Assembly (NCBI RefSeq): GCF_018271995.1
Contig: NZ_JAGUCO010000018.1
Coordinates: forward strand, 1 to 64,000
Direction: 5' to 3'
Source: Carboxylicivirga linearis
Lineage (GTDB): Bacteria > Bacteroidota > Bacteroidia > Bacteroidales > Marinilabiliaceae
DNA length: 64,000 nucleotides
Shown here: one piece after another, positions 1 to 64,000 of the stretch
Layout of the letters: every line of letters begins with the position of its first letter
Numbering within the stretch: position 1 is the first letter of the stretch
The notes under the pieces: model-generated
Databases searched by the model: none
The model's input: only the letters and a program-made list of their open reading frames with translations
Told to the model about the DNA's origin: nothing
Program-made: the position numbers and the translations under genes

Positions 1-24
1 AATCGTTATCCTCAAAAGCGGCTG

Positions 25-57
25 CAAAGATAAAGAATTTAATTTCTAAATTCCAAA
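25..57 (-). promoter_or_regulatory. Promoter-like site, probable proximal rRNA-operon promoter pointing left
   Basis: On the minus strand TTTG (57-54) and TATCTTTG (32-25) are separated by 21 bases, matching the Bacteroidota -33/-7 consensus TTTG / TAnnTTTG. The 18 bases at 11-28 recur at 216-233 with one mismatch, so two like promoters stand in tandem. A GC-rich start region just after -7 and tandem arrangement are what is known of Bacteroidota rRNA operons. That a 16S gene lies beyond the left edge is inference; it is not in the window. Confidence 0.55.
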
Positions 58-228
58 AGTTTTTTTGAAGTTTTTTTTCTTCGCCGTCACTTAGCCTTTT
101 ATTAAATGCAGCGAACTAAAAATTAGTTCAAAATCCCTTCTCTCTTTCTTTACTTTCAATATGCACAAACGTTCTGTATCGCCCGCCTGCTCTGCTTTTC
201 TTTAGAACCCTTGTTCTCAAAAGCGGAT

Positions 229-261
229 GCAAAATAAGCGGTTATTTTTGAAAGGACCAAA
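229..261 (-). promoter_or_regulatory. Promoter-like site, probable distal rRNA-operon promoter pointing left
   Basis: On the minus strand TTTG (261-258) is followed after 20-21 bases by TTATTTTG, then by the same GC-rich 18-base block seen at 11-28. It lies about 204 bases upstream of the first site in the same direction. The stretch between 1 and 336 has no credible reading frame, which fits an untranslated rRNA leader region. Confidence 0.5.
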
Positions 262-336
262 TCAAAATCCAATCTTTTTGAAGGTAAGGTATGTTAATTT
301 GTGTTTTGAGCATAGTAATAAAGAAGTTAGTAAAAT

Positions 337-364
337 AAAAAAGGTGCAAAATAATTGCACCTTT
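337..364 (-). terminator. Intrinsic terminator after the barrel-protein gene
   Basis: A 10-bp perfect stem (340-349 with 355-364) has a 5-base loop. On the minus strand it is followed by a run of T, just past the stop codon at 387. Confidence 0.8.
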
Positions 365-386
365 ATATCATTTAAGTAATCAAAGC

Positions 387-1088
387 TTATTTTATCCTTG
401 CCATCGATTCAGATTCATATTCCCAATCCCATACTTTTCTAATGTCTTTGGTATTGATTTGCCAGCAAAGCGATACATGAAACATTTGCGTTTTTCCAAA
501 TCGCGAATAATCATTCCGAGGATTGTCTCCCTTTTTAAAATCAGTATTCAGAAAATCATCTAAATAGTATTTGAATTTCAAATTTAAACCTTTGGGAAGT
601 TGAATTCCAGCAAACAATGATGGCACAAACCGGTTGGTTCGGTTACTAAACCATTCCGATGTTTTATATTTTTGACCATCCTCCCAGTATTTATATTTAT
701 AGTGAAACAACAATTCGTATTCTGCACCTCCATATATGTATGTGTTATTTCGAAAAGATCCCAGCTTAAGAGCAACCGGCATACCCAAAGTATAAGAGCG
801 ATGTTTTTCTTTTTCTAAATCTAATGCATCATCTTCGGTAATAAAACCAATATTACGCAGTGCAACACCAGAATATATACCAATAGCATTACTAAAATCG
901 AAATGCACATATTGCCCCAAATGAAGAAAAGCAGTAAAACGCATGTTATTGGCTAAGTTTTGTCCATCTGACTCAACATCTGCCCAACCAAATATCAATT
1001 CTCCACTTGATATACTGTATACATCTGTCTGTGATTGAACATTTCCTGCAAAAAGAAATATTGCGGCAATAAAAAGTAACTTTCTCAT
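387..1088 (-). CDS. Outer-membrane beta-barrel protein, uncharacterised
   Basis: A 233-residue protein with a typical signal peptide (residues 1-20, Lys-Lys-free but Arg-Lys start, hydrophobic core, cut after VQSQ). The rest is alternating aromatic/polar strands such as LNLKFKYYLDDF and a terminal strand FHVSLCWQ, as in small 8-10 strand outer-membrane barrels of the PorT-like or OmpW-like types in Bacteroidota. It probably sits in the outer membrane; no ligand can be named. It is a single-gene unit bounded by hairpins at 337-364 and 1149-1182. It ends in a charged tail after the last strand, which is unusual for a barrel, where the C-terminal aromatic normally closes the protein. Confidence 0.75.
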   Translation of the reverse strand: MRKLLFIAAIFLFAGNVQSQTDVYSISSGELIFGWADVESDGQNLANNMRFTAFLHLGQYVHFDFSNAIGIYSGVALRNIGFITEDDALDLEKEKHRSYTLGMPVALKLGSFRNNTYIYGGAEYELLFHYKYKYWEDGQKYKTSEWFSNRTNRFVPSLFAGIQLPKGLNLKFKYYLDDFLNTDFKKGDNPRNDYSRFGKTQMFHVSLCWQINTKDIRKVWDWEYESESMARIK

Positions 1089-1148
1089 AAATTAAGCTTA
1101 AGAGGTTAAATAATTAAAGCGAATATAAATAAAATACAAAAACATAAA

Positions 1149-1182
1149 AAAAGGAGATGACATCAATGCCATCTCCTTTTTT
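1149..1182 (-). terminator. Intrinsic terminator after the DUF5606 gene
   Basis: Stem GGAGATG (1153-1159) pairs with CATCTCC (1170-1176), flanked by A-run and T-run, so it could work in both directions. It ends the gene that stops at 1200. Confidence 0.8.
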
Positions 1183-1199
1183 ATATCTTATTACAAAGA

Positions 1200-1625
1200 T
1201 TACTCTGCAGATTCGCTTTCTTCCTCAGCTTCTTCATCTACTGCATTAGGATCAATCAAATCATTTTCGATTAGGATATTATACCAGGTTAATACCTTTT
1301 TAATATCTGAAACATAAACCCTGTCTTTATCATACGAAGGTAAAATCTCTTCGAAATAATTCTTTAGCTCATTGCCCGAACTTTTTGGATCAATTGCTTT
1401 ACCCCCATCCTCTTTTTCGTAAATGGCTTTGAACACATCTGCTAATTTTACATCTTCTTCTTCAGTGTAAATTGAGATATCTTCAAGGGCACTAATGCGC
1501 GAAGTGGCGTAAGCTGGAATACGTTTCCCGTCTAATAACGACTCAACAATAATCGAATTCTTTGCCTGAGAAACCATTTTAAACAAACCACGTTGTCCTG
1601 AAATGGCTAATAATCCTTTCAACAT
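1200..1625 (-). CDS. DUF5606 family protein
   Basis: A 141-residue soluble protein. The N-terminal segment MLKGLLAISGQRGLFKMVSQ is the signature start of the DUF5606 family of Bacteroidota; a small beta-rich N-terminal domain (about 1-55) is followed by a helical part (about 58-125) and a highly acidic tail (residues 127-141). The function of the family is unknown. It has its own promoter (1649-1678) and terminator, so it is monocistronic. The length is normal for the family. Confidence 0.85.
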   Translation of the reverse strand: MLKGLLAISGQRGLFKMVSQAKNSIIVESLLDGKRIPAYATSRISALEDISIYTEEEDVKLADVFKAIYEKEDGGKAIDPKSSGNELKNYFEEILPSYDKDRVYVSDIKKVLTWYNILIENDLIDPNAVDEEAEEESESAE

Positions 1626-1648
1626 AAATTCCGTTTTTAATTTTGCTG

Positions 1649-1678
1649 CAAAAATAAAATTAATCCTCTTTATCCAAA
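1649..1678 (-). promoter_or_regulatory. Promoter for the DUF5606 gene
   Basis: On the minus strand TTTG (1678-1675), 18 bases, then TATTTTTG (1656-1649): a full match to TAnnTTTG about 23 bases before the ATG at 1625. Confidence 0.65.
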
Positions 1679-1703
1679 ATAAAACTCAACGATATCATCA
1701 GTC

Positions 1704-2429
1704 CTATTTCATGTTTCTTTCTTTTCTTATCTTATTGTAGGCTTCATTGACGCTTTTAAACTTCTCTTCAGCTGTCTTTTTTATATCATCTCCCAAATGA
1801 GCAACTTTATCAGGGTGAAAACGAACGGCCATTTTACGATAAGCTTTCTTCACTTCATCATCAGAAGCTGCCTCCTCAATCTCTAACACTTTGTAAGATG
1901 ATTTTAAATCTGTTCCAAAAGTACCTTTTATTGATTCAAAATCGGAAGTGGAAATACCCAAGCCTTGAGCGATAGACACAATAAGATGTTTTTCTTCTTC
2001 TGAAAAATGACCATCAGCCTTAGCTATACCATATAATAAATGTAATAACTGTAATCTTGAATCATAGGGTACATTAACTCTAATTTGATGAACCACGTCA
2101 CGTACTGGAATATCCTGTTTTAAGATATCTCGTAATAAAAGCAAGGCATCGGCTGTTTGTTTTTCTCCAAAAGTCAGAACCAGACTTCTTTTCACAAATT
2201 CTAATTCAGCCTTTACAACTTTGCCGTCTGCTTTCATAACGGCAGCTACCAAAATTAATAAAGAGGCCAAGAAACCATTACGTGATTGTGAATTTCTGTC
2301 CTTTTCCTGGTTTAGGAAACCAGACTGCTCTTCAGTCATATGACCAAACACTAATCCCATGATAGCACCAATTGGTCCTAATGTCCACCAACCTAATCCT
2401 GCTCCTAGTAACGATCCCCAAAATCCCAT
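1704..2429 (-). CDS. TerB/DnaJ-domain co-chaperone (DjlA-like)
   Basis: A 241-residue protein with three parts: a glycine-rich hydrophobic N-terminus (residues 5-30, glycine-zipper-like, possibly membrane-associated), a TerB-like helical domain (about 53-168, with acidic KADGK and KADGHF motifs) and a C-terminal J domain (176-241) with the invariant HPD at 205-207. J domains stimulate Hsp70 (DnaK) ATPase; the TerB-J architecture is that of DjlA. It is the last gene of the ybbR-coaE run: its ATG is one base beyond the coaE stop. The client is unknown. Confidence 0.85.
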
Positions 2430-2430
2430 A

Positions 2431-3006
2431 TTAAAGTTCTTTTATCAGTTCTATTGTTTGTTCAATCACTGATTGTTTATCATCATTTACAATTATCTTA
2501 TCAGCCAACTCAATCTTCTGTTCATCAGTCCATTGATTATTCATTCGCTCCATAACTTTCTCCTTTGATACATTATCACGCAGCATGACTCTATTTATTC
2601 TAGTTTCAACCGGAGCTGTTACAAGTATCATTTTATCAAACTTTTTAAAGCCACCATTCTCAAAAAGTATAGCTGCTTCTTGCACAACTATTTTTGAGTT
2701 AGAATTAAATCGACACCATTGCTCAAAGTCGTTTTTTACAGCTGGATGTACGATCTGATTTAATTTCTGAAGCAAAACCTTATCATTAAACACCATTTGG
2801 GCAACAAACGTACGATTAACAACCTTGTTTTGGTAAGCCTCCTCTCCCAACAACTGCTTAATTTGAGCAACTACTTCAATCTGCGTATTCATTATTTGCT
2901 TTGCCCTATCATCGGCATAATATACCGGCACTCCCAAAACCTCCAATAATTGGGCAACTGTGGATTTGCCACTACCTATACCTCCTGTTAAACCAACTTT
3001 CAACAT
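2431..3006 (-). CDS. coaE: Dephospho-CoA kinase
   Basis: A 191-residue enzyme for the last step of coenzyme A synthesis (ATP-dependent phosphorylation of dephospho-CoA). The P-loop GGIGSGKST is at residues 8-16. Next come the family motifs YADDRAK (substrate lid region), the IVHP motif and QEAAILFE, and late [16 protein letters not shown]. Length is normal. It follows ybbR by 5 bases, so translation is probably coupled. Confidence 0.95.
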
Positions 3007-3011
3007 GATTT

Positions 3012-4037
3012 TTAATTTGAAGACTTACTGTTTTTCTCTAATAAGAACTCAACAAACAAAGGCGTATAAGACATTTGTCCAATTTGGGAAGGTTTTCTTT
3101 TCAACTTCACCTTTACTCTATGCGGTAAATTATTTAAATCAACAACAGAAAAATCAAGTGCAAACGAGAAATCGGAAGGTTTATAGGAAGCCTTTGATAA
3201 ACCTAAACGATAGGATACATTAACTTCTGACGGAAATGCTTTTAATTGTAATGAATCCGGTAAACCTTCTGCATGTATAGGCACCTGTACAGATGCTTCG
3301 GTAAAAGGTTCCACTGGTATATTAATAACTACCCTTTTAGAAGAGTATGTCAACCAATCTACTTCTTTCAAACCAACATTACGCTTTAAAGTATCCTTCA
3401 GTTCTGAGAATAATTGACCTTTGGTTTGGATGGCAGTTAAAGTATCCAATATATTGCTGGGACCAGATACAGTAATAGAATCTGGCTGAATGGTGATACG
3501 GCCCGCCAACTGACATTGCTGAGCAAAATCTATTTTGGCATCCAGTACAACAGGTAACTTTTTGTATAAATTATCAACCAAAGGAACAAAAAGTGTATCT
3601 GGTGAAATGTCAACTAATGACATACCGGTAGCAAGTTTTCCTTCAATTCTGTTCTGATATTCTTTGGTAGAGATAATAACACCTTCGGAGCCTTTTAATT
3701 TTACCCGAGGCAATCCTGTTAAATCAATAGTTTGAGTTAAAAACTTTTCGTTTAAATGATAATTAAGAATTGAAAAGCCACCGCCCCGAACCTTTAAAGT
3801 CAAGTCGCGACGTACGTCACCAGTTATAAGTTCATCTTTGTTACTATTGGTATAGCGAATTGGATACTTTAATTCTGTTGTATAATTATCTTTACTTAAA
3901 GCATTGAGTATCCAGAAACAGGTAGATAGAAAGAGAAAGAATAAAAATATTAAGGCATTTCTATCCTCTCGTAACTCTTTTATACGAGCTTTTAAATATG
4001 TGAGGTACCGGCTATATAAAGCCTTCATTTTATCCAT
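3012..4037 (-). CDS. YbbR-like domain protein (CdaR-type)
   Basis: A 341-residue membrane-anchored protein: a basic N-terminus, one membrane helix (about residues 28-46) and an extracytoplasmic region of YbbR-type beta repeats rich in segments such as SGPSNILDTL. In Firmicutes YbbR/CdaR regulates the diadenylate cyclase CdaA; in Bacteroidota the role is not settled. I chose the ATG at 4037 because the in-frame ATG at 4049 lies inside the stem of a perfect hairpin (4040-4078). It lies between yajC and coaE, a common Bacteroidota order. Confidence 0.85.
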   Translation of the reverse strand: MDKMKALYSRYLTYLKARIKELREDRNALIFLFFLFLSTCFWILNALSKDNYTTELKYPIRYTNSNKDELITGDVRRDLTLKVRGGGFSILNYHLNEKFLTQTIDLTGLPRVKLKGSEGVIISTKEYQNRIEGKLATGMSLVDISPDTLFVPLVDNLYKKLPVVLDAKIDFAQQCQLAGRITIQPDSITVSGPSNILDTLTAIQTKGQLFSELKDTLKRNVGLKEVDWLTYSSKRVVINIPVEPFTEASVQVPIHAEGLPDSLQLKAFPSEVNVSYRLGLSKASYKPSDFSFALDFSVVDLNNLPHRVKVKLKRKPSQIGQMSYTPLFVEFLLEKNSKSSN

Positions 4038-4039
4038 AA

Positions 4040-4078
4040 AAAAGACCATTGATACACAAATGTAAACAATGGTCTTTT
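4040..4078 (-). terminator. Strong hairpin between yajC and ybbR
   Basis: A 12-bp perfect stem (4040-4051 with 4067-4078) with a 15-base loop, followed on the minus strand by Ts and then almost at once by the ybbR ATG at 4037. By shape it is an intrinsic terminator for the nusB-DUF1573-yajC unit. Its position against the next start codon suggests partial read-through or a role in translation of ybbR. Confidence 0.75.
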
Positions 4079-4087
4079 AAAAAAAAA

Positions 4088-4414
4088 TTACTTGTTAGTT
4101 GCCACGTCAGTCATGTCCATAACAATGGCAGACTTATCCATTTTAACTTTTACATTATCAGCTATTTCAACAATAACATGAGCATCTTTTACTTCTGAAA
4201 CTTTACCATAAATTCCGCCAGTAGTAATTACTTTATCACCTTTTTTCAAAGCTTCGCGGTATTTACGTAATTCCTTTTGACGCTTCATCTGTGGGCGAAT
4301 CATAAAGAAATAAAATACTACGATAATTAAAATAAAAGGTGCAAAGTTTAATAATGGATTACCTCCTTCAGCAGCCTGAGGTGGCAAGCTTAAAAATACG
4401 TTCAATAAATTCAT
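4088..4414 (-). CDS. yajC: Preprotein translocase subunit YajC
   Basis: A 108-residue single-span inner-membrane protein that associates with SecDF-SecYEG. It has a membrane helix at about 21-38, then the conserved FMIRPQMKRQKE motif and the KGDKVITTGGIYGKV domain. Normal length for YajC. It sits 24 bases downstream of the DUF1573 lipoprotein gene and is the last gene before the hairpin at 4040-4078. Confidence 0.95.
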   Translation of the reverse strand: MNLLNVFLSLPPQAAEGGNPLLNFAPFILIIVVFYFFMIRPQMKRQKELRKYREALKKGDKVITTGGIYGKVSEVKDAHVIVEIADNVKVKMDKSAIVMDMTDVATNK

Positions 4415-4438
4415 AACTCTCTATTATATTTCAATTTT

Positions 4439-4840
4439 TTAATTTACATCAGCCCAAATTCTCAATTCTCGAACTCCAATGGAATCATTGGTAAGAACTT
4501 TGACTTGCTTAACCTGTCGCCCCTGCCATCCTCTGGTGTCAAAAACCAATTCAACAAAAGAAGAATCACCGGCTCTAACAGGCTCTTGCGGATATTTAAC
4601 ATCTGTGCATCCGCAGCTTTTTTCAACATTTAATACTAAAACAGGTTCGGTTCCTGAGTTGACAAAAATAAAGCGATGACCTACTACATCGCCTTCTTTT
4701 AACGCTCCAAAACTAAAAGATTTTTCTTTGAATTCAACAAATCCTTTACTTATTCCTCTTTTGGTTGACACTTTATTATGGCACGAAACCAGAAATAACA
4801 AAGCAATAAAGAATAAATTGAAAACAAATCGAAAATTCAT
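4439..4840 (-). CDS. DUF1573 lipoprotein
   Basis: A 133-residue protein with a lipoprotein signal (LVSC, lipid-modified Cys20) followed by one DUF1573 immunoglobulin-like domain containing the family motif KSCGCT. DUF1573 proteins are periplasmic or envelope-attached in Bacteroidota; their function is unknown. Its ATG overlaps the nusB stop codon by one base (TAATG), so the two are translationally coupled. Confidence 0.85.
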   Translation of the reverse strand: MNFRFVFNLFFIALLFLVSCHNKVSTKRGISKGFVEFKEKSFSFGALKEGDVVGHRFIFVNSGTEPVLVLNVEKSCGCTDVKYPQEPVRAGDSSFVELVFDTRGWQGRQVKQVKVLTNDSIGVRELRIWADVN

Positions 4841-5772
4841 TAAGCCTTTGGTTTATTAATAACTTTTTGTTCGATTAAATGATCTACAATTTTATCCAGC
4901 ACACCATTAATAAACAACCCACTTTTATTGGTTGAATAAAACTTAGCAATTTCGATATATTCATTTAATGAAACATTGACCGGAATATTTTTAAACTCTA
5001 CTATTTCAGCAATTGCAATTTGCATTAAAACTATATCCATATAGGCCACACGATCGTAATCCCAGTTTTTAGTAAACTTCTTAATCAACTCCATGTTTTC
5101 TTTTTGATTAACAAGTGTTTTACGCAACAACTGCTTTACAAAATCCTCATCCTCTTCATCTTTGAACTCAGGCAGAAGGTGCTCATCAGCTCCGTTTTCT
5201 TGCGAGAAGCCTTTAACCGTTTTTACAACCATTGAGATGATAAATTCAATCTCATCATTCCAGTAAACACTTTGCTCTTCAAACAATGAAAACAAACCAT
5301 CGTATGGAGCTACTACCTTCTCAATTAACTTAGCAATAAATTTAGTATCTACAGCATAATCACCCGGCTCAGTTTCCATGTAATCAATATACAATTGAGA
5401 TTTCGTGATTGCTTCAAATACACCTTTAACTACTTCTGGATTGTTAACCCAAGGATTACCATTTTTTGCATTATAAGCTAATAGCTCATTATTGTCGGCT
5501 AACTGTACTAATAAGGCATTTTCAACAAATCGCAGATTGGGATTTAAGTCATCTTCAGAAGGACGCTTCTTTTGTTTTCGTAACTCAATCCTTTTTTCTG
5601 CAAATGTCTTCAATTCAAGCATTAGCAACAGGAAAGTATGATATAACTCGTGAGATTTGGTAATGCTATGAAACAACTCTTTTTCGGTTTGCTGAATGGA
5701 TGATTCACCTTTTTGGTGATGTGCGTAAGCCATTTGCATAACCTTTACCCTTAACAATCTTCTACTTAACAT
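4840..5772 (-). CDS. nusB: Transcription antitermination factor NusB (long Bacteroidota form)
   Basis: A 310-residue protein. The N-terminus MLSRRLLRVKVMQMAYA and the C-terminal part (about 180-305, with YMDIVLMQIAIAE and the PVNVSLNEYIEIAKFYST motif) match NusB, which binds boxA RNA with NusE/S10 during rRNA transcription. It is about twice the usual NusB length, because Bacteroidota NusB has an extended helical N-terminal half; this is a family trait and not a local fusion. It is the first gene of the nusB-DUF1573-yajC unit. Confidence 0.92.
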   Translation of the reverse strand: MLSRRLLRVKVMQMAYAHHQKGESSIQQTEKELFHSITKSHELYHTFLLLMLELKTFAEKRIELRKQKKRPSEDDLNPNLRFVENALLVQLADNNELLAYNAKNGNPWVNNPEVVKGVFEAITKSQLYIDYMETEPGDYAVDTKFIAKLIEKVVAPYDGLFSLFEEQSVYWNDEIEFIISMVVKTVKGFSQENGADEHLLPEFKDEEDEDFVKQLLRKTLVNQKENMELIKKFTKNWDYDRVAYMDIVLMQIAIAEIVEFKNIPVNVSLNEYIEIAKFYSTNKSGLFINGVLDKIVDHLIEQKVINKPKA

Positions 5773-6174
5773 CCTATAAGAACTTTTTTTTTACTATTGC
5801 TGCAAAAGTAGAGTTTTTTTAGTGGATAATCTTCAATTTATGAAGAAAAATAATTGTTAAAAAAACAGTAATTCCTTACAAAGAAGACAACTGTATAAAA
5901 TACAAATAAATAGTTTTAAATATTTTATTAAATAGTCACTTGAAAAATACTGTAATTCATATCTATACAAAGGTTATTTTTTAATCATTAATAATCTAGT
6001 CTCTCATCAATCGCAGATGCCTTATTTAATCAAACATTTGCATTATTTTATTCAATGCGAAATGATGTGAATAAAATTAAAAAACATCGAATTTTTGTAA
6101 AAAAAGATTGGTTAATACCGAAATATTTACCACTTTTGAACCATACAATATGTTTCCTAAACGCAAAAAACACA
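5773..6174. other. Intergenic region between nusB and the PUR-family gene
   Basis: This is divergent non-coding sequence of 402 bases, very AT-rich. Apart from the nusB promoter at its left end and a weak TATGTTTC (6149-6156) about 20 bases before the ATG at 6175, I see no structure or reading frame. Confidence 0.6.
5803..5810 (-). promoter_or_regulatory. nusB promoter -7 element
   Basis: TACTTTTG on the minus strand, followed by GC, is a full TAnnTTTG match about 31 bases before the nusB ATG. A TTG lies about 23 bases further upstream, a little far for a -33. Confidence 0.55.
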
Positions 6175-6543
6175 ATGGAAGGATTTGATAAAAAAGAAGA
6201 AATTGAAAAGAATGAAAGAGAGGAGATCTTTTCGAAAGCAGTAAGGGCAGGAAAACGCACATACTTCTTTGATGTAAAGGCTACACGAAAAGAAGATTAT
6301 TACTTAACCATTACTGAAAGCAAAAAGAGATACGATCAGGATGGAAGGTATCATTTTGAAAAACATAAGGTTTTCTTATATAAAGAAGATTTCGACAAGT
6401 TTGCCGATGGTCTTCAGGAAACTATTGATTTCATTAAAAAGAACCAACACTTTGAGGCACCTCAAACAGACAAAGTTCTTCAAGAAGAACCTATCTCTTC
6501 TAAGGAATATACAAGTGTTGAGTTTGAAGATTTACATGAATAA
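6175..6543 (+). CDS. DUF3276/PUR-family nucleic-acid-binding protein
   Basis: A 122-residue protein with the DUF3276 core EEIFSKAVRAGKRTYFFDVK near its start, then a repeated aromatic/basic strand pattern (DYYLTITESKKR, HKVFLYKEDF). DUF3276 belongs to the PUR-alpha-like fold that binds single-stranded nucleic acid; the Bacteroidota members are close to the Borrelia PUR protein. I chose ATG 6175, because the family begins MEGFDKKEE-like and the 40 codons upstream have no family similarity. The C-terminal 25 residues are acidic and variable. Confidence 0.85.
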   Translation: MEGFDKKEEIEKNEREEIFSKAVRAGKRTYFFDVKATRKEDYYLTITESKKRYDQDGRYHFEKHKVFLYKEDFDKFADGLQETIDFIKKNQHFEAPQTDKVLQEEPISSKEYTSVEFEDLHE

Positions 6544-6571
6544 CAATTAGATTGTTATAAAAAAATAAAAA

Positions 6572-6597
6572 AAGGCTGTTTTAACAGCCTTTTTTAT
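6572..6597. terminator. Bidirectional terminator
   Basis: AAGGCTG (6572-6578) pairs with CAGCCTT (6585-6591) with A-run and T-run on the two sides. It separates convergent genes and overlaps the stop codon (6581-6583) of the minus-strand gene. Confidence 0.8.
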
Positions 6598-6892
6598 TAT
6601 CATATTTTCCGGTTTTATCTTCAATAGTAACCTCTTTTTGAGAATGTGATTGAATTTTTAAATTGCAAAGCACACTTTCTGCCCTTCCATCATAACAGGC
6701 TTCCTGTGCTTTTAAAACTACTTCCATTACTTCAGAATATTTACCTTCAATAACTGTTTCAAACGGAGTAACTCTATATTTTAAACCCGATTGTTCAATA
6801 ACAGCTATTGCTTTGTCAACTATTGAATATGTTTCTGAAGGATTTGCAAATGGCAAAACCTGAATGGCTACATTAACTTGTTTATCTTTCAT
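6581..6892 (-). CDS. MTH1187/YkoF-type thiamine-binding protein
   Basis: A 103-residue ferredoxin-fold protein of the MTH1187 (DUF77) family: VAIQVLPFANP start, SGLKYRVTPFETVIEG core and the C-terminal acidic/basic strand. Family members bind thiamine or related pyrimidines as oligomers; the cellular role is unclear. Its start is 29 bases downstream of the unknown gene at 6922-7629, so they are probably one unit. The stop codon lies inside the terminator stem. Confidence 0.8.
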   Translation of the reverse strand: MKDKQVNVAIQVLPFANPSETYSIVDKAIAVIEQSGLKYRVTPFETVIEGKYSEVMEVVLKAQEACYDGRAESVLCNLKIQSHSQKEVTIEDKTGKYDNKKGC

Positions 6893-6921
6893 TGTTTTAT
6901 ATTTCTGCAGCCATCTTTGTT

Positions 6922-7629
6922 TTACTTTTTATTTGAAGAATCGATGGCCTTTTTAATTTGATTTAACGTTGGTTTTGCCGAATTAGTAATTAGCATACCT
7001 GTATCAACAAAATCACCCATTTCATTACAACTTTTAATAATGTCGGCAAAGAGTTTTTTCAATCCTGTTTCAAGAGGCACTAAAGCTGTAATCGTGGCAA
7101 AGTAACCAAAAAAGCGAAGGTCCTCCAATTCTGCTTTATTTTTATTAAAAGCATAATCTAATTCCTGGATAATAATTTGCTGTTGAAAATCGGTAAAATA
7201 TTTTTTTGCCTGAGCTTTTATCACCACAAAATAACGAAGCTTCATTCCTTTCCCTCCTAACCCGGTAGATATAAATAAAGGAGGCTTATCCATTAAAGTA
7301 CTTTGTAATAACATTTTACTCTCCTGATAAGCAAGTACACTCCATTCCATCAATGATTTATCGGGTTTATTACGGTACGCTTCCAAAGTTCGAAAGGCTT
7401 CAACTTCGTTAATAGATGCCAATTTAGTAAGTAGTTTACGCTTTTCGTTCAAACTCATTCCATCATCAAACAATTTGTTTTTATCTTTTAAAACCTGAGT
7501 CTGATCGATTTCCTTTTTCACAACAGCACTTTCTTTTAGGTATTCTGTCTGCAACTTCAGATCTATCTCTTCTTCTAATACCATTATGTTATTACCATAT
7601 TGTTTTATCTTCTCTTTATAACTTTCCAT
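6922..7629 (-). CDS. Conserved-looking protein of unknown function
   Basis: A 235-residue soluble protein that I do not recognise. It has no signal peptide or membrane helix. A charged helical, probably coiled N-terminal third (residues 5-70) is followed by an all-alpha/beta core with the motif FISTGLGGKGMKLRYFVVI near residues 120-138 and a helical C-terminus. It is co-directional with the thiamine-binding-like gene and divergent from feoAB. Codon use looks like the neighbours, so I see no sign of recent transfer. Confidence 0.6.
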   Translation of the reverse strand: MESYKEKIKQYGNNIMVLEEEIDLKLQTEYLKESAVVKKEIDQTQVLKDKNKLFDDGMSLNEKRKLLTKLASINEVEAFRTLEAYRNKPDKSLMEWSVLAYQESKMLLQSTLMDKPPLFISTGLGGKGMKLRYFVVIKAQAKKYFTDFQQQIIIQELDYAFNKNKAELEDLRFFGYFATITALVPLETGLKKLFADIIKSCNEMGDFVDTGMLITNSAKPTLNQIKKAIDSSNKK

Positions 7630-7725
7630 TTATTATTATCTTTATCACCCTTAATGTCAAAATTGAGTTTTATACAATCGGCTATACAAAAAAATTCAAC
7701 AATAAAGAATCCCAATATGTTGGTA

Positions 7726-7756
7726 TTGTAACAACCAATCGTGTAATCTATTTTTG
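7726..7756 (+). promoter_or_regulatory. feoAB promoter
   Basis: TTG (7726-7728), 20 bases, TATTTTTG (7749-7756): a good -33/-7 pair about 49 bases before the ATG at 7805. An imperfect dyad, TTGGT-N9-ACCAA at 7720-7738, overlaps the -33 and could be an operator; I cannot match it to a known iron regulator. Confidence 0.65.
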
Positions 7757-7804
7757 TAAACGAAATTATTAACAAGACGTTTCAAGTTTGGGAGTATTTT
7801 TTGA

Positions 7805-10276
7805 ATGAAATTATCAGAACTAACTAATGGCAAGGAAGGCGTAATCGTAAAAGTCAAGGGACATGGAGCCTTTCGAAAGCGCATATTAGAAATGGGTTTT
7901 GTAAAGGGGAAAAAAGTGAAGGTAATTAAAAATGCTCCACTTAAAGATCCTATTGAATACCAAATTCTTGAATATAAAATATCTCTTCGCCGAAGCGAAG
8001 CGGATTTGATTGAAGTAGTAACCAAGGAAGAAGCTAAGGAGTTAGCTCCGCTTGAATATCACGGCACTTTTGGTGATGATTTACTTAAACAATCGGTAAC
8101 CCACAAGCACAAAACCATCAATATTGCCTTGGTTGGAAATCCCAACTGCGGCAAAACCACAATATTTAATTTTGCCAGTGGCGCCAAAGAACATGTTGGC
8201 AATTACAGCGGAGTAACTGTTGATTCCAAGCTGGCAACTTTTCAGCATAAGGGATTCAAATTCAATATTATTGATTTACCGGGAACCTATAGCATTTCGG
8301 CCTATACACCTGAAGAAACGTACGTTCGGGAATATATTTTGGGTGAAACACCAGATATTGTTGTAAATGTTGTGGATAGCTCCAATATTGAACGCAACCT
8401 TTTTTTAACAACACAATTAATAGATTTAGATGTTAAGGTTGTAGTTGCCTTAAACATGTTTGATGAACTGGAACGCAAAGGCGATAAATTTAATTATTCC
8501 AAACTAGGTAAAATGTTGGGTATTCCTTTTGTTCCTACTGTTGGTTCAAAAGGCAAAGGACTGGATGATCTATTTAATAAATTGATAGATGTATATGAAG
8601 ACAAAGAACCTATTGTAAGGCACATACATATAAACTATGGCGATTTAATTGAAAATGCCATAAAAAAGATTCAGCCTCATTTAAGAGTTCAAAGTGGTGA
8701 CTTAAAAAACCGAATGTCACCCCGATACATTGCAGTTAGAGCTTTAGAAAAAGATAATCAACTGATGGATTTCTTATCGAAAAAAGAAATTTACCAGGAT
8801 CTGGTTGTTGAAATCGAGAATCAAATCAATAAAATTGAAAAACGAACCGGTGAGGATACAGAAACGCTAATCACTGATGCCAAATTTGGTTTTGTTGCAG
8901 GAGCTTTAAAAGAAACCCTGGAAGAAAAGCCCCGAACAAGGAGACGAAAAACGGAACTTATAGATAATATTCTCACCCACAAATACCTGGGTTTTCCGTT
9001 CTTCATCCTTTTCATGTGGGTTATGTTTTTAGCCACATTCCGATTAGGAGAGTATCCTATGAACTGGATTGATGCCGGTGTGGGGGCTTTATCAGATTTA
9101 TTGACTAATGTAATGCCTGAAGGTTCATTTAAACATCTTTTGGTGGATGGAATAATCGGAGGTGTTGGTGGGGTAATCATCTTTTTACCCAATATTCTTA
9201 TTCTGTTCCTGTTTATATCCTTTATGGAAGACACTGGCTATATGGCTCGTGCTGCTTTTATCATGGATAGAATAATGCATAAAATGGGCTTACATGGTAA
9301 GTCGTTTATTCCATTGGTAATGGGTTTTGGTTGTAATGTGCCCGCCATTATGGCAACACGAACCATAGAGAATCGTAACAATCGGATTCTTACAATGTTG
9401 ATTAATCCATTTATGTCGTGCAGTGCCCGTTTACCGGTTTACATTCTTATTATAGGAGCTTTCTTCCCTAATAATGCCGGCACCATTCTGTTTGCCATGT
9501 ATGGAGGAGGTATTCTGATAGCTGTAATAATGGCTCGTTTATTTAAACGATTTCTGTTTAAGCATGACGATGTACCGTTTGTAATGGAGCTTCCTCCTTA
9601 CCGTGTTCCAACTATTCGAAATACATTGCGCCATATGTGGCACAAAGGATATCAATATCTTAAAAAGATGGGTGGTATCATATTGGTGGCATCAGTAATT
9701 ATATGGTTCCTGGGGTACTTTCCTCAAAACAAAGAAATTGCAAAAAAATACGACGCACAGATTGAGCAATTGCAAGCTGGCATGGATAGTAGTTCCGCAC
9801 TGGAAAAAGAAGTACTACTAAAAAACATCGACTCATTGCATATTGAAAAGTTAAGTAAACAACAAGAAGAAACGTATATTGGTCATCTAGGGCAAATAAT
9901 TGAACCTGTAATTGAACCATTAGGTTTTGACTGGAAAATGGGAGTTAGTTTAATAACCGGTATTGCAGCCAAAGAAATTGTTGTGAGTACAATGGCTGTA
10001 CTTTATCAAAGTGAAGAAGGTGATGAGAACAGTTCTCAACTTATCAGCCGTTTAAGAGATGAGAGGCATGTTGATGGTAGCAAAGTATTTAATAAAGTAA
10101 ATGCACTTGCTTTTCTTGTATTCATACTCATTTATTTTCCATGCGTTGCCGTTATTGCAGCAATTAAAAAAGAATCCGGATCATGGAAATGGGCTTTGTT
10201 TACTATCTTTTACACAACAGGATTAGCCTGGATTCTGGCATTTGCAGTGAACCATATTGGAGGATTGTTGTTTTAG
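7805..10276 (+). CDS. feoB: FeoA-FeoB fusion, ferrous iron transporter
   Basis: An 823-residue inner-membrane Fe(II) transporter. Residues 1-72 are a FeoA SH3-like domain. A GTPase domain starts near 104: G1 GNPNCGKTT (111-119), G3 DLPG (157-160), G4 NMFD (217-220). Then come a helical GDI region and a membrane domain with the gate-type motifs GFGCNVPA and the later ITGIAAKEIVVSTMAVLY. FeoA is normally a separate gene; the fused form is common in Bacteroidota. It is followed 4 bases later by a small Cys-rich gene, as usual for feo operons. Anaerobic or low-oxygen iron uptake is the expected role. Confidence 0.96.
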   Translation: MKLSELTNGKEGVIVKVKGHGAFRKRILEMGFVKGKKVKVIKNAPLKDPIEYQILEYKISLRRSEADLIEVVTKEEAKELAPLEYHGTFGDDLLKQSVTHKHKTINIALVGNPNCGKTTIFNFASGAKEHVGNYSGVTVDSKLATFQHKGFKFNIIDLPGTYSISAYTPEETYVREYILGETPDIVVNVVDSSNIERNLFLTTQLIDLDVKVVVALNMFDELERKGDKFNYSKLGKMLGIPFVPTVGSKGKGLDDLFNKLIDVYEDKEPIVRHIHINYGDLIENAIKKIQPHLRVQSGDLKNRMSPRYIAVRALEKDNQLMDFLSKKEIYQDLVVEIENQINKIEKRTGEDTETLITDAKFGFVAGALKETLEEKPRTRRRKTELIDNILTHKYLGFPFFILFMWVMFLATFRLGEYPMNWIDAGVGALSDLLTNVMPEGSFKHLLVDGIIGGVGGVIIFLPNILILFLFISFMEDTGYMARAAFIMDRIMHKMGLHGKSFIPLVMGFGCNVPAIMATRTIENRNNRILTMLINPFMSCSARLPVYILIIGAFFPNNAGTILFAMYGGGILIAVIMARLFKRFLFKHDDVPFVMELPPYRVPTIRNTLRHMWHKGYQYLKKMGGIILVASVIIWFLGYFPQNKEIAKKYDAQIEQLQAGMDSSSALEKEVLLKNIDSLHIEKLSKQQEETYIGHLGQIIEPVIEPLGFDWKMGVSLITGIAAKEIVVSTMAVLYQSEEGDENSSQLISRLRDERHVDGSKVFNKVNALAFLVFILIYFPCVAVIAAIKKESGSWKWALFTIFYTTGLAWILAFAVNHIGGLLF

Positions 10277-10280
10277 CTCT

Positions 10281-10481
10281 ATGATTCAGGAAATTCTAAC
10301 ATATCTGGTTGTAGCATGGGCCTTTTATAAGGTATTTATTTTCTTCTACCGAATATTTAAACCTGTTAAAGGTGGTTCGGTATGCGGACCTGCAGGTGCT
10401 TGCCCTTCCTGTGATGCCAAAACAGATTTATTTAAAGATATAAAGAAAGGCAGGTTTCCAACTTTGCTTGAAGAAAAATAA
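10281..10481 (+). CDS. FeoB-associated Cys-rich membrane protein
   Basis: A 66-residue protein: one N-terminal membrane helix (about 4-24), a basic hinge, then Cys-rich CGPAGACPSC, matching the FeoB-associated small protein family that follows feoB in many bacteria. The cysteines may handle iron at the cytoplasmic exit of FeoB; that is inference. I chose ATG 10281, 4 bases after the feoB stop, over an upstream overlapping ATG because the family begins with the hydrophobic helix. Confidence 0.85.
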   Translation: MIQEILTYLVVAWAFYKVFIFFYRIFKPVKGGSVCGPAGACPSCDAKTDLFKDIKKGRFPTLLEEK

Positions 10482-10492
10482 ACGTAAAAACA

Positions 10493-10522
10493 AAAGCCCG
10501 GTAAATTGAAACCGGGCTTTTT
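10493..10522. terminator. Bidirectional terminator between the feo operon and pepD
   Basis: A 10-bp perfect stem, AAAGCCCGGT (10493-10502) with ACCGGGCTTT (10511-10520), and T-run; it lies between convergent stop codons. Confidence 0.9.
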
Positions 10523-10524
10523 GC

Positions 10525-11982
10525 TTATTCTTCAGGTATGTTTTTTAAGACATCTAAGAGATGATCCCAAAATTTTTGTACGGTTTCAATATTAATTCGT
10601 TCATCTGGCGAATGTGCCCCTTTAATAGTAGGTCCAAATGATATCATATCCATTCCCGGATATTTTTCCAGAAACAAACCACATTCCAATCCTGCATGAA
10701 TAGCACGAACCAAAGGTTCTTTATCGAATAATTTAATATACGAGTCTTTGGTAACTTTCAATATTTCGGAATCAGTGTTTGGCGTCCAGCCAGGATAACC
10801 ATCGGTATGTCTAACTTCAGCACCGGCTAAGGTAAATACCGATTCTACCATTTGAGCAATATCGTCTTTTGAGCTTTCAACTGAACTACGTTGACTAGTT
10901 GTTACCAAAATAACATCGGTATTCATTTTTACTGATGCCAAATTTGTTGAAGTTTCAACTAAACCTTCAATATCCCTGCTCATAACCATCACACCATGAG
11001 GACAGGCATACAAAGCATTCAACAGATTATTCTGGGCCTCCTGATTAATTACTTTTGCAGGTAAATCAACCGATTCCAGTTTCATTCTTAATTGAGGTTC
11101 TGTTGTTTTTAACTCCATTTGCACATCATGAAACAAAATATTTAGAGAAATTCTGCTTTGCTCTTTGTACTTAGATGGAACCACACAAATAGCGGTAGCC
11201 TCCCGTGCAATCGCATTTCGAAGGTTACCTCCATCAATACTACTTAAACGCATTTCGCAATCGCGCTGCATTTCCCACAAGTAACGTGTTAATATTTTAT
11301 TGGCATTTCCTAATCCTTTTTCAATATCATCACCGGAATGACCTCCTTTTAATCCCGTAACAGTAACTTTGAAGGCAAATCCATTCTTTGGAGTACTTTC
11401 ATATAAAAACGGAAATTCAGCAATAGTATCTACTCCCCCAGCACATCCAATAAACAATTCTCCTTCATCTTCAGAATCAAGATTAAGCAAAATTCGAGAA
11501 TCAAAGAAGCCTTCTTTAAGCTCAAACGCACCTGTTAAACCTGTTTCCTCATCTACTGTGAATAAACATTCGATAGGACCATGTTCAATATTGTCAGACG
11601 CAAGAATAGCCATTTGGGCAGCTATACCAATTCCATCATCTGCACCTAAAGTTGTACCTTCAGCTTTTACCCATTCGCCGTCGACAATAGGCTTTATGGC
11701 ATCGGTATCGAAATTAAATTTAGTATCGCTGTTTTTTTCACAAACCATATCGATATGCGACTGTAAAACCACCGATTTCAAATTCTCAATACCTTTGGAG
11801 GCAGGCTTCTTAATTAAAACATTGCCAATATGATCTTTCTTTGCTTCTAACTCATTCTTTTCTGCGAAATCAAGCAAGAACTGTATAATTTTTTCTTCTT
11901 TTTTTGAGGGTCTTGGAACCTGACATATTTCTTCAAAATAGTTCCAAATTGTATTGGGTTCAAGATGTGATAATTTACCCAT
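10525..11982 (-). CDS. pepD: Aminoacyl-histidine dipeptidase (cytosol non-specific dipeptidase, M20)
   Basis: A 485-residue metallopeptidase hydrolysing Xaa-His and other dipeptides. Metal ligands are visible: H76 and D78 in SHIDMV, D115 in GADDG, E145/E146 in DEETG and a late His in GAHSPDERI. The lid/dimer domain is inserted in the middle, as in PepD. The length is normal. It lies 30 bases downstream of the SirB1-like gene in a three-gene minus-strand run that also holds a nucleoside phosphorylase. Confidence 0.93.
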   Translation of the reverse strand: MGKLSHLEPNTIWNYFEEICQVPRPSKKEEKIIQFLLDFAEKNELEAKKDHIGNVLIKKPASKGIENLKSVVLQSHIDMVCEKNSDTKFNFDTDAIKPIVDGEWVKAEGTTLGADDGIGIAAQMAILASDNIEHGPIECLFTVDEETGLTGAFELKEGFFDSRILLNLDSEDEGELFIGCAGGVDTIAEFPFLYESTPKNGFAFKVTVTGLKGGHSGDDIEKGLGNANKILTRYLWEMQRDCEMRLSSIDGGNLRNAIAREATAICVVPSKYKEQSRISLNILFHDVQMELKTTEPQLRMKLESVDLPAKVINQEAQNNLLNALYACPHGVMVMSRDIEGLVETSTNLASVKMNTDVILVTTSQRSSVESSKDDIAQMVESVFTLAGAEVRHTDGYPGWTPNTDSEILKVTKDSYIKLFDKEPLVRAIHAGLECGLFLEKYPGMDMISFGPTIKGAHSPDERINIETVQKFWDHLLDVLKNIPEE

Positions 11983-12012
11983 TTGAATAAGTATTTATTA
12001 ATTAGGTTAAAC

Positions 12013-12900
12013 TTATTTAGGTTGCTCGTAATTTTTAAATAAGGTAAGCAGATGCATTATCTCCTTTTTTTTGTTTTCATCCCCTTTATTTTCATATGCA
12101 TTAACCAGGTTATTGAATAACCTACGTATGATTACCGGATTATCGCATGGCAGAAAATATTCTTCTTTGGGTTCTAACTTTTGCTGTTTTATGAAATATT
12201 CAATTTCTTTTCTCCCTAGCACGGCACCTTTATTTATAGGATTGATATAAAACATTACCGAACTGGTATCAACAATCTCTCCTTCTTCAACAATCCCTGA
12301 TTCATCCATAAAAGCCAGAATGAAGTTTTTAGGCAGATTTACACCAAAAACTGGCATTCCCAACTGATTGCACAAAAGCGAATAAATAATTGATAAAGAA
12401 ATTGGATTTCCTTTTCGCGTAGTTAAAACTTCGCTTATAAAATTATTTTCCGGCGCCAAAAAGCGATTAGTATTACGCGAATATTTATGATTATCAAATA
12501 AAATATGATTGATAACCCGTACTTTCTCAAGTGATGTTAAATGCTCGTTTAGTTGCAGCCAAATCTCTTTCTTTAAGTCTGACAAAACATCAGTAATATT
12601 TGATAGCTGAAGCTCAGGGTACTGATACTTACATACAAGATAAACACCTTGGAGCAGATTACTATGATCTGTCTTTAACCATTTCTTTAATTCTATAAAA
12701 ATATCCTGCAACTGAATATTATGAATTATGGTCTCTATTCTTTCCTGAAAAAGATTATCCAATGAGTTTTCCCAGGCTTCTTCCAATTCGGGCACGATAT
12801 CCACTCTTTCCTTCAGTAATTCATTCTCAACTGAAGAAAAAACCTCTTCATTAGGATCGTCTAACAAAGTGATTAGAGCTTTTATCCTTTCCTTCTTCAT
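12013..12900 (-). CDS. SirB1/transglutaminase-like family protein
   Basis: A 295-residue cytoplasmic protein. The N-terminal half is helical (HEAT-like). The second half contains the SirB1 core: ATRKGNPISLSIIYSLL-type segment, then LGMPVFGVNLPKNFIL and a C-terminal tetratricopeptide-like helix. The papain-like cysteine of true transglutaminases is not conserved in this family, and no reaction is known. The true start is the ATG at 12900; a TTG directly before it is also in frame. It overlaps no neighbour and is 3 bases after the phosphorylase stop. Confidence 0.8.
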   Translation of the reverse strand: MKKERIKALITLLDDPNEEVFSSVENELLKERVDIVPELEEAWENSLDNLFQERIETIIHNIQLQDIFIELKKWLKTDHSNLLQGVYLVCKYQYPELQLSNITDVLSDLKKEIWLQLNEHLTSLEKVRVINHILFDNHKYSRNTNRFLAPENNFISEVLTTRKGNPISLSIIYSLLCNQLGMPVFGVNLPKNFILAFMDESGIVEEGEIVDTSSVMFYINPINKGAVLGRKEIEYFIKQQKLEPKEEYFLPCDNPVIIRRLFNNLVNAYENKGDENKKKEIMHLLTLFKNYEQPK

Positions 12901-12903
12901 CAA

Positions 12904-13779
12904 CTATTTTGTAAGTTTATTCAACACATATTTAATCAACTCTTTCACTACTGGCTTATAATCCTTACTTGCAGTTCCAGCCAAGCGATTAGCAATAATA
13001 ACGCAAACAGTTGCTGCATGATGCCCAAGCAATGCACTTAAGCCATAAATAGCAGAGCATTCCATTTCGTAATTGGTTACTCTTAAATCGTTATATCTAA
13101 AGTTAGTAATTTTCTCATTAATATCCGGATCAGCTAACTCTAAACGTAAAACACGCCCTTGCGGACCGTAAAAGCCAGGAGCTGAAATAGTGATTCCTTT
13201 AACAACTTCCGGACCTTCGAGTTTTATTAATAAATCATCAGCGGCATTAATTACATATGGTGAAGTTAATTGAGGATTCCAATTCAAGCTTTGTTTAAAA
13301 TTCGCTTCAAAATCAATATCGCAAACACTATCTCTGTTCGCATAGAAATTCAATAATCCATCAAAACCAATTCCTTTATCACTTAATAACCAGGTATCAA
13401 CCGGCAAATCTTCTTGCAGTGAACCGGAAGTACCAATCCTTACAAAATTTATAGAAGTCTTTTCTGGCTTAACAGTTCTTGTTTCAAAATCGATATTCAT
13501 AAGAGCATCCAGCTCATTTACCACAATATCAATATTATCAGTACCAATACCCGTCGCAACCACTGTAATACGCTTGCCATTATATTTTCCGGTACAGGAA
13601 ACAAACTCTCGATTAGATCGCTTTAATTCAATTTCATCAAAGAAGCTGGCTACTATTTCAACACGCCCCGGGTCACCTACAAGTATTATATTTTCAGCTA
13701 TTTCACCAGGTTTTAAATGCAGATGAAAAACACTTCCATCATTGTTGATGATTAATTCTGAAGCTTCTATTTTTCTCAT
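12904..13779 (-). CDS. Nucleoside phosphorylase (uridine phosphorylase-like)
   Basis: A 291-residue PNP/UDP-family enzyme. The phosphate-binding motif GDPGRV lies near residue 35. FVRIGTSGSLQ follows in the middle, and the substrate region has NYEMECSAIYGLSAL, including the Met-Glu that contacts ribose. These fit uridine or purine phosphorylases of the hexameric family; which base is used cannot be told. It is the first gene of the three-gene run towards pepD. Confidence 0.88.
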   Translation of the reverse strand: MRKIEASELIINNDGSVFHLHLKPGEIAENIILVGDPGRVEIVASFFDEIELKRSNREFVSCTGKYNGKRITVVATGIGTDNIDIVVNELDALMNIDFETRTVKPEKTSINFVRIGTSGSLQEDLPVDTWLLSDKGIGFDGLLNFYANRDSVCDIDFEANFKQSLNWNPQLTSPYVINAADDLLIKLEGPEVVKGITISAPGFYGPQGRVLRLELADPDINEKITNFRYNDLRVTNYEMECSAIYGLSALLGHHAATVCVIIANRLAGTASKDYKPVVKELIKYVLNKLTK

Positions 13780-13933
13780 GTTAACTTAATTTTAGTTCAA
13801 ATTAATGATTTTTTTTCGAGAAAAAGGAAGGCAATAATCACTATTAAACCCGAGTTTGATTGAAATATTAAAAAGAACACAATACTAATGCAGCATTTTT
13901 ACAATGTAATTAGAAGAATAGCATTAAACAATG

Positions 13934-13941
13934 TACTTTTG
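13934..13941 (+). promoter_or_regulatory. Promoter -7 element of the helicase gene
   Basis: TACTTTTG, a full TAnnTTTG match, lies 23 bases before the GTG start at 13965. No clear -33 is visible. Confidence 0.5.
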
Positions 13942-13964
13942 TAGTCGAATTAAAAAATGATACA

Positions 13965-15296
13965 GTGAAATTCTCGGAATTAAATATCAACACAGTACTT
14001 CTTAACGCCTTAAATGACTTGGGATATGATGAGGCAACTCCTATACAGGAAAAAGCATTCCCGGTTATCATGTCAGGACGCGACATGGTAGGTATTGCTC
14101 AAACCGGAACAGGAAAAACCTTTGCTTACATATTACCTATTTTACGTCAACTAAAATTCTCAAAACAACGCCATCCGCGCATTTTGGTATTGGTTCCAAC
14201 CCGCGAATTGGTTGAACAGGTAGCAGGCGAGTTTAAAAAGCTTACCGAATACATGAACGTGAGAATTGGTGGTGTATATGGTGGTACCAATATCAATACA
14301 CAAAAAGAATTGGTATATGAAGGATTGGATGTGTTGGTGGCTACTCCTGGTCGTTTAATAGATCTTTCATTAACCGGTGTTTTGCGATTGAAAACCATTC
14401 AAAAACTGGTTATTGATGAAGTGGATGAAATGCTGAACTTAGGCTTCAGATCTCAGTTAGAGCAAATAATGGATCTACTGCCCGAAAAACGTCAAAACCT
14501 GATGTTTTCAGCTACCACCACCGAAGATGTAGATCAACTTATCGCTCATCATTTTTATCAACCAGAAAGAGTTGAAGTGGCAGCTACCGGAACACCTTTG
14601 GAGAACATTTTCCAAAGTGGATATATGGCTCCTAACTTCTATACCAAGCGTAATTTACTGATTCACTTACTCAACACTGATGAATCGATGAATAAGGTAT
14701 TGGTATTTGTTAAGAACAAACAAATAGCCGATCTTTTATTTAATGAATTGGATCAGAGCTATCCTGAGGCAATTGGAGTTATACATTCTAACAAATCGCA
14801 GAATAACCGTTTTAGAACTGTAGAAGAGTTTTTAAATGGTGATCGCAGAGTTTTAATCGCCACTGATGTTATTGCCAGGGGTATGGACATCCAACATGTT
14901 AGTCATGTAGTTAACTATGATATGCCGGAAGTACCAGAATCATATATTCATCGTATTGGCCGAACGGGTAGAGCCGATGCTGAAGGGTTAGCTATTGCTT
15001 TTATATCGGATGATGAAATGGAGCAATGGGAAGCGGTACAAAAGTTAATGAAAAAAACAGTAACTCTTGAACCATTACCGGCTGAAGTGAAGGTTTCTGA
15101 AATGCTGCTTCCATCCGAAGAAGAAGTATTGGCTGGATTAAAAGTAAACAAAGCTCCCAAACCTGTAATTCAAAGTGGTCCTGCTTTTCACGAGAAGAAA
15201 GAAAAAAACAAAAAAGTTAATTTGGGAGGCTCTTACCGACGTAAATTAGCTGCCAAATACAAAAAGCCAAAAACCAGAGGTCAGAAGCGAAAATAA
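13965..15296 (+). CDS. DEAD-box RNA helicase (RhlE-like)
   Basis: A 443-residue ATP-dependent RNA helicase. Helicase motifs are in order: Q motif ATPIQEKAF, motif I AQTGTGKT, motif Ia PTREL, motif II VIDEVDEM, motif III SATT, motif V ATDVIARGMD, motif VI HRIGRTGRA. Motif II reads DEVD instead of DEAD, and III is SAT-T. The C-terminus (about 380-443) is basic, typical of RNA tails in RhlE-type proteins, which help ribosome assembly or cold growth. The start codon is GTG; no better ATG is upstream. The lipid kinase gene follows after 16 bases. Confidence 0.92.
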   Translation: MKFSELNINTVLLNALNDLGYDEATPIQEKAFPVIMSGRDMVGIAQTGTGKTFAYILPILRQLKFSKQRHPRILVLVPTRELVEQVAGEFKKLTEYMNVRIGGVYGGTNINTQKELVYEGLDVLVATPGRLIDLSLTGVLRLKTIQKLVIDEVDEMLNLGFRSQLEQIMDLLPEKRQNLMFSATTTEDVDQLIAHHFYQPERVEVAATGTPLENIFQSGYMAPNFYTKRNLLIHLLNTDESMNKVLVFVKNKQIADLLFNELDQSYPEAIGVIHSNKSQNNRFRTVEEFLNGDRRVLIATDVIARGMDIQHVSHVVNYDMPEVPESYIHRIGRTGRADAEGLAIAFISDDEMEQWEAVQKLMKKTVTLEPLPAEVKVSEMLLPSEEEVLAGLKVNKAPKPVIQSGPAFHEKKEKNKKVNLGGSYRRKLAAKYKKPKTRGQKRK

Positions 15297-15312
15297 TCTA
15301 CCATCCATTTCA

Positions 15313-16311
15313 ATGAAAAGAAAGATCCTTTTTTTAATAAATCCTATTTCGGGAATTGGTAAACAAAAAACCATAGAAAATCTGCTGAGTAAAGATTTTA
15401 ATAACGAAAAAGGTGAATATGAAATCCAATATACTCAACATCGGGGCCATGCCCATGAATTATCGAAAGCAGCTATTGGACAATTTGATATTGTAGTAGC
15501 TGTAGGTGGAGATGGAACGGTTAATGAAGTTGGATCGGCACTAATTGGTAGTAAAACAGCAATGGCCATTATTCCTACCGGTTCGGGTAACGGACTTGCT
15601 CGATACCTGCAGATTCCGCTTCGTATTAACCGGGCCATTCAGGTTATTAACGAAATGAAGTTTAAAACCATTGATACTTTAAGTGTAAATGGTCAGGCAT
15701 CATTAAATGTTGCAGGTATTGGATTTGATGCTTTCATCAGTCATAAATTTGCCGATATAAAAGATCGCGGTCCATTGGGATACATGAAAATGATACCTAA
15801 AGAATTTGCCAATTATCAATCACAGACCTACACCATTACCATTGAGGGTGAAAAATATAAACTACCTGCCTTTCTACTTAGTTTTGCCAATTCATCACAA
15901 TGGGGAAATAATGTACATATAGCACCGCAAGCAAAAATTGACGATGGATTAATTGATGTTTGTATTATAAAGGAATTTCCAAAGTTTACGGCTCCTGCCC
16001 TTTTAATCAGCTTGCTTGACCAGAGTCTTGATCAACGTCCTTATGATGTTATTACCCGAGCAAAAAATATTGAAATAGAATGTGATGAACCCATGTTAGG
16101 ACACCTTGATGGCGAACCTGTTAAATTAGGACAAAAAGCTAAAATAGAAATCAATCCTTTATCATTAAAAGTGGTGGTCCCTCCTGATGATTTCAACAGA
16201 AATGCATTTTTCGACCCTTTAAATACTTTAAAAGAATTGATTCCGCCATTACCCCATATCCCAAACTTACCTCATTTACCAAAGGGTTTGTTGGGCAATG
16301 ATGACAAATAA
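15313..16311 (+). CDS. Diacylglycerol kinase-family lipid kinase (YegS/BmrU type)
   Basis: A 332-residue enzyme with FLINPISGIGKQK at the N-terminus, the nucleotide motif VAVGGDGTVNEVG (about 60-72) and IPTGSGNGLARYL, all hallmarks of the DAGK catalytic domain. It probably phosphorylates a membrane lipid such as diacylglycerol. The C-terminal domain is beta-rich with HLDGEP. A proline-rich tail (residues about 310-325) is unusual. It shares a transcript with the helicase gene and ends convergent with the DUF1080 gene with no gap. Confidence 0.88.
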   Translation: MKRKILFLINPISGIGKQKTIENLLSKDFNNEKGEYEIQYTQHRGHAHELSKAAIGQFDIVVAVGGDGTVNEVGSALIGSKTAMAIIPTGSGNGLARYLQIPLRINRAIQVINEMKFKTIDTLSVNGQASLNVAGIGFDAFISHKFADIKDRGPLGYMKMIPKEFANYQSQTYTITIEGEKYKLPAFLLSFANSSQWGNNVHIAPQAKIDDGLIDVCIIKEFPKFTAPALLISLLDQSLDQRPYDVITRAKNIEIECDEPMLGHLDGEPVKLGQKAKIEINPLSLKVVVPPDDFNRNAFFDPLNTLKELIPPLPHIPNLPHLPKGLLGNDDK

Positions 16312-17181
16312 TCAATCAAACAAATGTTTGTATTCTGCAGGCATCATATTAAGATGTTTTAGTTGAATGTCTTTATAAAAAACTTCTGCAGCTTCGCTCT
16401 GAATTTGGATTTTACCTTTGGTTAAGGATTTTGCCTTACCATTATGTATATATCTTGAGTTCTGTAATATCATTACCACATTACCGTTTACAATATGCAA
16501 ACTTTTATCCTCAAAACATATTAGCTCAATGGTGTTCCACTCACCATTTGGTTTCTCGTAATTAGCACTTCTCAAGCAAAAACCTGCAATCTCTTCATTT
16601 TGTCCCATTGGTAAAAAGGATTGACTTTCATCGGCAACCGGATTCATGATATACTCAGGAAGATAAGCTTTAATATCAATAGCTGAGGTCAACTGACTCC
16701 AATAATCACCCATATGACCTTCCATAATTTGCAGTTCCTGAGATAACATCCAGGTGCGCCAATAATCGGCACCATAATCACCAATTGAATGATATAAGAT
16801 TCCAGAATCTTTCAGTAATTTTTTTCTCGGCTCATATTTTTTATCTCCCCACTTCACTTTAAGTTTAAGATGATAGTTTGCATATTCTTCTTTTGAAATA
16901 ATGCAACCATATATCTCACCACTCACTCTTAAAATATTTTCATCGTTTTCATTAATCATTGAAAACACATTGTATCCATTTGGGTTCAGGCCAATAGGTA
17001 AAACTTCATTCCCTTTATCATCTGTTGGTATCTCTCCGTTATATCCTAATTTATGCCGATAACTCAGGAAAGTATCCCACTGTGAAAGATCTTCATCTAG
17101 TAAATTTATCCAATTGTCGTGAGGTTGATCGCACATCGAGAATAATAATAAAAGCAAGATAGAGGTGAGACATTTTTTCAT
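16312..17181 (-). CDS. DUF1080 (3-keto-disaccharide hydrolase-like) lipoprotein
   Basis: A 289-residue protein with a lipoprotein signal, MKKCLTSILLLLLFSMC, and a concanavalin-like DUF1080 domain (GSH-type strands, e.g. GEWNTIELICFEDKSLHIVN, ending IQIQSEAAEVFYKDIQLK). Family members bind or cleave sugars in Bacteroidota and relatives. The start is ATG 17181, because the 20 codons upstream would precede a complete signal peptide. It is divergent from the GH30 gene, suggesting a shared role in glycan use. Confidence 0.85.
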   Translation of the reverse strand: MKKCLTSILLLLLFSMCDQPHDNWINLLDEDLSQWDTFLSYRHKLGYNGEIPTDDKGNEVLPIGLNPNGYNVFSMINENDENILRVSGEIYGCIISKEEYANYHLKLKVKWGDKKYEPRKKLLKDSGILYHSIGDYGADYWRTWMLSQELQIMEGHMGDYWSQLTSAIDIKAYLPEYIMNPVADESQSFLPMGQNEEIAGFCLRSANYEKPNGEWNTIELICFEDKSLHIVNGNVVMILQNSRYIHNGKAKSLTKGKIQIQSEAAEVFYKDIQLKHLNMMPAEYKHLFD

Positions 17182-17414
17182 AAAGCAAGTATTTAGTATA
17201 TGTGAAGTTACAAATAATAGTAACAATCTCTCTTCCATCACATATCAGTCAATAGTAATTATATAATAATTCATGTCAAGAAAATGACACTTTATGCCTG
17301 TTTATTGATATTAATTAAATGTAAGATACGCTATTTTCGATTAAGCAAGCTTCTTAAAAGGTAGAGCTTTAGGCTAAAAAATCCATAACTGAAAATACAT
17401 CTTAATTTAATTGT

Positions 17415-18869
17415 ATGAAATTCATATTACAAAAATCAGTACTAATCGCAATTTTGTTTGCCTTTGCTACGCATGTAGGTAGATCTCAGGAAACAATTAA
17501 AGTAAAGCCCAATCCCGATAATAAACTACAAACCATTGAAGGATGGGGTACATCATTGTGTTGGTGGGCTCACATGGTGGGACAATGGGAAGACGAAGAA
17601 ACCATCGATGAAATAGTTAATTTAATAACCTCGCCCGACCAACTAAATATGAATATATTCCGCTACAACATTGGCGGTGGTGATGATCCTTCTCACCTGT
17701 CTCAACCTGGTAATCCGGGCCATATGGCAAAAGGGAAAGGAGTAAGAGCTGAAATGCAAGGATTCAAAGCCTCTGAAGATGCTGATTACGATTGGTCGGC
17801 CGATGCCGGACAGCGTAAAATAATGCTTAAGCTAGCTGCTCAAAGAGAAGATGCTGTTTTTGAAGCTTTTTCTAATTCAGCTCCTTATTGGATGACGTAC
17901 AGCGGTTGCTCAGCAGGAAATAATCCTTCATCTGCAGATAATGTAAAACCGGAGTATTACAATGCTTTTGGTGATTACCTGATTGATGTTTGCGAGTTTT
18001 ATAAAAAGAAATACAATATAGAATTTAAAACACTGGAACCATTTAATGAGCCATTAACTAATTATTGGGGACATATGGGTGGTCAGGAAGGATGTCACTT
18101 CAGCATTAAAGCTCAAATGGAATTTCTTCGGGTTTTATATCCCAAATTAAAAGCTACCGATTTAAATACAGTTCTTTCTGCATCTGATGAAACAGATATT
18201 TCTGGCTTTAACCGCACCATGAAGGCATACTTAAAAGCAGGTGACATTAAAGATATGTTAGGGCAAATAAATACACATAGTTATGGAGGTAACAACAATG
18301 ACCGTATAGAAGCTCGCCAATTGGCAGATAAAATGGGGAAAACCTTCTGGCAATCCGAATCAGGTCCCATTGGTATTGCCGGAAGAGGACTTGAGAGCAA
18401 CCTGGGTATGGCACAACGTATGTTTGACGATTTACAAATTATGAAACCTTCAGCTTGGCTTGATTGGCAGGTAATAGAATACGGCAGCGATGTATGGGGC
18501 TTAATGAGTGCTAACCACCAAAAAGAGAAGTATCGAATTATGAAACAATTCTACGTGCGCATGCAGGTAACACGCTTTATCAAACAAGGTTATTCGATAA
18601 TTGAATCGGAGGATAATAAAGTTCTAATGGCGGTAAGTCCGGATGATAAAGAAATTATTGCCGTAATACTTAATGAATCTAGTGAAGAAAACACTTTTGA
18701 AGTAAACCTATCCTCTATTGGATTTAAAAATTATGACATTCAGTTATATCGGACTTCAAGAGAAGAAAATTGCGAAATCATTGCAAATGGCTATTCAAAA
18801 CAGAAAAAAGCTCTTCATTATAATGCTCCCAAGCAGAGCATATCAACATTTGTAATCAAATACAAATAA
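17415..18869 (+). CDS. Secreted GH30-family glycoside hydrolase (endo-beta-1,6-galactanase-like)
   Basis: A 484-residue secreted enzyme with a signal peptide (residues 1-24). The (beta/alpha)8 barrel begins IEGWGTSLCWWA; acid/base Glu is E212 in PFNEP and the nucleophile E315 in FWQSESGP. A C-terminal beta domain (about 390-484) has IIAVILNESSEE. The GGGDDPSH and N-terminal patterns resemble GH30 endo-beta-1,6-galactanases more than glucosylceramidases; substrate is inference. There is no SusC/SusD pair nearby, so it is not in a classical polysaccharide locus. Confidence 0.9.
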   Translation: MKFILQKSVLIAILFAFATHVGRSQETIKVKPNPDNKLQTIEGWGTSLCWWAHMVGQWEDEETIDEIVNLITSPDQLNMNIFRYNIGGGDDPSHLSQPGNPGHMAKGKGVRAEMQGFKASEDADYDWSADAGQRKIMLKLAAQREDAVFEAFSNSAPYWMTYSGCSAGNNPSSADNVKPEYYNAFGDYLIDVCEFYKKKYNIEFKTLEPFNEPLTNYWGHMGGQEGCHFSIKAQMEFLRVLYPKLKATDLNTVLSASDETDISGFNRTMKAYLKAGDIKDMLGQINTHSYGGNNNDRIEARQLADKMGKTFWQSESGPIGIAGRGLESNLGMAQRMFDDLQIMKPSAWLDWQVIEYGSDVWGLMSANHQKEKYRIMKQFYVRMQVTRFIKQGYSIIESEDNKVLMAVSPDDKEIIAVILNESSEENTFEVNLSSIGFKNYDIQLYRTSREENCEIIANGYSKQKKALHYNAPKQSISTFVIKYK

Positions 18870-18892
18870 TAGCTTTAGTATTTTTTGATTCG

Positions 18893-18924
18893 AAGAGGAT
18901 TTCCAAATGGAGATCCTCTTTTTT
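18893..18924 (+). terminator. Intrinsic terminator after the GH30 gene
   Basis: AAGAGGAT (18893-18900) pairs with ATCCTCTT (18913-18920), followed by T-run on the plus strand. Confidence 0.8.
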
Positions 18925-18948
18925 ATATTTTATAATATTAGTTATTTA

Positions 18949-19416
18949 TTAATCGGTTAACTCAATACTCTTGAAATTAAGATGATGCATTATCTCTCTC
19001 AATACCAATATCACGGCTATATCCTTTTTATTAATATCAATTCCTGAAATAACCGGAGAGGCACCCATAATAATATAAGCGTACTGATTAAACAAATCCT
19101 CAACACGTTGACGATCATATTTCGATTCATTCAATCCATTTTTTCGAAACAGATCCATCATAGCCGTATCCTTTGTTGTTAATTCATCTTCAACATTTAG
19201 TAAAGCTTTATTACTCATCAATTCATCCTCAATATAGTTTATGGCATATTCAATTTCTGCTTCATTAGGGACATCATGCCTAAAAAACTTCTGAATAATA
19301 AAATCATAACCTATTTTAAGCTTCATTTCCTTTTCAATACTATTATTCTGAATAAAATCAAACTGAATGTAATCCTGCCCTATTTGTAATCGTCTTTTAT
19401 TTTGTTCTTTCATCAT
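18949..19416 (-). CDS. Small protein of unknown function
   Basis: A 155-residue soluble protein that I do not recognise. No signal peptide, membrane helix or Cys motif. Helical prediction throughout, with an acidic middle (EAEIEYAINYIEDELM) and a hydrophobic C-terminal helix (AVILVLREIMHHL). Two ATGs (19416, 19413) are next to each other; either could start it. It stands alone between a terminator and the QOR2-like gene. Confidence 0.6.
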   Translation of the reverse strand: MMKEQNKRRLQIGQDYIQFDFIQNNSIEKEMKLKIGYDFIIQKFFRHDVPNEAEIEYAINYIEDELMSNKALLNVEDELTTKDTAMMDLFRKNGLNESKYDRQRVEDLFNQYAYIIMGASPVISGIDINKKDIAVILVLREIMHHLNFKSIELTD

Positions 19417-19423
19417 TCAAGGA

Positions 19424-19459
19424 TAAAAAAAGTTCTGCCCGTGTAAACCGACAGAACCT
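19424..19459 (-). terminator. Intrinsic terminator after the QOR2-like gene
   Basis: Read on the minus strand, GTTCTGTC pairs with GGCAGAAC across a short loop and a T-run of seven follows, 24 bases after the stop at 19483. Confidence 0.75.
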
Positions 19460-19482
19460 TAAAGTATTGTTAGTAATCTTTT

Positions 19483-20325
19483 TTAAAGTACTTGTTTCAC
19501 CGATTCACTAATAGGCGTTGTGGGTCTGCCAATTAATTCTGAAAGCTGCTTACCTTCATCATACAAATCATTTTTAGAGGCACCTACATCCCATCCTGCA
19601 ATTGCATCGGCAAAACCTTCAGGAATACCAATACTCTTCAATACTTTAGAGTACTCGGCTTCCGGCATATTGCTGTATGGAATAGTCTTACCAGTTTGTT
19701 TCGAAATTTCTTCTGCCAACTCTGTTAAGGTATAAGCGTTATCACCTGATAATTCATAAACTTTGCCTTTGTGACTATCATCAGAAAGAACAACTGCAGC
19801 TGCTTCCGCATAATCAACACGCGCTGCTGATGAAATTTTACCATCACCTGCACTACCCACAAAAGCGCCTGCTTCAACCGAACCGGGTATAGAACCAGTA
19901 TAATTTTCGGAATACCAACCGTTACGCAAAACAGTATACTCCAAACCTGACTCTTTCAGTGCCTTCTCGGTAGCCAAATGTTCTCCGGCAAGGCTTAACG
20001 ATGATTCTTCTGCATGTAATAAGCTAGTGTAAACAATCCATTTAATACCTGCTTTTTTAGCTGCTTCAATTACATTTGAATGCTGTATAGCTCTTTGTCC
20101 TATCTCATTTCCAGAAATAAGTAATAAGTAATCAATTCCGTCTAGCTGAGCAGCCAATAATTCTGGTTTTGCATAATCAAATTCCCTTGCCTCAACTCCT
20201 AATGATTTTGCTTTTTCTGGTGTACGAACCAAAGCAATCACATCTTCACTTGCTACTCTTTTTTTCAACTGTTCAACAACCAATTGTCCTAATTGTCCTG
20301 TTGCGCCTGTAACTCCTAATTTCAT
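19483..20325 (-). CDS. NAD(P)-binding quinone oxidoreductase 2-like protein
   Basis: A 280-residue NmrA-like/atypical short-chain dehydrogenase. The dinucleotide motif GATGQLG is at residues 7-13, followed by ALVRTPEKA, then IVYTSLLHA and LRNGWYSENY, as in E. coli QorB (quinone oxidoreductase 2). It probably reduces quinones with NADPH in the cytoplasm. It is monocistronic between its own promoter and terminator. Confidence 0.85.
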   Translation of the reverse strand: MKLGVTGATGQLGQLVVEQLKKRVASEDVIALVRTPEKAKSLGVEAREFDYAKPELLAAQLDGIDYLLLISGNEIGQRAIQHSNVIEAAKKAGIKWIVYTSLLHAEESSLSLAGEHLATEKALKESGLEYTVLRNGWYSENYTGSIPGSVEAGAFVGSAGDGKISSAARVDYAEAAAVVLSDDSHKGKVYELSGDNAYTLTELAEEISKQTGKTIPYSNMPEAEYSKVLKSIGIPEGFADAIAGWDVGASKNDLYDEGKQLSELIGRPTTPISESVKQVL

Positions 20326-20370
20326 ATTCTTAAGTTTTTAATTGTTTTTGTTTAAGTAATTTCTTTGATA

Positions 20371-20378
20371 CAAATGTA
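20371..20378 (-). promoter_or_regulatory. Promoter -7 element of the QOR2-like gene
   Basis: TACATTTG on the minus strand, a full TAnnTTTG match about 46 bases before the ATG. A CGAGGCTCG palindrome lies 12 bases upstream (around 20388-20396) and could bind a regulator; there is no HxlR-type regulator gene here. Confidence 0.45.
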
Positions 20379-20512
20379 CAGTGTAATCGAGCCTCGCACA
20401 CTTGACCTATGATAAGAAATAGAATTGACACATGTTAACTGGTATAATCTAAACAGATAAATTTGACATTGGTTTATAAAAAGTAACCACTTTATTTTAA
20501 TACAGTTAAATA

Positions 20513-20546
20513 AAAAAGGCTGCCCCAAATATGGAACAGCCTTTTT
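20513..20546 (-). terminator. Terminator after yidC
   Basis: A 10-bp stem (20513-20522 with 20537-20546) with a T-run on the minus strand, 24 bases after the yidC stop. Confidence 0.85.
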
Positions 20547-20569
20547 AACATTATCTAATTCTCTAATAT

Positions 20570-22426
20570 TTATTTCTTACGATTACGAGCAGACATTTGT
20601 TGCTGTTTTTGCATGTCTTCTAAACGCTTTTGAAAACTCGATTTTTTACTTGGTTTCTTTTGATTAGCCTTAAGTTTAGCTAATAAAGCTTTCTCATCAA
20701 CAAAACGACGGATCAATAATGTTTGACCAATGGTTATTAAAGTTGAGATGAAATAGTAATAACTTAAACCTGCTGCATAATTATTAAAGAATACCAGGAA
20801 CATTACAGGCATCATATACATCATACCTTTCATACCTGGCATTTGCTGACTGCTTTGAGTCATCTCCTGGTTGATATAAGTATATACAATATTGGTAGCT
20901 GCCATTAATAAGGTAAACAAGCTAATATGATTACCATAGAATTTAGTGATTAATGGAATATCACCTGTCCAGCTAATAATAGCATCGTACGATGACAAAT
21001 CTGTTGCCCATAAAAAGCTCTCACCACGTAGTTCAATTGATGCCGGGAAAAACTGGAACATGGCAAACAATATAGGCATCTGGAATAACATAGGTAAACA
21101 TCCACCCATAGGATTTACTCCTGCCTTTCGATACAAGGCCATGGTCGCCTGCTGACGCTCCATTGCTTTATCCTTTGGTATCTTCTTGTTGATCTCTTCA
21201 ATCTGAGGCTTCAACACCTTCATCTTAGCTGTTGAAACATATGACTTATAAGTAAATGGGAAAAGAATCAACTTAATTAAAACAGTTAATAATAAGATGA
21301 TTAATCCATAATTACTTATGTATCTTTCAAAGAAATGGAAAACCTCAATTACACCCAGGTTGATGTAACGAAGAAAGCTCCAGCCCAAATAAACTAACTG
21401 ACGAAGGCCTAAATCTTCATAAGGTTTTAATGCTTTAAAGTCATTAGGACCAAAATAAAAGTTAAAGCTGTGCTGATCGTTTCCACTAAAAGGAACGGCA
21501 ACCATAGCTGTTGCATCCATAATAACAGGCTCATTATCATCTTCTGGTGTAACAGCCTTTACATTTCCGCTTAAGAAGTTATCATTTGAGATGAATACTG
21601 ATGAAAAGAACTGATCTTTAAAAGCTACCCACTTTAACTTAGTTCTTAATTCTTCCGTTTTTGTACCGCTTGCAGATATGTGATCCACATCGTCTTCAGC
21701 AAAACGATAGTAAATACCTGAATAACGACGTTCGAAACCAACTCCTTTTTCCTGAGCCGGCACTTCCATATCCCAGTCGATATCCAACGATCCGTTGCTG
21801 GTTGCAATAACATTACCCAAATTTTGAGTGGCAATATTAAAATCAACCATATAACTATTTTCGGGTAATTCGTATGAGAAAACTAATTTACCTTCAGCAG
21901 CATTTACAACAAAATCAACTTTATTGGATGAAGTTTGTGGTAATGCAGTAAAGTATAAATCGTTGGTATGAAAGAATCGGCTACTATGAGTAAACTTAAA
22001 ACCAAAGCGGTTTTTATCGCCATCCATTAGTATAACAGGACTCTCATCGTAATTTTTGTATTCTTTTAATTCTACTGAATAAACACGAGCACCTTTATTG
22101 CTCAATGTAAGCTTCATTACATCATTTTCTAAAGTAACAAAACTTTGCTCACCCTCTGCTGCATCAGCTAATAATCCGTATCTACTGCTTTTTTCCTGCG
22201 CAATAGTTGCTGAATCCTTTTCTTCTACAACTTTAGTTTCTTCAGCTAAATCAGCTGCTGCTTTTGCCTGACGTTCTGCTTCTGCGTTTTGCTGTTCTAC
22301 TAATGCTATAGAATCACGAACTCGTTTTTGCTCAGCCAATTCTTCATCCGATGGCTGATTCCACCATGTGAAGAACCCAAAAATGAGCACAATTAGTATA
22401 ATTCCAGTTATTGAATTTCTATCCAT
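20570..22426 (-). CDS. yidC: Membrane protein insertase YidC
   Basis: A 618-residue inner-membrane insertase. An N-terminal helix (about residues 6-22, ending TWWNQPSDEE) is followed by a charged linker, a large periplasmic beta domain (about 95-330) and the conserved five-helix core from about 365, with the motif GGCLPMLFQMPILFAMF and the C-terminal basic tail. It inserts membrane proteins alone or with SecYEG. It is 20 bases downstream of pyrG; this pyrG-yidC pairing is usual in Bacteroidota. Confidence 0.96.
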   Translation of the reverse strand: MDRNSITGIILIVLIFGFFTWWNQPSDEELAEQKRVRDSIALVEQQNAEAERQAKAAADLAEETKVVEEKDSATIAQEKSSRYGLLADAAEGEQSFVTLENDVMKLTLSNKGARVYSVELKEYKNYDESPVILMDGDKNRFGFKFTHSSRFFHTNDLYFTALPQTSSNKVDFVVNAAEGKLVFSYELPENSYMVDFNIATQNLGNVIATSNGSLDIDWDMEVPAQEKGVGFERRYSGIYYRFAEDDVDHISASGTKTEELRTKLKWVAFKDQFFSSVFISNDNFLSGNVKAVTPEDDNEPVIMDATAMVAVPFSGNDQHSFNFYFGPNDFKALKPYEDLGLRQLVYLGWSFLRYINLGVIEVFHFFERYISNYGLIILLLTVLIKLILFPFTYKSYVSTAKMKVLKPQIEEINKKIPKDKAMERQQATMALYRKAGVNPMGGCLPMLFQMPILFAMFQFFPASIELRGESFLWATDLSSYDAIISWTGDIPLITKFYGNHISLFTLLMAATNIVYTYINQEMTQSSQQMPGMKGMMYMMPVMFLVFFNNYAAGLSYYYFISTLITIGQTLLIRRFVDEKALLAKLKANQKKPSKKSSFQKRLEDMQKQQQMSARNRKK

Positions 22427-22446
22427 TTTAAACTTGTTATATTTTT

Positions 22447-24063
<1,617 letters not shown>

Positions 24064-24104
24064 TTATTAATCCATCAACTCCGACGAGTCAAAATTAAAA
24101 ACCA

Positions 24105-24112
24105 CAAAGGTA
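24105..24112 (-). promoter_or_regulatory. pyrG-yidC promoter -7 element
   Basis: TACCTTTG on the minus strand, 57 bases before the pyrG GTG, is a full TAnnTTTG match. No convincing -33. Confidence 0.5.
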
Positions 24113-24155
24113 GAAAAATACCATCAAAAACGATGAATCATTAGTGCTTTGCGAC

Positions 24156-24182
24156 AAAAAAAAGGTCGACTTTTTGTCGACC
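24156..24182 (-). terminator. Terminator after the DUF349 gene
   Basis: GGTCGAC (24164-24170) pairs with GTCGACC (24176-24182) across a 5-base loop, followed on the minus strand by eight T. Confidence 0.85.
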
Positions 24183-24196
24183 CTCTTATTTTATTA

Positions 24197-26143
24197 CTAA
24201 TCCATGTCTTCCAACATGTCTAACTTCTTGTTAAGTAACTTGATATTTCGTCGTCCTGTTTCAATTTTATGTTTGAAGTCACGAACCAAGGCTTCCGACT
24301 TTTTCGATTTGGCAAAAAATCCAATGTTATTTTCCCAAACCGTAATGTCGTTCTCAAGTTGTTTTAATTTATTAATAATCTTATTTCGCTCTTGAGTTAA
24401 TCTGTCGCCCGACAAATTGTTCGTCTTATAATTCTCGATCTTATTTCGGAATTTCTCAACATTCTTATGATACTCATCCAAATTTAAATTATCGAAATAT
24501 TGATTAATCAAACCACGAAACTCCTGATTTACTCGATCTTTATCTTTAATTGGCACATGACCAATCTCGGACCAACGATGCTGAAAATCCTGTAACTTAT
24601 TAAAATTCTCCTCTGAGTTATCAGATGCTTCAAAAGCAGCTACTTCCTTAATCAGAGCTTCTTTCAACTCCAGGTTTTTCTCTTGCTCTTCGTCTTTATG
24701 ACTAAAGAAGTTTGATTTATGATCAAAGAAAGCATCACAAGCCGATCGGAATCGTTTCCAAATAGCATCGCTTTGCTTACGAGGAACAGGTCCTATTTCT
24801 TTCCAACGTTTCTGAATCTTAATATACTCATCGGTTGTACGTTTCCAATCAGTACTTTCTTTCATCGATTCAGCTTGCAAACACAATTCTGTTTTCAACT
24901 CCAGGTTATGAGTCTGCTCTGATTTATATGACTTAAAGAATTCGCGTTTTGCATTAAAAAATGAATCACAAGCTGAACGAAAACGCTCGTATATTTTGTT
25001 ATTATCTTTTTTAGGTGCAAATCCAATCGTCTTCCAGATACTTTGCAATTCAATCAATTGCTTACTTTTGGCTTCCCATTCTTTGGGTGAGTGCAATTCA
25101 ACATGAATCAATGCTTCTGCTTTTTCGCATAACTCTGTTTTAGCCTCCAGATTTTTTTGTAACTGATCTTTTAATCCTTCAAAATATTCTTGATGACGTT
25201 TGTTAATTAAAGAAGTAGCCTCTTTAAAACGAGCCCATAAATCTTCTTTTTTATCATGAGGTACAGGACCAATCTCGCGCCACTGATCGTGATACTTCTG
25301 TAATGTTTTAAAAGCTTTTACTATGGTTGGTTCCAACAATAATTTTTCAGCTTTCTCACAAAGACCAATTTTAGCTTCCAAATTCTTTTTCAGATCTAAA
25401 TCACGAAGCTCTTTATTGATTTTTATGTAGTTATAAAAATTCTCGATATGATAGTTGTAGGTCTCCCACAAATCATGCACTTTCTCTTGTGGAATATGTC
25501 CTATGTTACGCCAGCGTTGCTGTAAATCACGGAAAGCCTGGAAAGTTTCATTTAATGATTCCTGTCCATTAATCAATTCCTTGATACCTTCTATTACATC
25601 TAACTTGGCCTGGTAGTTATTTTGTCTTTCTTCTTCCAAACGACGATTAAACTCAGCTTTTCGTGCTTTAAACTCCTGCAACAAGCGCTTTAAGTCAATC
25701 TCAAGGCTATCAACCGGAGGTGCAAAGTTTTCTTCCAACTCACCTGATTCTACAAACTTGCGCTTCAGGTCTTCAAGCTCAGCCTTATGTTTTTTATAGA
25801 AAGCTCCTTTAATGGCTTCTACTTCTTCCTTAATTTTCTCAACCGGATAGTTCTTTAATACATCTTTCAGGCGCTTGACCAATTCATCTTTATGAAGCAT
25901 AATATGGTCAACCGGCTCCAACTCAACTTCCTCGGTTTTATCCTTTTCCTCGTCTGAATCCTTCTCCGCTACCTCCGCAGAAACCTTTTCTGCATCCTTT
26001 GGTTCTGGTTGAACTTCAACTTTTTCTTCTTTCGTTTCTTCTTTTTCAGACGCAGTGTTCTCTACAGGCACATTTTCAGATTGATTTTCTGAATTCAAAC
26101 CATTTTCATCTTCCAATGGTTTGTTTAGGTCATTTGCTTCCAT
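24197..26143 (-). CDS. DUF349 repeat protein
   Basis: A 648-residue cytoplasmic, almost all-helical protein. The first 75 residues are extremely acidic and disordered. Then about five DUF349 repeats are seen, each with a W-x-x-IG-x-(V/I/A)-P signature: RWRNIGHIP, QWREIGPVP, IWKTIGFAP, RWKEIGPVP, RWSEIGHVP. A C-terminal coiled coil (about 575-645) closes it. DUF349 proteins are widespread in Bacteroidota and of unknown function. It has its own promoter and terminator. Confidence 0.88.
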   Translation of the reverse strand: MEANDLNKPLEDENGLNSENQSENVPVENTASEKEETKEEKVEVQPEPKDAEKVSAEVAEKDSDEEKDKTEEVELEPVDHIMLHKDELVKRLKDVLKNYPVEKIKEEVEAIKGAFYKKHKAELEDLKRKFVESGELEENFAPPVDSLEIDLKRLLQEFKARKAEFNRRLEEERQNNYQAKLDVIEGIKELINGQESLNETFQAFRDLQQRWRNIGHIPQEKVHDLWETYNYHIENFYNYIKINKELRDLDLKKNLEAKIGLCEKAEKLLLEPTIVKAFKTLQKYHDQWREIGPVPHDKKEDLWARFKEATSLINKRHQEYFEGLKDQLQKNLEAKTELCEKAEALIHVELHSPKEWEAKSKQLIELQSIWKTIGFAPKKDNNKIYERFRSACDSFFNAKREFFKSYKSEQTHNLELKTELCLQAESMKESTDWKRTTDEYIKIQKRWKEIGPVPRKQSDAIWKRFRSACDAFFDHKSNFFSHKDEEQEKNLELKEALIKEVAAFEASDNSEENFNKLQDFQHRWSEIGHVPIKDKDRVNQEFRGLINQYFDNLNLDEYHKNVEKFRNKIENYKTNNLSGDRLTQERNKIINKLKQLENDITVWENNIGFFAKSKKSEALVRDFKHKIETGRRNIKLLNKKLDMLEDMD

Positions 26144-26200
26144 AAGCTTTCAGTTCTAATTCGCAGAATCCACTGATTCTGTCTCAATTCTTTTATCTTA

Positions 26201-26231
26201 CGAATATATTGTTTATCGCTTAAGTGGCAAA
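26201..26231 (-). promoter_or_regulatory. Promoter of the DUF349 gene
   Basis: On the minus strand TTTG (26231-26228), 19 bases, TATATTCG (26208-26201), one mismatch to TAnnTTTG, about 57 bases before the ATG. Confidence 0.5.
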
Positions 26232-26343
26232 CTTTTTTGCTAAAAATCAAATATTAACATTACTATATATGTACGTTAAACAAGTCTCTTTTCCAACCAA
26301 AAATAAAGCGACTATTATTTGATTTAAACCTGTTACATTATGC

Positions 26344-26377
26344 ATTGATAATTCTTGATTCAATATTATTATCTTTG
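26344..26377 (+). promoter_or_regulatory. trmD promoter
   Basis: ATTG (26344-26347), 22 bases, TATCTTTG (26370-26377), the last a full TAnnTTTG match followed by CGC, 20 bases before the ATG. Confidence 0.6.
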
Positions 26378-26397
26378 CGCCAAAATATAGGATTGTA

Positions 26398-27075
26398 ATG
26401 CGAATAGATATACTTACACTTTTTCCTGATATGTTTCAAGGGCCTTTAACCGAATCAATTGTAAAAAGAGCGGTGGATAAGGGCTTGGTAGAAATGCATT
26501 TTCATAATATCAGGGATTATTCGCTTGATAAGCACAAAAAAGTGGATGATTACTCTTTTGGCGGAGGTGCCGGAATGGTAATGACTATTCAACCCATAGC
26601 TGATTTAATCGATAAACTGAAATCGGAAAGAGATTACGATCATATTATATATGTAACTCCTGATGGAGAACGCTTTAATCAGAAAATTGCCAATACTTTA
26701 TCGTTATCTGGCAATATTATTATACTGTGTGGGCATTACAAAGGGGTAGATCAACGCATTCGCGATCATTACATTACTATGGAACTCACCATTGGCGATT
26801 ACGTTTTAACAGGTGGTGAATTGGCGGCTGCTGTAATCAGTGATGCAGTAATCCGTTTAATACCCGGTGTTATGTCTGATGAAACCTCTGCTTTAACTGA
26901 TAGTTTTCAGGATGGTTTGCTTTCTCACCCGGTTTACACTCGTCCGGCTGATTATAATGGTTGGAAAGTACCCGATGTTTTATTAAGCGGTAATGATGCT
27001 AAGATAGATGAGTGGCGCGAGAAAAAAGCCTTTGAACGTACCAAACAAATACGACCGGATCTGCTTGAGGATTAA
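26398..27075 (+). CDS. trmD: tRNA (guanine37-N1)-methyltransferase
   Basis: A 225-residue SPOUT-family enzyme that methylates G37 of tRNAs with S-adenosylmethionine. Visible motifs: [13 protein letters not shown] at the N-terminus, [11 protein letters not shown], the trefoil-knot [10 protein letters not shown] and [13 protein letters not shown]. The length is normal for TrmD. It stands alone rather than in the rpsP-rimM-rplS operon seen in proteobacteria. Confidence 0.96.
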
Positions 27076-27090
27076 TGGTTAGTTTGTATT

Positions 27091-27172
27091 GTTTAATTGT
27101 TGAGTCGCACAATTGTTAAATTGAAACTAATATAATGAACAATTCAACAGTTCAACAACTCTACAATTCAAC
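27091..27172. repeat. Imperfect long inverted repeat between convergent genes
   Basis: Arms of about 35 bases (27091-27125 and 27137-27172) made of AATTGTTGA-type units are partly complementary (for instance GTTTAATTGT with ACAATTCAAC). The spacer is about 11 bases. It lies between the convergent trmD and addB-like genes and may end both transcripts, although no clean T-run is present. Confidence 0.55.
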
Positions 27173-27211
27173 TTTCAGTCATCATTAGCCTTTGATAATT
27201 AATAATTATTG

Positions 27212-30073
27212 TCATCTATTACAAAGCACCTTATAAGTGCAGTACCTACATTTATCAGTATCTTCAGCTCCTTTAAATGGTACTTCTTCATTGTATATTT
27301 CTTCGAGTAAGTTTTCGAGGTTTGCTTTAAATTGGTCTTTCACTGATTGTAACAGAATTGGATTTTTCTTACTTCTTCCCTCCTTCAAATATAATTTCGT
27401 ATCGTAAGTTGACTTAAATACATCGCGCACCCAAATTACCGATGGTTGTTTGGGAACCAAGGAATCCTCTGTCTCATCCAGTATCAAAGAGTACAACAAT
27501 GTTTGAAAGATGGCTTTATTTTTTTTGTGTTTGTCGGTATCAAACAGTTCGGTAATAGAGTATGTTTCTGCAACTCCTGATCCTGTCTTATAATCCATAA
27601 TATTCCAAATACCATCTTTTTCTTCCAAACGATCGATAATACCCCCCAGCCTTAGATTCAATCCCTCTGTAGTAGTGTAATTCCATTGTACCTTTTTTTC
27701 CAAATCGAGGATGGTAAACGGAGCCTTTTTCTTTTCGAGTTTTAAGAATTGAATTAGATATCGCTTTATCACCTCAAACACCATAACATTACGACCTTGT
27801 ATCTCGGCAAACGATTGCCGTCCCTGATCATAATCCATCATCAAAAACTTTTTAAAGCCATCTTTAATCAGCTGATCTATAATTATTGTGTTTTTCAACC
27901 AATAATCAACATCCTCAGCTGTCACTTCCTTCCCTATTTTATCTTGATACAATTGCTCCACAGCATCATGAAAAATCAATCCAAAAATACGGGCATCAGC
28001 CTCTTCGGTAATTTCATCAGGCTCTTTAATACCGGCAATTTTCTGATAGAAAAAGCGCATCGGGCACTCGATATACACTGATAGAGCACTTGGTGAAAGC
28101 ATTTTATCGTTTTCTGATTTAAAAACAGACAATCGCTCCATTACCTTTTCGCCTTTACCGGAGCTAACAATGGGTGGATTTAACAACTGTACCTGCCCAG
28201 ATAGAGTGCGTGTACTGATTTTTGCATTAAACTCGTACTTTAACTGATACAAGTACCGACTCATTTCGTTAGATTTCATTCCTTGCGCACCGGTTGAATA
28301 CAAAACCTCAACTTTTTTAGCTCTATGTATTAATCGGAAGAAATAGTATGAGAAGATAGTATCCTGAAATTCTATGGTTGGCAGATCAAATCCAGACCGA
28401 AGTGTGGCAGGAATAAAAGTATTGGGTGCTGATGTTCGTGGAAATACACCTTCGTTTAAATCCAATATTATTAGCTTATCAAAATCAAGAGCACGGGTTT
28501 CTAGAATACCCATTACTTGCAAACCGGCTAAGGGTTCCCCCCGAAATGGCACCGTTTGAAATTCAGCCAGTTTTTTGAATAACCGAACCCAAGTTTTGGT
28601 ATCAATATCAGCCTGGGCATTTTGCTCTAATAAATCCTGCAAACGAACGATACATTTCTGTAAAGCAAAAATAAATTCCTTTTCAAGTATTTTATTTTCA
28701 TCGGGTTGAAGCAGTTCATAAACCTTACCCAAAATTTCAATTAAATAGGTCGATAACTGAGAACCGGTATCAACCTTTGTAAAAATACTTGCAAACAAAT
28801 CATTGATATGTAATTCGCTGGCTTTTACAAAAATGGCATTTTTCTTAACCAGTTGTTTATGCAGTTTTCGGGTATCTTCAACCGCTAACATTGTAATATA
28901 CTGTTGTTGCAACAACGGTAATACATGACGATGATACATCCAAACATCACTTCCGCTACTTTTACGGATTTGCTGCTGCATATTCAATAATAAATCAATC
29001 AAACCAAATGCAGGCGTATGATTCAAAGGATAACCCATAGTAACATTTACCTTATCAACCTTAGGAGGAATACCATGTAACACCGGCATCAATAAGGTTT
29101 CATCAGCCAATACCACGGCCGATTTCATATCTCTCACATATTCGTCTTCCAAAAATTGGTGAACTGATTTTAATTGTTCGGTTGGGTTGGCAACGGCTGT
29201 TATGGTTATTTCTGGCCCTTCCTGAATTAAGGGCATCTTAAAATCTTTTGGTGAAGGAAAATGCAATAAATTTTCTTCGATAAAGAACCCGGGTCCACGA
29301 CGTTTGTAATTCACTTCCTCACCTTTCTCCATCATCCAGGGCGAGTAATCCCAAAAGAAATCAGCCATTTTCTTCTTTTGCAGATGCTTCATCAACTTAT
29401 TTTCTGCAGGGGTTAAGGCGTTCAAACCAACAAAAACCACTTTTTCCCATTGAATATCAACCTCATCACCAATAATCAGTTTTTCAGCAATAATACGATA
29501 AACCATTCCTTCATAAGCCAAATCATCCTTCTGTAACTCTTCGCGATATGCCTTATAAACTCTGGGAATTTGTTTCCATGCTTCCAAAAAATATTCCTGA
29601 TGTTCTGATCTTTTTTTCTGTTCGAATGCACTCCAGAATGATTGTATGGCTTCCAATTGTCTCTCTGTCAAATGAGAGTAATCATCATCCAGTTCTTTTA
29701 ATGATACCAGGTTTGAGAATAGCTGTTCAACCGAAACCAGGTATTTATCTATATCATCAAAGTCATTCAGCAGCATCTCTCCCCAGGGCAAGAACTCTTC
29801 AAAGCTGATCTCTTTACCGGTTACCTGCGCATAAATACGATGTAGAGTAAATAATAAGGTTATGTTATCGGCCACTATTGAAGATGACAAAGAAGCAAAC
29901 AGATCGTTAACCGTAATAATCTTTGGCGACCAGGCAGGTTCCTTAATTAACTGTCTGAGGTGGTTTGTGAAAAAAATACCAGCCCTTTGACTCGGAAACA
30001 CGAAACAATATTTCGACAAGTCTGTTTTTTGATAATAATACGAGGCAATGGCGTTAAGGAATCCTGATGTCAT
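27212..30073 (-). CDS. AddB-like PD-(D/E)XK nuclease/helicase-fold protein
   Basis: A 953-residue protein. The N-terminal region (VFPSQRAGIFF) has an AddB-like inactive helicase fold without a P-loop. The C-terminal nuclease has IIDR (D814) and MDYKTG (D827, K829). Four cysteines, C670 and C942/C945/C951 (CRYCTYKVLC), match the iron-sulfur staple of AddB nucleases. Known role of the family: with AddA it resects double-strand breaks for recombination. No AddA/UvrD-like gene is adjacent; it is monocistronic. Confidence 0.88.
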   Translation of the reverse strand: MTSGFLNAIASYYYQKTDLSKYCFVFPSQRAGIFFTNHLRQLIKEPAWSPKIITVNDLFASLSSSIVADNITLLFTLHRIYAQVTGKEISFEEFLPWGEMLLNDFDDIDKYLVSVEQLFSNLVSLKELDDDYSHLTERQLEAIQSFWSAFEQKKRSEHQEYFLEAWKQIPRVYKAYREELQKDDLAYEGMVYRIIAEKLIIGDEVDIQWEKVVFVGLNALTPAENKLMKHLQKKKMADFFWDYSPWMMEKGEEVNYKRRGPGFFIEENLLHFPSPKDFKMPLIQEGPEITITAVANPTEQLKSVHQFLEDEYVRDMKSAVVLADETLLMPVLHGIPPKVDKVNVTMGYPLNHTPAFGLIDLLLNMQQQIRKSSGSDVWMYHRHVLPLLQQQYITMLAVEDTRKLHKQLVKKNAIFVKASELHINDLFASIFTKVDTGSQLSTYLIEILGKVYELLQPDENKILEKEFIFALQKCIVRLQDLLEQNAQADIDTKTWVRLFKKLAEFQTVPFRGEPLAGLQVMGILETRALDFDKLIILDLNEGVFPRTSAPNTFIPATLRSGFDLPTIEFQDTIFSYYFFRLIHRAKKVEVLYSTGAQGMKSNEMSRYLYQLKYEFNAKISTRTLSGQVQLLNPPIVSSGKGEKVMERLSVFKSENDKMLSPSALSVYIECPMRFFYQKIAGIKEPDEITEEADARIFGLIFHDAVEQLYQDKIGKEVTAEDVDYWLKNTIIIDQLIKDGFKKFLMMDYDQGRQSFAEIQGRNVMVFEVIKRYLIQFLKLEKKKAPFTILDLEKKVQWNYTTTEGLNLRLGGIIDRLEEKDGIWNIMDYKTGSGVAETYSITELFDTDKHKKNKAIFQTLLYSLILDETEDSLVPKQPSVIWVRDVFKSTYDTKLYLKEGRSKKNPILLQSVKDQFKANLENLLEEIYNEEVPFKGAEDTDKCRYCTYKVLCNR

Positions 30074-30157
30074 AAGTATATTTGATTTTCGAGGTTGAAA
30101 TTAAACATTTGTACTTAAAATAAGACATAACTGACAGATGTTAGTATACTATTTGCT

Positions 30158-30165
30158 TAACTTTG
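30158..30165 (+). promoter_or_regulatory. sucA promoter -7 element
   Basis: TAACTTTG followed by CTGCC, a full TAnnTTTG match, 65 bases before the sucA ATG. Confidence 0.5.
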
Positions 30166-30230
30166 CTGCCCCGAAAGCAGAACCTATTGTTCTGTACTAA
30201 CATTTATAATCAATAGGAAACTAAATTCTT

Positions 30231-33053
30231 ATGGATAAATTCTCATTCGTTGGCAACAGTAACATAGAAGCCATCGATCAATTATACCAACAGTATAAAA
30301 ACGATCCTGAGTCGGTAGACGAAAGTTACCAACGATTTTTTCAGGGATTTGACTTTGCAGTTGAAAACTACGCACAACCCAATGGTTCCGGACTGGTTGA
30401 TAAAGAATTTCTGGTATTAGACCTGATTCATGCTTACCGTCAAAGAGGACACCTTTTTACCAAAACAAATCCTGTTCGATCGCGTCGAAAATACTATCCG
30501 ACCCTGGACCTGGAGAACTTTAAGTTATCAGAAAAAGATTTGGATACTACTTTTCATGCCGGTAACGAAATTGGTATTGGCAAAGCTCCACTTCGCAAAA
30601 TAATTGAACATTTACAGCAAACCTATTGTCAATCAGTAGCAGTGGAATATCTCTACATTCGACATCCCGAAGTTGTTAGTTGGCTAAAAGGTAAGATGGA
30701 AATGGAGCTAAACACTCCTAAATTCAGCGCAGAAAAAAAGCGTAAGATATTTCACCAGTTAAATATGGCTGCAGGTTTCGAAAGCTTTATTCACAAAAAA
30801 TTTGTAGGCCAAAAACGCTTTTCTCTCGAAGGATCTGAAGTGCTTATTCCCGGCTTAAATGCTCTTATTAATAAAGGGGCTGAAATGGGAGTTGAGGAAG
30901 TAATGATTGGTATGGCTCATCGGGGGCGTTTAAATGTACTGACCAATATTTTACAAAAGCCATATAAAAATATTTTTAAAGAGTTTAATGGCGATGAATA
31001 CGAGGATGGCATTTCATTGGGAGATGTTAAATATCACCTTGGATACAGCAATGATATAGAAACCGAAACAGGCAAAAAAGTTAGAGTTAACCTGGCTCCT
31101 AACCCATCCCACCTCGAAACGGTGGCTCCAATCATTGAGGGTATTTCACGGTCAAAGATTGATCATAAATACGATAAAAACTACGATAAAGTAATTCCTG
31201 TTGTCATTCATGGCGATGCTGCCATTGCCGGGCAAGGTGTAGCCTACGAAGTAGTTCAGATGGCCCAGTTGGAAGGATATAAAACCGGAGGCACCATTCA
31301 TATTGTTATTAACAACCAGGTAGGTTTCACCACCAATTATCTTGATGCCCGTTCGTCGACTTACTGTACTGATGTGGGTAAAGTAACCCGATCACCGGTT
31401 TTTCATGTAAATGGTGATGATGTGGAGGCACTGGTTTACGCAGTTGAGCTGGCTATTGAATTTCGTCAGAGTTTTAATTCCGATGTTTTTATTGATATTC
31501 TTTCGTATCGAAAATATGGACATAACGAAGGTGATGAACCTAGATTTACCCAGCCAACGCTATATAAAGCGATTGCTAAACATCCAAATCCTCGTGACAT
31601 TTACAATCTGAAACTACAGGAGGAAAATATAGTGTCGAAAGAAGACGCATTGAAAGAAGCCAATAACTTTAATCAACAACTTGAGGATGCCTTATCAGCA
31701 TCAAAAGAAATTGATAAGGTTATTATACAACGTTTCTTACATGATGACTGGACGGAATATGAATATTCAAATGACGCAGATTTTAAACAATCACCTAATA
31801 CTTCAATAGAGAAGGAAAAGGCTCAGTTCTTATTGGATAGAATAAATCATTTACCGGAGGACAAAAAATTCTTCAAGAAGCTAGAGAAGATAGTTAAAGA
31901 CCGTATTTCGATGGTTGATAATGATAAACTTGATTGGGCGCTTGGAGAACAGCTGGCTTATGCCTCTTTGCTAACCGAAGGTCATCCGGTTCGTGTAAGT
32001 GGTCAGGATGCTGAACGTGGTACTTTTGCTCACCGCCATGCTGTAATGACCGTTGAAGATAGTGAAGAACGATACCGTCCTTTACAATTTATTACTGAAG
32101 ACCAGGCGAAATTTGATATTTATAATTCCCTGCTATCTGAATATGGAGTAATGGGGTTTGAGTACGGATACGCCTTAGCAAAACCAAGTGGTTTAACCAT
32201 TTGGGAAGCTCAATTTGGAGACTTCTACAACGTAGCTCAGGTTATTATCGACCAGTACATATCGTCGGCCGAAGAAAAATGGGGCTTGATGAATGGCTTG
32301 GTTTTACTTCTTCCCCATGGCTTTGAAGGACAAGGACCTGAACATTCGAGTGCGCGCGTTGAACGATTCCTTTCCTTATCGGCACAAAACAATATGCAAA
32401 TTATTAACTGTACCACACCAGCCAATCTTTTTCATGTATTACGTCGTCAAGTCAAACGTAATTTCAGGGTTCCATTGGTAGTGTTTACTCCTAAAAGTCT
32501 GTTAAGGTACCCTAAATGTGTTTCTTCCATTGAAGACTTTACTAAAGATGGATTTAAAGAAGTTATTGACGATAACAATGTTGAAGTAGATCAGGTTAAG
32601 AGAGTTGTGTATTGTAATGGTAAGGTTTATTACGATTTACTTGCCCGTAAAGAAGAATTAAATGCTACAGATATAGCTCTTGTTCGAATTGAGCAGCTTC
32701 ACCCTTATCCAAAGGAGCAGGTAGAAGCTATCAATAAGAGATATAAAAATGCTTTATTGCATCTATGGGTTCAGGAAGAGCCAGAAAACATGGGAGCATG
32801 GTATTACATTCAAAACAAAATGAAGGATGTTGAATTAGTTCCTGTTGCAAGACTGGCAAGTGGAAGTCCGGCTACAGGGTTAAATGGTCTTCATGTTGTT
32901 GGACAAACAGAGATAATTAATAAAGTATTCAAAAAATGTCATTGTAAACGCAAACAGAAATACTGTGGATTACAATGTGTTGAAGGAAAAACCAGAACAG
33001 AAATTCTGAAACAACATAAATATTTTGAAGAACCACCGAGGTTCTCTATTTAA
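30231..33053 (+). CDS. sucA: 2-oxoglutarate dehydrogenase E1 component
   Basis: A 940-residue thiamine-diphosphate enzyme that decarboxylates 2-oxoglutarate in the TCA cycle. Visible: the N-terminal E2-binding FVGNSNIEAIDQLY region, the IGMAHRGRLNVL motif, the ThDP-binding GDAAIAGQGVAYE and the transketolase-like half with EYGVMGFEYGYALA. The usual family end is near INKVFKK (residue 902). Here a further 38 residues follow, containing C903, C905, C912, C916 (CHCKRKQKYCGLQC), which I do not know from this enzyme. sucB follows after 53 bases. Confidence 0.95.
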   Translation: MDKFSFVGNSNIEAIDQLYQQYKNDPESVDESYQRFFQGFDFAVENYAQPNGSGLVDKEFLVLDLIHAYRQRGHLFTKTNPVRSRRKYYPTLDLENFKLSEKDLDTTFHAGNEIGIGKAPLRKIIEHLQQTYCQSVAVEYLYIRHPEVVSWLKGKMEMELNTPKFSAEKKRKIFHQLNMAAGFESFIHKKFVGQKRFSLEGSEVLIPGLNALINKGAEMGVEEVMIGMAHRGRLNVLTNILQKPYKNIFKEFNGDEYEDGISLGDVKYHLGYSNDIETETGKKVRVNLAPNPSHLETVAPIIEGISRSKIDHKYDKNYDKVIPVVIHGDAAIAGQGVAYEVVQMAQLEGYKTGGTIHIVINNQVGFTTNYLDARSSTYCTDVGKVTRSPVFHVNGDDVEALVYAVELAIEFRQSFNSDVFIDILSYRKYGHNEGDEPRFTQPTLYKAIAKHPNPRDIYNLKLQEENIVSKEDALKEANNFNQQLEDALSASKEIDKVIIQRFLHDDWTEYEYSNDADFKQSPNTSIEKEKAQFLLDRINHLPEDKKFFKKLEKIVKDRISMVDNDKLDWALGEQLAYASLLTEGHPVRVSGQDAERGTFAHRHAVMTVEDSEERYRPLQFITEDQAKFDIYNSLLSEYGVMGFEYGYALAKPSGLTIWEAQFGDFYNVAQVIIDQYISSAEEKWGLMNGLVLLLPHGFEGQGPEHSSARVERFLSLSAQNNMQIINCTTPANLFHVLRRQVKRNFRVPLVVFTPKSLLRYPKCVSSIEDFTKDGFKEVIDDNNVEVDQVKRVVYCNGKVYYDLLARKEELNATDIALVRIEQLHPYPKEQVEAINKRYKNALLHLWVQEEPENMGAWYYIQNKMKDVELVPVARLASGSPATGLNGLHVVGQTEIINKVFKKCHCKRKQKYCGLQCVEGKTRTEILKQHKYFEEPPRFSI

Positions 33054-33106
33054 ACAATCTAAATTACCCTTTTCAGGCCTCTGGTCTGACTCAGAAATGT
33101 TGAAAT

Positions 33107-34375
33107 ATGATAGTTGAAATAAAAGTCCCTACCCCAGGAGAATCCATCTCAGAAGTGGAGCTTGCCAGCTGGCTTGTTTCAGATGGAGATATTGTGGCAA
33201 AAGATCAGGAATTAGCCGAAATTGAATCTGATAAGGCAACGCTTGCATTATTAGCTAGTGAAGCCGGAAAGGTTAAAATTTTGGTTGAAGCCGGAGAAAC
33301 AGTCGCTGTTGATTCGGTTGCCTGCTCAATAGATACCGAGTTTGCAGGCGAAGCACCTTCTGCCCCATCAGGAGATGAACCGGTTAGTGAAGAACAAAAG
33401 GAAGAGACACAGAAAAAAGAACCTGCTAAAGAAAATACGGCTCCAACAAAAACCTCAACTCAGTACGATAAAGCAAAGGTTTCGCCACTAGCAAAAAAAA
33501 TGATGGAAGAGGCCAATCTATCAGTTGATGATGTTATTAACGGACTCAAAAGAATATCGTCCAAGGAGGTTGAATTAGCTAAAAATGCACCAATTGCTGA
33601 TAGTTCAAAAAGTACAAGCTCAGCATTTATTGCTCGTGAAACAAGCCGTGAGATGGAGCGCCAAAAAATGACGAATCTTAGAAAGAAGCTAAGTCAACGT
33701 TTGGTTGCAGTTAAAAACGAAACAGCCATGCTCACTACTTTTAACGAAGTAGATATGTCGGCTGTAATGGCACTGAGAAAAAAGTATCAAAATAAATTTA
33801 TAGATACCCATGGTGTTAAATTAGGCTTTATGTCCTTCTTTATAAAAGCTGCTTCACTGGCTTTAAAACATCACCCTATGGTAAATGCCATGATTGACGG
33901 AGATGAAATAGTGATGCCCGAATACCATGACGTTTCAGTTGCTGTGCAAACGCCTAAAGGATTAATGGTACCGGTTATCAGAAATGTTGAAACACTTCAA
34001 CTTCACAATGTTGAATCAACTCTTAAAAATCTGGCTGAAAAAGCACGTAAAGGAAAGATTAGTATTGAAGAAATGAATGGAGGAACATTTACGGTTACCA
34101 ATGGTGGTGTTTTTGGATCGATGCTTAGTACTCCAATCATCAATCCTCCACAATCAGCCATCATGGGGATGCATAACATTGTTGAGCGTCCGGTGGCTGT
34201 GAATGGTAAGGTAGAAATACGACCTATTATGTATTTGGCTCTCTCCTATGATCACAGAATTATTGATGGGAAAGATTCGGTTGGATTTTTGGTGAAAGTA
34301 AAAGAAATGCTGGAAGATCCTGCTAAGTTATTGCAAGGTGGTTATAATCCAGAAGAACAGGTACTGGGATTTTAA
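33107..34375 (+). CDS. sucB: Dihydrolipoyllysine-residue succinyltransferase (E2)
   Basis: A 422-residue E2 core of the 2-oxoglutarate dehydrogenase complex. Residues 1-77 form a lipoyl domain with the lipoylated lysine K43 in ESDKATL; an acidic/Pro-Ala linker and an E3-binding domain (about 123-158, [14 protein letters not shown]) follow. The catalytic domain ends with SYDHRIIDG (H383, D387). It is the second gene of the sucAB unit, with lipoamide dehydrogenase encoded elsewhere. Confidence 0.95.
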
Positions 34376-34390
34376 AGACATCATAAAACC

Positions 34391-34426
34391 AAAAAAACGG
34401 GATTTCAAATAGAAATCCCGTTTTTT
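34391..34426. terminator. Bidirectional terminator after sucB
   Basis: A 13-bp stem (34394-34406 with 34412-34424) with A-run and T-run; it separates sucB from the convergent DUF4293 gene. Confidence 0.9.
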
Positions 34427-34441
34427 ATCTCTTACAATTCC

Positions 34442-34891
34442 TTATCGTATTCTATCCATTGACTTTATTAAGGCTTCGTCTTTACCAATCGATCTAATTG
34501 CCAGAAAGGTTATAATTAAAGCAACAATTGGAAATACCATTGGTATGTTATATGAAATCTCAGCTGACAGTTCTTTTGCCGCTTGCGATCCCAGGAAATA
34601 AATCATTCCTGTAGTACCTAATAGCAATCCCATATTTAAACCACATAGACGAATTTGAAGCATTCTCTTTTTATATAAAAAGATTGTTACCAACGAAACT
34701 AATGTGGTAACCGTTACCAAAATAGCTAATGGTAAAGTTTGTGTAGTTAATTCTTCACTATTTGCCAATCCCCTATATAAAAGAGTATAAGTAGCATCAT
34801 CATTTGCCAAATCGGCTAATGACACAAAAAACATACTGCCCGTTAATAGTGCACTAATTAGTAGATAAACAGATTGAATACGTTGTATCAT
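34442..34891 (-). CDS. DUF4293 membrane protein
   Basis: A 149-residue inner-membrane protein with four predicted helices (about 7-27, 50-70, 82-101, 113-133) and the family start MIQRIQSVYLL. DUF4293 is confined to Bacteroidota and of unknown function. It is convergent with sucB. A single-gene unit. Confidence 0.85.
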   Translation of the reverse strand: MIQRIQSVYLLISALLTGSMFFVSLADLANDDATYTLLYRGLANSEELTTQTLPLAILVTVTTLVSLVTIFLYKKRMLQIRLCGLNMGLLLGTTGMIYFLGSQAAKELSAEISYNIPMVFPIVALIITFLAIRSIGKDEALIKSMDRIR

Positions 34892-35343
34892 GTGTATTAA
34901 TTTTCTTTTTTGAACATGCGAATTTAATATTTCGGCCCTAATACCACAACAATATTCTTTATCACACCCAAAAAAGGTTTAAATTTCAATAAGACAAGGT
35001 AAATAGCTTAGCTCTTATTTTTCCGGAGCGAAATAATAGGAGCTAAAAACTGTATAAATATACACTATCTTAAATATTAACTTTTTGCCACATAGACATT
35101 ACAATTTCATCAATTTTTAGTAACCTATTCTTACTCTCCAATTCTATCTTTAACATACAAGCAATCCTTACCTGGCTAATCAATTACATCCTTTTCAACA
35201 CAATGCATTACGATCGAATTCGACACAAAACATCGCGCGATAATATAGCTCATAATTAACACTTTAATATTAAATTAATTTTAATATCTAATTTATTTTT
35301 TTATATTTATTACTCAGTATTGTGTTACTTAAAACTTATCAAT
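34892..35343. other. 452-base non-coding region upstream of a small-protein gene
   Basis: This divergent region is unusually long for the window. It holds an inverted repeat at 35008-35046 and a very AT-rich end (35256-35320) with AATATTAAATTAATTTTAATAT palindromic character. I find no reading frame and no convincing TAnnTTTG promoter. Confidence 0.5.
35008..35046. repeat. Inverted repeat, possible structured RNA or operator
   Basis: TTAGCTC-TTATTT (35008-35020) is complementary to AAATAA-TAG-GAGCTAA (35031-35046): 13 pairs with a 3-base bulge and a 10-base loop containing CCGG. No T-run follows on either strand, so it is not an intrinsic terminator. Confidence 0.5.
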
Positions 35344-35613
35344 ATGAGTACAGCAACAATCACATTTAATCAACTCAGGAAGATTAAAGATAGTCTGCCT
35401 GATGGAAGTATTAAGACAATAGCAGAAGAATTACACCTCGACGTAGAGACTGTAAGAAATTACTTTGGCGGTGCCAACTACGATCGAGGTAGAAGTGTAG
35501 GAATCCATTTAGAGCAAGGCCCGGATGGTGGAATTGTGGAATTGGATGATACTACAATATTAGAAATGGCCCGCGATATTTTAAGCCATCAAGGAAGAAT
35601 GGCTGAAAGTTAG
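35344..35613 (+). CDS. Small putative DNA-binding protein
   Basis: An 89-residue protein. Residues about 8-40 (NQLRKIKDSLPDG, then TIAEELHLDVETVRNYFGG) look like a helix-turn-helix, with the second part as recognition helix. The C-terminal half has EQGPDGGIVELDDTTILEMA. I recall like-sized proteins in other Bacteroidota annotated only as DNA-binding. The start is ATG 35344; an in-frame ATG at 35320 adds 8 residues not needed by the fold. It has its own terminator. Confidence 0.7.
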   Translation: MSTATITFNQLRKIKDSLPDGSIKTIAEELHLDVETVRNYFGGANYDRGRSVGIHLEQGPDGGIVELDDTTILEMARDILSHQGRMAES

Positions 35614-35636
35614 TCTGTACGATACTCAATATAAGA

Positions 35637-35661
35637 AAAGCGCCTTAAAGGCGCTTTTTTT
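35637..35661. terminator. Bidirectional terminator; end of the efflux operon
   Basis: AAAGCGCC (35637-35644) pairs with GGCGCTTT (35650-35657) across a 5-base loop and T-run. It ends both the small-protein gene and, on the minus strand, the seven-gene export operon. Confidence 0.85.
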
Positions 35662-35668
35662 CTATCTG

Positions 35669-36397
35669 CTATTTTATAAACTTCTCTCGCTGTTGTAGGT
35701 TAAGTAAGCCCCATAACCCTGCTACGACCGATACTATCAGCCACGTTCGGATATGCTTTGCAACAATATTTGACCAAACAACTTCACTCATATCATTAGG
35801 TAAGTCAAAAGGATTTAAAAACAGATTCCAGGCACTATTACCTAAAAGTTCAACTAAAATCCAGGCTAAGAGACCAATAATTACCACCACTACAGCTGTT
35901 CCATTACCGTTCTTTACCACTGTGCTAAAAAAGAATCCCATCATACCAATAAAACCAACCGGAACCATCAATCGCAAAGTCATCTCCCATTTAGGCACAT
36001 TTATAATCAGAACACTACTTAGTGAAGCCATAATGAATATAAACCAGAACACAATAAAATAAGCAATTACCAAACGTAATAGCCATATTTTGTATCGATA
36101 ATTGGGTATACCAAACAGAATCTCCAGAATCCGGGCATCTTCATCATTTTGTATCCCGTATGATGTAGGAAAGAAAATCAATAAAAAGGCTGGAAACATC
36201 AACTGATAGTAAACCCCTTGAATACTTTCGCTATCGGATGTAAACAAATTGATTAGTGTAACCAGAAAATAAAAGATTAATGAAGCTCCCAGAAAGTAGA
36301 CAAATTTGTTCCCAAATACTACCTTTAGGTTATACCTTATAAAAGTGATGTAGGTTCCGCTTATCCCTTTTTTTAAACTATATTTTAAATTTTCCAT
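35669..36397 (-). CDS. ABC-2-type membrane permease, last gene of the efflux operon
   Basis: A 242-residue inner-membrane protein with six predicted helices (about 34-52, 67-85, 107-130, 140-160, 167-185, 215-233) and no ATPase motif: the size and layout of an ABC-2 permease half (NatB/GldF-like). It lies 43 bases downstream of the RND-ABC fusion gene, whose ATPase domain lacks an obvious own ABC permease; I infer that the two work together. No substrate can be named. Confidence 0.75.
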   Translation of the reverse strand: MENLKYSLKKGISGTYITFIRYNLKVVFGNKFVYFLGASLIFYFLVTLINLFTSDSESIQGVYYQLMFPAFLLIFFPTSYGIQNDEDARILEILFGIPNYRYKIWLLRLVIAYFIVFWFIFIMASLSSVLIINVPKWEMTLRLMVPVGFIGMMGFFFSTVVKNGNGTAVVVVIIGLLAWILVELLGNSAWNLFLNPFDLPNDMSEVVWSNIVAKHIRTWLIVSVVAGLWGLLNLQQREKFIK

Positions 36398-36440
36398 TTA
36401 CTTCGATTTTTCATTTTTAAGAAAACAGATTGATAAACGT

Positions 36441-39400
36441 TTATTGAGCCTTTTGATTTAATTCATCATTTTTCAACAACCACATGTAGGCATCTTCTAA
36501 AACAGCTTGAACAGGTATGGCACTCTCTGTTGGTTTTTCTTTAGCTAAGCAGCGAACCCGAATATTATCACCGTCGCGCATGTGATGAACAATGGTAAAT
36601 TTCTTATTCACCTCTTCAAAATCACTTGCTATCACATCAAACTGCCATACTTTGTCCTTGGCAATATTTACCATCTCGTTAGGAACACCCCAATATTTGA
36701 GATCTCCACGCTTCATAACAGCCACCTGGTTACAAGAGCTTGAAATATCTTCAATGATATGGGTCGAAAATAATACCACACGGTTTTTACTCAGTTCCAC
36801 CAGCAAATTACGGAATCGGATACGCTCACGTGGATCCAAACCTGCAGTAGGCTCATCAACCACCAATATTTTAGGTAAGTGAAGTAAAATCATGGCAATA
36901 CCAATACGCTGCTTCATACCTCCTGAGAATGATCCGATCTTATCATCTTTTCGCTCCCACATATGTACCGACTTCAGCACATATTCTAACCGTTCTTTTC
37001 TTAAATCATCATTATTGATTCCTCTAAGCATCGCCTGATAGTCCAGAAACTCAAAGGCCGACATATTCTCATACGTTCCAAACTCCTGAGGTAAGTAACC
37101 AATTAAACCTTGCAGCTCTTCTCTCTTCTCTGCTGTATCAAAACCATTGATATAAACTTTACCATAACTCTGATCTAAAATACCGCAAATAATGCGCATT
37201 AAAGTAGTTTTACCGGCACCATTAGGTCCCAGCAAACCAATCATACCGGTTTTAATATCTAACGAAACTCCTTTTAAAGCTTTAAATGGTGTTTTTTCTT
37301 TGCCAATAAAAGGAATGCCTCTCAAAAACCTATAGTAACTTCTGCGCATACCGGCAAAACGTCCTGTCACTCGTTCTATATTGGTTCTTTCACGTTTTAA
37401 CTTGTTACCTGAAGCGATTAATGCCAATAACAGGTACCATATTAATGCAGTAGTAATAGCCGTTGACAAAGATTCCCAATGGAAATAATAAACTACTGAA
37501 GCAACCAAAGGATAACCATATTTGAAAACGAATAATATTCTTTTATCCCATTTAGCAGACGTTTCCGTTTGTCTGTTATACCTCCATAATAATGCAATTG
37601 CATCGTAAACAGCTTTTAAGATGAAGTAATTGATCATTGTGAATACCAGTCCCATGAATTTTGACTCGAGATACCACCAGGTGAAATATCCCATAAAAGC
37701 CAATAATGGCAATTGCCAAATCAACTTTTTCAGGCTTTCTTTCAAATCAACCTCTTTTTTCGATAATAGCTCTTTATGCTTGCCATCTCTGGCTTTTCTT
37801 TCACGGGTAAAACGCCCATCGCGATCATACACTTTTACCAGGTTACGAACCGTAATAGTAACTTCATCATCCTGAGCAATTAACTGGCTATTGGCCATTC
37901 GCAGTGATGAGCGTATAAAATATACCACAGCTGGTACACCAGCAAAAATCAACACATAATAAAGTAATTGCCAGGCAAATGAAACATCGGACCATGCATA
38001 AACAAACCAAATTCCTAAACCCCAGAAAAAGAAAATAACCAATTTCAATTTTACAGGCAAAGATCGGATCCATTCGAGTGAATGCTCAAAACCAAATGCA
38101 AAAGTTGGCATAAATACCAAAGTAAGTAAAGTACTGAATGCTAACCCTCCAACCACTGTTATAGCAAACGGAGCTCCTAAGATGCTTACATATTCTGACT
38201 TACCCATAGCCAGTGGCATCATGGCAATAATAGTGGTAATGGCAGTAATGGTAATAGGGCGAATACGTGAAATACCTGCTTGCATTAAGGCTCTGGCATG
38301 ACCATAACCTTCTTTACGCAGTTGTCGTGAATAATCGATTAAAAGAATTCCATTATTCACCACTACACCCAGCAGAATTAAGAAACCTATAAAACTATTG
38401 AAATTCATTAATGAATTACCGGTCAATACCAATGCCAGTAATGAACCAATGGCAGCTAAGGGTACTGAGAATAGCATCACCACTGGCGCGGTTAAGGATT
38501 CAAATACCGATGCCAAAATCATAAAAATAAGGATCAGTCCCACCATGGCCAGAAACTTATAATCAGCAAATACATCCTCTTCGTGAATAACATCAACCGA
38601 TACTGATGTTGGTAAAGGAATGGTTGCAACCAAATCATCTATCTGTTGACGAGCATCTTCTAATAATGTGTTTGATTCATTCACCTCATCAGCAAAACGA
38701 TAATAAACTTCAATTTGCTTTTCCTGATTGACTCTTAATATTTCAGAACGTCCCGATGCATAATTTATCTCGGAAAAATTGTGTAATGGAATAATGGTAT
38801 TACTTGCAGTAGTTACGTTAAGTTTCTGCAATTCCTCCATCGTTTTAGGAGGTATTTCTGTTTGCTGTGGGTCATCCAGCGTCTTCATTACAATGTCGTA
38901 AGTCTCGTTATTTACCTTCAGTTGACCACCGGAACTTACTTCTCCCCGAAACGTTGATAGTTCGGATAAAACATTTTGCGGAGAGACGTTAAATAAGCCC
39001 ATTAAATACGGATCCATATTTAAATGCACCTCTGGTCGATTATTGGAGGATGAAATATTGACCCTTTGCATATTATCAATATTATTTTCGAGGTAATATT
39101 TGATATCGTTGGCAACCATCAACATCTGATCGTAATCCTCTCCTTTAATCACTACTTTCTCTTCCTGTTCTCCCAGTCCCATCATCATCATCATGCCGGC
39201 TCCGGGGTTAGCCCCAAAACCGCCGCCACCGCCACCACCCATGGAGCTGGTTGAACTTTGAGTCAGGCTTATTTGACCTCCTCTAACATTGTTAATACGT
39301 TGTTGTATATCTTGTCTGATTTCAGGAATGGTTCTTTTAGCCACTCCTTTGTAGTCTTCAACCAATTTAATCGTTAATGAAGCTTCTTCGTCCTGCACAC

Positions 39401-41186
39401 GACTAATAACATCCTCTTTCTCACCCAGATCTTCCAAGCGTTTTTCAATCTCGCGCACTACAATATCCGTATTATCCAGTGTTGATCCGGACGACATATC
39501 AACCGAAATGTTAAATTCAGGTGTTTCTGCTTCTCTTGCACTGGTAATGCTAACTCCTACTGAAATTATCAGAACCATGAAAAACAACAGAATCACTGAT
39601 AAAATAGTGACAGCCGGCTTTCGTAATGTTGCTTTTAACAGCAAGATGTAATACTGAACGATACGATTATGTAACGATAATTTTTCTAAAGCTTCAATCT
39701 TATGCTTCATTATGCCCGACAAGAACAAGTGACTAAGCATTGGTATCAGTAGTAAAGCAACCAACAGTGACACTACAAGCGTTGAAACTATTGATACACT
39801 TACATGACGGGCTACCTCGCGAAACATTACATTCTCGGAAAACACAAAAGGTAAAAAGACAGATATGGTTGTTAAGGTAGCAGCTGCTACCGATCGCCAC
39901 ACCTCTTTGGTTCCTTTAATAACACTTTCATCATTCGAATGCTTACCCTTGGAAGCTACCCGATAGATGTTTTCCATCACCACCACACTGTTATCAAGTA
40001 ACATTCCAATGGCTAAAGCTAATCCAACCAATGTTAATACATTAATGGAAATGTTGGCGGCATAAAAGAAATTAAAAGCTCCGTAAACCGAAATCGGTAT
40101 TGATAACATTACCATTCCCACCAGCGGAATATTATTCAGGAATATCCAAAGAATAAACAAAGCCAAAATCCCTCCAATAATAGCCAGTTCAATGATACTA
40201 TCAAGGTTGCTTTCCATGGTTTCGGCTGAGTTGGTTTCTACTACCAACTCCAGTCCTTTGCTTTCATATTCCTGATTGATTCTATCAATTACTTTTAATG
40301 TATTCTTCGAAAGATCAATCAGGTTTACCTGCGAAGCCTTAGCCATACTGATGGAAACTGTCTCCAAACCATTAACTCGGCTATACGAATCTTCTTCTTT
40401 AACACCAAAATTTATAATGGCAATATCCTTCAGTAAAACAGGTCCCTCATCCTTAACAACAATATTTTTAATCTCATCTATATGGTTGTAGTCAGCCTCA
40501 GCAGTCACATAATACCTGCGTCCATCTTTTACTACCTCACCGGCAAAAACTTTTTCATTTTGCCCCTGTGTAATCATCCGGCTGATCTGCCCTGATGTCA
40601 AACCGTAGCTATCCAGTACCTCCTGGTTGAAAATAATCTCAACCGACTTCTGACGACCACCGCTCACCTGAACACTTGAAATACCATCAATACTCTGCAA
40701 TTGTTCAAGCAGATCCTGTTCTATAATATTTCGAATACGATCAACGCCACCTTCTCCACGGACCTGTATAGTCATAAACTGATTGTTCATCTGTTCCAAA
40801 TCAGCCTTAATAACCGTTGCCATCATATTATCAGGCAACACTGATGATGAACCTTCAATTTTTTCAACCAGCTTCAGATAGGCATATTTAGTATTCGTTT
40901 CTTTGGTCAGATAAACAAATAAGGTTGCACTACCCGGTCTGATGCGCGTTTCGATTTTTTCAATTCCTTCGAGAGTACTCACCAAACCTTCAATGGGAAT
41001 TACTCCCTCCTGCTCCATGTGCTTTGGGTCGAGCTGGGCTGTTGCCTGAACATTGACAAAAAGCATAGGTAGTTCGGTATTGGGTATCAGCTCAAACTTC
41101 AATTGTTTGTATGAGATAACACCCAACATGGTAAGTGCCACAAAGAGCATGCTGATCAGTACCTTCCTATTTATAATTTCTCTCAT
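36441..41186 (-). CDS. RND efflux permease fused to an ABC ATPase domain interrupted by a membrane insert
   Basis: A 1581-residue protein. Residues 1-1033 are an RND (HAE-type) permease: 12 helices, TM4 GMLLDNSVVVMEN with D398, TM10 VVVNNGILLIDYS, two periplasmic halves. A Gly7/Met5 stretch (642-670) is inserted in the second. Two extra helices follow (about 1048-1065, 1070-1091). A strand like the first beta strand of an ABC ATPase (ITVRNLVKVYDRDG, 1111-1124) comes next, then about 175 residues with four helices (about 1153-1260), and then the rest of the ATPase (1301-1581): Walker A 1320-1328, Q1367, signature SGGMKQ 1421-1426, Walker B D1444/E1445, H1476. All motifs are intact. The even number of extra helices keeps all ATPase parts cytoplasmic. 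Separate RND and ABC genes are the rule; this fusion is exceptional. Confidence 0.93.
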   Translation of the reverse strand: MREIINRKVLISMLFVALTMLGVISYKQLKFELIPNTELPMLFVNVQATAQLDPKHMEQEGVIPIEGLVSTLEGIEKIETRIRPGSATLFVYLTKETNTKYAYLKLVEKIEGSSSVLPDNMMATVIKADLEQMNNQFMTIQVRGEGGVDRIRNIIEQDLLEQLQSIDGISSVQVSGGRQKSVEIIFNQEVLDSYGLTSGQISRMITQGQNEKVFAGEVVKDGRRYYVTAEADYNHIDEIKNIVVKDEGPVLLKDIAIINFGVKEEDSYSRVNGLETVSISMAKASQVNLIDLSKNTLKVIDRINQEYESKGLELVVETNSAETMESNLDSIIELAIIGGILALFILWIFLNNIPLVGMVMLSIPISVYGAFNFFYAANISINVLTLVGLALAIGMLLDNSVVVMENIYRVASKGKHSNDESVIKGTKEVWRSVAAATLTTISVFLPFVFSENVMFREVARHVSVSIVSTLVVSLLVALLLIPMLSHLFLSGIMKHKIEALEKLSLHNRIVQYYILLLKATLRKPAVTILSVILLFFMVLIISVGVSITSAREAETPEFNISVDMSSGSTLDNTDIVVREIEKRLEDLGEKEDVISRVQDEEASLTIKLVEDYKGVAKRTIPEIRQDIQQRINNVRGGQISLTQSSTSSMGGGGGGGFGANPGAGMMMMMGLGEQEEKVVIKGEDYDQMLMVANDIKYYLENNIDNMQRVNISSSNNRPEVHLNMDPYLMGLFNVSPQNVLSELSTFRGEVSSGGQLKVNNETYDIVMKTLDDPQQTEIPPKTMEELQKLNVTTASNTIIPLHNFSEINYASGRSEILRVNQEKQIEVYYRFADEVNESNTLLEDARQQIDDLVATIPLPTSVSVDVIHEEDVFADYKFLAMVGLILIFMILASVFESLTAPVVMLFSVPLAAIGSLLALVLTGNSLMNFNSFIGFLILLGVVVNNGILLIDYSRQLRKEGYGHARALMQAGISRIRPITITAITTIIAMMPLAMGKSEYVSILGAPFAITVVGGLAFSTLLTLVFMPTFAFGFEHSLEWIRSLPVKLKLVIFFFWGLGIWFVYAWSDVSFAWQLLYYVLIFAGVPAVVYFIRSSLRMANSQLIAQDDEVTITVRNLVKVYDRDGRFTRERKARDGKHKELLSKKEVDLKESLKKLIWQLPLLAFMGYFTWWYLESKFMGLVFTMINYFILKAVYDAIALLWRYNRQTETSAKWDKRILFVFKYGYPLVASVVYYFHWESLSTAITTALIWYLLLALIASGNKLKRERTNIERVTGRFAGMRRSYYRFLRGIPFIGKEKTPFKALKGVSLDIKTGMIGLLGPNGAGKTTLMRIICGILDQSYGKVYINGFDTAEKREELQGLIGYLPQEFGTYENMSAFEFLDYQAMLRGINNDDLRKERLEYVLKSVHMWERKDDKIGSFSGGMKQRIGIAMILLHLPKILVVDEPTAGLDPRERIRFRNLLVELSKNRVVLFSTHIIEDISSSCNQVAVMKRGDLKYWGVPNEMVNIAKDKVWQFDVIASDFEEVNKKFTIVHHMRDGDNIRVRCLAKEKPTESAIPVQAVLEDAYMWLLKNDELNQKAQ

Positions 41187-41211
41187 TTACTGTTTCTTTG
41201 GATGATAATGA

Positions 41212-44200
41212 TCAACTATGTTGTTTTCTGGCAAACAATCGGTCAAATACATGATACACACACGGAATAACAACCAGCGTTAGCAATGTAGACGTAACCA
41301 GTCCCCCAATAACAGCAATTGCCATTGGAGCGCGTAACGAGGCACTATCGCCAAAACCAATGGTTAAGGGGACTAATGCCAGTATGGTTGTTAAACTGGT
41401 CATTAAAATGGGTCTGATTCGTTGTTGGCCTGCCGCCACAATGGCTTCTTTTAACTCCATGCCCGATCGTTTGAACTGATTGATGGCATCAACCAGTATA
41501 ATGGAGTCATTTACTGCAATACCACCTAACATCACAATACCGATATAGGCCATAATGTTAAATGTATTACCCAGTAAAAAGAAGGCCCAAACAGCACCCA
41601 CACCTGCCAAAGGTATAGTCAGCAGAATGGTAAATGGATGAATTAACGACTCAAACTGAGAAGCCATTACCATGTACACCAACACAATAGACAATATTAA
41701 AGCAAATTGTAAGCTACCAAAGGCATCTTTTCGTCTTTGCTCCTGCCCCAGTACTTTAATGGTTGATGTTGGAGGAGCATCGAGTTGAGTAATTTTTGTT
41801 TCCAGCTCATTTACCAAATGATCAAACGGTATACGGTCGCTGACCATTCCTGTAATTTTTGCCACCCTCTTTTGATTATTACGAATTAACTCACGGGGTG
41901 CCTGACCAATACTTATTTTTGATACTTCAGAAAGAAAAACTTCTCTCTCTCCTGTAGAAACTTTTAAATCCTTCAATTCTTCCAAACGCACATCAGGTGT
42001 TTCAAGCTTAATACTGGTTAATTCCCCTTTCATTTCCATTGTTCCTCCATCTCTTGCCGACAAATAATCAGAAACGCTTGACATTATGGTACTCACATCT
42101 AAACCAAATATTCCGGCTCTAACCCTATCGATAACAATGTTAACTTCCGGAGCACCATCTTCAAACGAACTCTTAACATTGTAAACATCATTATCCTCGC
42201 GCAGTAATTCTGAAACCAAAGCCGATGCTTCTTCCAGATAATCTGAGTTTTCGTCCGAAACCTCGATTAATAAGGGTGCTTCATCGGTTCCTAATACTGT
42301 TTGTAAAGCCGATTGATCTTGTACATATCGCAACTCCACACCTTCTACTCCATCAAACAGTTGATTGATATGGCTCACTAAATCTGTAAAGGCAATATGA
42401 ACCTCATCTTTCAAAACCAGTTTTAAATAACCAGTATTTTCACCTTGCTCAGTTGAAGAAGTTGATTCGCTTGATTCAGGACCTGCATGCGTATAGATTG
42501 TCTTTAACTGATCACCAAAAGAACCTTTCACCATTTCTTCCATTTGCAGCAGAGTAGCATCGGTTCGGTTTAATGAAGTCCCGGCAGGCAAAACAGTTTC
42601 AACAGTTATTTCGTTTGATTGTGTCTCGGGCATAAATTCACTTCCTACCATAGGAATAACCAAAACTGTTAATACAACCAATGCAACACTACCAGCTATT
42701 ATCCACCCTTTCTTTTCAAGAACTCCGTTTAAAAACCTACCGTATGATTTAAATCCGGCTTCCTGCTCAATCACCTTTACTTCCTTCTTCTTTTTCCCTT
42801 TTAAGAAGAGATTACTCATTACCGGAATAACCAATAAGGCAACCACCAGAGATGATAGTAACGAGAATGCAACTGTCCAGGCCTGATCTTTAAATAACTC
42901 TCCTGATGCTCCCTGAATGTAAACAATGGGTAAAAACACCACAATGGTTGTAAGGGTTGATGCCACCAAGGCACCTGCCACTTCGCTGGTACCATCAATT
43001 GCTGCATCCTTTAATGGTATTCCCTGCTGCATCTTCCGGAAGATGTTTTCAACCACCACAATGGCATTATCAACCAACATTCCAGCACCTAAGGCCAGTC
43101 CTCCCAATGTCATAATATTAAGGGTAAGACCATTAAAATACATCAGATTAAAAGTGGCAATTATAGAGATTGGTATGGCTAAACTTACTATTAATGTAAC
43201 ACCAAAGCGACGAAGAAAAATAAACAACACAAATACTGCGAAGATAATACCTATAAGTGCACTTTCTTGCACTTCGCCAATTGCACTTTGTATGAATCTT
43301 CCCTGATTATTAATAACAACCAACTCATAAGAAGGTAATCGCTTTTGAATGGAAGCAAATGCTGTTTCAAGCTTCTCAACAGCTTCAACCGTATTAAATT
43401 TTGTCTCTTTATAAATAGAAACACCTAAGCAACGCTCTCCATTTAACCGAACGATACTTTCAGGGTCACGGTTTTGAAATCGTACCTGAGCAACATCCTT
43501 TAATAATATAGCTGATGTTGCTGTATTAGTAGCAGCAGTTGAAGTTGCGGTTGACGTATTTGATGTACCGGTTGTTTTAACCACCAGATTTCGTACATCA
43601 TCTAAATGGGTTAAAGCACTTAATCCTTTAATAATATATCGTTGGCCCATTTCTTCAATAGATCCACCTGATACATTTTGGTTAAAACTATTTATGGTAC
43701 TCAAAACCGATGACATGGTTAATCCGTTAACCTCTAGCAAACCCGGATCAACTACAACTAATACCTGGGCTTCTTCATCGCCCGATATTCGAACATCAGC
43801 AATTCCCTCCACTCTGATTAATTCATTACGAATATAGTTTTCAGCCACTTTTCGTAGCTCATTCATATCAGTAATTTCGTCGTTTCGGAATGCGGCTTTG
43901 ATTACTGGTGATGCATTAGGATCAAAACGTGAAATATTTAACTCTTCTATATCTTCATTCTGACTAACTGTTGTAAGGGCTTTCTGTAGATCTAAAAACG
44001 CCTCATCAATATCTTTACCCCAATCATATTCAACGGTAATAACAGCTGAACCAACTCTACTGACCGATGAAACATTGGTAACTCCACTTTGCCGTACCGA
44101 TAGTGCCTCTATCTGATCAACAAAACGCTTTTCTATTTCTTCGGGCGATCGCTCACCCGCATCCAGCTCAACATAAATGCGTGGATTTTGCATTTCAGGA

Positions 44201-44313
44201 AATAAATCCGTTCCCAAACGCGATAATGATATTATGCCCAACAAAATAGTGGCCAAAACAATCATTGCAACGGTGACCGGATAATTAACTGAGAATCGTG
44301 AAATGGCTCTCAT
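41212..44313 (-). CDS. RND efflux permease (HAE-1-like)
   Basis: A 1033-residue inner-membrane proton-driven exporter with the normal RND length and layout: TM1, first periplasmic loop, TM4 GMLVDNAIVVVENIF with the proton-relay Asp, second loop, TM10 IAVNDSIILVDAIN. Residues 247-268 are a Ser/Thr/Ala insert (start TGTSNTSTAT) not seen in the neighbouring RND paralogue. It lies 17 bases after the membrane-fusion gene and 25 before the RND-ABC fusion, so two RND subunits share one adaptor; they may form a mixed trimer, as MdtB-MdtC do. Confidence 0.95.
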   Translation of the reverse strand: MRAISRFSVNYPVTVAMIVLATILLGIISLSRLGTDLFPEMQNPRIYVELDAGERSPEEIEKRFVDQIEALSVRQSGVTNVSSVSRVGSAVITVEYDWGKDIDEAFLDLQKALTTVSQNEDIEELNISRFDPNASPVIKAAFRNDEITDMNELRKVAENYIRNELIRVEGIADVRISGDEEAQVLVVVDPGLLEVNGLTMSSVLSTINSFNQNVSGGSIEEMGQRYIIKGLSALTHLDDVRNLVVKTTGTSNTSTATSTAATNTATSAILLKDVAQVRFQNRDPESIVRLNGERCLGVSIYKETKFNTVEAVEKLETAFASIQKRLPSYELVVINNQGRFIQSAIGEVQESALIGIIFAVFVLFIFLRRFGVTLIVSLAIPISIIATFNLMYFNGLTLNIMTLGGLALGAGMLVDNAIVVVENIFRKMQQGIPLKDAAIDGTSEVAGALVASTLTTIVVFLPIVYIQGASGELFKDQAWTVAFSLLSSLVVALLVIPVMSNLFLKGKKKKEVKVIEQEAGFKSYGRFLNGVLEKKGWIIAGSVALVVLTVLVIPMVGSEFMPETQSNEITVETVLPAGTSLNRTDATLLQMEEMVKGSFGDQLKTIYTHAGPESSESTSSTEQGENTGYLKLVLKDEVHIAFTDLVSHINQLFDGVEGVELRYVQDQSALQTVLGTDEAPLLIEVSDENSDYLEEASALVSELLREDNDVYNVKSSFEDGAPEVNIVIDRVRAGIFGLDVSTIMSSVSDYLSARDGGTMEMKGELTSIKLETPDVRLEELKDLKVSTGEREVFLSEVSKISIGQAPRELIRNNQKRVAKITGMVSDRIPFDHLVNELETKITQLDAPPTSTIKVLGQEQRRKDAFGSLQFALILSIVLVYMVMASQFESLIHPFTILLTIPLAGVGAVWAFFLLGNTFNIMAYIGIVMLGGIAVNDSIILVDAINQFKRSGMELKEAIVAAGQQRIRPILMTSLTTILALVPLTIGFGDSASLRAPMAIAVIGGLVTSTLLTLVVIPCVYHVFDRLFARKQHS

Positions 44314-44330
44314 AAATTCAATTTAAAGGA

Positions 44331-45395
44331 TTACTTTTTAACGATGTTAATCTTTGATCGATTTCTCAAGGTCTCAAAGCCCTTCACAATCAGTCGGTCA
44401 TTTTCCTGCAATTCTTTTCCTAGCACCTCTACTTCGTTTATAGTTTCAATACCTGTGCGGATATATATTTTCTCTGCTAATTCTTTCTTAGCTACATAAA
44501 CCAATTTACGGTTTCCTTCTGTTAAAATTACATCCTTTGGAATAACTAAAGCACTATCGCGATGGTCCACAACAATTTCAGCCTTAACAAACATACCTGG
44601 CTTTAACAAAGCATCTTTATTTTCCACTTTTATACGTCCTTTAAAAGTACGGGCCTCCACATCAATGGCTGGTGACAATTCAGAGATACGTCCCTTTAAG
44701 GTGTCATCAGGTAATGAATAATTCATAATATTTACCGGTTGCCCCATCTGTACATGCCCCATTAGGTTTTCAGGCATACTTAAATCCATTACCATGGTGG
44801 TATATTCCATCATACTCATTATTTCGGTACCACTTTCAACCCTGATGCCGGGAGTAAAATAAGGCAGATCAGTAATTACACCTGTAAAAGGAGCTCTCAC
44901 ATCCATTTTGCCCATTGCAATCTGAGCATTCTCATACGACTGTTTAGCAGAAAGAAGTGTATTCTCTGAATTAACCAGTTCTCGTTTGGTTACACCGCCT
45001 TTTTCATACAAGGCTTGTTGCTTGGTATATTCCATCTCAGAAATTTCCATTTCCAGCTTAGTACCTTCAATATTAGTATTGTTTTCGTACTCCTTATCCT
45101 CCAGCTTAATGATGAGTTGTCCTTTTTTAACAAGATCACCCATCTTATATTTCTGTCCTGTTGCCGGATTGGTTTGTAAAAGGTAATTACCTGCCACCTC
45201 GGAGGTAACTGTTACATCCATTGTTGGAGTAATAGAACCTGTTGTAACCAAAGTTTGCTCAATGGGTTTATATTTTACTTCTTCAACTGATACATTAACG
45301 GCAACATCCGTATCAAAGCTCGAAGATTCGTTTCTGCAAGACGACAGTGCAGCCAGTGTGGCAGCAACTAAAAGAGTATGTTGTAATATTTTCAT
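44331..45395 (-). CDS. RND periplasmic adaptor (membrane fusion protein), lipoprotein
   Basis: A 354-residue adaptor. A lipoprotein signal ends LSSC (Cys20). Then the order is: N-terminal beta part, lipoyl half (VTSEVAGNYLL), helical hairpin (about 95-145, short for the family), second lipoyl half (MDVRAPFTGVITDL), beta-barrel with SLPDDTLKGRISELSP, and the membrane-proximal domain. It would bridge the RND pumps to the TolC-like channel. The spacing to both neighbours is 17-18 bases. Confidence 0.93.
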   Translation of the reverse strand: MKILQHTLLVAATLAALSSCRNESSSFDTDVAVNVSVEEVKYKPIEQTLVTTGSITPTMDVTVTSEVAGNYLLQTNPATGQKYKMGDLVKKGQLIIKLEDKEYENNTNIEGTKLEMEISEMEYTKQQALYEKGGVTKRELVNSENTLLSAKQSYENAQIAMGKMDVRAPFTGVITDLPYFTPGIRVESGTEIMSMMEYTTMVMDLSMPENLMGHVQMGQPVNIMNYSLPDDTLKGRISELSPAIDVEARTFKGRIKVENKDALLKPGMFVKAEIVVDHRDSALVIPKDVILTEGNRKLVYVAKKELAEKIYIRTGIETINEVEVLGKELQENDRLIVKGFETLRNRSKINIVKK

Positions 45396-45413
45396 CGATT
45401 TTGTATTTAAGGC

Positions 45414-46901
45414 TTATTGTATGGTTTCGTAATTAATAACATCAGGCATAATGCTTCTTTGATTTTCAAAATCAAATAGTGTTTGAAGCTTCATATTCAA
45501 CAATTCAAGTTTGTAACTGATCAGAGCATCAATTTTATTATTCTTAGCCTGAGTTAGCTGATTTTGCACCAGATTCAAATCCATACTGGTTAAATCACCA
45601 TTTTGATATTTCTCCAGATTAATTTCGTATGTCAGCTGGGCATTTTCTTCATTCTTCCTGGCTATTTCAATCTGCTTCAGATAATTTTTTAGATTACGTT
45701 CTATTTGGCGCACAGATAGAACAATGTTCTTTTTTTCATCCAACAGATTGTATTCATTAGTTTCCTGAGCCAATCGAGCTGCTTCCATACGTGCTTTTTT
45801 CTCTCCCCAGTCCCACAACGGCACTTCCAAAGTAAACTGTACATCCTGGTTATCATTCCTGTTTTGCCGGTCGTAGATGTTATTCACATTTTCAGCATTA
45901 CCGAACAACCCCACCTGAACAGCCAAATTACCTTTAAACTCATTGGTAGCATTAGTGGTAATCAGATCAAACAACCCCATTTCAACATCAATTTCTCTTT
46001 GTCGAATTTCCATTCTGTTCTCAAGTGCAAAACCAGTTGCTTTCTGAAGGTCAATATCTACCGGTAAAACAGAAACTTCAGCAACAACCATTATCTCTTC
46101 CGAAAAGTCCATGCCTAACATTTGTTTGAAGTTATCTTTGATATTATCCAGATCTACTTCGTTGTTTTGCACAGTTGATTCGCTTGACATCATATCCAAC
46201 TCAGCCTGAAGCATTTCTTCTTTTGCAGTTAAACCTGCTTCTACTTTATTTTTAATGATTTCGTAACTCTTTTTTCTATTGGCCAGTTCTTCACGCGATG
46301 TAATCAACTGCATTTGAGCCTGATAAATCTGATAAAAGTACTGCGTTATCTGTCGTTCAACATTTAAGGCCTGAAGCGCATAATTTAATTGAGAGTTTTC
46401 GTAATTAAACTCAATCTCTTTGTACTCCATTTTACGCCTGTTGTAGGTAAAAAGAGGTTGTTCCAGGCGTAGATTCAAACTGTTGGTAAAACCCGTAAAC
46501 GGATCGAAATTAATATCATCACGTTTATTCGTTTGCCAGCCAAAGTTGTTATTTAATGAAACAACTCCATCGGTAAATAAAATGGGTTGACTTACACTAA
46601 ACGCACCTGAAGTAGTGAAATTTTCATCGTTGTACCAGGTTTGATTCGACTGGTCGTAGTTTCTGCTATTACTATACTGAAAAGGTGATAAATCCAATCG
46701 AAAATTTGATTTCAAAGATGCTTTTTGAGCATTGAGCAACTCTCGATATCTTTCCAGATTATATCGTGCTCTAACAATATCAGGACTTTGTTTCAGAGCT
46801 TCTTCCACCGATTGCTCCAAAGTCATCAGGCGTTGAGCCTCCACATTTATGGCAAACATCGAAAAGAAAAGCACAAACAATCCAATTATACTTTTATTCA
46901 T
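45414..46901 (-). CDS. TolC-family outer-membrane efflux channel
   Basis: A 495-residue protein with signal peptide (residues 1-23, cut after VEAQ) and two OEP repeats of long helices separated by beta-barrel strands, with the typical start LTLEQSVEEAL-like (MTLEQSVEEALKQSPDI). It is the exit duct for the adaptor/RND pumps encoded just downstream. No lipid-attachment Cys, unlike OprM. It is between the ABC permease-fusion gene and the adaptor gene. Confidence 0.93.
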   Translation of the reverse strand: MNKSIIGLFVLFFSMFAINVEAQRLMTLEQSVEEALKQSPDIVRARYNLERYRELLNAQKASLKSNFRLDLSPFQYSNSRNYDQSNQTWYNDENFTTSGAFSVSQPILFTDGVVSLNNNFGWQTNKRDDINFDPFTGFTNSLNLRLEQPLFTYNRRKMEYKEIEFNYENSQLNYALQALNVERQITQYFYQIYQAQMQLITSREELANRKKSYEIIKNKVEAGLTAKEEMLQAELDMMSSESTVQNNEVDLDNIKDNFKQMLGMDFSEEIMVVAEVSVLPVDIDLQKATGFALENRMEIRQREIDVEMGLFDLITTNATNEFKGNLAVQVGLFGNAENVNNIYDRQNRNDNQDVQFTLEVPLWDWGEKKARMEAARLAQETNEYNLLDEKKNIVLSVRQIERNLKNYLKQIEIARKNEENAQLTYEINLEKYQNGDLTSMDLNLVQNQLTQAKNNKIDALISYKLELLNMKLQTLFDFENQRSIMPDVINYETIQ

Positions 46902-46919
46902 GGTTTATGATTAAGTTTA

Positions 46920-49900
46920 TTATTTTTTTACCCATTTAACTGCATCAGCTATAACATATTCGCTTTTTGTAAAGTCAGAAAGCTTTACTGTGGCTGCTCC
47001 TTCAGAGAAGTAATAGTCTCCGAGATATAACCAACCATTATTATCTTGAGTGACTTTAATTTCAACTTCATCCTCGCCGTCATCACTATTCACTGTATAA
47101 TGAAAATCGCGTTCATACCCTCGGTCTCCACGGCCACGGAAACGTCCCCTTATATCAGGAACATATGCATATACAGCATAATTCCCCGGAGCCTCAATCT
47201 GTCCGGTCCAGCTAACATATCCTTCTCCTGTTCCTTTACGTTTGTAATAACCCGACTTGAGGTACTCTCCAAAAAATTCCTCTCCAGCAACAGGCGACCA
47301 TTTTACCGGAGTATTCCAAAATCGAATTCTTCCGTAGGTTTCGTTTTCATCTTCTTCATTCTGTCGACTTAGCCACCAATCTTTAATGGTTCTACTTTCG
47401 CCGGTATTTACAAACGAGCATCCGTCATCCTCATTATCAACAATTACCTCAAATTTTTCGGCATACCTCAGTTTTTTGCTGGAAGGTTGTAATCCTTCGA
47501 AAAAATCAACAACCCGTTTATCTTTAATTACAGCATTTATATTTAACCTCTGATTAGAAGGTATATTTCGGGCTAAATAGGTATTAACTGATACATCGCG
47601 TGGCACCTCATCTAAAATAAATCCGATATCAACCGTTTCGCCTTTCTTTATAAGATAGCTCTTAGCATTGGACGACTGATCCATTGAAAACTCAGAACGA
47701 AAACGACCTCTGCCTCCTCTTCTTTCTCCTTCACGAATGGTTAAACCTACAATTCCATCAATATCGCCTTTATTGGCAACCGGTACTTTCACAAAATAGC
47801 GTATGCGATTACCTTCTTTAATCTCCCAAACATCAACATTACCAAATAAAAAGGCTGGTGCATTATCATCTTTTAACCAATTATTGTACAACTCATTAAA
47901 ATCAGATTCCGATAATTGATCCATTAAAGATGTAAATTCTTCAACCTCGATATTTTTAAATTGAGTGTTCTTAACAATTTCATTTAATTGACGGTCGAAG
48001 GTTACTGCATTGGTATTAACTTTAAAACTTGATATCAATTGATTTCCTTTGGAAGCAAACACATTACCCAACACATTCACATCTTCCTCCTCAATCAAAT
48101 CATTTAAACTTCTGTCCTTCAGCTTCAAAATAACTTCATCATTGGTACTTAATCCTCCAAATCCACCTGGGACATTGGAACTTAAACGTTCGTGAAGATA
48201 ATTTTCAAGGGCTATTGTTAACAATGGATAACCATCTTCTTCAATTGAATTGGCATAAGTAAAGTATAGTGGAAAAACCTGATATCTCCCCCAGTTTTCA
48301 ACACTGCGTTCTCCAGACTGTCGTCTTCCAAAGAAAAAACGTCGTGGGCGTATAAAATTATCTCCGATGTAACTCTTAAAGATTTCAATTTGTACATCTT
48401 TCTCCGACATTTCTTCATTCCGGTTGCGACCCCGGTTCTCTGTTCTTCTCTTCTGATTTTTTATATCATTTTGCCAGTTACCGCCTCCACATTCAGGAAA
48501 AAACACCATTTCTGGCATAACTTCTTCGGTTGATAGCGACCAGTTTCGCAGGTAACTATAGAAGTTTATGGGAGACTCAACAATTGAGAATTTATCAAAA
48601 GGGTAACTTACCGCTAATTGCCTCTCAAAATCATTTTTTATATTTTGGATCAACACCGAAGCTGTATCTTCTAATTCGGTAAAGAAAGGTTTAAAAAATG
48701 TGTGTTTAGGATGGTAGTACAAACTAAACTCCACACTATCAACCATTGTACTTACTTTCTCAAAAGTACCAATTACCACACTATATGCATTCAGAGCCTG
48801 CTGAGAAGTAAAAGACCACCTACCTTCTTCTTCGTCTTTTGAATTTCCTTGCGATATGACAGTCAAACCAGGTTTTGATTGCACATCAAGATCCATTCGA
48901 ACAAACGGATAACGTGTCCAGTATAAATCAGAAGCTACTACAGGATACCAGTTCGCTTCGCGTGTAAGCAAGACATAATTACTGGTGATAAAGCTAAATT
49001 GCTTATTGGCAATGATTGGATCGAGACGATTTAATGATAATAAGGTTTCGTCGTCAACCTCAGGAAACATGGCTATGTCGTTAATAGTCCCTTCATAGTT
49101 AAGTTCAACTGTGAAGCTTCCTTTTACAATGGAGTTCTTTTTTACAGTTAACAGGTGTGCCTGACGTTCAAATGTCACATCTTTCCCATCAATACTAACT
49201 TTTTTGACTTTTAAACCTGGATTAATGGCTAATACCAGATCTCCGTTTTTCCCATCTTTCAACCCCACCTCTAACTGAGCTATTACATCAATCTTATCTG
49301 CTTTATGAATTAAATTGATGTGATAATTATTGATGTTATAGGCTGACGGTTTTAGTTGTTGATTTAACCTGGAAACTTCTGCTCTTAAATTTACATTTTG
49401 ATTATCTCCAATAGCTTTAAAAGACATCATAGTTAATGCCCCAAAGCCAGTAATAAGCATACCTGCCAATAATGTATATTTGGCAAATTTTTGTTGTTCC
49501 AGTCGGGGTAAACGCCACACGGTTGCCAGAATAAAAAAGATACCTAACAATAAAAAGGAAGACCTAACTAATATTAAATCTAACTCGTTACCAAAACCTG
49601 TAAAATCGGAACGCATAAATGGCATATAGAAACCAAGTACATCCATTAAACCAAAAAACTTGTTTCTCAAATAAAATAAGGATAAGGCAACAAGTCCTAA
49701 TAAAACCACAAATGTAATTGCCTGGTTTCGTATGAGCGTCATCACAAAAAAGGATAAACCCAAAATAAATACCAGCGTTGGTAAGGAAATTAATAAAGGA
49801 TAAAGAATAAATGAAGACCAGTTTACAGTTGTATCACTTCCAATTAATGAGAAAAGGATGCCTAATGCCATTACAATAGCATTTAAAACAACAAAAACTT

Positions 49901-50246
49901 TAAGAATACCTAGTGTCTTTCCGGTAACATATTCAATATTAGACATACTCCTAACATAAAAAGCTTCTGTGGTATCCAGCTTTTTGTCTCTGCCTAAAAA
50001 ATCTGCCGATAAGAAAATGGCAATTATGGATTGGGCAATATTTAAAATCCACATATTAAAATAAGGCACACCGGACGGGATGAGACGTCCTGGCCACGAA
50101 CCTTCAGCAATACCTGCCACCGCAAACATGTTAAACATTAAAAGAAAAAATAAGGCTATTGCAGAAAATATTCTGAAGAACCAGCTCCTGAGCAGTGTTT
50201 TAGACTCGAAACGAGCTATCGTTCTAACATTAAATAGTGAGATCAT
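46920..50246 (-). CDS. ABC-2 permease fused to degenerate M1-peptidase-like and golvesin-like domains
   Basis: A 1108-residue protein. Residues 1-275 have about seven helices of an ABC-2 permease (e.g. 24-44, 62-82, 112-135, 148-170, 177-197, 225-243, 257-275). Residues about 300-900 follow the M1 aminopeptidase layout (N-terminal beta domain, then a catalytic-like part with EVMPEMVFFPE), but no HEXXH zinc motif occurs anywhere, so it should be inactive as a peptidase. An Arg/Asn/Glu-rich insert lies at 598-648. Residues about 934-1108 (IVDNEDDGCSF to YVIADAVKWV) resemble the golvesin C-terminal, carbohydrate-binding-like domain. Its ATG overlaps the stop of the ATPase gene by 4 bases, marking them as one ABC transporter. 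Confidence 0.85.
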   Translation of the reverse strand: MISLFNVRTIARFESKTLLRSWFFRIFSAIALFFLLMFNMFAVAGIAEGSWPGRLIPSGVPYFNMWILNIAQSIIAIFLSADFLGRDKKLDTTEAFYVRSMSNIEYVTGKTLGILKVFVVLNAIVMALGILFSLIGSDTTVNWSSFILYPLLISLPTLVFILGLSFFVMTLIRNQAITFVVLLGLVALSLFYLRNKFFGLMDVLGFYMPFMRSDFTGFGNELDLILVRSSFLLLGIFFILATVWRLPRLEQQKFAKYTLLAGMLITGFGALTMMSFKAIGDNQNVNLRAEVSRLNQQLKPSAYNINNYHINLIHKADKIDVIAQLEVGLKDGKNGDLVLAINPGLKVKKVSIDGKDVTFERQAHLLTVKKNSIVKGSFTVELNYEGTINDIAMFPEVDDETLLSLNRLDPIIANKQFSFITSNYVLLTREANWYPVVASDLYWTRYPFVRMDLDVQSKPGLTVISQGNSKDEEEGRWSFTSQQALNAYSVVIGTFEKVSTMVDSVEFSLYYHPKHTFFKPFFTELEDTASVLIQNIKNDFERQLAVSYPFDKFSIVESPINFYSYLRNWSLSTEEVMPEMVFFPECGGGNWQNDIKNQKRRTENRGRNRNEEMSEKDVQIEIFKSYIGDNFIRPRRFFFGRRQSGERSVENWGRYQVFPLYFTYANSIEEDGYPLLTIALENYLHERLSSNVPGGFGGLSTNDEVILKLKDRSLNDLIEEEDVNVLGNVFASKGNQLISSFKVNTNAVTFDRQLNEIVKNTQFKNIEVEEFTSLMDQLSESDFNELYNNWLKDDNAPAFLFGNVDVWEIKEGNRIRYFVKVPVANKGDIDGIVGLTIREGERRGGRGRFRSEFSMDQSSNAKSYLIKKGETVDIGFILDEVPRDVSVNTYLARNIPSNQRLNINAVIKDKRVVDFFEGLQPSSKKLRYAEKFEVIVDNEDDGCSFVNTGESRTIKDWWLSRQNEEDENETYGRIRFWNTPVKWSPVAGEEFFGEYLKSGYYKRKGTGEGYVSWTGQIEAPGNYAVYAYVPDIRGRFRGRGDRGYERDFHYTVNSDDGEDEVEIKVTQDNNGWLYLGDYYFSEGAATVKLSDFTKSEYVIADAVKWVKK

Positions 50247-51139
50247 TCTAATTCAATTTTGGATTTAGTCAGGTATTCCATAAAGTACACATAGGCATGT
50301 TCTAAATTGGGCTGAACTTCCGATGCTTTCCAGCCATTGGGTTTATCTGCTACAAACTCCACCTCATATCCGGCAGGATCGGGGATTGAAGTAATAACCG
50401 GAAATGTTTCACTAATGCGTTTCATTTCATCAAAAGTGACTGAAGTTTTAAATACATGACCTTCACTCTGCTTAATAAATTGTTCGGGTGAACCCGTAAA
50501 ATGCACTTCTCCGGAATTTAATAACGCCATTTGACTACAGGTAGATGAAATATCACCTACAATATGTGTAGAAAGGATAATAATAACCTCTTTCTGACTA
50601 AGATTAGAAAGTATATTCCTGAATCGTATACGCTCTTCGGGGTCCAATCCGGTTGTAGGTTCATCAACAATAATGATTTTAGGATCACCTATTAAAGCCT
50701 GTGCTATTCCAAGACGACGCTTCATACCTCCGGAAAGCTTATTGGCAAATCGGTTTCGAACATCAAATAAACCAACTTGTTCAAGTAAATCATCTACAGC
50801 TGATAAGCGCTGTTTTTTACTTTTTATTCCCGCCAAAGAAGCGGCATAATCGAGAAATTCCCAAGTACGTAGTTTAGCAAAAAAACGAAAATCCTGAGGC
50901 AGATATCCAAGGTACGAGCGTACTTCTTTACGATTCTTAGATAATGGCATACCATTTACAAACACCTCTCCATGAGTAGGCTTTTGCAAAGTAACCAGTA
51001 TTCGCATTAATGTTGATTTTCCGGCTCCATTGGGTCCTAATAAACCAAACATTCCCGGGTTAATCTCAAGATTAACTCGGTTGAGTGCTCTGAAATCATT
51101 TTTATAAACCTGACTCAGATCTTTAATTTCTATATTCAA
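50243..51139 (-). CDS. ABC transporter ATPase, first gene of the efflux operon
   Basis: A 298-residue ATPase of the NatA/GldA type: IEIKDLSQVY start, Walker A LGPNGAGKST (34-43), Q-loop YLPQDF, signature LSGGMKRR, Walker B IIIVDEP, switch STHI. A C-terminal domain (about 215-298) ends NLEHAYVYFMEYL. It is clearly paralogous to the ATPase part of the RND fusion, with the same C-terminal region. The start codon appears to be TTG: no ATG/GTG is in frame upstream, and the next ATG is at residue 30, inside the fold. It partners with the permease fusion that overlaps it. Confidence 0.92.
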   Translation of the reverse strand: MNIEIKDLSQVYKNDFRALNRVNLEINPGMFGLLGPNGAGKSTLMRILVTLQKPTHGEVFVNGMPLSKNRKEVRSYLGYLPQDFRFFAKLRTWEFLDYAASLAGIKSKKQRLSAVDDLLEQVGLFDVRNRFANKLSGGMKRRLGIAQALIGDPKIIIVDEPTTGLDPEERIRFRNILSNLSQKEVIIILSTHIVGDISSTCSQMALLNSGEVHFTGSPEQFIKQSEGHVFKTSVTFDEMKRISETFPVITSIPDPAGYEVEFVADKPNGWKASEVQPNLEHAYVYFMEYLTKSKIELE

Positions 51140-51251
51140 GACATTTAGATTTAGGTTAACCTACAATAAACAAAAAACGTACTATTAAACACAGTACATT
51201 TACTGTCTGCTATTTAGCTCTATTTATAGATCAAAAAAGTGTACGCTTATG

Positions 51252-51281
51252 ATACAGCATGTTCGTAATCGAACACTGTAT
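51252..51281. promoter_or_regulatory. Dyad upstream of the efflux operon, candidate operator
   Basis: ATACAG-CA-TGTTCG, 4-base spacer TAAT, then CGAACA-CTGTAT: 12 complementary pairs with a 2-base bulge, core GTTCGTAATCGAAC. It lies 113-142 bases before the start of the ATPase gene and has no T-run, so it is more like a protein-binding site than a terminator. Confidence 0.55.
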
Positions 51282-51386
51282 ACAATTACTCTAATTTGAC
51301 GTTGGATAGACTATTAATCCTTCAATAAAATTCCACTTTTTTTAATAATATTTAATAATCTACTAAAATTTAATTACGGATAGACA

Positions 51387-51421
51387 TAAAAAGAGGCGCT
51401 CAAGCTATTATGAACACCTCT
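51387..51421 (-). terminator. Terminator of the sigma/Spy-like unit
   Basis: Read on the minus strand, an 11-pair stem (51421-51411 with 51402-51392, two G-U pairs) with an 8-base loop is followed by TTTTT. It separates the four-gene stress unit from the efflux operon. Confidence 0.75.
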
Positions 51422-51460
51422 TTATTAACAATTAAGCTAACTATAATAGTTTTCTAATTT

Positions 51461-52360
51461 TTAACGTCTGCCATGCCTTCCTTTTCTACCAAATCCCCTG
51501 CTGTCAAAGGCCATCTTTTGTTCATCTGTCATTTGATTACGAACTTCCATTTTATGCTCTGCCCTAAGCTTTGCTAATTGAAGTTTTATCTCCGACTGTT
51601 CAGTTATTGTTTTATCAACTTGTTTTAAATTGATGTTTTTTCCGGTTGTTTGAGTTTTTAACTGAGCATTTAATTCATTCAGTTTATTTTTAAGAGTCTG
51701 TTCTTTTTTCAATAACTGTAAACGCGATTGATCCATAAACTCTTTTTGAGCATCTGTTAAATCCAAAGCTGTCAGGTTTCGTCTCTGCCCTGTTCCTCTG
51801 CCTTGACCAGCTTGATTTCTCTGACCTCTTCCCTGCCCCTGGCTTTTTCCATAGCCTTGACCATTGCCTCGTTGACCATTACCTCTTCCAAAGCTATTTC
51901 TATCGCAACCTGGACATTGACCTTGGTTTCCTTTACCCAAACCATAGCCTTGCCCCATTTGACCTTTGGGGCCCTTTTTACGTGCATCAAACAAAATAAC
52001 CTGATCGTCAGTTAGGTTGGCCTTTACATCCTGAAAATGTCTGATTCTTTCTTTTTGAAGGTTCGTTTGAATTGTATTAATAGAAGCTAAACATTCAAAC
52101 AACGCATCTTTATCAACAGGATCTGTTGTTTCAAGCGTATGTTTTCTGGTAATCAATTCATTTAACTGATTGTGATCCGCTTTTGTTTTTTGATAAAATG
52201 CAACTCGTAGTTCATCCATTTTATCTTTCTGTTCTTGCGTTAAATCATCCTTTAAAACACAATCTTGTCGGTTAAAAGCTTGTTTTCGTTGCTGCTGGGC
52301 GGTTGCTGATACAGCTACCATAGCTAAAGCTATCAATCCCAAAAATAATTTTGTTTTCAT
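51461..52360 (-). CDS. Secreted protein with two Spy/CpxP-like halves
   Basis: A 299-residue periplasmic protein with signal peptide (residues 1-21, cut after ATAQ). Residues 33-127 and 197-287 are two helical halves, each with Spy/CpxP-type LTxxQ motifs at both ends (LTQEQ/LTDDQ and LTDAQ/MTDEQ). They are joined by a 70-residue Gly/Gln/Arg/Asn-rich linker with CPGC at 149-152. Spy-family proteins are periplasmic chaperones or metal/stress sensors. The start is ATG 52360; nine extra codons upstream would precede the signal peptide. It follows the smaller Spy-like gene by 97 bases. Confidence 0.8.
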   Translation of the reverse strand: MKTKLFLGLIALAMVAVSATAQQQRKQAFNRQDCVLKDDLTQEQKDKMDELRVAFYQKTKADHNQLNELITRKHTLETTDPVDKDALFECLASINTIQTNLQKERIRHFQDVKANLTDDQVILFDARKKGPKGQMGQGYGLGKGNQGQCPGCDRNSFGRGNGQRGNGQGYGKSQGQGRGQRNQAGQGRGTGQRRNLTALDLTDAQKEFMDQSRLQLLKKEQTLKNKLNELNAQLKTQTTGKNINLKQVDKTITEQSEIKLQLAKLRAEHKMEVRNQMTDEQKMAFDSRGFGRKGRHGRR

Positions 52361-52457
52361 CTTTAAAATTCTTTCAATTTTTGACATAATTTCCCCATTT
52401 AGCCAATTGACAGATCGGCTATTAATTCTGAATCAATAATTTAATAATGATTAAATA

Positions 52458-52964
52458 CTAACGAGGTCCTCTTCCTCTTCGATGTCTTCCGGGAGGCTTT
52501 TCCATCCAATGGCGGAAGGTTTGATCCAATTTCTCTCTTTGGTCTTCGTTTCTGCAAACAGAACGAACTTTTCTGTAATGATTAAAGTTCAAAAACTCTA
52601 TTTCCTTCTGCAATTCAGCTATGCTATTAATATTATCATGTACTACAGCCGAATCACTTGACTTGGTAAAAGTTTGATTCATTAAACCTTCTTTCAAACT
52701 GTCTATTTGCTTTTGATAAATAAAAACGTCTTTAAGATGTTCATTACGTAATCGTTCAAATTCATCAAATTGTGCATCATCCAATTCCAGTTTTTGCATA
52801 AAGCGCTGCTTCCACTGGGCCTTTATTTTTTCTTTGTTTTTATTCTCTAATTGCCCCGTTTGAGAACTATTGCCTGAGTTGGTTAACCAGAGGCTTAAAA
52901 CAACCAGGTTACCTACAAAAAACACTGCCAGAATAATCCAACATATTTTACAACTCCTGCTCAT
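52458..52964 (-). CDS. Membrane-anchored Spy/CpxP-like (heavy-metal sensor-like) protein
   Basis: A 168-residue protein: a short Cys-containing cytoplasmic start (SCKIC), a membrane helix (about 7-29), then a helical periplasmic domain with LDDAQFDEFERLR and a second DQREKLDQTFRHW motif, as in the periplasmic heavy-metal-sensor/CpxP superfamily. The C-terminus is Arg/Gly-rich. Its start is 2 bases after the stop of the putative anti-sigma gene, so the two are coupled and may interact in the periplasm. Confidence 0.8.
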   Translation of the reverse strand: MSRSCKICWIILAVFFVGNLVVLSLWLTNSGNSSQTGQLENKNKEKIKAQWKQRFMQKLELDDAQFDEFERLRNEHLKDVFIYQKQIDSLKEGLMNQTFTKSSDSAVVHDNINSIAELQKEIEFLNFNHYRKVRSVCRNEDQREKLDQTFRHWMEKPPGRHRRGRGPR

Positions 52965-52966
52965 AA

Positions 52967-53311
52967 CTATTTTGTTTTATCCGAAGATGCTAAAAGTTCA
53001 ATATCATAGTACACCGACCAACTACTTTCATCGCTGTTTTCATAAACACTTGTCCATTCATCAATAACCTGATTTTGGGCAGAAGTGTTAATTTGCTGCA
53101 TTACCAGAAACAAATTACCAACTAACATCAAAAATGCTAAAGAGGCTGCAATGTTAACCATGTATTTTAAATAAGGATTTGAAGGAGTAATTTTTTCCAC
53201 CTTATTCATCACCTGATCAACAAAATCAACACTAATTCTCATGTTTGAATCAACCAGAGGTGTGTTAATTATGGAATCAATCCTATTACTATGTTTATTA
53301 TTATCTTTCAT
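52967..53311 (-). CDS. Putative anti-sigma factor, single membrane span
   Basis: A 114-residue protein: cytoplasmic N-terminal about 46 residues with a helix (VDFVDQVMNKVEKI), one membrane helix (about 47-67), and a short periplasmic tail. Size, topology and place right after an ECF sigma gene suggest an anti-sigma factor. It has no zinc-binding His/Cys motif, and no family name is certain. Confidence 0.65.
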   Translation of the reverse strand: MKDNNKHSNRIDSIINTPLVDSNMRISVDFVDQVMNKVEKITPSNPYLKYMVNIAASLAFLMLVGNLFLVMQQINTSAQNQVIDEWTSVYENSDESSWSVYYDIELLASSDKTK

Positions 53312-53362
53312 CTCCGTCCTTTCATTATATTTGACGTCATCTATTTTTTTTTCCTGCGCTTT

Positions 53363-53938
53363 TTAAAGAATTTCCTGTTTTTGCTGCATAAGAATTTCTT
53401 TCAATTTCTTTTTAGCCCTCACCAACAGCGACTCAACCGATCCTTCTGAAACACTCATTATTTCTGCAACTTCCTTTTGAGGTAACTCATCAAGCTTAGA
53501 CAAACTCAAGGCAACTCTTTGCCTCTCGGGAAGCTTATCCATAGCCATCAATAAAATTCTTTTGCGCTCTTCCAGTTCCAATTCCTGACTTACATCATCA
53601 GAATCAACAACCGATAAGTTTGCCAACTCAGCATTTTCCATGGTAGACAACACCCCGTATCCTCTCTTTTTTCGCTTCTTCTGTCGTAAATAATCCAATG
53701 ATTTATTAACAGCCAAACGATACAACCAGGTTGATAAGCTGGCCTCCTCTCTATAACTGGAAACCGACTTGAAGACTTCAACAAAAACTTCTTGTGCTAC
53801 ATCTTCTGCGTCTACTAAATGATTAACAAATGACATACAGATATGAATCACCCGTTGATGATGAATAACCACCAACTGCCGGAATGCATCTTTATTCCCC
53901 TCTTTAACCTGTTTAATTAATAATCTATCGTCAATCAT
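53363..53938 (-). CDS. ECF RNA polymerase sigma factor (RpoE-like)
   Basis: A 191-residue sigma-70 factor with region 2 (about 25-92, DVAQEVFVEVFKSV then WLYRLAVNKSLDYLR) and region 4 (about 130-185, LPERQRVALSLSKLDELPQKEVAEIM). There is no region 3. It heads the four-gene unit with a putative anti-sigma and two Spy-like proteins, which is the arrangement of envelope-stress regulators. It may also transcribe the efflux operon further down; that is inference. Confidence 0.93.
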   Translation of the reverse strand: MIDDRLLIKQVKEGNKDAFRQLVVIHHQRVIHICMSFVNHLVDAEDVAQEVFVEVFKSVSSYREEASLSTWLYRLAVNKSLDYLRQKKRKKRGYGVLSTMENAELANLSVVDSDDVSQELELEERKRILLMAMDKLPERQRVALSLSKLDELPQKEVAEIMSVSEGSVESLLVRAKKKLKEILMQQKQEIL

Positions 53939-54033
53939 TTTCTGTCATCTACTCTTTAGACGCCATTCATTATTATATCCTTCAAATCAACCAATAAATT
54001 TACAACATTTATTTACGTCAGGTATACATTGGC

Positions 54034-54041
54034 CAAATCTA
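54034..54041 (-). promoter_or_regulatory. Promoter -7 element of the sigma unit
   Basis: TAGATTTG on the minus strand, a full TAnnTTTG match about 96 bases before the sigma ATG. No TTTG at the right distance upstream, so this could need an activator or be chance. Confidence 0.35.
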
Positions 54042-54120
54042 CAATAACTACCTTATTAATAAATAATAAATTAATTGCTATATTTAACTCTAACATAAAC
54101 ATTGATCAAACGCCCCCTGA

Positions 54121-56382
54121 ATGAAGCGAAGAAAAGTTATATACTTTTGCTTAGTTGCGATATTATTCATTGCTCATCCTCAACGCTTTTTTGCCAAGGA
54201 GATGAAAGAAATTGTGGTACTTAATTCGTACCACATCGGCTTTAAATGGTCATCGGATATTGATGAAGCAATCGGTGAGTATTTTAAAAATGATGAGTCA
54301 GTTCGTATCTATAATGAGTTTATGGACAGTAAACGATTTCAGAGTAATGAATACTTTGACGCACTAAAAGCCACTTACTTAAAGAAATTTGAGGATCGAC
54401 ATATTGATGGTATAATTTGTGTTGACAATAAAGCATTCGAGTTTTTTATTGAGAGTGGATCTGATATTTGGGGTGATATACCGGCTGTATTCTGCGGGGT
54501 TAATAATATTGAGCAATATACCCACCTGGTCGACTCAACCAGGCATGCTATTGTACATGAAAAGATAGATATTTCAGGTACTATACAATTAATCTCTCAA
54601 ATGCAATCCAACATTAAAGAGATAATAGCCATTTCTGATCAGACGTTATCTGGTAAAATTTTTCTTGAACAATTTATTGAAGCTTTGGAGCCTTTCTCTG
54701 ATAGAATTTCATACCGATCGATAGATGCTACTGATCCAGAACAACTAAAAGAGCACTTGCAACACATAAATAAAAACAATACCGCCATCTATTTATTAAG
54801 CCTGTATACTAATAGAAATGGCGTTGCAAATGAAATGATTCATGAAAGTCAATATTTCTTTAATGATTTAAATATACCCATTTACAGCAATTGGGACTTT
54901 TTAATACCCAACTGCATTGTGGGAGGAAAAATATTAAAAGGAGCCGATCAGGGTAAGCTATCGTCCTACTTAATGGAGAAGTTGTTAAACAATGAAAACA
55001 CGCCCTTATTCACCTCTCCAAACCAGTATAATATATTTGATTATCAAAAGTTAAAAACATACCATTTTCAAATACCTGATTCAATCGATAATTACCAGAT
55101 AGTTAATAAACCACAAAATTTTATAGCTGAATTTAAGCATGAACTAATCTTTCTGCTAATTATTCTATTAACTCTACTTTTTGTCATCACGCTGTTAATA
55201 TCAGATATGATTAAACGTAAAAAAATTGAGCTTGATTTAATAAAAAGCGAGAAACGTTTAGAGTTAGCTGTTGACGGAGCAAGTGAAGGCTTATGGGATA
55301 TCGATTATTTTACCCACGAAACGTATTTCAATGATCGATTTGCCTCTTTATTAGGATACAGCTCAATAGATGAAATGAATCTTTCTGACAAGAACTGGAT
55401 TTCAAATATTCATAGTGAGGATCTTTTTCATTTAAGAGAAGCTTATCAACAGCACAAAGTGGGTAATTCGGACACATTTAGAACACAGGCCCGATTACGT
55501 AAAAAAAACGGTCAGTATTCATGGTTTTCAATACTTGGTAAAATCACTGAATATTCCAATAACACTCCAAACAGAATTACCGGTGTAATTCAGAACATCG
55601 ATCAGCAAAAAAACTCAGAGTATGAATTGCGTTTGGCCAAAGACAAAGCTGAAGAAAGCGACCGTTTAAAATCATCTTTTCTGGCAAATATGTCGCATGA
55701 AATCAGAACCCCGATGAATGCAATTCTGGGATTTACCGATTTATTACTTGATAGCGAAATAACCAAAGAAGAGCAGTTCGAGTACCTTAAATTGGTAAAA
55801 AAGAGTGGTGAAAACCTTTTAACGCTAATTAATGACATTATTGATATTAGCAAGATCGAATCAGGACAATTGAAAATAAATTATCAAATAACAGATTTAC
55901 ACACCACTTTAATTGATCTTCAATCTGTTGGTAGCTCGCTGATTAAAACACTTAATAAATCAATTCAATTACGAATATTAGTTACGGATATTAACGTACC
56001 TTTCTATATTAAAACAGATCGTATACGGCTTTATCAGATTATGCTCAACTTAATTTCAAATGCCGTAAAGTTCACCGAAACAGGTTTTATTGATATAAGC
56101 TACTCTTCGCTTGATTCTAAAACACTTCATATTTCAGTTAAAGACACTGGTCCCGGAATATCTGAAAATGATCAGAAAATAATCTTTGACCGTTTCAGGC
56201 AAATAGATGAATCAACCATAAAAAAACATGGAGGAACCGGTCTCGGATTATCAATAACCAAAAGTCTTACTGAGTTAATGAATGGTTCCATAACCGTTAC
56301 AAATCGCCCCCAAAAAGGTGCTGAGTTTATTGTATCGTTACCTTGCCTGGTATCCAAAACGGTTGCTTTAGCAGAAGAATAA
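54121..56382 (+). CDS. Sensor histidine kinase with periplasmic ABC-substrate-binding-like domain and PAS domain
   Basis: A 753-residue membrane kinase. A signal-anchor (residues 1-26) is followed by a periplasmic domain of the ABC substrate-binding type (about 29-300, KEIVVLNSYH start), one membrane helix (341-361), a PAS_3-type domain (about 378-498), a HisKA domain with phosphorylated H526 in NMSHEIRTPMN, and an HATPase domain (N647, DTGPGI near 675, GGTGLGLSI). It has no receiver domain, and no response regulator gene is beside it. It is divergent from the sigma unit (182 bases apart), which suggests that it senses a small ligand related to the export system. Confidence 0.9.
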   Translation: MKRRKVIYFCLVAILFIAHPQRFFAKEMKEIVVLNSYHIGFKWSSDIDEAIGEYFKNDESVRIYNEFMDSKRFQSNEYFDALKATYLKKFEDRHIDGIICVDNKAFEFFIESGSDIWGDIPAVFCGVNNIEQYTHLVDSTRHAIVHEKIDISGTIQLISQMQSNIKEIIAISDQTLSGKIFLEQFIEALEPFSDRISYRSIDATDPEQLKEHLQHINKNNTAIYLLSLYTNRNGVANEMIHESQYFFNDLNIPIYSNWDFLIPNCIVGGKILKGADQGKLSSYLMEKLLNNENTPLFTSPNQYNIFDYQKLKTYHFQIPDSIDNYQIVNKPQNFIAEFKHELIFLLIILLTLLFVITLLISDMIKRKKIELDLIKSEKRLELAVDGASEGLWDIDYFTHETYFNDRFASLLGYSSIDEMNLSDKNWISNIHSEDLFHLREAYQQHKVGNSDTFRTQARLRKKNGQYSWFSILGKITEYSNNTPNRITGVIQNIDQQKNSEYELRLAKDKAEESDRLKSSFLANMSHEIRTPMNAILGFTDLLLDSEITKEEQFEYLKLVKKSGENLLTLINDIIDISKIESGQLKINYQITDLHTTLIDLQSVGSSLIKTLNKSIQLRILVTDINVPFYIKTDRIRLYQIMLNLISNAVKFTETGFIDISYSSLDSKTLHISVKDTGPGISENDQKIIFDRFRQIDESTIKKHGGTGLGLSITKSLTELMNGSITVTNRPQKGAEFIVSLPCLVSKTVALAEE

Positions 56383-56409
56383 TATTCCACATAAATCAAG
56401 ACGTAAAAA

Positions 56410-56432
56410 TACTTTTGTAATTACTAACTTTG
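56410..56432 (+). promoter_or_regulatory. rsmE promoter, two overlapping -7-like elements
   Basis: TACTTTTG (56410-56417) and TAACTTTG followed by C (56425-56432), both full TAnnTTTG matches; the second is 16 bases before the ATG. Confidence 0.5.
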
Positions 56433-56448
56433 CAGAAAATGCATTTTT

Positions 56449-57144
56449 ATGGAGTTATTTTACGATCCTGATTTCAAAGGAGAAGGAGTTTTATGCGAAC
56501 CTGAGAGCAAACATTGTATAAATGTGCTACGACATAAAACAGGTGATATTATAACCATTGCAAATGGTTATGGGAGTTATTTTAAGTGTCGTATAACAGA
56601 AGCTCACCATAAACGATGTCAATTAACATCCATTGAAACTATACATCATAAAGAACCCGAATACAAAGTACACTTAGCAGTTGCTCCCACTAAAAGTATC
56701 GACCGATTTGAATGGCTAATAGAAAAGGCTGTTGAAATGGGTGTTCAGGAAATTACACCTTTACTTTGCGCACACTCTGAACGCAAGAAGTTAAGAATTG
56801 ACAGGGTTGAGAGAATTGCCATATCAGCAATGAAACAGTCGTTAAAAGCATACATGCCTATTGTTAATGACCTTACTTCATTTCAAGACTTTATCAATAA
56901 GGTTAAATCATCGCAGACTTACTTTGCGCACTGTTATGATGAGAAAAAAATACCGTTAAAAAATGCCTACCAATTAAAAACGGATGCTGTACTATGTATT
57001 GGTCCTGAAGGTGACTTTTCTATAGATGAAGTAAAATTGGCTCAAAAACAAGGGTGCCACATGGTTTCCTTGGGAACAAGTCGCTTAAGAACTGAAACAG
57101 CTGGAATTGCAGCTTGTCATACTATACATCTTTTAAATGAATAG
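56449..57144 (+). CDS. rsmE: 16S rRNA (uracil1498-N3)-methyltransferase
   Basis: A 231-residue SPOUT-family enzyme. An N-terminal PUA-like domain (about 1-70) is followed by the knot domain with KSIDRFEWLIEKAVEMGVQEI, then IGPEGDFSIDE and the C-terminal LGTSRLRTETA, all RsmE hallmarks. It methylates U1498 of 16S rRNA. Length normal. It ends 6 bases from the convergent Rrf2 gene, with no terminator between. Confidence 0.95.
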   Translation: MELFYDPDFKGEGVLCEPESKHCINVLRHKTGDIITIANGYGSYFKCRITEAHHKRCQLTSIETIHHKEPEYKVHLAVAPTKSIDRFEWLIEKAVEMGVQEITPLLCAHSERKKLRIDRVERIAISAMKQSLKAYMPIVNDLTSFQDFINKVKSSQTYFAHCYDEKKIPLKNAYQLKTDAVLCIGPEGDFSIDEVKLAQKQGCHMVSLGTSRLRTETAGIAACHTIHLLNE

Positions 57145-57150
57145 TAAGAC

Positions 57151-57549
57151 TTATACATACTCACTTAAATAATGACTCTCCATGTAGGATTTAAATTCTC
57201 GGGTCATGTTTTTAGCTAAATCTCCCAACATACAAGCTCCAATAATACATGAACGTTTATCGCCAGGACACGTTTGAATAGCTATTCTGCCTTCAATAGC
57301 TTCATATATTTCTAAAAGAGACAAAGTATTTGGGTCACACTTTAGAACAAATCCCCCACTCGGTCCTCGGTTAGAACTCACATAATCCTCTTTGGCCAAA
57401 CGCTGCATTACTTTAGCAACATGATGCTTCGAACTCTCAATTGCTTCAGCAATTTGATTAACATTTAACTTTTTTTCGCTTCTGGCAATTAGAACCATTG
57501 AGTGTAAGGCAATTGAAGCCGCCTCTGAAAGAGTAACAATCTTCGACAT
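57151..57549 (-). CDS. Rrf2-family transcriptional regulator
   Basis: A 132-residue winged-helix regulator with NQIAEAIESSKHHVAKVMQ (recognition region) and the wing SSNRGPSGGFVL. Cysteines C94, C101 and C106 (TCPGDKRSCIIGACM) match the three iron-sulfur-ligating Cys of IscR/NsrR/RsrR-like members, so it probably senses redox, nitric oxide or Fe-S status. No sulfur-cluster genes are adjacent; its targets are unknown. Confidence 0.88.
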   Translation of the reverse strand: MSKIVTLSEAASIALHSMVLIARSEKKLNVNQIAEAIESSKHHVAKVMQRLAKEDYVSSNRGPSGGFVLKCDPNTLSLLEIYEAIEGRIAIQTCPGDKRSCIIGACMLGDLAKNMTREFKSYMESHYLSEYV

Positions 57550-57601
57550 AATATTGATTCAGCTATTGAATACCTAAATATTTTTATTGGCACTAAAATA
57601 T

Positions 57602-57630
57602 AAAAAAACCCGCAACTAACTAGTTACGGG
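57602..57630 (-). terminator. Terminator after the long PPi-phosphofructokinase gene
   Basis: Minus-strand stem of nine pairs, CCCGTAACT with AGTTGCGGG (57630-57622 with 57617-57609), 4-base loop, followed by seven T. Confidence 0.8.
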
Positions 57631-57648
57631 TCAAATATTATTTATGAT

Positions 57649-59292
57649 TTACTTTTGCTCGTATTGCAAAGTTTTTGTTGTAATATCACATACTTCAGAA
57701 GGTCCGAAATACTGAATTGGACCTGGGTAAACATACTTAGTATTTTCTGCCCAGTCATCTCTCTTCTCAACAAACTTCTTGAAAGGAGCTCCATCTAAAC
57801 GAACCAATGCTTTTTGAATTACTGGTTTCATTTCACCATGACGTTTTTCCATATTCATCATCATAGTTACTGGTACACCTCCAGCAATCCACTCATCTGA
57901 TGAAGCTGTAAGGTTACGAACTGATGCCATGTAACCAGTTTTACCATCAGCGATTAATACTGATGCAGTGTTTCCTAAAGCATAGCAATAATCAGCATCA
58001 AAGTTAGATGGTGCAGCACAACGTCCTTCATAACCAAAGAAGTGAGGCTGACCTTTAAATTTACCTTTGAATTTACCTTCTTTCTTCCATACTTTCAATT
58101 TGGCTTTCACCATATCGATCAACATTTTCTCTGTTTCGATCAATGATACCTGCACGTTTCCGTGTGGATCGCGATCAGCCATCAACTGATTAGCAATTGA
58201 ATTTGGAAGAGATACAAAAACTTCTTTTGAATCTGCAGATAAAAGATCTGCTACAAATTCGCGTTTTTCTTTGTTTCCTTCAAGGGCATTCACTTTGTCT
58301 TCGTTGTGTGCCAACAAGTCGTTCAACTCAGCAATCAACTTTTTCATGGCTGGAATAAATTCAACCAATCCTTCAGGAATTAAAGCAGTACCAAAGTTTT
58401 CACCTTTTTCTGCACGTTTTGCAACTATTTCAGCAATGTATGTTACAACATCATCTAAAGTCATTTGCTTTGCTTCTACTTCTTCAGAAACAATGCAAAT
58501 ATTTGGTTGAGTTTGTAAAGCACACTCTAAACCAATATGAGAAGCTGAACGTCCCATTAGTTTAATAAAATGCCAGTATTTTTTAGCTGAGTTGGCATCA
58601 CGTTGAATGTTACCAATCAACTCGCTATACACTTTACAAGCGGTATCAAAGCCAAATGATGTTTCTACCATTTCGTTTTTAAGGTCACCGTCAATGGTTT
58701 TAGGACATCCAATCACCTGAACACCTGCACCTTTTGCTTTATAATATTCAGCCAACACACATGCATTGGTATTTGAGTCATCACCACCGATAATAACCAA
58801 GGCAGTAATATTTAAATCCTTGCAGTTAACTAAAGCTTTTTCGAACTGGTCTTCTTCTTCTAGTTTTGTACGACCAGAACCGATAATATCAAAACCACCA
58901 GTATTTCTATAGTGATCAACAATGTCAGCTGTTAATTCAACATACTCATTATCTACTAAACCACCAGGGCCACCTAAAAAGCCATATAATTTGTTTTCTG
59001 GGTTTAATTTTTTCAATCCATCGTAGATTCCTGAAATCACATTGTGACCTCCAGGAGCCTGACCTCCAGACAAAATCACACCTACATTACGAGCAGCTGT
59101 TGGAGCAGCTTCCCCTGGTTCAAACGTTAACAAAGGCATTCCGTAGGTATTCGGAAACATCTTCTTAATATCCGCCTGATCAGCAACTGATTCTGTTTCT
59201 TTTCCTTCAACAATTTTAACGCTTCCTTTTAAAGCTTTTGGCATTTTTGGAGCGTAGCTTTCTCTTGCAATTTGAAGTGGACTCTTAATCAT
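57649..59292 (-). CDS. pfp: Diphosphate-fructose-6-phosphate 1-phosphotransferase (PPi-PFK, long form)
   Basis: A 547-residue glycolytic enzyme that uses pyrophosphate to phosphorylate fructose 6-phosphate reversibly. Visible: [20 protein letters not shown] (169-173, D172) and CPKTIDGD (K198). Asp and Lys at these two places select PPi over ATP (known from Entamoeba and plant enzymes). The length matches the plant-like/Spirochaete-like long form common in Bacteroidota. It is divergent from a second phosphofructokinase gene. Confidence 0.93.
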
Positions 59293-59617
59293 TTTTCTTT
59301 TGATATTATGATAACACTTAGGTAATTTCTATTTCAAGAAAGTTCTATTCGTAATAATCCTGCAAATTTGCTGATATTTTTTCAAAATAGAAATATTAAG
59401 CCCTTAATATTTACAATCATTAACTTATTTATATCAATTATCTATTAGTTAGACATACACTAAGCCTCTCACCTTGTATTTTTGACTACACAAATACCAA
59501 ATATTGAATTAACTAAACAATTAATTATCAAATAATTTTATTAAATTTATAAGGACGATTATCACTTGGCATTCAGTTTCATAATCGTGCAATACAATCA
59601 AACTAAATCTCAATTTT
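59293..59617. other. Divergent control region between the two phosphofructokinase genes
   Basis: 325 bases without a reading frame. On the plus strand TATTTTTG (59477-59484) is a full -7 match, giving an untranslated leader of about 125 bases. In it ACGATTAT (59555-59562) can pair with ATAATCGT (59581-59588). I see nothing clear for the minus-strand gene. Confidence 0.45.
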
Positions 59618-60835
59618 ATGATACTTCAAAAGCGAACTCGCAAAACAATTGGTATTCTAACAGGTGGTGGAGATGTTCCAGGATTAAATCCAGCTATTAG
59701 GGCAGTCACAATAAGGGCTATTCACGAAGGCTACAAAGTTATTGGCATCCGCAATGGATGGAAAGGAGTAATTTCCATCAACCCATCACTTCCAATTGAA
59801 GATCAGGAATTTTGTGTAGAGTTAAGCGAAAATATGGTAAATCGTTTGGGGCGCACTGGCGGTACCTTTCTTCACTCAAGCAGAACCAAAGCAAATAAAG
59901 TCCATATTTCTGATGTACCAGATCACTTAAAACCAATGTATAGTGATGAATTCAATGATTTAACAGATGCTGCAGTTACCAATTTAAAATATTTGGGTAT
60001 TGATTATCTTATTCCAATTGGTGGTGATGATACATTGAGCTATGGAGTACGTCTTCACCACGAAGGAATTAAGTTAGTTGCCATCCCTAAAACCATGGAT
60101 GGAGATGTCCCCGGTACTGAATATTGTATTGGTTTTAGTACCTGCGTAACGCGCACAATAGAATTAACTCACGCATTAAGAACTTGCGCTGGCTCTCACG
60201 AGCGTTTTCTGGTTTTAGAGGTGTTTGGAAGAAATGCAGGCTTTTCAGCATTATTACCCACGGTAGGAGGAGCAGCTGACAGATGTGTAATTCCGGAGCA
60301 TGAATTCAATATCGAACAACTTACCGCTTTAATGGTGGAAGACAGAAATAACAATCCAAGTAAATATTCAGTTGTTCTGGTTTCTGAAGGAGCTACTTTT
60401 GAAGGAGGCCAAATTGTATACACCAGTTCTGAAACTGACGCTTTTGGTCATAAAAAACTTGGTGGAATTGGTGAAACCATTGGTCAGCAGTTAAAGAAAA
60501 TTTCTCCCAAATTCAACAATGGAAAAGAAATCAATGTAATCAATCAAAAACTTGGTTACCTAGTTCGTTCTGGCGAGCCAGATGCTTTAGATTCAATAGT
60601 TCCAACAGCTTATGCCAACTTAGCAATGGATCTAATAATAAAAGATAATAGTGGTCAGATGGTTTGCATTAACGATGGCAAATACAATCATATAAGTATT
60701 GAAGCTGTGAAAAAAGACGCCCATGGAGAAAGTACAAAAAAAGTGAATGTTGCTAAGTTTTACGACACTAATCGCTATCGACCTATCTATTCAAATATTA
60801 TTGGTGATCCAATGATGATTTTAACAAAAGAATAG
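59618..60835 (+). CDS. 6-phosphofructokinase family enzyme with PPi-type residues
   Basis: A 405-residue PFK with TIGILTGGGDVPGLNPAIR at the N-terminus. It would usually be annotated as an ATP-dependent PfkA, but the specificity positions read GGDD (135-138, D138 in place of Gly) and PKTMDGD (K158 in place of Gly), as in pyrophosphate-dependent enzymes. Substrate binding motifs EVFGRNAG and an Arg-rich end are present. The length is between E. coli PfkA (320) and the long PPi form. It is monocistronic and divergent from pfp. Confidence 0.88.
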   Translation: MILQKRTRKTIGILTGGGDVPGLNPAIRAVTIRAIHEGYKVIGIRNGWKGVISINPSLPIEDQEFCVELSENMVNRLGRTGGTFLHSSRTKANKVHISDVPDHLKPMYSDEFNDLTDAAVTNLKYLGIDYLIPIGGDDTLSYGVRLHHEGIKLVAIPKTMDGDVPGTEYCIGFSTCVTRTIELTHALRTCAGSHERFLVLEVFGRNAGFSALLPTVGGAADRCVIPEHEFNIEQLTALMVEDRNNNPSKYSVVLVSEGATFEGGQIVYTSSETDAFGHKKLGGIGETIGQQLKKISPKFNNGKEINVINQKLGYLVRSGEPDALDSIVPTAYANLAMDLIIKDNSGQMVCINDGKYNHISIEAVKKDAHGESTKKVNVAKFYDTNRYRPIYSNIIGDPMMILTKE

Positions 60836-60909
60836 GAAATAGCTACAGATTTTAAGCTTTATTAAAACATCTAAACATTTGATTAACTATAATAGGTTAC
60901 AAGATTTGT

Positions 60910-60917
60910 TATCTTTG
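60910..60917 (+). promoter_or_regulatory. Promoter -7 element of the glycosyltransferase gene
   Basis: TATCTTTG, a full TAnnTTTG match, 18 bases before the ATG. The nearest TTTG is 28 bases upstream, which is too far. Confidence 0.5.
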
Positions 60918-60935
60918 AGTCCAAAGTAGGACCAA

Positions 60936-61931
60936 ATGCAATTTTCAGTTATAATTCCAGTTTACAATCGCCCCGAAGAAATTGTTGAATTGTTAGAGTC
61001 ATTGACGCTGCAATCTGCAAAATCTGAATTTGAAGTTATTATTGTTGAAGACGGATCATCTATTAGCTCACGAGAAGTTATTGATCCTTACTTTCATCAA
61101 CTGGATCTGCACTACTATTATCAAGAAAATCAAGGTCCGGGCCTGGCTCGTAACTTTGGTGCCTCTAAGGCTAAAAATGATTTTTTAGTTTTTTTTGATA
61201 GCGATTGCATTATACCATCTAATTATTTCAATGTTATAATAGATGAATTTGAAAAGGAGCAAATCGAATGCTATGGTGGTCCTGACAGCTCACATCCATT
61301 CTTCACCCCTATTCAAAAAGCTATTAGCTATTCAATGACATCTCCAATCACAACCGGAGGAATTAGAGGCGGAAAGAAAAAACTTGATAAATTTTACCCG
61401 AGAAGTTTCAACCTGGGTATAAGCAAAAAGGTTTTTAATGAACTAGGGGGGTTTGGTACCATGCGATTTGGTGAAGATTTAGACTTTAGCATGCGAATCG
61501 ATAAAGCCGGATATGATATTAAGCTAATCAGAGACGCATATGTTTACCATAAAAGAAGAACTAAGTTTAAAGCCTTTTACAAACAGGTCTTCAATTCCGG
61601 AATAGCACGAATTGATTTATCACTTATGCATCCGGGAACACTAAAGATAGTTCATCTTTTACCTTCTTTATTTGCTATAGGCTATCCACTTCTTGTTTTA
61701 GGAGCTTTATTTTTAAGTCCCTTAATCTGGCTGCTAATTTTCCTATTTCCACTTATAGTAATTGCAGATGCCTGGTCGAGAACCAAACAATTTAACGTTG
61801 CCATTCTTTGTTCAATGGCATCATTAGTGCAGCTATTTGGTTATGGATACGGTTTTATCAACGCTTTTTGGGTAAGAATAATAAGGGGCAAAGGAAGTTT
61901 TCACAGCTTTGCCCAATCATTCTACGACTAA
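60936..61931 (+). CDS. Family 2 glycosyltransferase with membrane C-terminus
   Basis: A 331-residue enzyme with a GT-A fold: FSVIIPVYNRPEEI start, VEDGSS (sugar-nucleotide), FFDSDC (metal-binding DxD) and GEDLDFSMRI (acceptor-side). The last third has about two or three helices (about 245-300), so it is probably membrane-attached and adds a sugar to a lipid or envelope polysaccharide. There is no other polysaccharide gene near, so the acceptor is unknown. Confidence 0.88.
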   Translation: MQFSVIIPVYNRPEEIVELLESLTLQSAKSEFEVIIVEDGSSISSREVIDPYFHQLDLHYYYQENQGPGLARNFGASKAKNDFLVFFDSDCIIPSNYFNVIIDEFEKEQIECYGGPDSSHPFFTPIQKAISYSMTSPITTGGIRGGKKKLDKFYPRSFNLGISKKVFNELGGFGTMRFGEDLDFSMRIDKAGYDIKLIRDAYVYHKRRTKFKAFYKQVFNSGIARIDLSLMHPGTLKIVHLLPSLFAIGYPLLVLGALFLSPLIWLLIFLFPLIVIADAWSRTKQFNVAILCSMASLVQLFGYGYGFINAFWVRIIRGKGSFHSFAQSFYD

Positions 61932-61941
61932 TAACATTGCT

Positions 61942-62145
61942 TTAGTTTATTATTATTTCAGCGTCAGTACCATTGAGGCTATAATTATTATATACTCTGG
62001 CGAATCCTTTTAATTTGCGTACAATCAGTTCAACCGAACTTTTCTGATTTACAAAGTATTCATCAGGCATACGCTCGTATATCTCTAATAAACGACCTGC
62101 CTCTTTTTCTAATCTTGAATAATCTTGAGTAAACAATTTTTTCAT
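61942..62145 (-). CDS. Small protein of unknown function downstream of a sigma gene
   Basis: A 67-residue, mainly helical protein (e.g. LEKEAGRLLEIYERMPDEYF). It starts 62 bases after the sigma gene stop and has the same direction, so it may be co-transcribed. I do not recognise it. Its helical amphipathic look and length would allow a regulator or a short adaptor, but nothing in the sequence proves a role. It has good codon use for the neighbourhood. Confidence 0.65.
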   Translation of the reverse strand: MKKLFTQDYSRLEKEAGRLLEIYERMPDEYFVNQKSSVELIVRKLKGFARVYNNYSLNGTDAEIIIN

Positions 62146-62207
62146 AGGCTATTTTATTAATTCTTTACCTAAAGAACGTAGCCCATAAAAATTTATTGTT
62201 TTTAACC

Positions 62208-62801
62208 TTAAGATAATGTAAGTGAAAGATTACGCTCTTCCATCATACGACGTAAATTCATTAATGCATATCGCATTCTTCCTAAAGCAGTATTTATACT
62301 CACATTGGTTTCTTCAGCAATTTCCTTAAAGCTTAATCCCTTGTAATGACGCATCTCTACAACTTCTCTCTGATTATCAGGTAACATTTTAACCAACATA
62401 CCCACTTCACTCAATATCTGATCATGTACTAGTTTTTCTTCCACCGATTTATCAGAAAAACGAGCTGAATTAAAAAGATCAAATTCATAGTTATCATTCG
62501 ATACCATCACTTGATTTTTTTGCTTGCGATAATGGTCGATGATTAAATTATGCGCAATACGCATTACCCACGAAGAAAACTTACCCGAATCGGAATATCT
62601 GCCTTTCTTCAATGTTTTAATTACTCTTATAAAAGCTTCCTGGAAAATATCTTCAGCTAATTCTTGCTGCTTTACACACATCATTATATATGAAAATACC
62701 TTGGCTTTGTGACGATCGATTAGAACATCGATACATGTTACATTGCCTGCAATAAAGTTCTTCACAAGTTCTTCATCAGAAAGCATTGTTTGCTTATCCA
62801 T
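62208..62801 (-). CDS. RNA polymerase sigma factor (ECF-like)
   Basis: A 197-residue sigma-70 family factor with region 2 (DIFQEAFIRVIK, WVMRIAHNLIIDHYR) and region 4 (LPDNQREVVEMRHYKGLSFKE-type with TNVSINTALGRMRYAL). No anti-sigma gene follows; the only neighbour is the 67-residue protein. This type, without anti-sigma and near uvrA, is common in Bacteroidota. The target genes are unknown. Confidence 0.93.
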   Translation of the reverse strand: MDKQTMLSDEELVKNFIAGNVTCIDVLIDRHKAKVFSYIMMCVKQQELAEDIFQEAFIRVIKTLKKGRYSDSGKFSSWVMRIAHNLIIDHYRKQKNQVMVSNDNYEFDLFNSARFSDKSVEEKLVHDQILSEVGMLVKMLPDNQREVVEMRHYKGLSFKEIAEETNVSINTALGRMRYALMNLRRMMEERNLSLTLS

Positions 62802-63071
62802 ACTACTATTTTTTTAAAGTCTTGTAAAGGTTCTTCTATAGGCAGTGTTTTTAGATATTGTATTTGATGGGTTAAAAAAAGTAAAAAAACCTTTTAAAAA
62901 CAAATTTTTAACTTTTATCGGTTAATGCTCTGAGCAGTTACCTAATCATGAGTGAGTAGTTTTCAATAATATAAACGAAATCAAAAAAAATAAAATTTGA
63001 TTTTATAAAACTTCTATCTGACAATGGGTGTTTTACAATTCTAAAAAATGAATTGAAAGCTACAATAGTCA

Positions 63072-63108
63072 CCACACTATTTTCATATATGTTTTACATA
63101 CTGTGTGG
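63072..63108. promoter_or_regulatory. Dyad upstream of uvrA, candidate operator
   Basis: CCACAC-TAT (63072-63080) and ATA-CT-GTGTGG (63098-63108) are complementary with a 2-base bulge; the centre contains CATATATG. It covers the region just before the -7 element, where a repressor of DNA-damage genes would act. It does not match a LexA box that I know. Confidence 0.45.
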
Positions 63109-63115
63109 CGATAGC

Positions 63116-63123
63116 TATATTTG
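63116..63123 (+). promoter_or_regulatory. uvrA promoter -7 element
   Basis: TATATTTG, a full TAnnTTTG match, about 19-28 bases before the two possible start codons. Confidence 0.55.
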
Positions 63124-63141
63124 TGCTTGATTAAGAAAAGA

Positions 63142-64000
63142 ATGACCAGAATGCAGGAGAAATCAATTGTTGTTAAAGGTGCGAGAGTTCACAACCTTAA
63201 AAATATAGACCTTAACATTCCTAGAAATGAGTTCATTGTGATAACCGGCGTTTCGGGTAGTGGAAAATCATCCTTGGCTTTCGACACGTTGTATGCTGAA
63301 GGACAAAGACGCTACGTGGAAAGTTTAAGTAGTTATGCCCGACAGTTTCTTGGCCGGCTGGATAAGCCGGAGGTTGATTTCATAAAGGGTATTCCTCCTG
63401 CTATTGCTATTGAGCAAAAGGTTAACACACGCAATCCACGGTCAACAGTTGGCACCAGCACTGAAATATATGATTATTTAAAGCTATTATTTGCTCGTGT
63501 TGGAAAAACAATCTCTCCTGTTAGTGGAAATGTAGTAAAACGGCAATATGTGGGCGATGTAGTTGATTTTGTAAAAGACCTAAAGGAAGGGACAAAATTA
63601 GCAGTATTGGCTCCCGTTCATAGCTTATCGGACCGAAACTGCCATCAACAACTGGAAATTCTGCTTAAACAAGGATTTAGCAGAATAGAAAAGAATGATG
63701 AGTTTTTAAGAATTGATGAACTTTTAACTAATACAGAGCAAACGGTACTTAATTGCGAAACATTCAATCTGGTTATTGACCGCCTTTCTGCGTCTGATGA
63801 TGAAGATACCTTAAGTCGAATTGCCGATTCTGTTCAAACAGCTTTTTACGAAGGAAAAGGAGAATGCCTCGTTAAAACATTTGAGAAAGAAAAAACCAAT
63901 TCTATTAGATTCTCAAATAAGTTTGAGTTGGATGGTATTACCTTTGAAGAACCAACCGAACATCTTTTCACCTTCAATAATCCAGTTGGTGCCTGTCCTC
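63142..64000 (+). CDS. uvrA: Excinuclease ABC subunit A, N-terminal part (runs off the window)
   Basis: The first 286 codons of UvrA, the DNA damage-recognition ATPase of nucleotide excision repair. Seen: VVKGARVHNLKNIDLNIP, Walker A GVSGSGKSS (36-44), FDTLYAEGQRRYVESLS and ARQFLGR, then AIAIEQKVNTRNPRSTVGT. The gene is open to the right edge. Two in-frame starts, ATG 63142 and ATG 63151, are possible; the second leaves a more usual distance from the promoter. The zinc finger and second ATPase lie outside. Confidence 0.96.
   Translation, partial: MTRMQEKSIVVKGARVHNLKNIDLNIPRNEFIVITGVSGSGKSSLAFDTLYAEGQRRYVESLSSYARQFLGRLDKPEVDFIKGIPPAIAIEQKVNTRNPRSTVGTSTEIYDYLKLLFARVGKTISPVSGNVVKRQYVGDVVDFVKDLKEGTKLAVLAPVHSLSDRNCHQQLEILLKQGFSRIEKNDEFLRIDELLTNTEQTVLNCETFNLVIDRLSASDDEDTLSRIADSVQTAFYEGKGECLVKTFEKEKTNSIRFSNKFELDGITFEEPTEHLFTFNNPVGACP

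Follow-up and report, generated by a model that had tools for sequence, protein, structure and literature searches.

The window analysed here, the whole stretch of 64,000 nucleotides from Carboxylicivirga linearis (contig NZ_JAGUCO010000018.1), carries seven genes in a row on its minus strand. They encode a free ABC ATPase (50243..51139; Pfam, tree), an ABC-2-like permease with a large periplasmic part and a golvesin C-terminal domain (PERM1108, 46920..50246), a TolC-like outer membrane channel (45414..46901; OEP), a periplasmic adaptor (MFP; 44331..45395; HlyD_D23 and HlyD_3), an RND permease (RND1, 41212..44313; Pfam ACR_tran), a fused RND permease and split ABC ATPase (36441..41186) and an ABC-2-type permease (PERM242, 35669..36397). 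The inner pump, adaptor and channel of a tripartite efflux system are encoded together, and the fusion is the sixth of the seven genes. An earlier note on this DNA had described the fused gene, and the seven-gene set around it is new.

The fused gene is one uninterrupted frame of 1581 residues, and its product is a true RND::ABC ATPase chimera. Its RND permease part (RND2, residues 1-1033, 38088..41186) is followed by two extra membrane helices recognized in the model and by hydropathy (residues ~1045-1099, 37890..38054), the first strand of an ABC ATPase with Tyr1120 (residues 1111-1124, 37815..37856), an insert that splits the ATPase fold (residues ~1121-1300, 37287..37826) and the remainder of the ATPase with its invariant catalytic residues (1301-1581, 36444..37286). 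The Pfam search that the earlier note had proposed finds both domains in one chain, in the order claimed: ACR_tran (PF00873) at 4-1029 (profile 5-1016 of 1021, E 6e-150), a full-length RND permease match whose best solved sequence relative is MdtB, and then ABC_tran (PF00005) at 1304-1448 (E 3e-28). The earlier note's single 1581-codon frame, its full permease at 1-1033 and its motif positions (Walker A 1320-1328, signature 1421-1426, Walker B 1440-1446, H1476) are all borne out. NCBIfam places RND permease models N-terminally and GldA/DrrA-type ATPase models C-terminally, among the 25 matches listed of 187, all 25 of them under curated cut-offs. The genome is rich in RND and ABC genes, and none of the 69 matches listed is a second frame with both parts. 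It does encode a 1448-residue RND permease with a C-terminal outer-membrane-factor (OEP) domain (L006, contig C148, 1462-5808).

The ATPase of the fused protein retains the ABC motifs, which we take to comprise an A-loop aromatic residue, Walker A, Q-loop, signature, Walker B Glu, D-loop and H-loop: Y1120, G1320, K1326, Q1367, S1421, G1422, G1423, D1444, E1445, D1451 and H1476 are each present in 78/78 sequences of alignment A3 (the window and 77/80 loci). In an AlphaFold2 model of residues 1034-1581 (mean pLDDT 87.3, pTM 0.73), strand 1111-1120 is followed exclusively by helices up to strand 1301-1311, and two long helices (~1045-1065 and ~1070-1099), which appear in hydropathy as one broad peak, lie between the RND part and the first strand, as had been proposed from the letters. 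The sequences given for the two strands, ITVRNLVKVYDRDG from 1111 and FKALKGV from 1301, lie where they were said to. VIA-align overlays the model on 235/238 residues of 1vpl at 1.7 A, and its rows on free ABC ATPases begin at model residues 71-77, that is, from the first residues of those proteins on, so that 1111-1120 is predicted to be the ATPase's own first strand. The packing of this strand was read from the structural alignment ranges, which include it; the model of 1034-1581 thereby agrees with the proposal that strand 1111-1124 joins the ATPase sheet of an ABC fold.

The insert had been put at about 175 residues with four helices, and the model gives about 180 residues and four helices (~1158-1172, 1176-1204, 1208-1237 and 1240-1266), besides shorter or flanking ones; we take the four to be membrane spans. 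Inspection of the alignment by eye identifies 110-residue inserts without the first two helices in two relatives (L206 and L207, leaving two membrane helices there), a long Gly/Ser/Asp-rich stretch ahead of the first insert helix in another (L211), and the strand, the Tyr and a 190-residue insert in a diverged branch (L208-L210; RND2 28%, ATPase 44% identity). Because the number of insert helices changes by a pair, the ATPase would stay cytoplasmic, consistent with the location previously derived from helix counts. No Pfam family recurs consistently in the insert over 78 members, where scattered weak matches reach at most 4 members each; alignment A5 of the insert holds 77/79 inserts.

The membrane part of the RND permease departs from AcrB. 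The AcrB-type proton relay consists, we assume, of two acidic residues in TM4 and a Lys in TM10, and MdtF aligns with Asp, Asp and Lys at RND2 positions 398, 399 and 944. RND2 keeps the TM4 Asp (D398 in 67/67) and lacks the other two, position 399 being Asn in 63/67 and position 944 Asn in 78/78 (gapped rows excluded). RND1 has the same pattern, with part of the relay missing, and so, with its Asp-Asn pair, does another RND frame of the same genome that is cut at the locus end (L007). Since these residues are absent, we file RND2 as an RND permease and not as an AcrB-type drug/proton antiporter; the pump may be proton-driven via a path other than the AcrB type.

The fusion is conserved. A match at E 1e-100 or better occurs in 38/100 genomes (own included), with 13/13 in the genus, 19/46 in the family and 5/40 in the order beyond the own genome. 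Thirty loci were opened, the own one among them, and 29/30 (28/29 among kin alone) had the gene in one stop-free frame; the exception is L024 in G013, where the frame has a stop and the contig breaks. A second collection, the best 80 of 580 relatives from a genome-contig scan, holds RND part, insert and ATPase in a shared frame in 78/80, while the edge of a contig cuts the beginning of the other 2. Of these frames, 64 start inside a contig and measure 1564-1600 residues from stop to stop; the RND start of L068, next to an N run, falls partly into a different frame. Homologues with the same domain order, for which the earlier note had suggested a search, are therefore present in both collections. 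Among these best 80 of 580 relatives are Bacteroides faecis, Tannerella forsythia, Parabacteroides, Marivirga, Saprospiraceae and Cyclobacteriaceae, as well as MAGs named KSB1, Calditrichota, Chlorobiota and Krumholzibacteriia, whose names may be wrong. BT2685-2689 had been a guess for the orthologue of the set in B. thetaiotaomicron and could not be tied to it; neither could BT0297-0300.

Profiles of the insert, with a handful of candidates scored per genome, give lower bounds of at least 31/55 genomes in the family, at least 35/247 in the order (G372 doubtful), at least 3/295 in the class (narrower profile A2) and at least 7/392 in the phylum (G320 doubtful). The matching frames span 1515-1640 residues, except for the doubtful G372 and G320 and for shorter frames in seven genomes (G008, G013, G052, G081, G783, G865 and G923), a few of which may be broken or cut. 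These searches of family, order, class and phylum genomes found no unfused form; one candidate of 1021 residues (G073) was rejected, as its contig ends inside the gene. There was no plasmid match at E 1e-100, and viral contigs yielded free ATPases only, with nothing matching the insert.

The neighbourhood is conserved along with the fusion. Among the best 80 of 580 relatives, scored by script, PERM242 lies directly downstream in 77/78 loci with room for it, RND1 ahead of the fusion in 62/63, and the order TolC-adaptor-RND1-fusion-PERM242 holds in 55/58; two misses (L051 and L075) merely exceed the script's distance limit, their genes actually being in order, and the third, L112, is a true exception. 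In this Dysgonamonadaceae MAG the fusion (6869-11629) has no RND1, adaptor, TolC or PERM242 nearby; it sits between polysaccharide-biosynthesis and aldolase-family genes, with a golvesin-domain frame farther upstream. All seven genes occur in the same order in 11/12 regions fetched from separate genomes (the free ATPase of 2 of the 11 was seen complete in the neighbouring stretch, and the twelfth region, G073, is cut by the contig end). In a phylum sample of 296 genomes, PERM242 is found strongly in 4, with a weak partial match in G440, and PERM1108 in the same 4, all of which carry the fusion. The diverged branch runs PERM1108, adaptor, RND1, fusion, PERM242, TolC in 3/3 regions (2 genomes), with a free ATPase ahead of the set in both regions extended; several components have only 20-34% identity, and the branch retains all seven kinds of part. 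One bin of this branch (G819, contamination 7) holds two copies (L208 and L209), in which TolC has shifted to the last place.

The surroundings of the set are more variable. Upstream of the free ATPase the window encodes, at 51461-53938 on the minus strand, an ECF sigma factor, a small protein whose position alone suggests an anti-sigma factor, and a pair of periplasmic proteins, of which one has Metal_resist and LTXXQ matches and the other a weak Metal_resist match. These genes are complete in G001 and G004, partial in G043 and G028, and absent from the other fetched stretches, so a control by envelope stress may be confined to this group of kin. In G012, of the same genus, 3.4 kb fetched upstream contain no sigma/Spy match, and a frame labelled by eye from its end as tyrosine recombinase-like adjoins the set (L156, 1430-2641, minus strand).

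Which permease would serve the fused ATPase? By helix count the model of PERM242 has six membrane helices and no large periplasmic domain, and it is predicted to adopt the six-helix ABC-2 fold; VIA-align overlays it on NosY and ABCG permeases, and the fold match rests on this alignment, Foldseek giving no row under E 0.001. An ABC-2 fold encoded directly downstream of the fusion makes PERM242 the likely partner. Its profile and that of the PERM1108 membrane part do not match (hhalign probability 0.2), and so a permease heterodimer is not supported by homology; the alignments hold 72/77 PERM242 copies (A4) and 10/11 regions each (A6 and A7). Among the relatives of PERM1108, Pfam finds Golvesin_C in 11/11, ABC2_membrane_2 in 5/11 and, weakly, Peptidase_M1 in 3/11. 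In a tree of 54 sequences the fused ATPases form one group and the free ATPases another, the two joined at 98/96, and 27 other ATPases of the own genome fall outside both; these outsiders come from the own genome only and, according to a warning of the program, include several long branches. The tree drops near-identical pieces and matches of fewer than 170 residues, and uses the loci of 30/54 own-genome matches. The intact sites of the fused ATPase, together with its sister grouping with the free one, make a heterodimer of the two attractive.

We consider it somewhat more probable than its opposite that an ABC-2 exporter is here tethered to an RND tripartite pump, with the substrate handed over from ATP-driven to proton-driven export. 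The fused gene product would sit in one seven-component export machine, in which a mixed RND pump made of RND1 and RND2 would work together with the adaptor and the TolC-like channel. The tail of RND2 would be a normal, functional ABC ATPase of the ABC-2 type that contacts PERM242 as its partner, with the free ATPase and PERM1108 probably completing a heterodimer, and the two helices before its first strand and the helix insert would anchor it in the membrane beside the RND trimer. The ATP-driven step would carry a substrate that is probably hydrophobic from the inner leaflet to the outer one or to the periplasm, and the RND pump would then take it out through the channel. RND pumps are trimers and ABC transporters dimers, and their symmetry differs. 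The mixed RND trimer of MdtBC reportedly has a 2:1 composition; this stoichiometry would reconcile the mismatch, since the ATPases of the two fused chains in each mixed RND trimer would make up one dimer. More tentatively, one machine might couple proton flow to ATP hydrolysis: a pair of ABC-2 half-systems, of which one is covalently tied to an RND subunit, would feed the RND tripartite pump, and the membrane insert of the ATPase would sense the state of one motor or transmit it to the other.

Several observations tell against this picture: L112 has the fusion without most of its usual neighbours, both RND parts lack part of the AcrB-type proton relay, the two permeases do not match by profile, and RND trimers and ABC dimers differ in symmetry. 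It is rather unlikely that the RND pump and the ABC-2 transporter have separate tasks, with the fusion serving only to set where, or in what ratio, they occur in the membrane. Both halves look complete and no sequence feature that we examined shows a substrate being handed over, as such a tether would have it, but all seven kinds of part are linked even in a branch at 28-44% identity, suggesting one function. A pump running on both ATP and protons, in which the ATPase directly drives or resets the RND cycle, is less likely still; it is suggested by the single chain and by a TM4 Asp kept in RND2 and RND1 without the second acidic residue or the TM10 Lys, pointing to a proton path not of the AcrB type. 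However, L007 has the same Asp-Asn pattern, and because an ABC-2 permease adjoins the fused ATPase, and a free ATPase and permease are paired nearby, the gene set favours a tethered transporter over such a dual-energy pump.

FtsEX-like and LolCDE-like systems are models for an ATPase that regulates, and ATP binding could here gate or assemble the adaptor-channel complex without moving substrate. The long periplasmic part of PERM1108, a possible partner, would fit this role, whereas PERM242 models as a plain permease of six helices without a large periplasmic domain, and we regard a regulatory ATPase as quite improbable. An artefact of assembly or a decaying gene is next to inconceivable. The broken L024 and the split neighbouring genes or N run of four MAG loci (L053, L087, L102 and L068) would suit it, but the same frame recurs in many genomes across the phylum, the single-contig genome G001 included, and an assembly fault is ruled out for that reason; the frame-shift or misassembly that the earlier note had named as a possible refutation has not materialized. 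The preferred reading remains a tethered ABC-2 exporter that would pass its substrate to the RND pump.

Each part of this system has known relatives. The heteromeric RND pumps of the MdtBC/AcrB (HAE) kind likewise have a full ACR_tran permease, with MdtB as the best solved match, and two RND genes with adaptor and TolC; the fused protein differs in its C-terminal ABC ATPase with a membrane insert and in its incomplete AcrB-type relay. From the ABC-2 exporters (NosFY, ABCG, ABCA and GldA/DrrA-type), whose ABCA chains and GldA/DrrA models match the ATPase part and whose NosY and ABCG permeases resemble PERM242, it is set apart in that its ATPase is part of an RND permease chain and that membrane helices interrupt this ATPase behind the first strand. 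MacAB-TolC also joins ATPase, adaptor and TolC in one export system, but MacB carries the ATPase on its own permease and there is no RND part. The CzcA-type RND::OEP fusion L006 shares the C-terminal fusion of a transport part to an RND permease, the partner there being OEP and not an ABC ATPase. We found no report of an RND::ABC ATPase fusion in the open-access papers searched, and passages of the main review on tripartite systems (PMC8277102) mention none; the earlier note's statement that such a chain is undescribed holds within that literature.

The machine looks like an undescribed kind of combined exporter. RND exporters and ABC exporters count as distinct classes, each with an energy source of its own. 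Their covalent linkage, conserved in organisms that range from marine Bacteroidota to Bacteroides, Parabacteroides and Tannerella of gut and mouth, provides a system for asking whether and how two motors cooperate. The fusion also offers a case for how an ABC ATPase folds around a membrane insert, and genes named simply RND permease in such genomes may carry a second motor.
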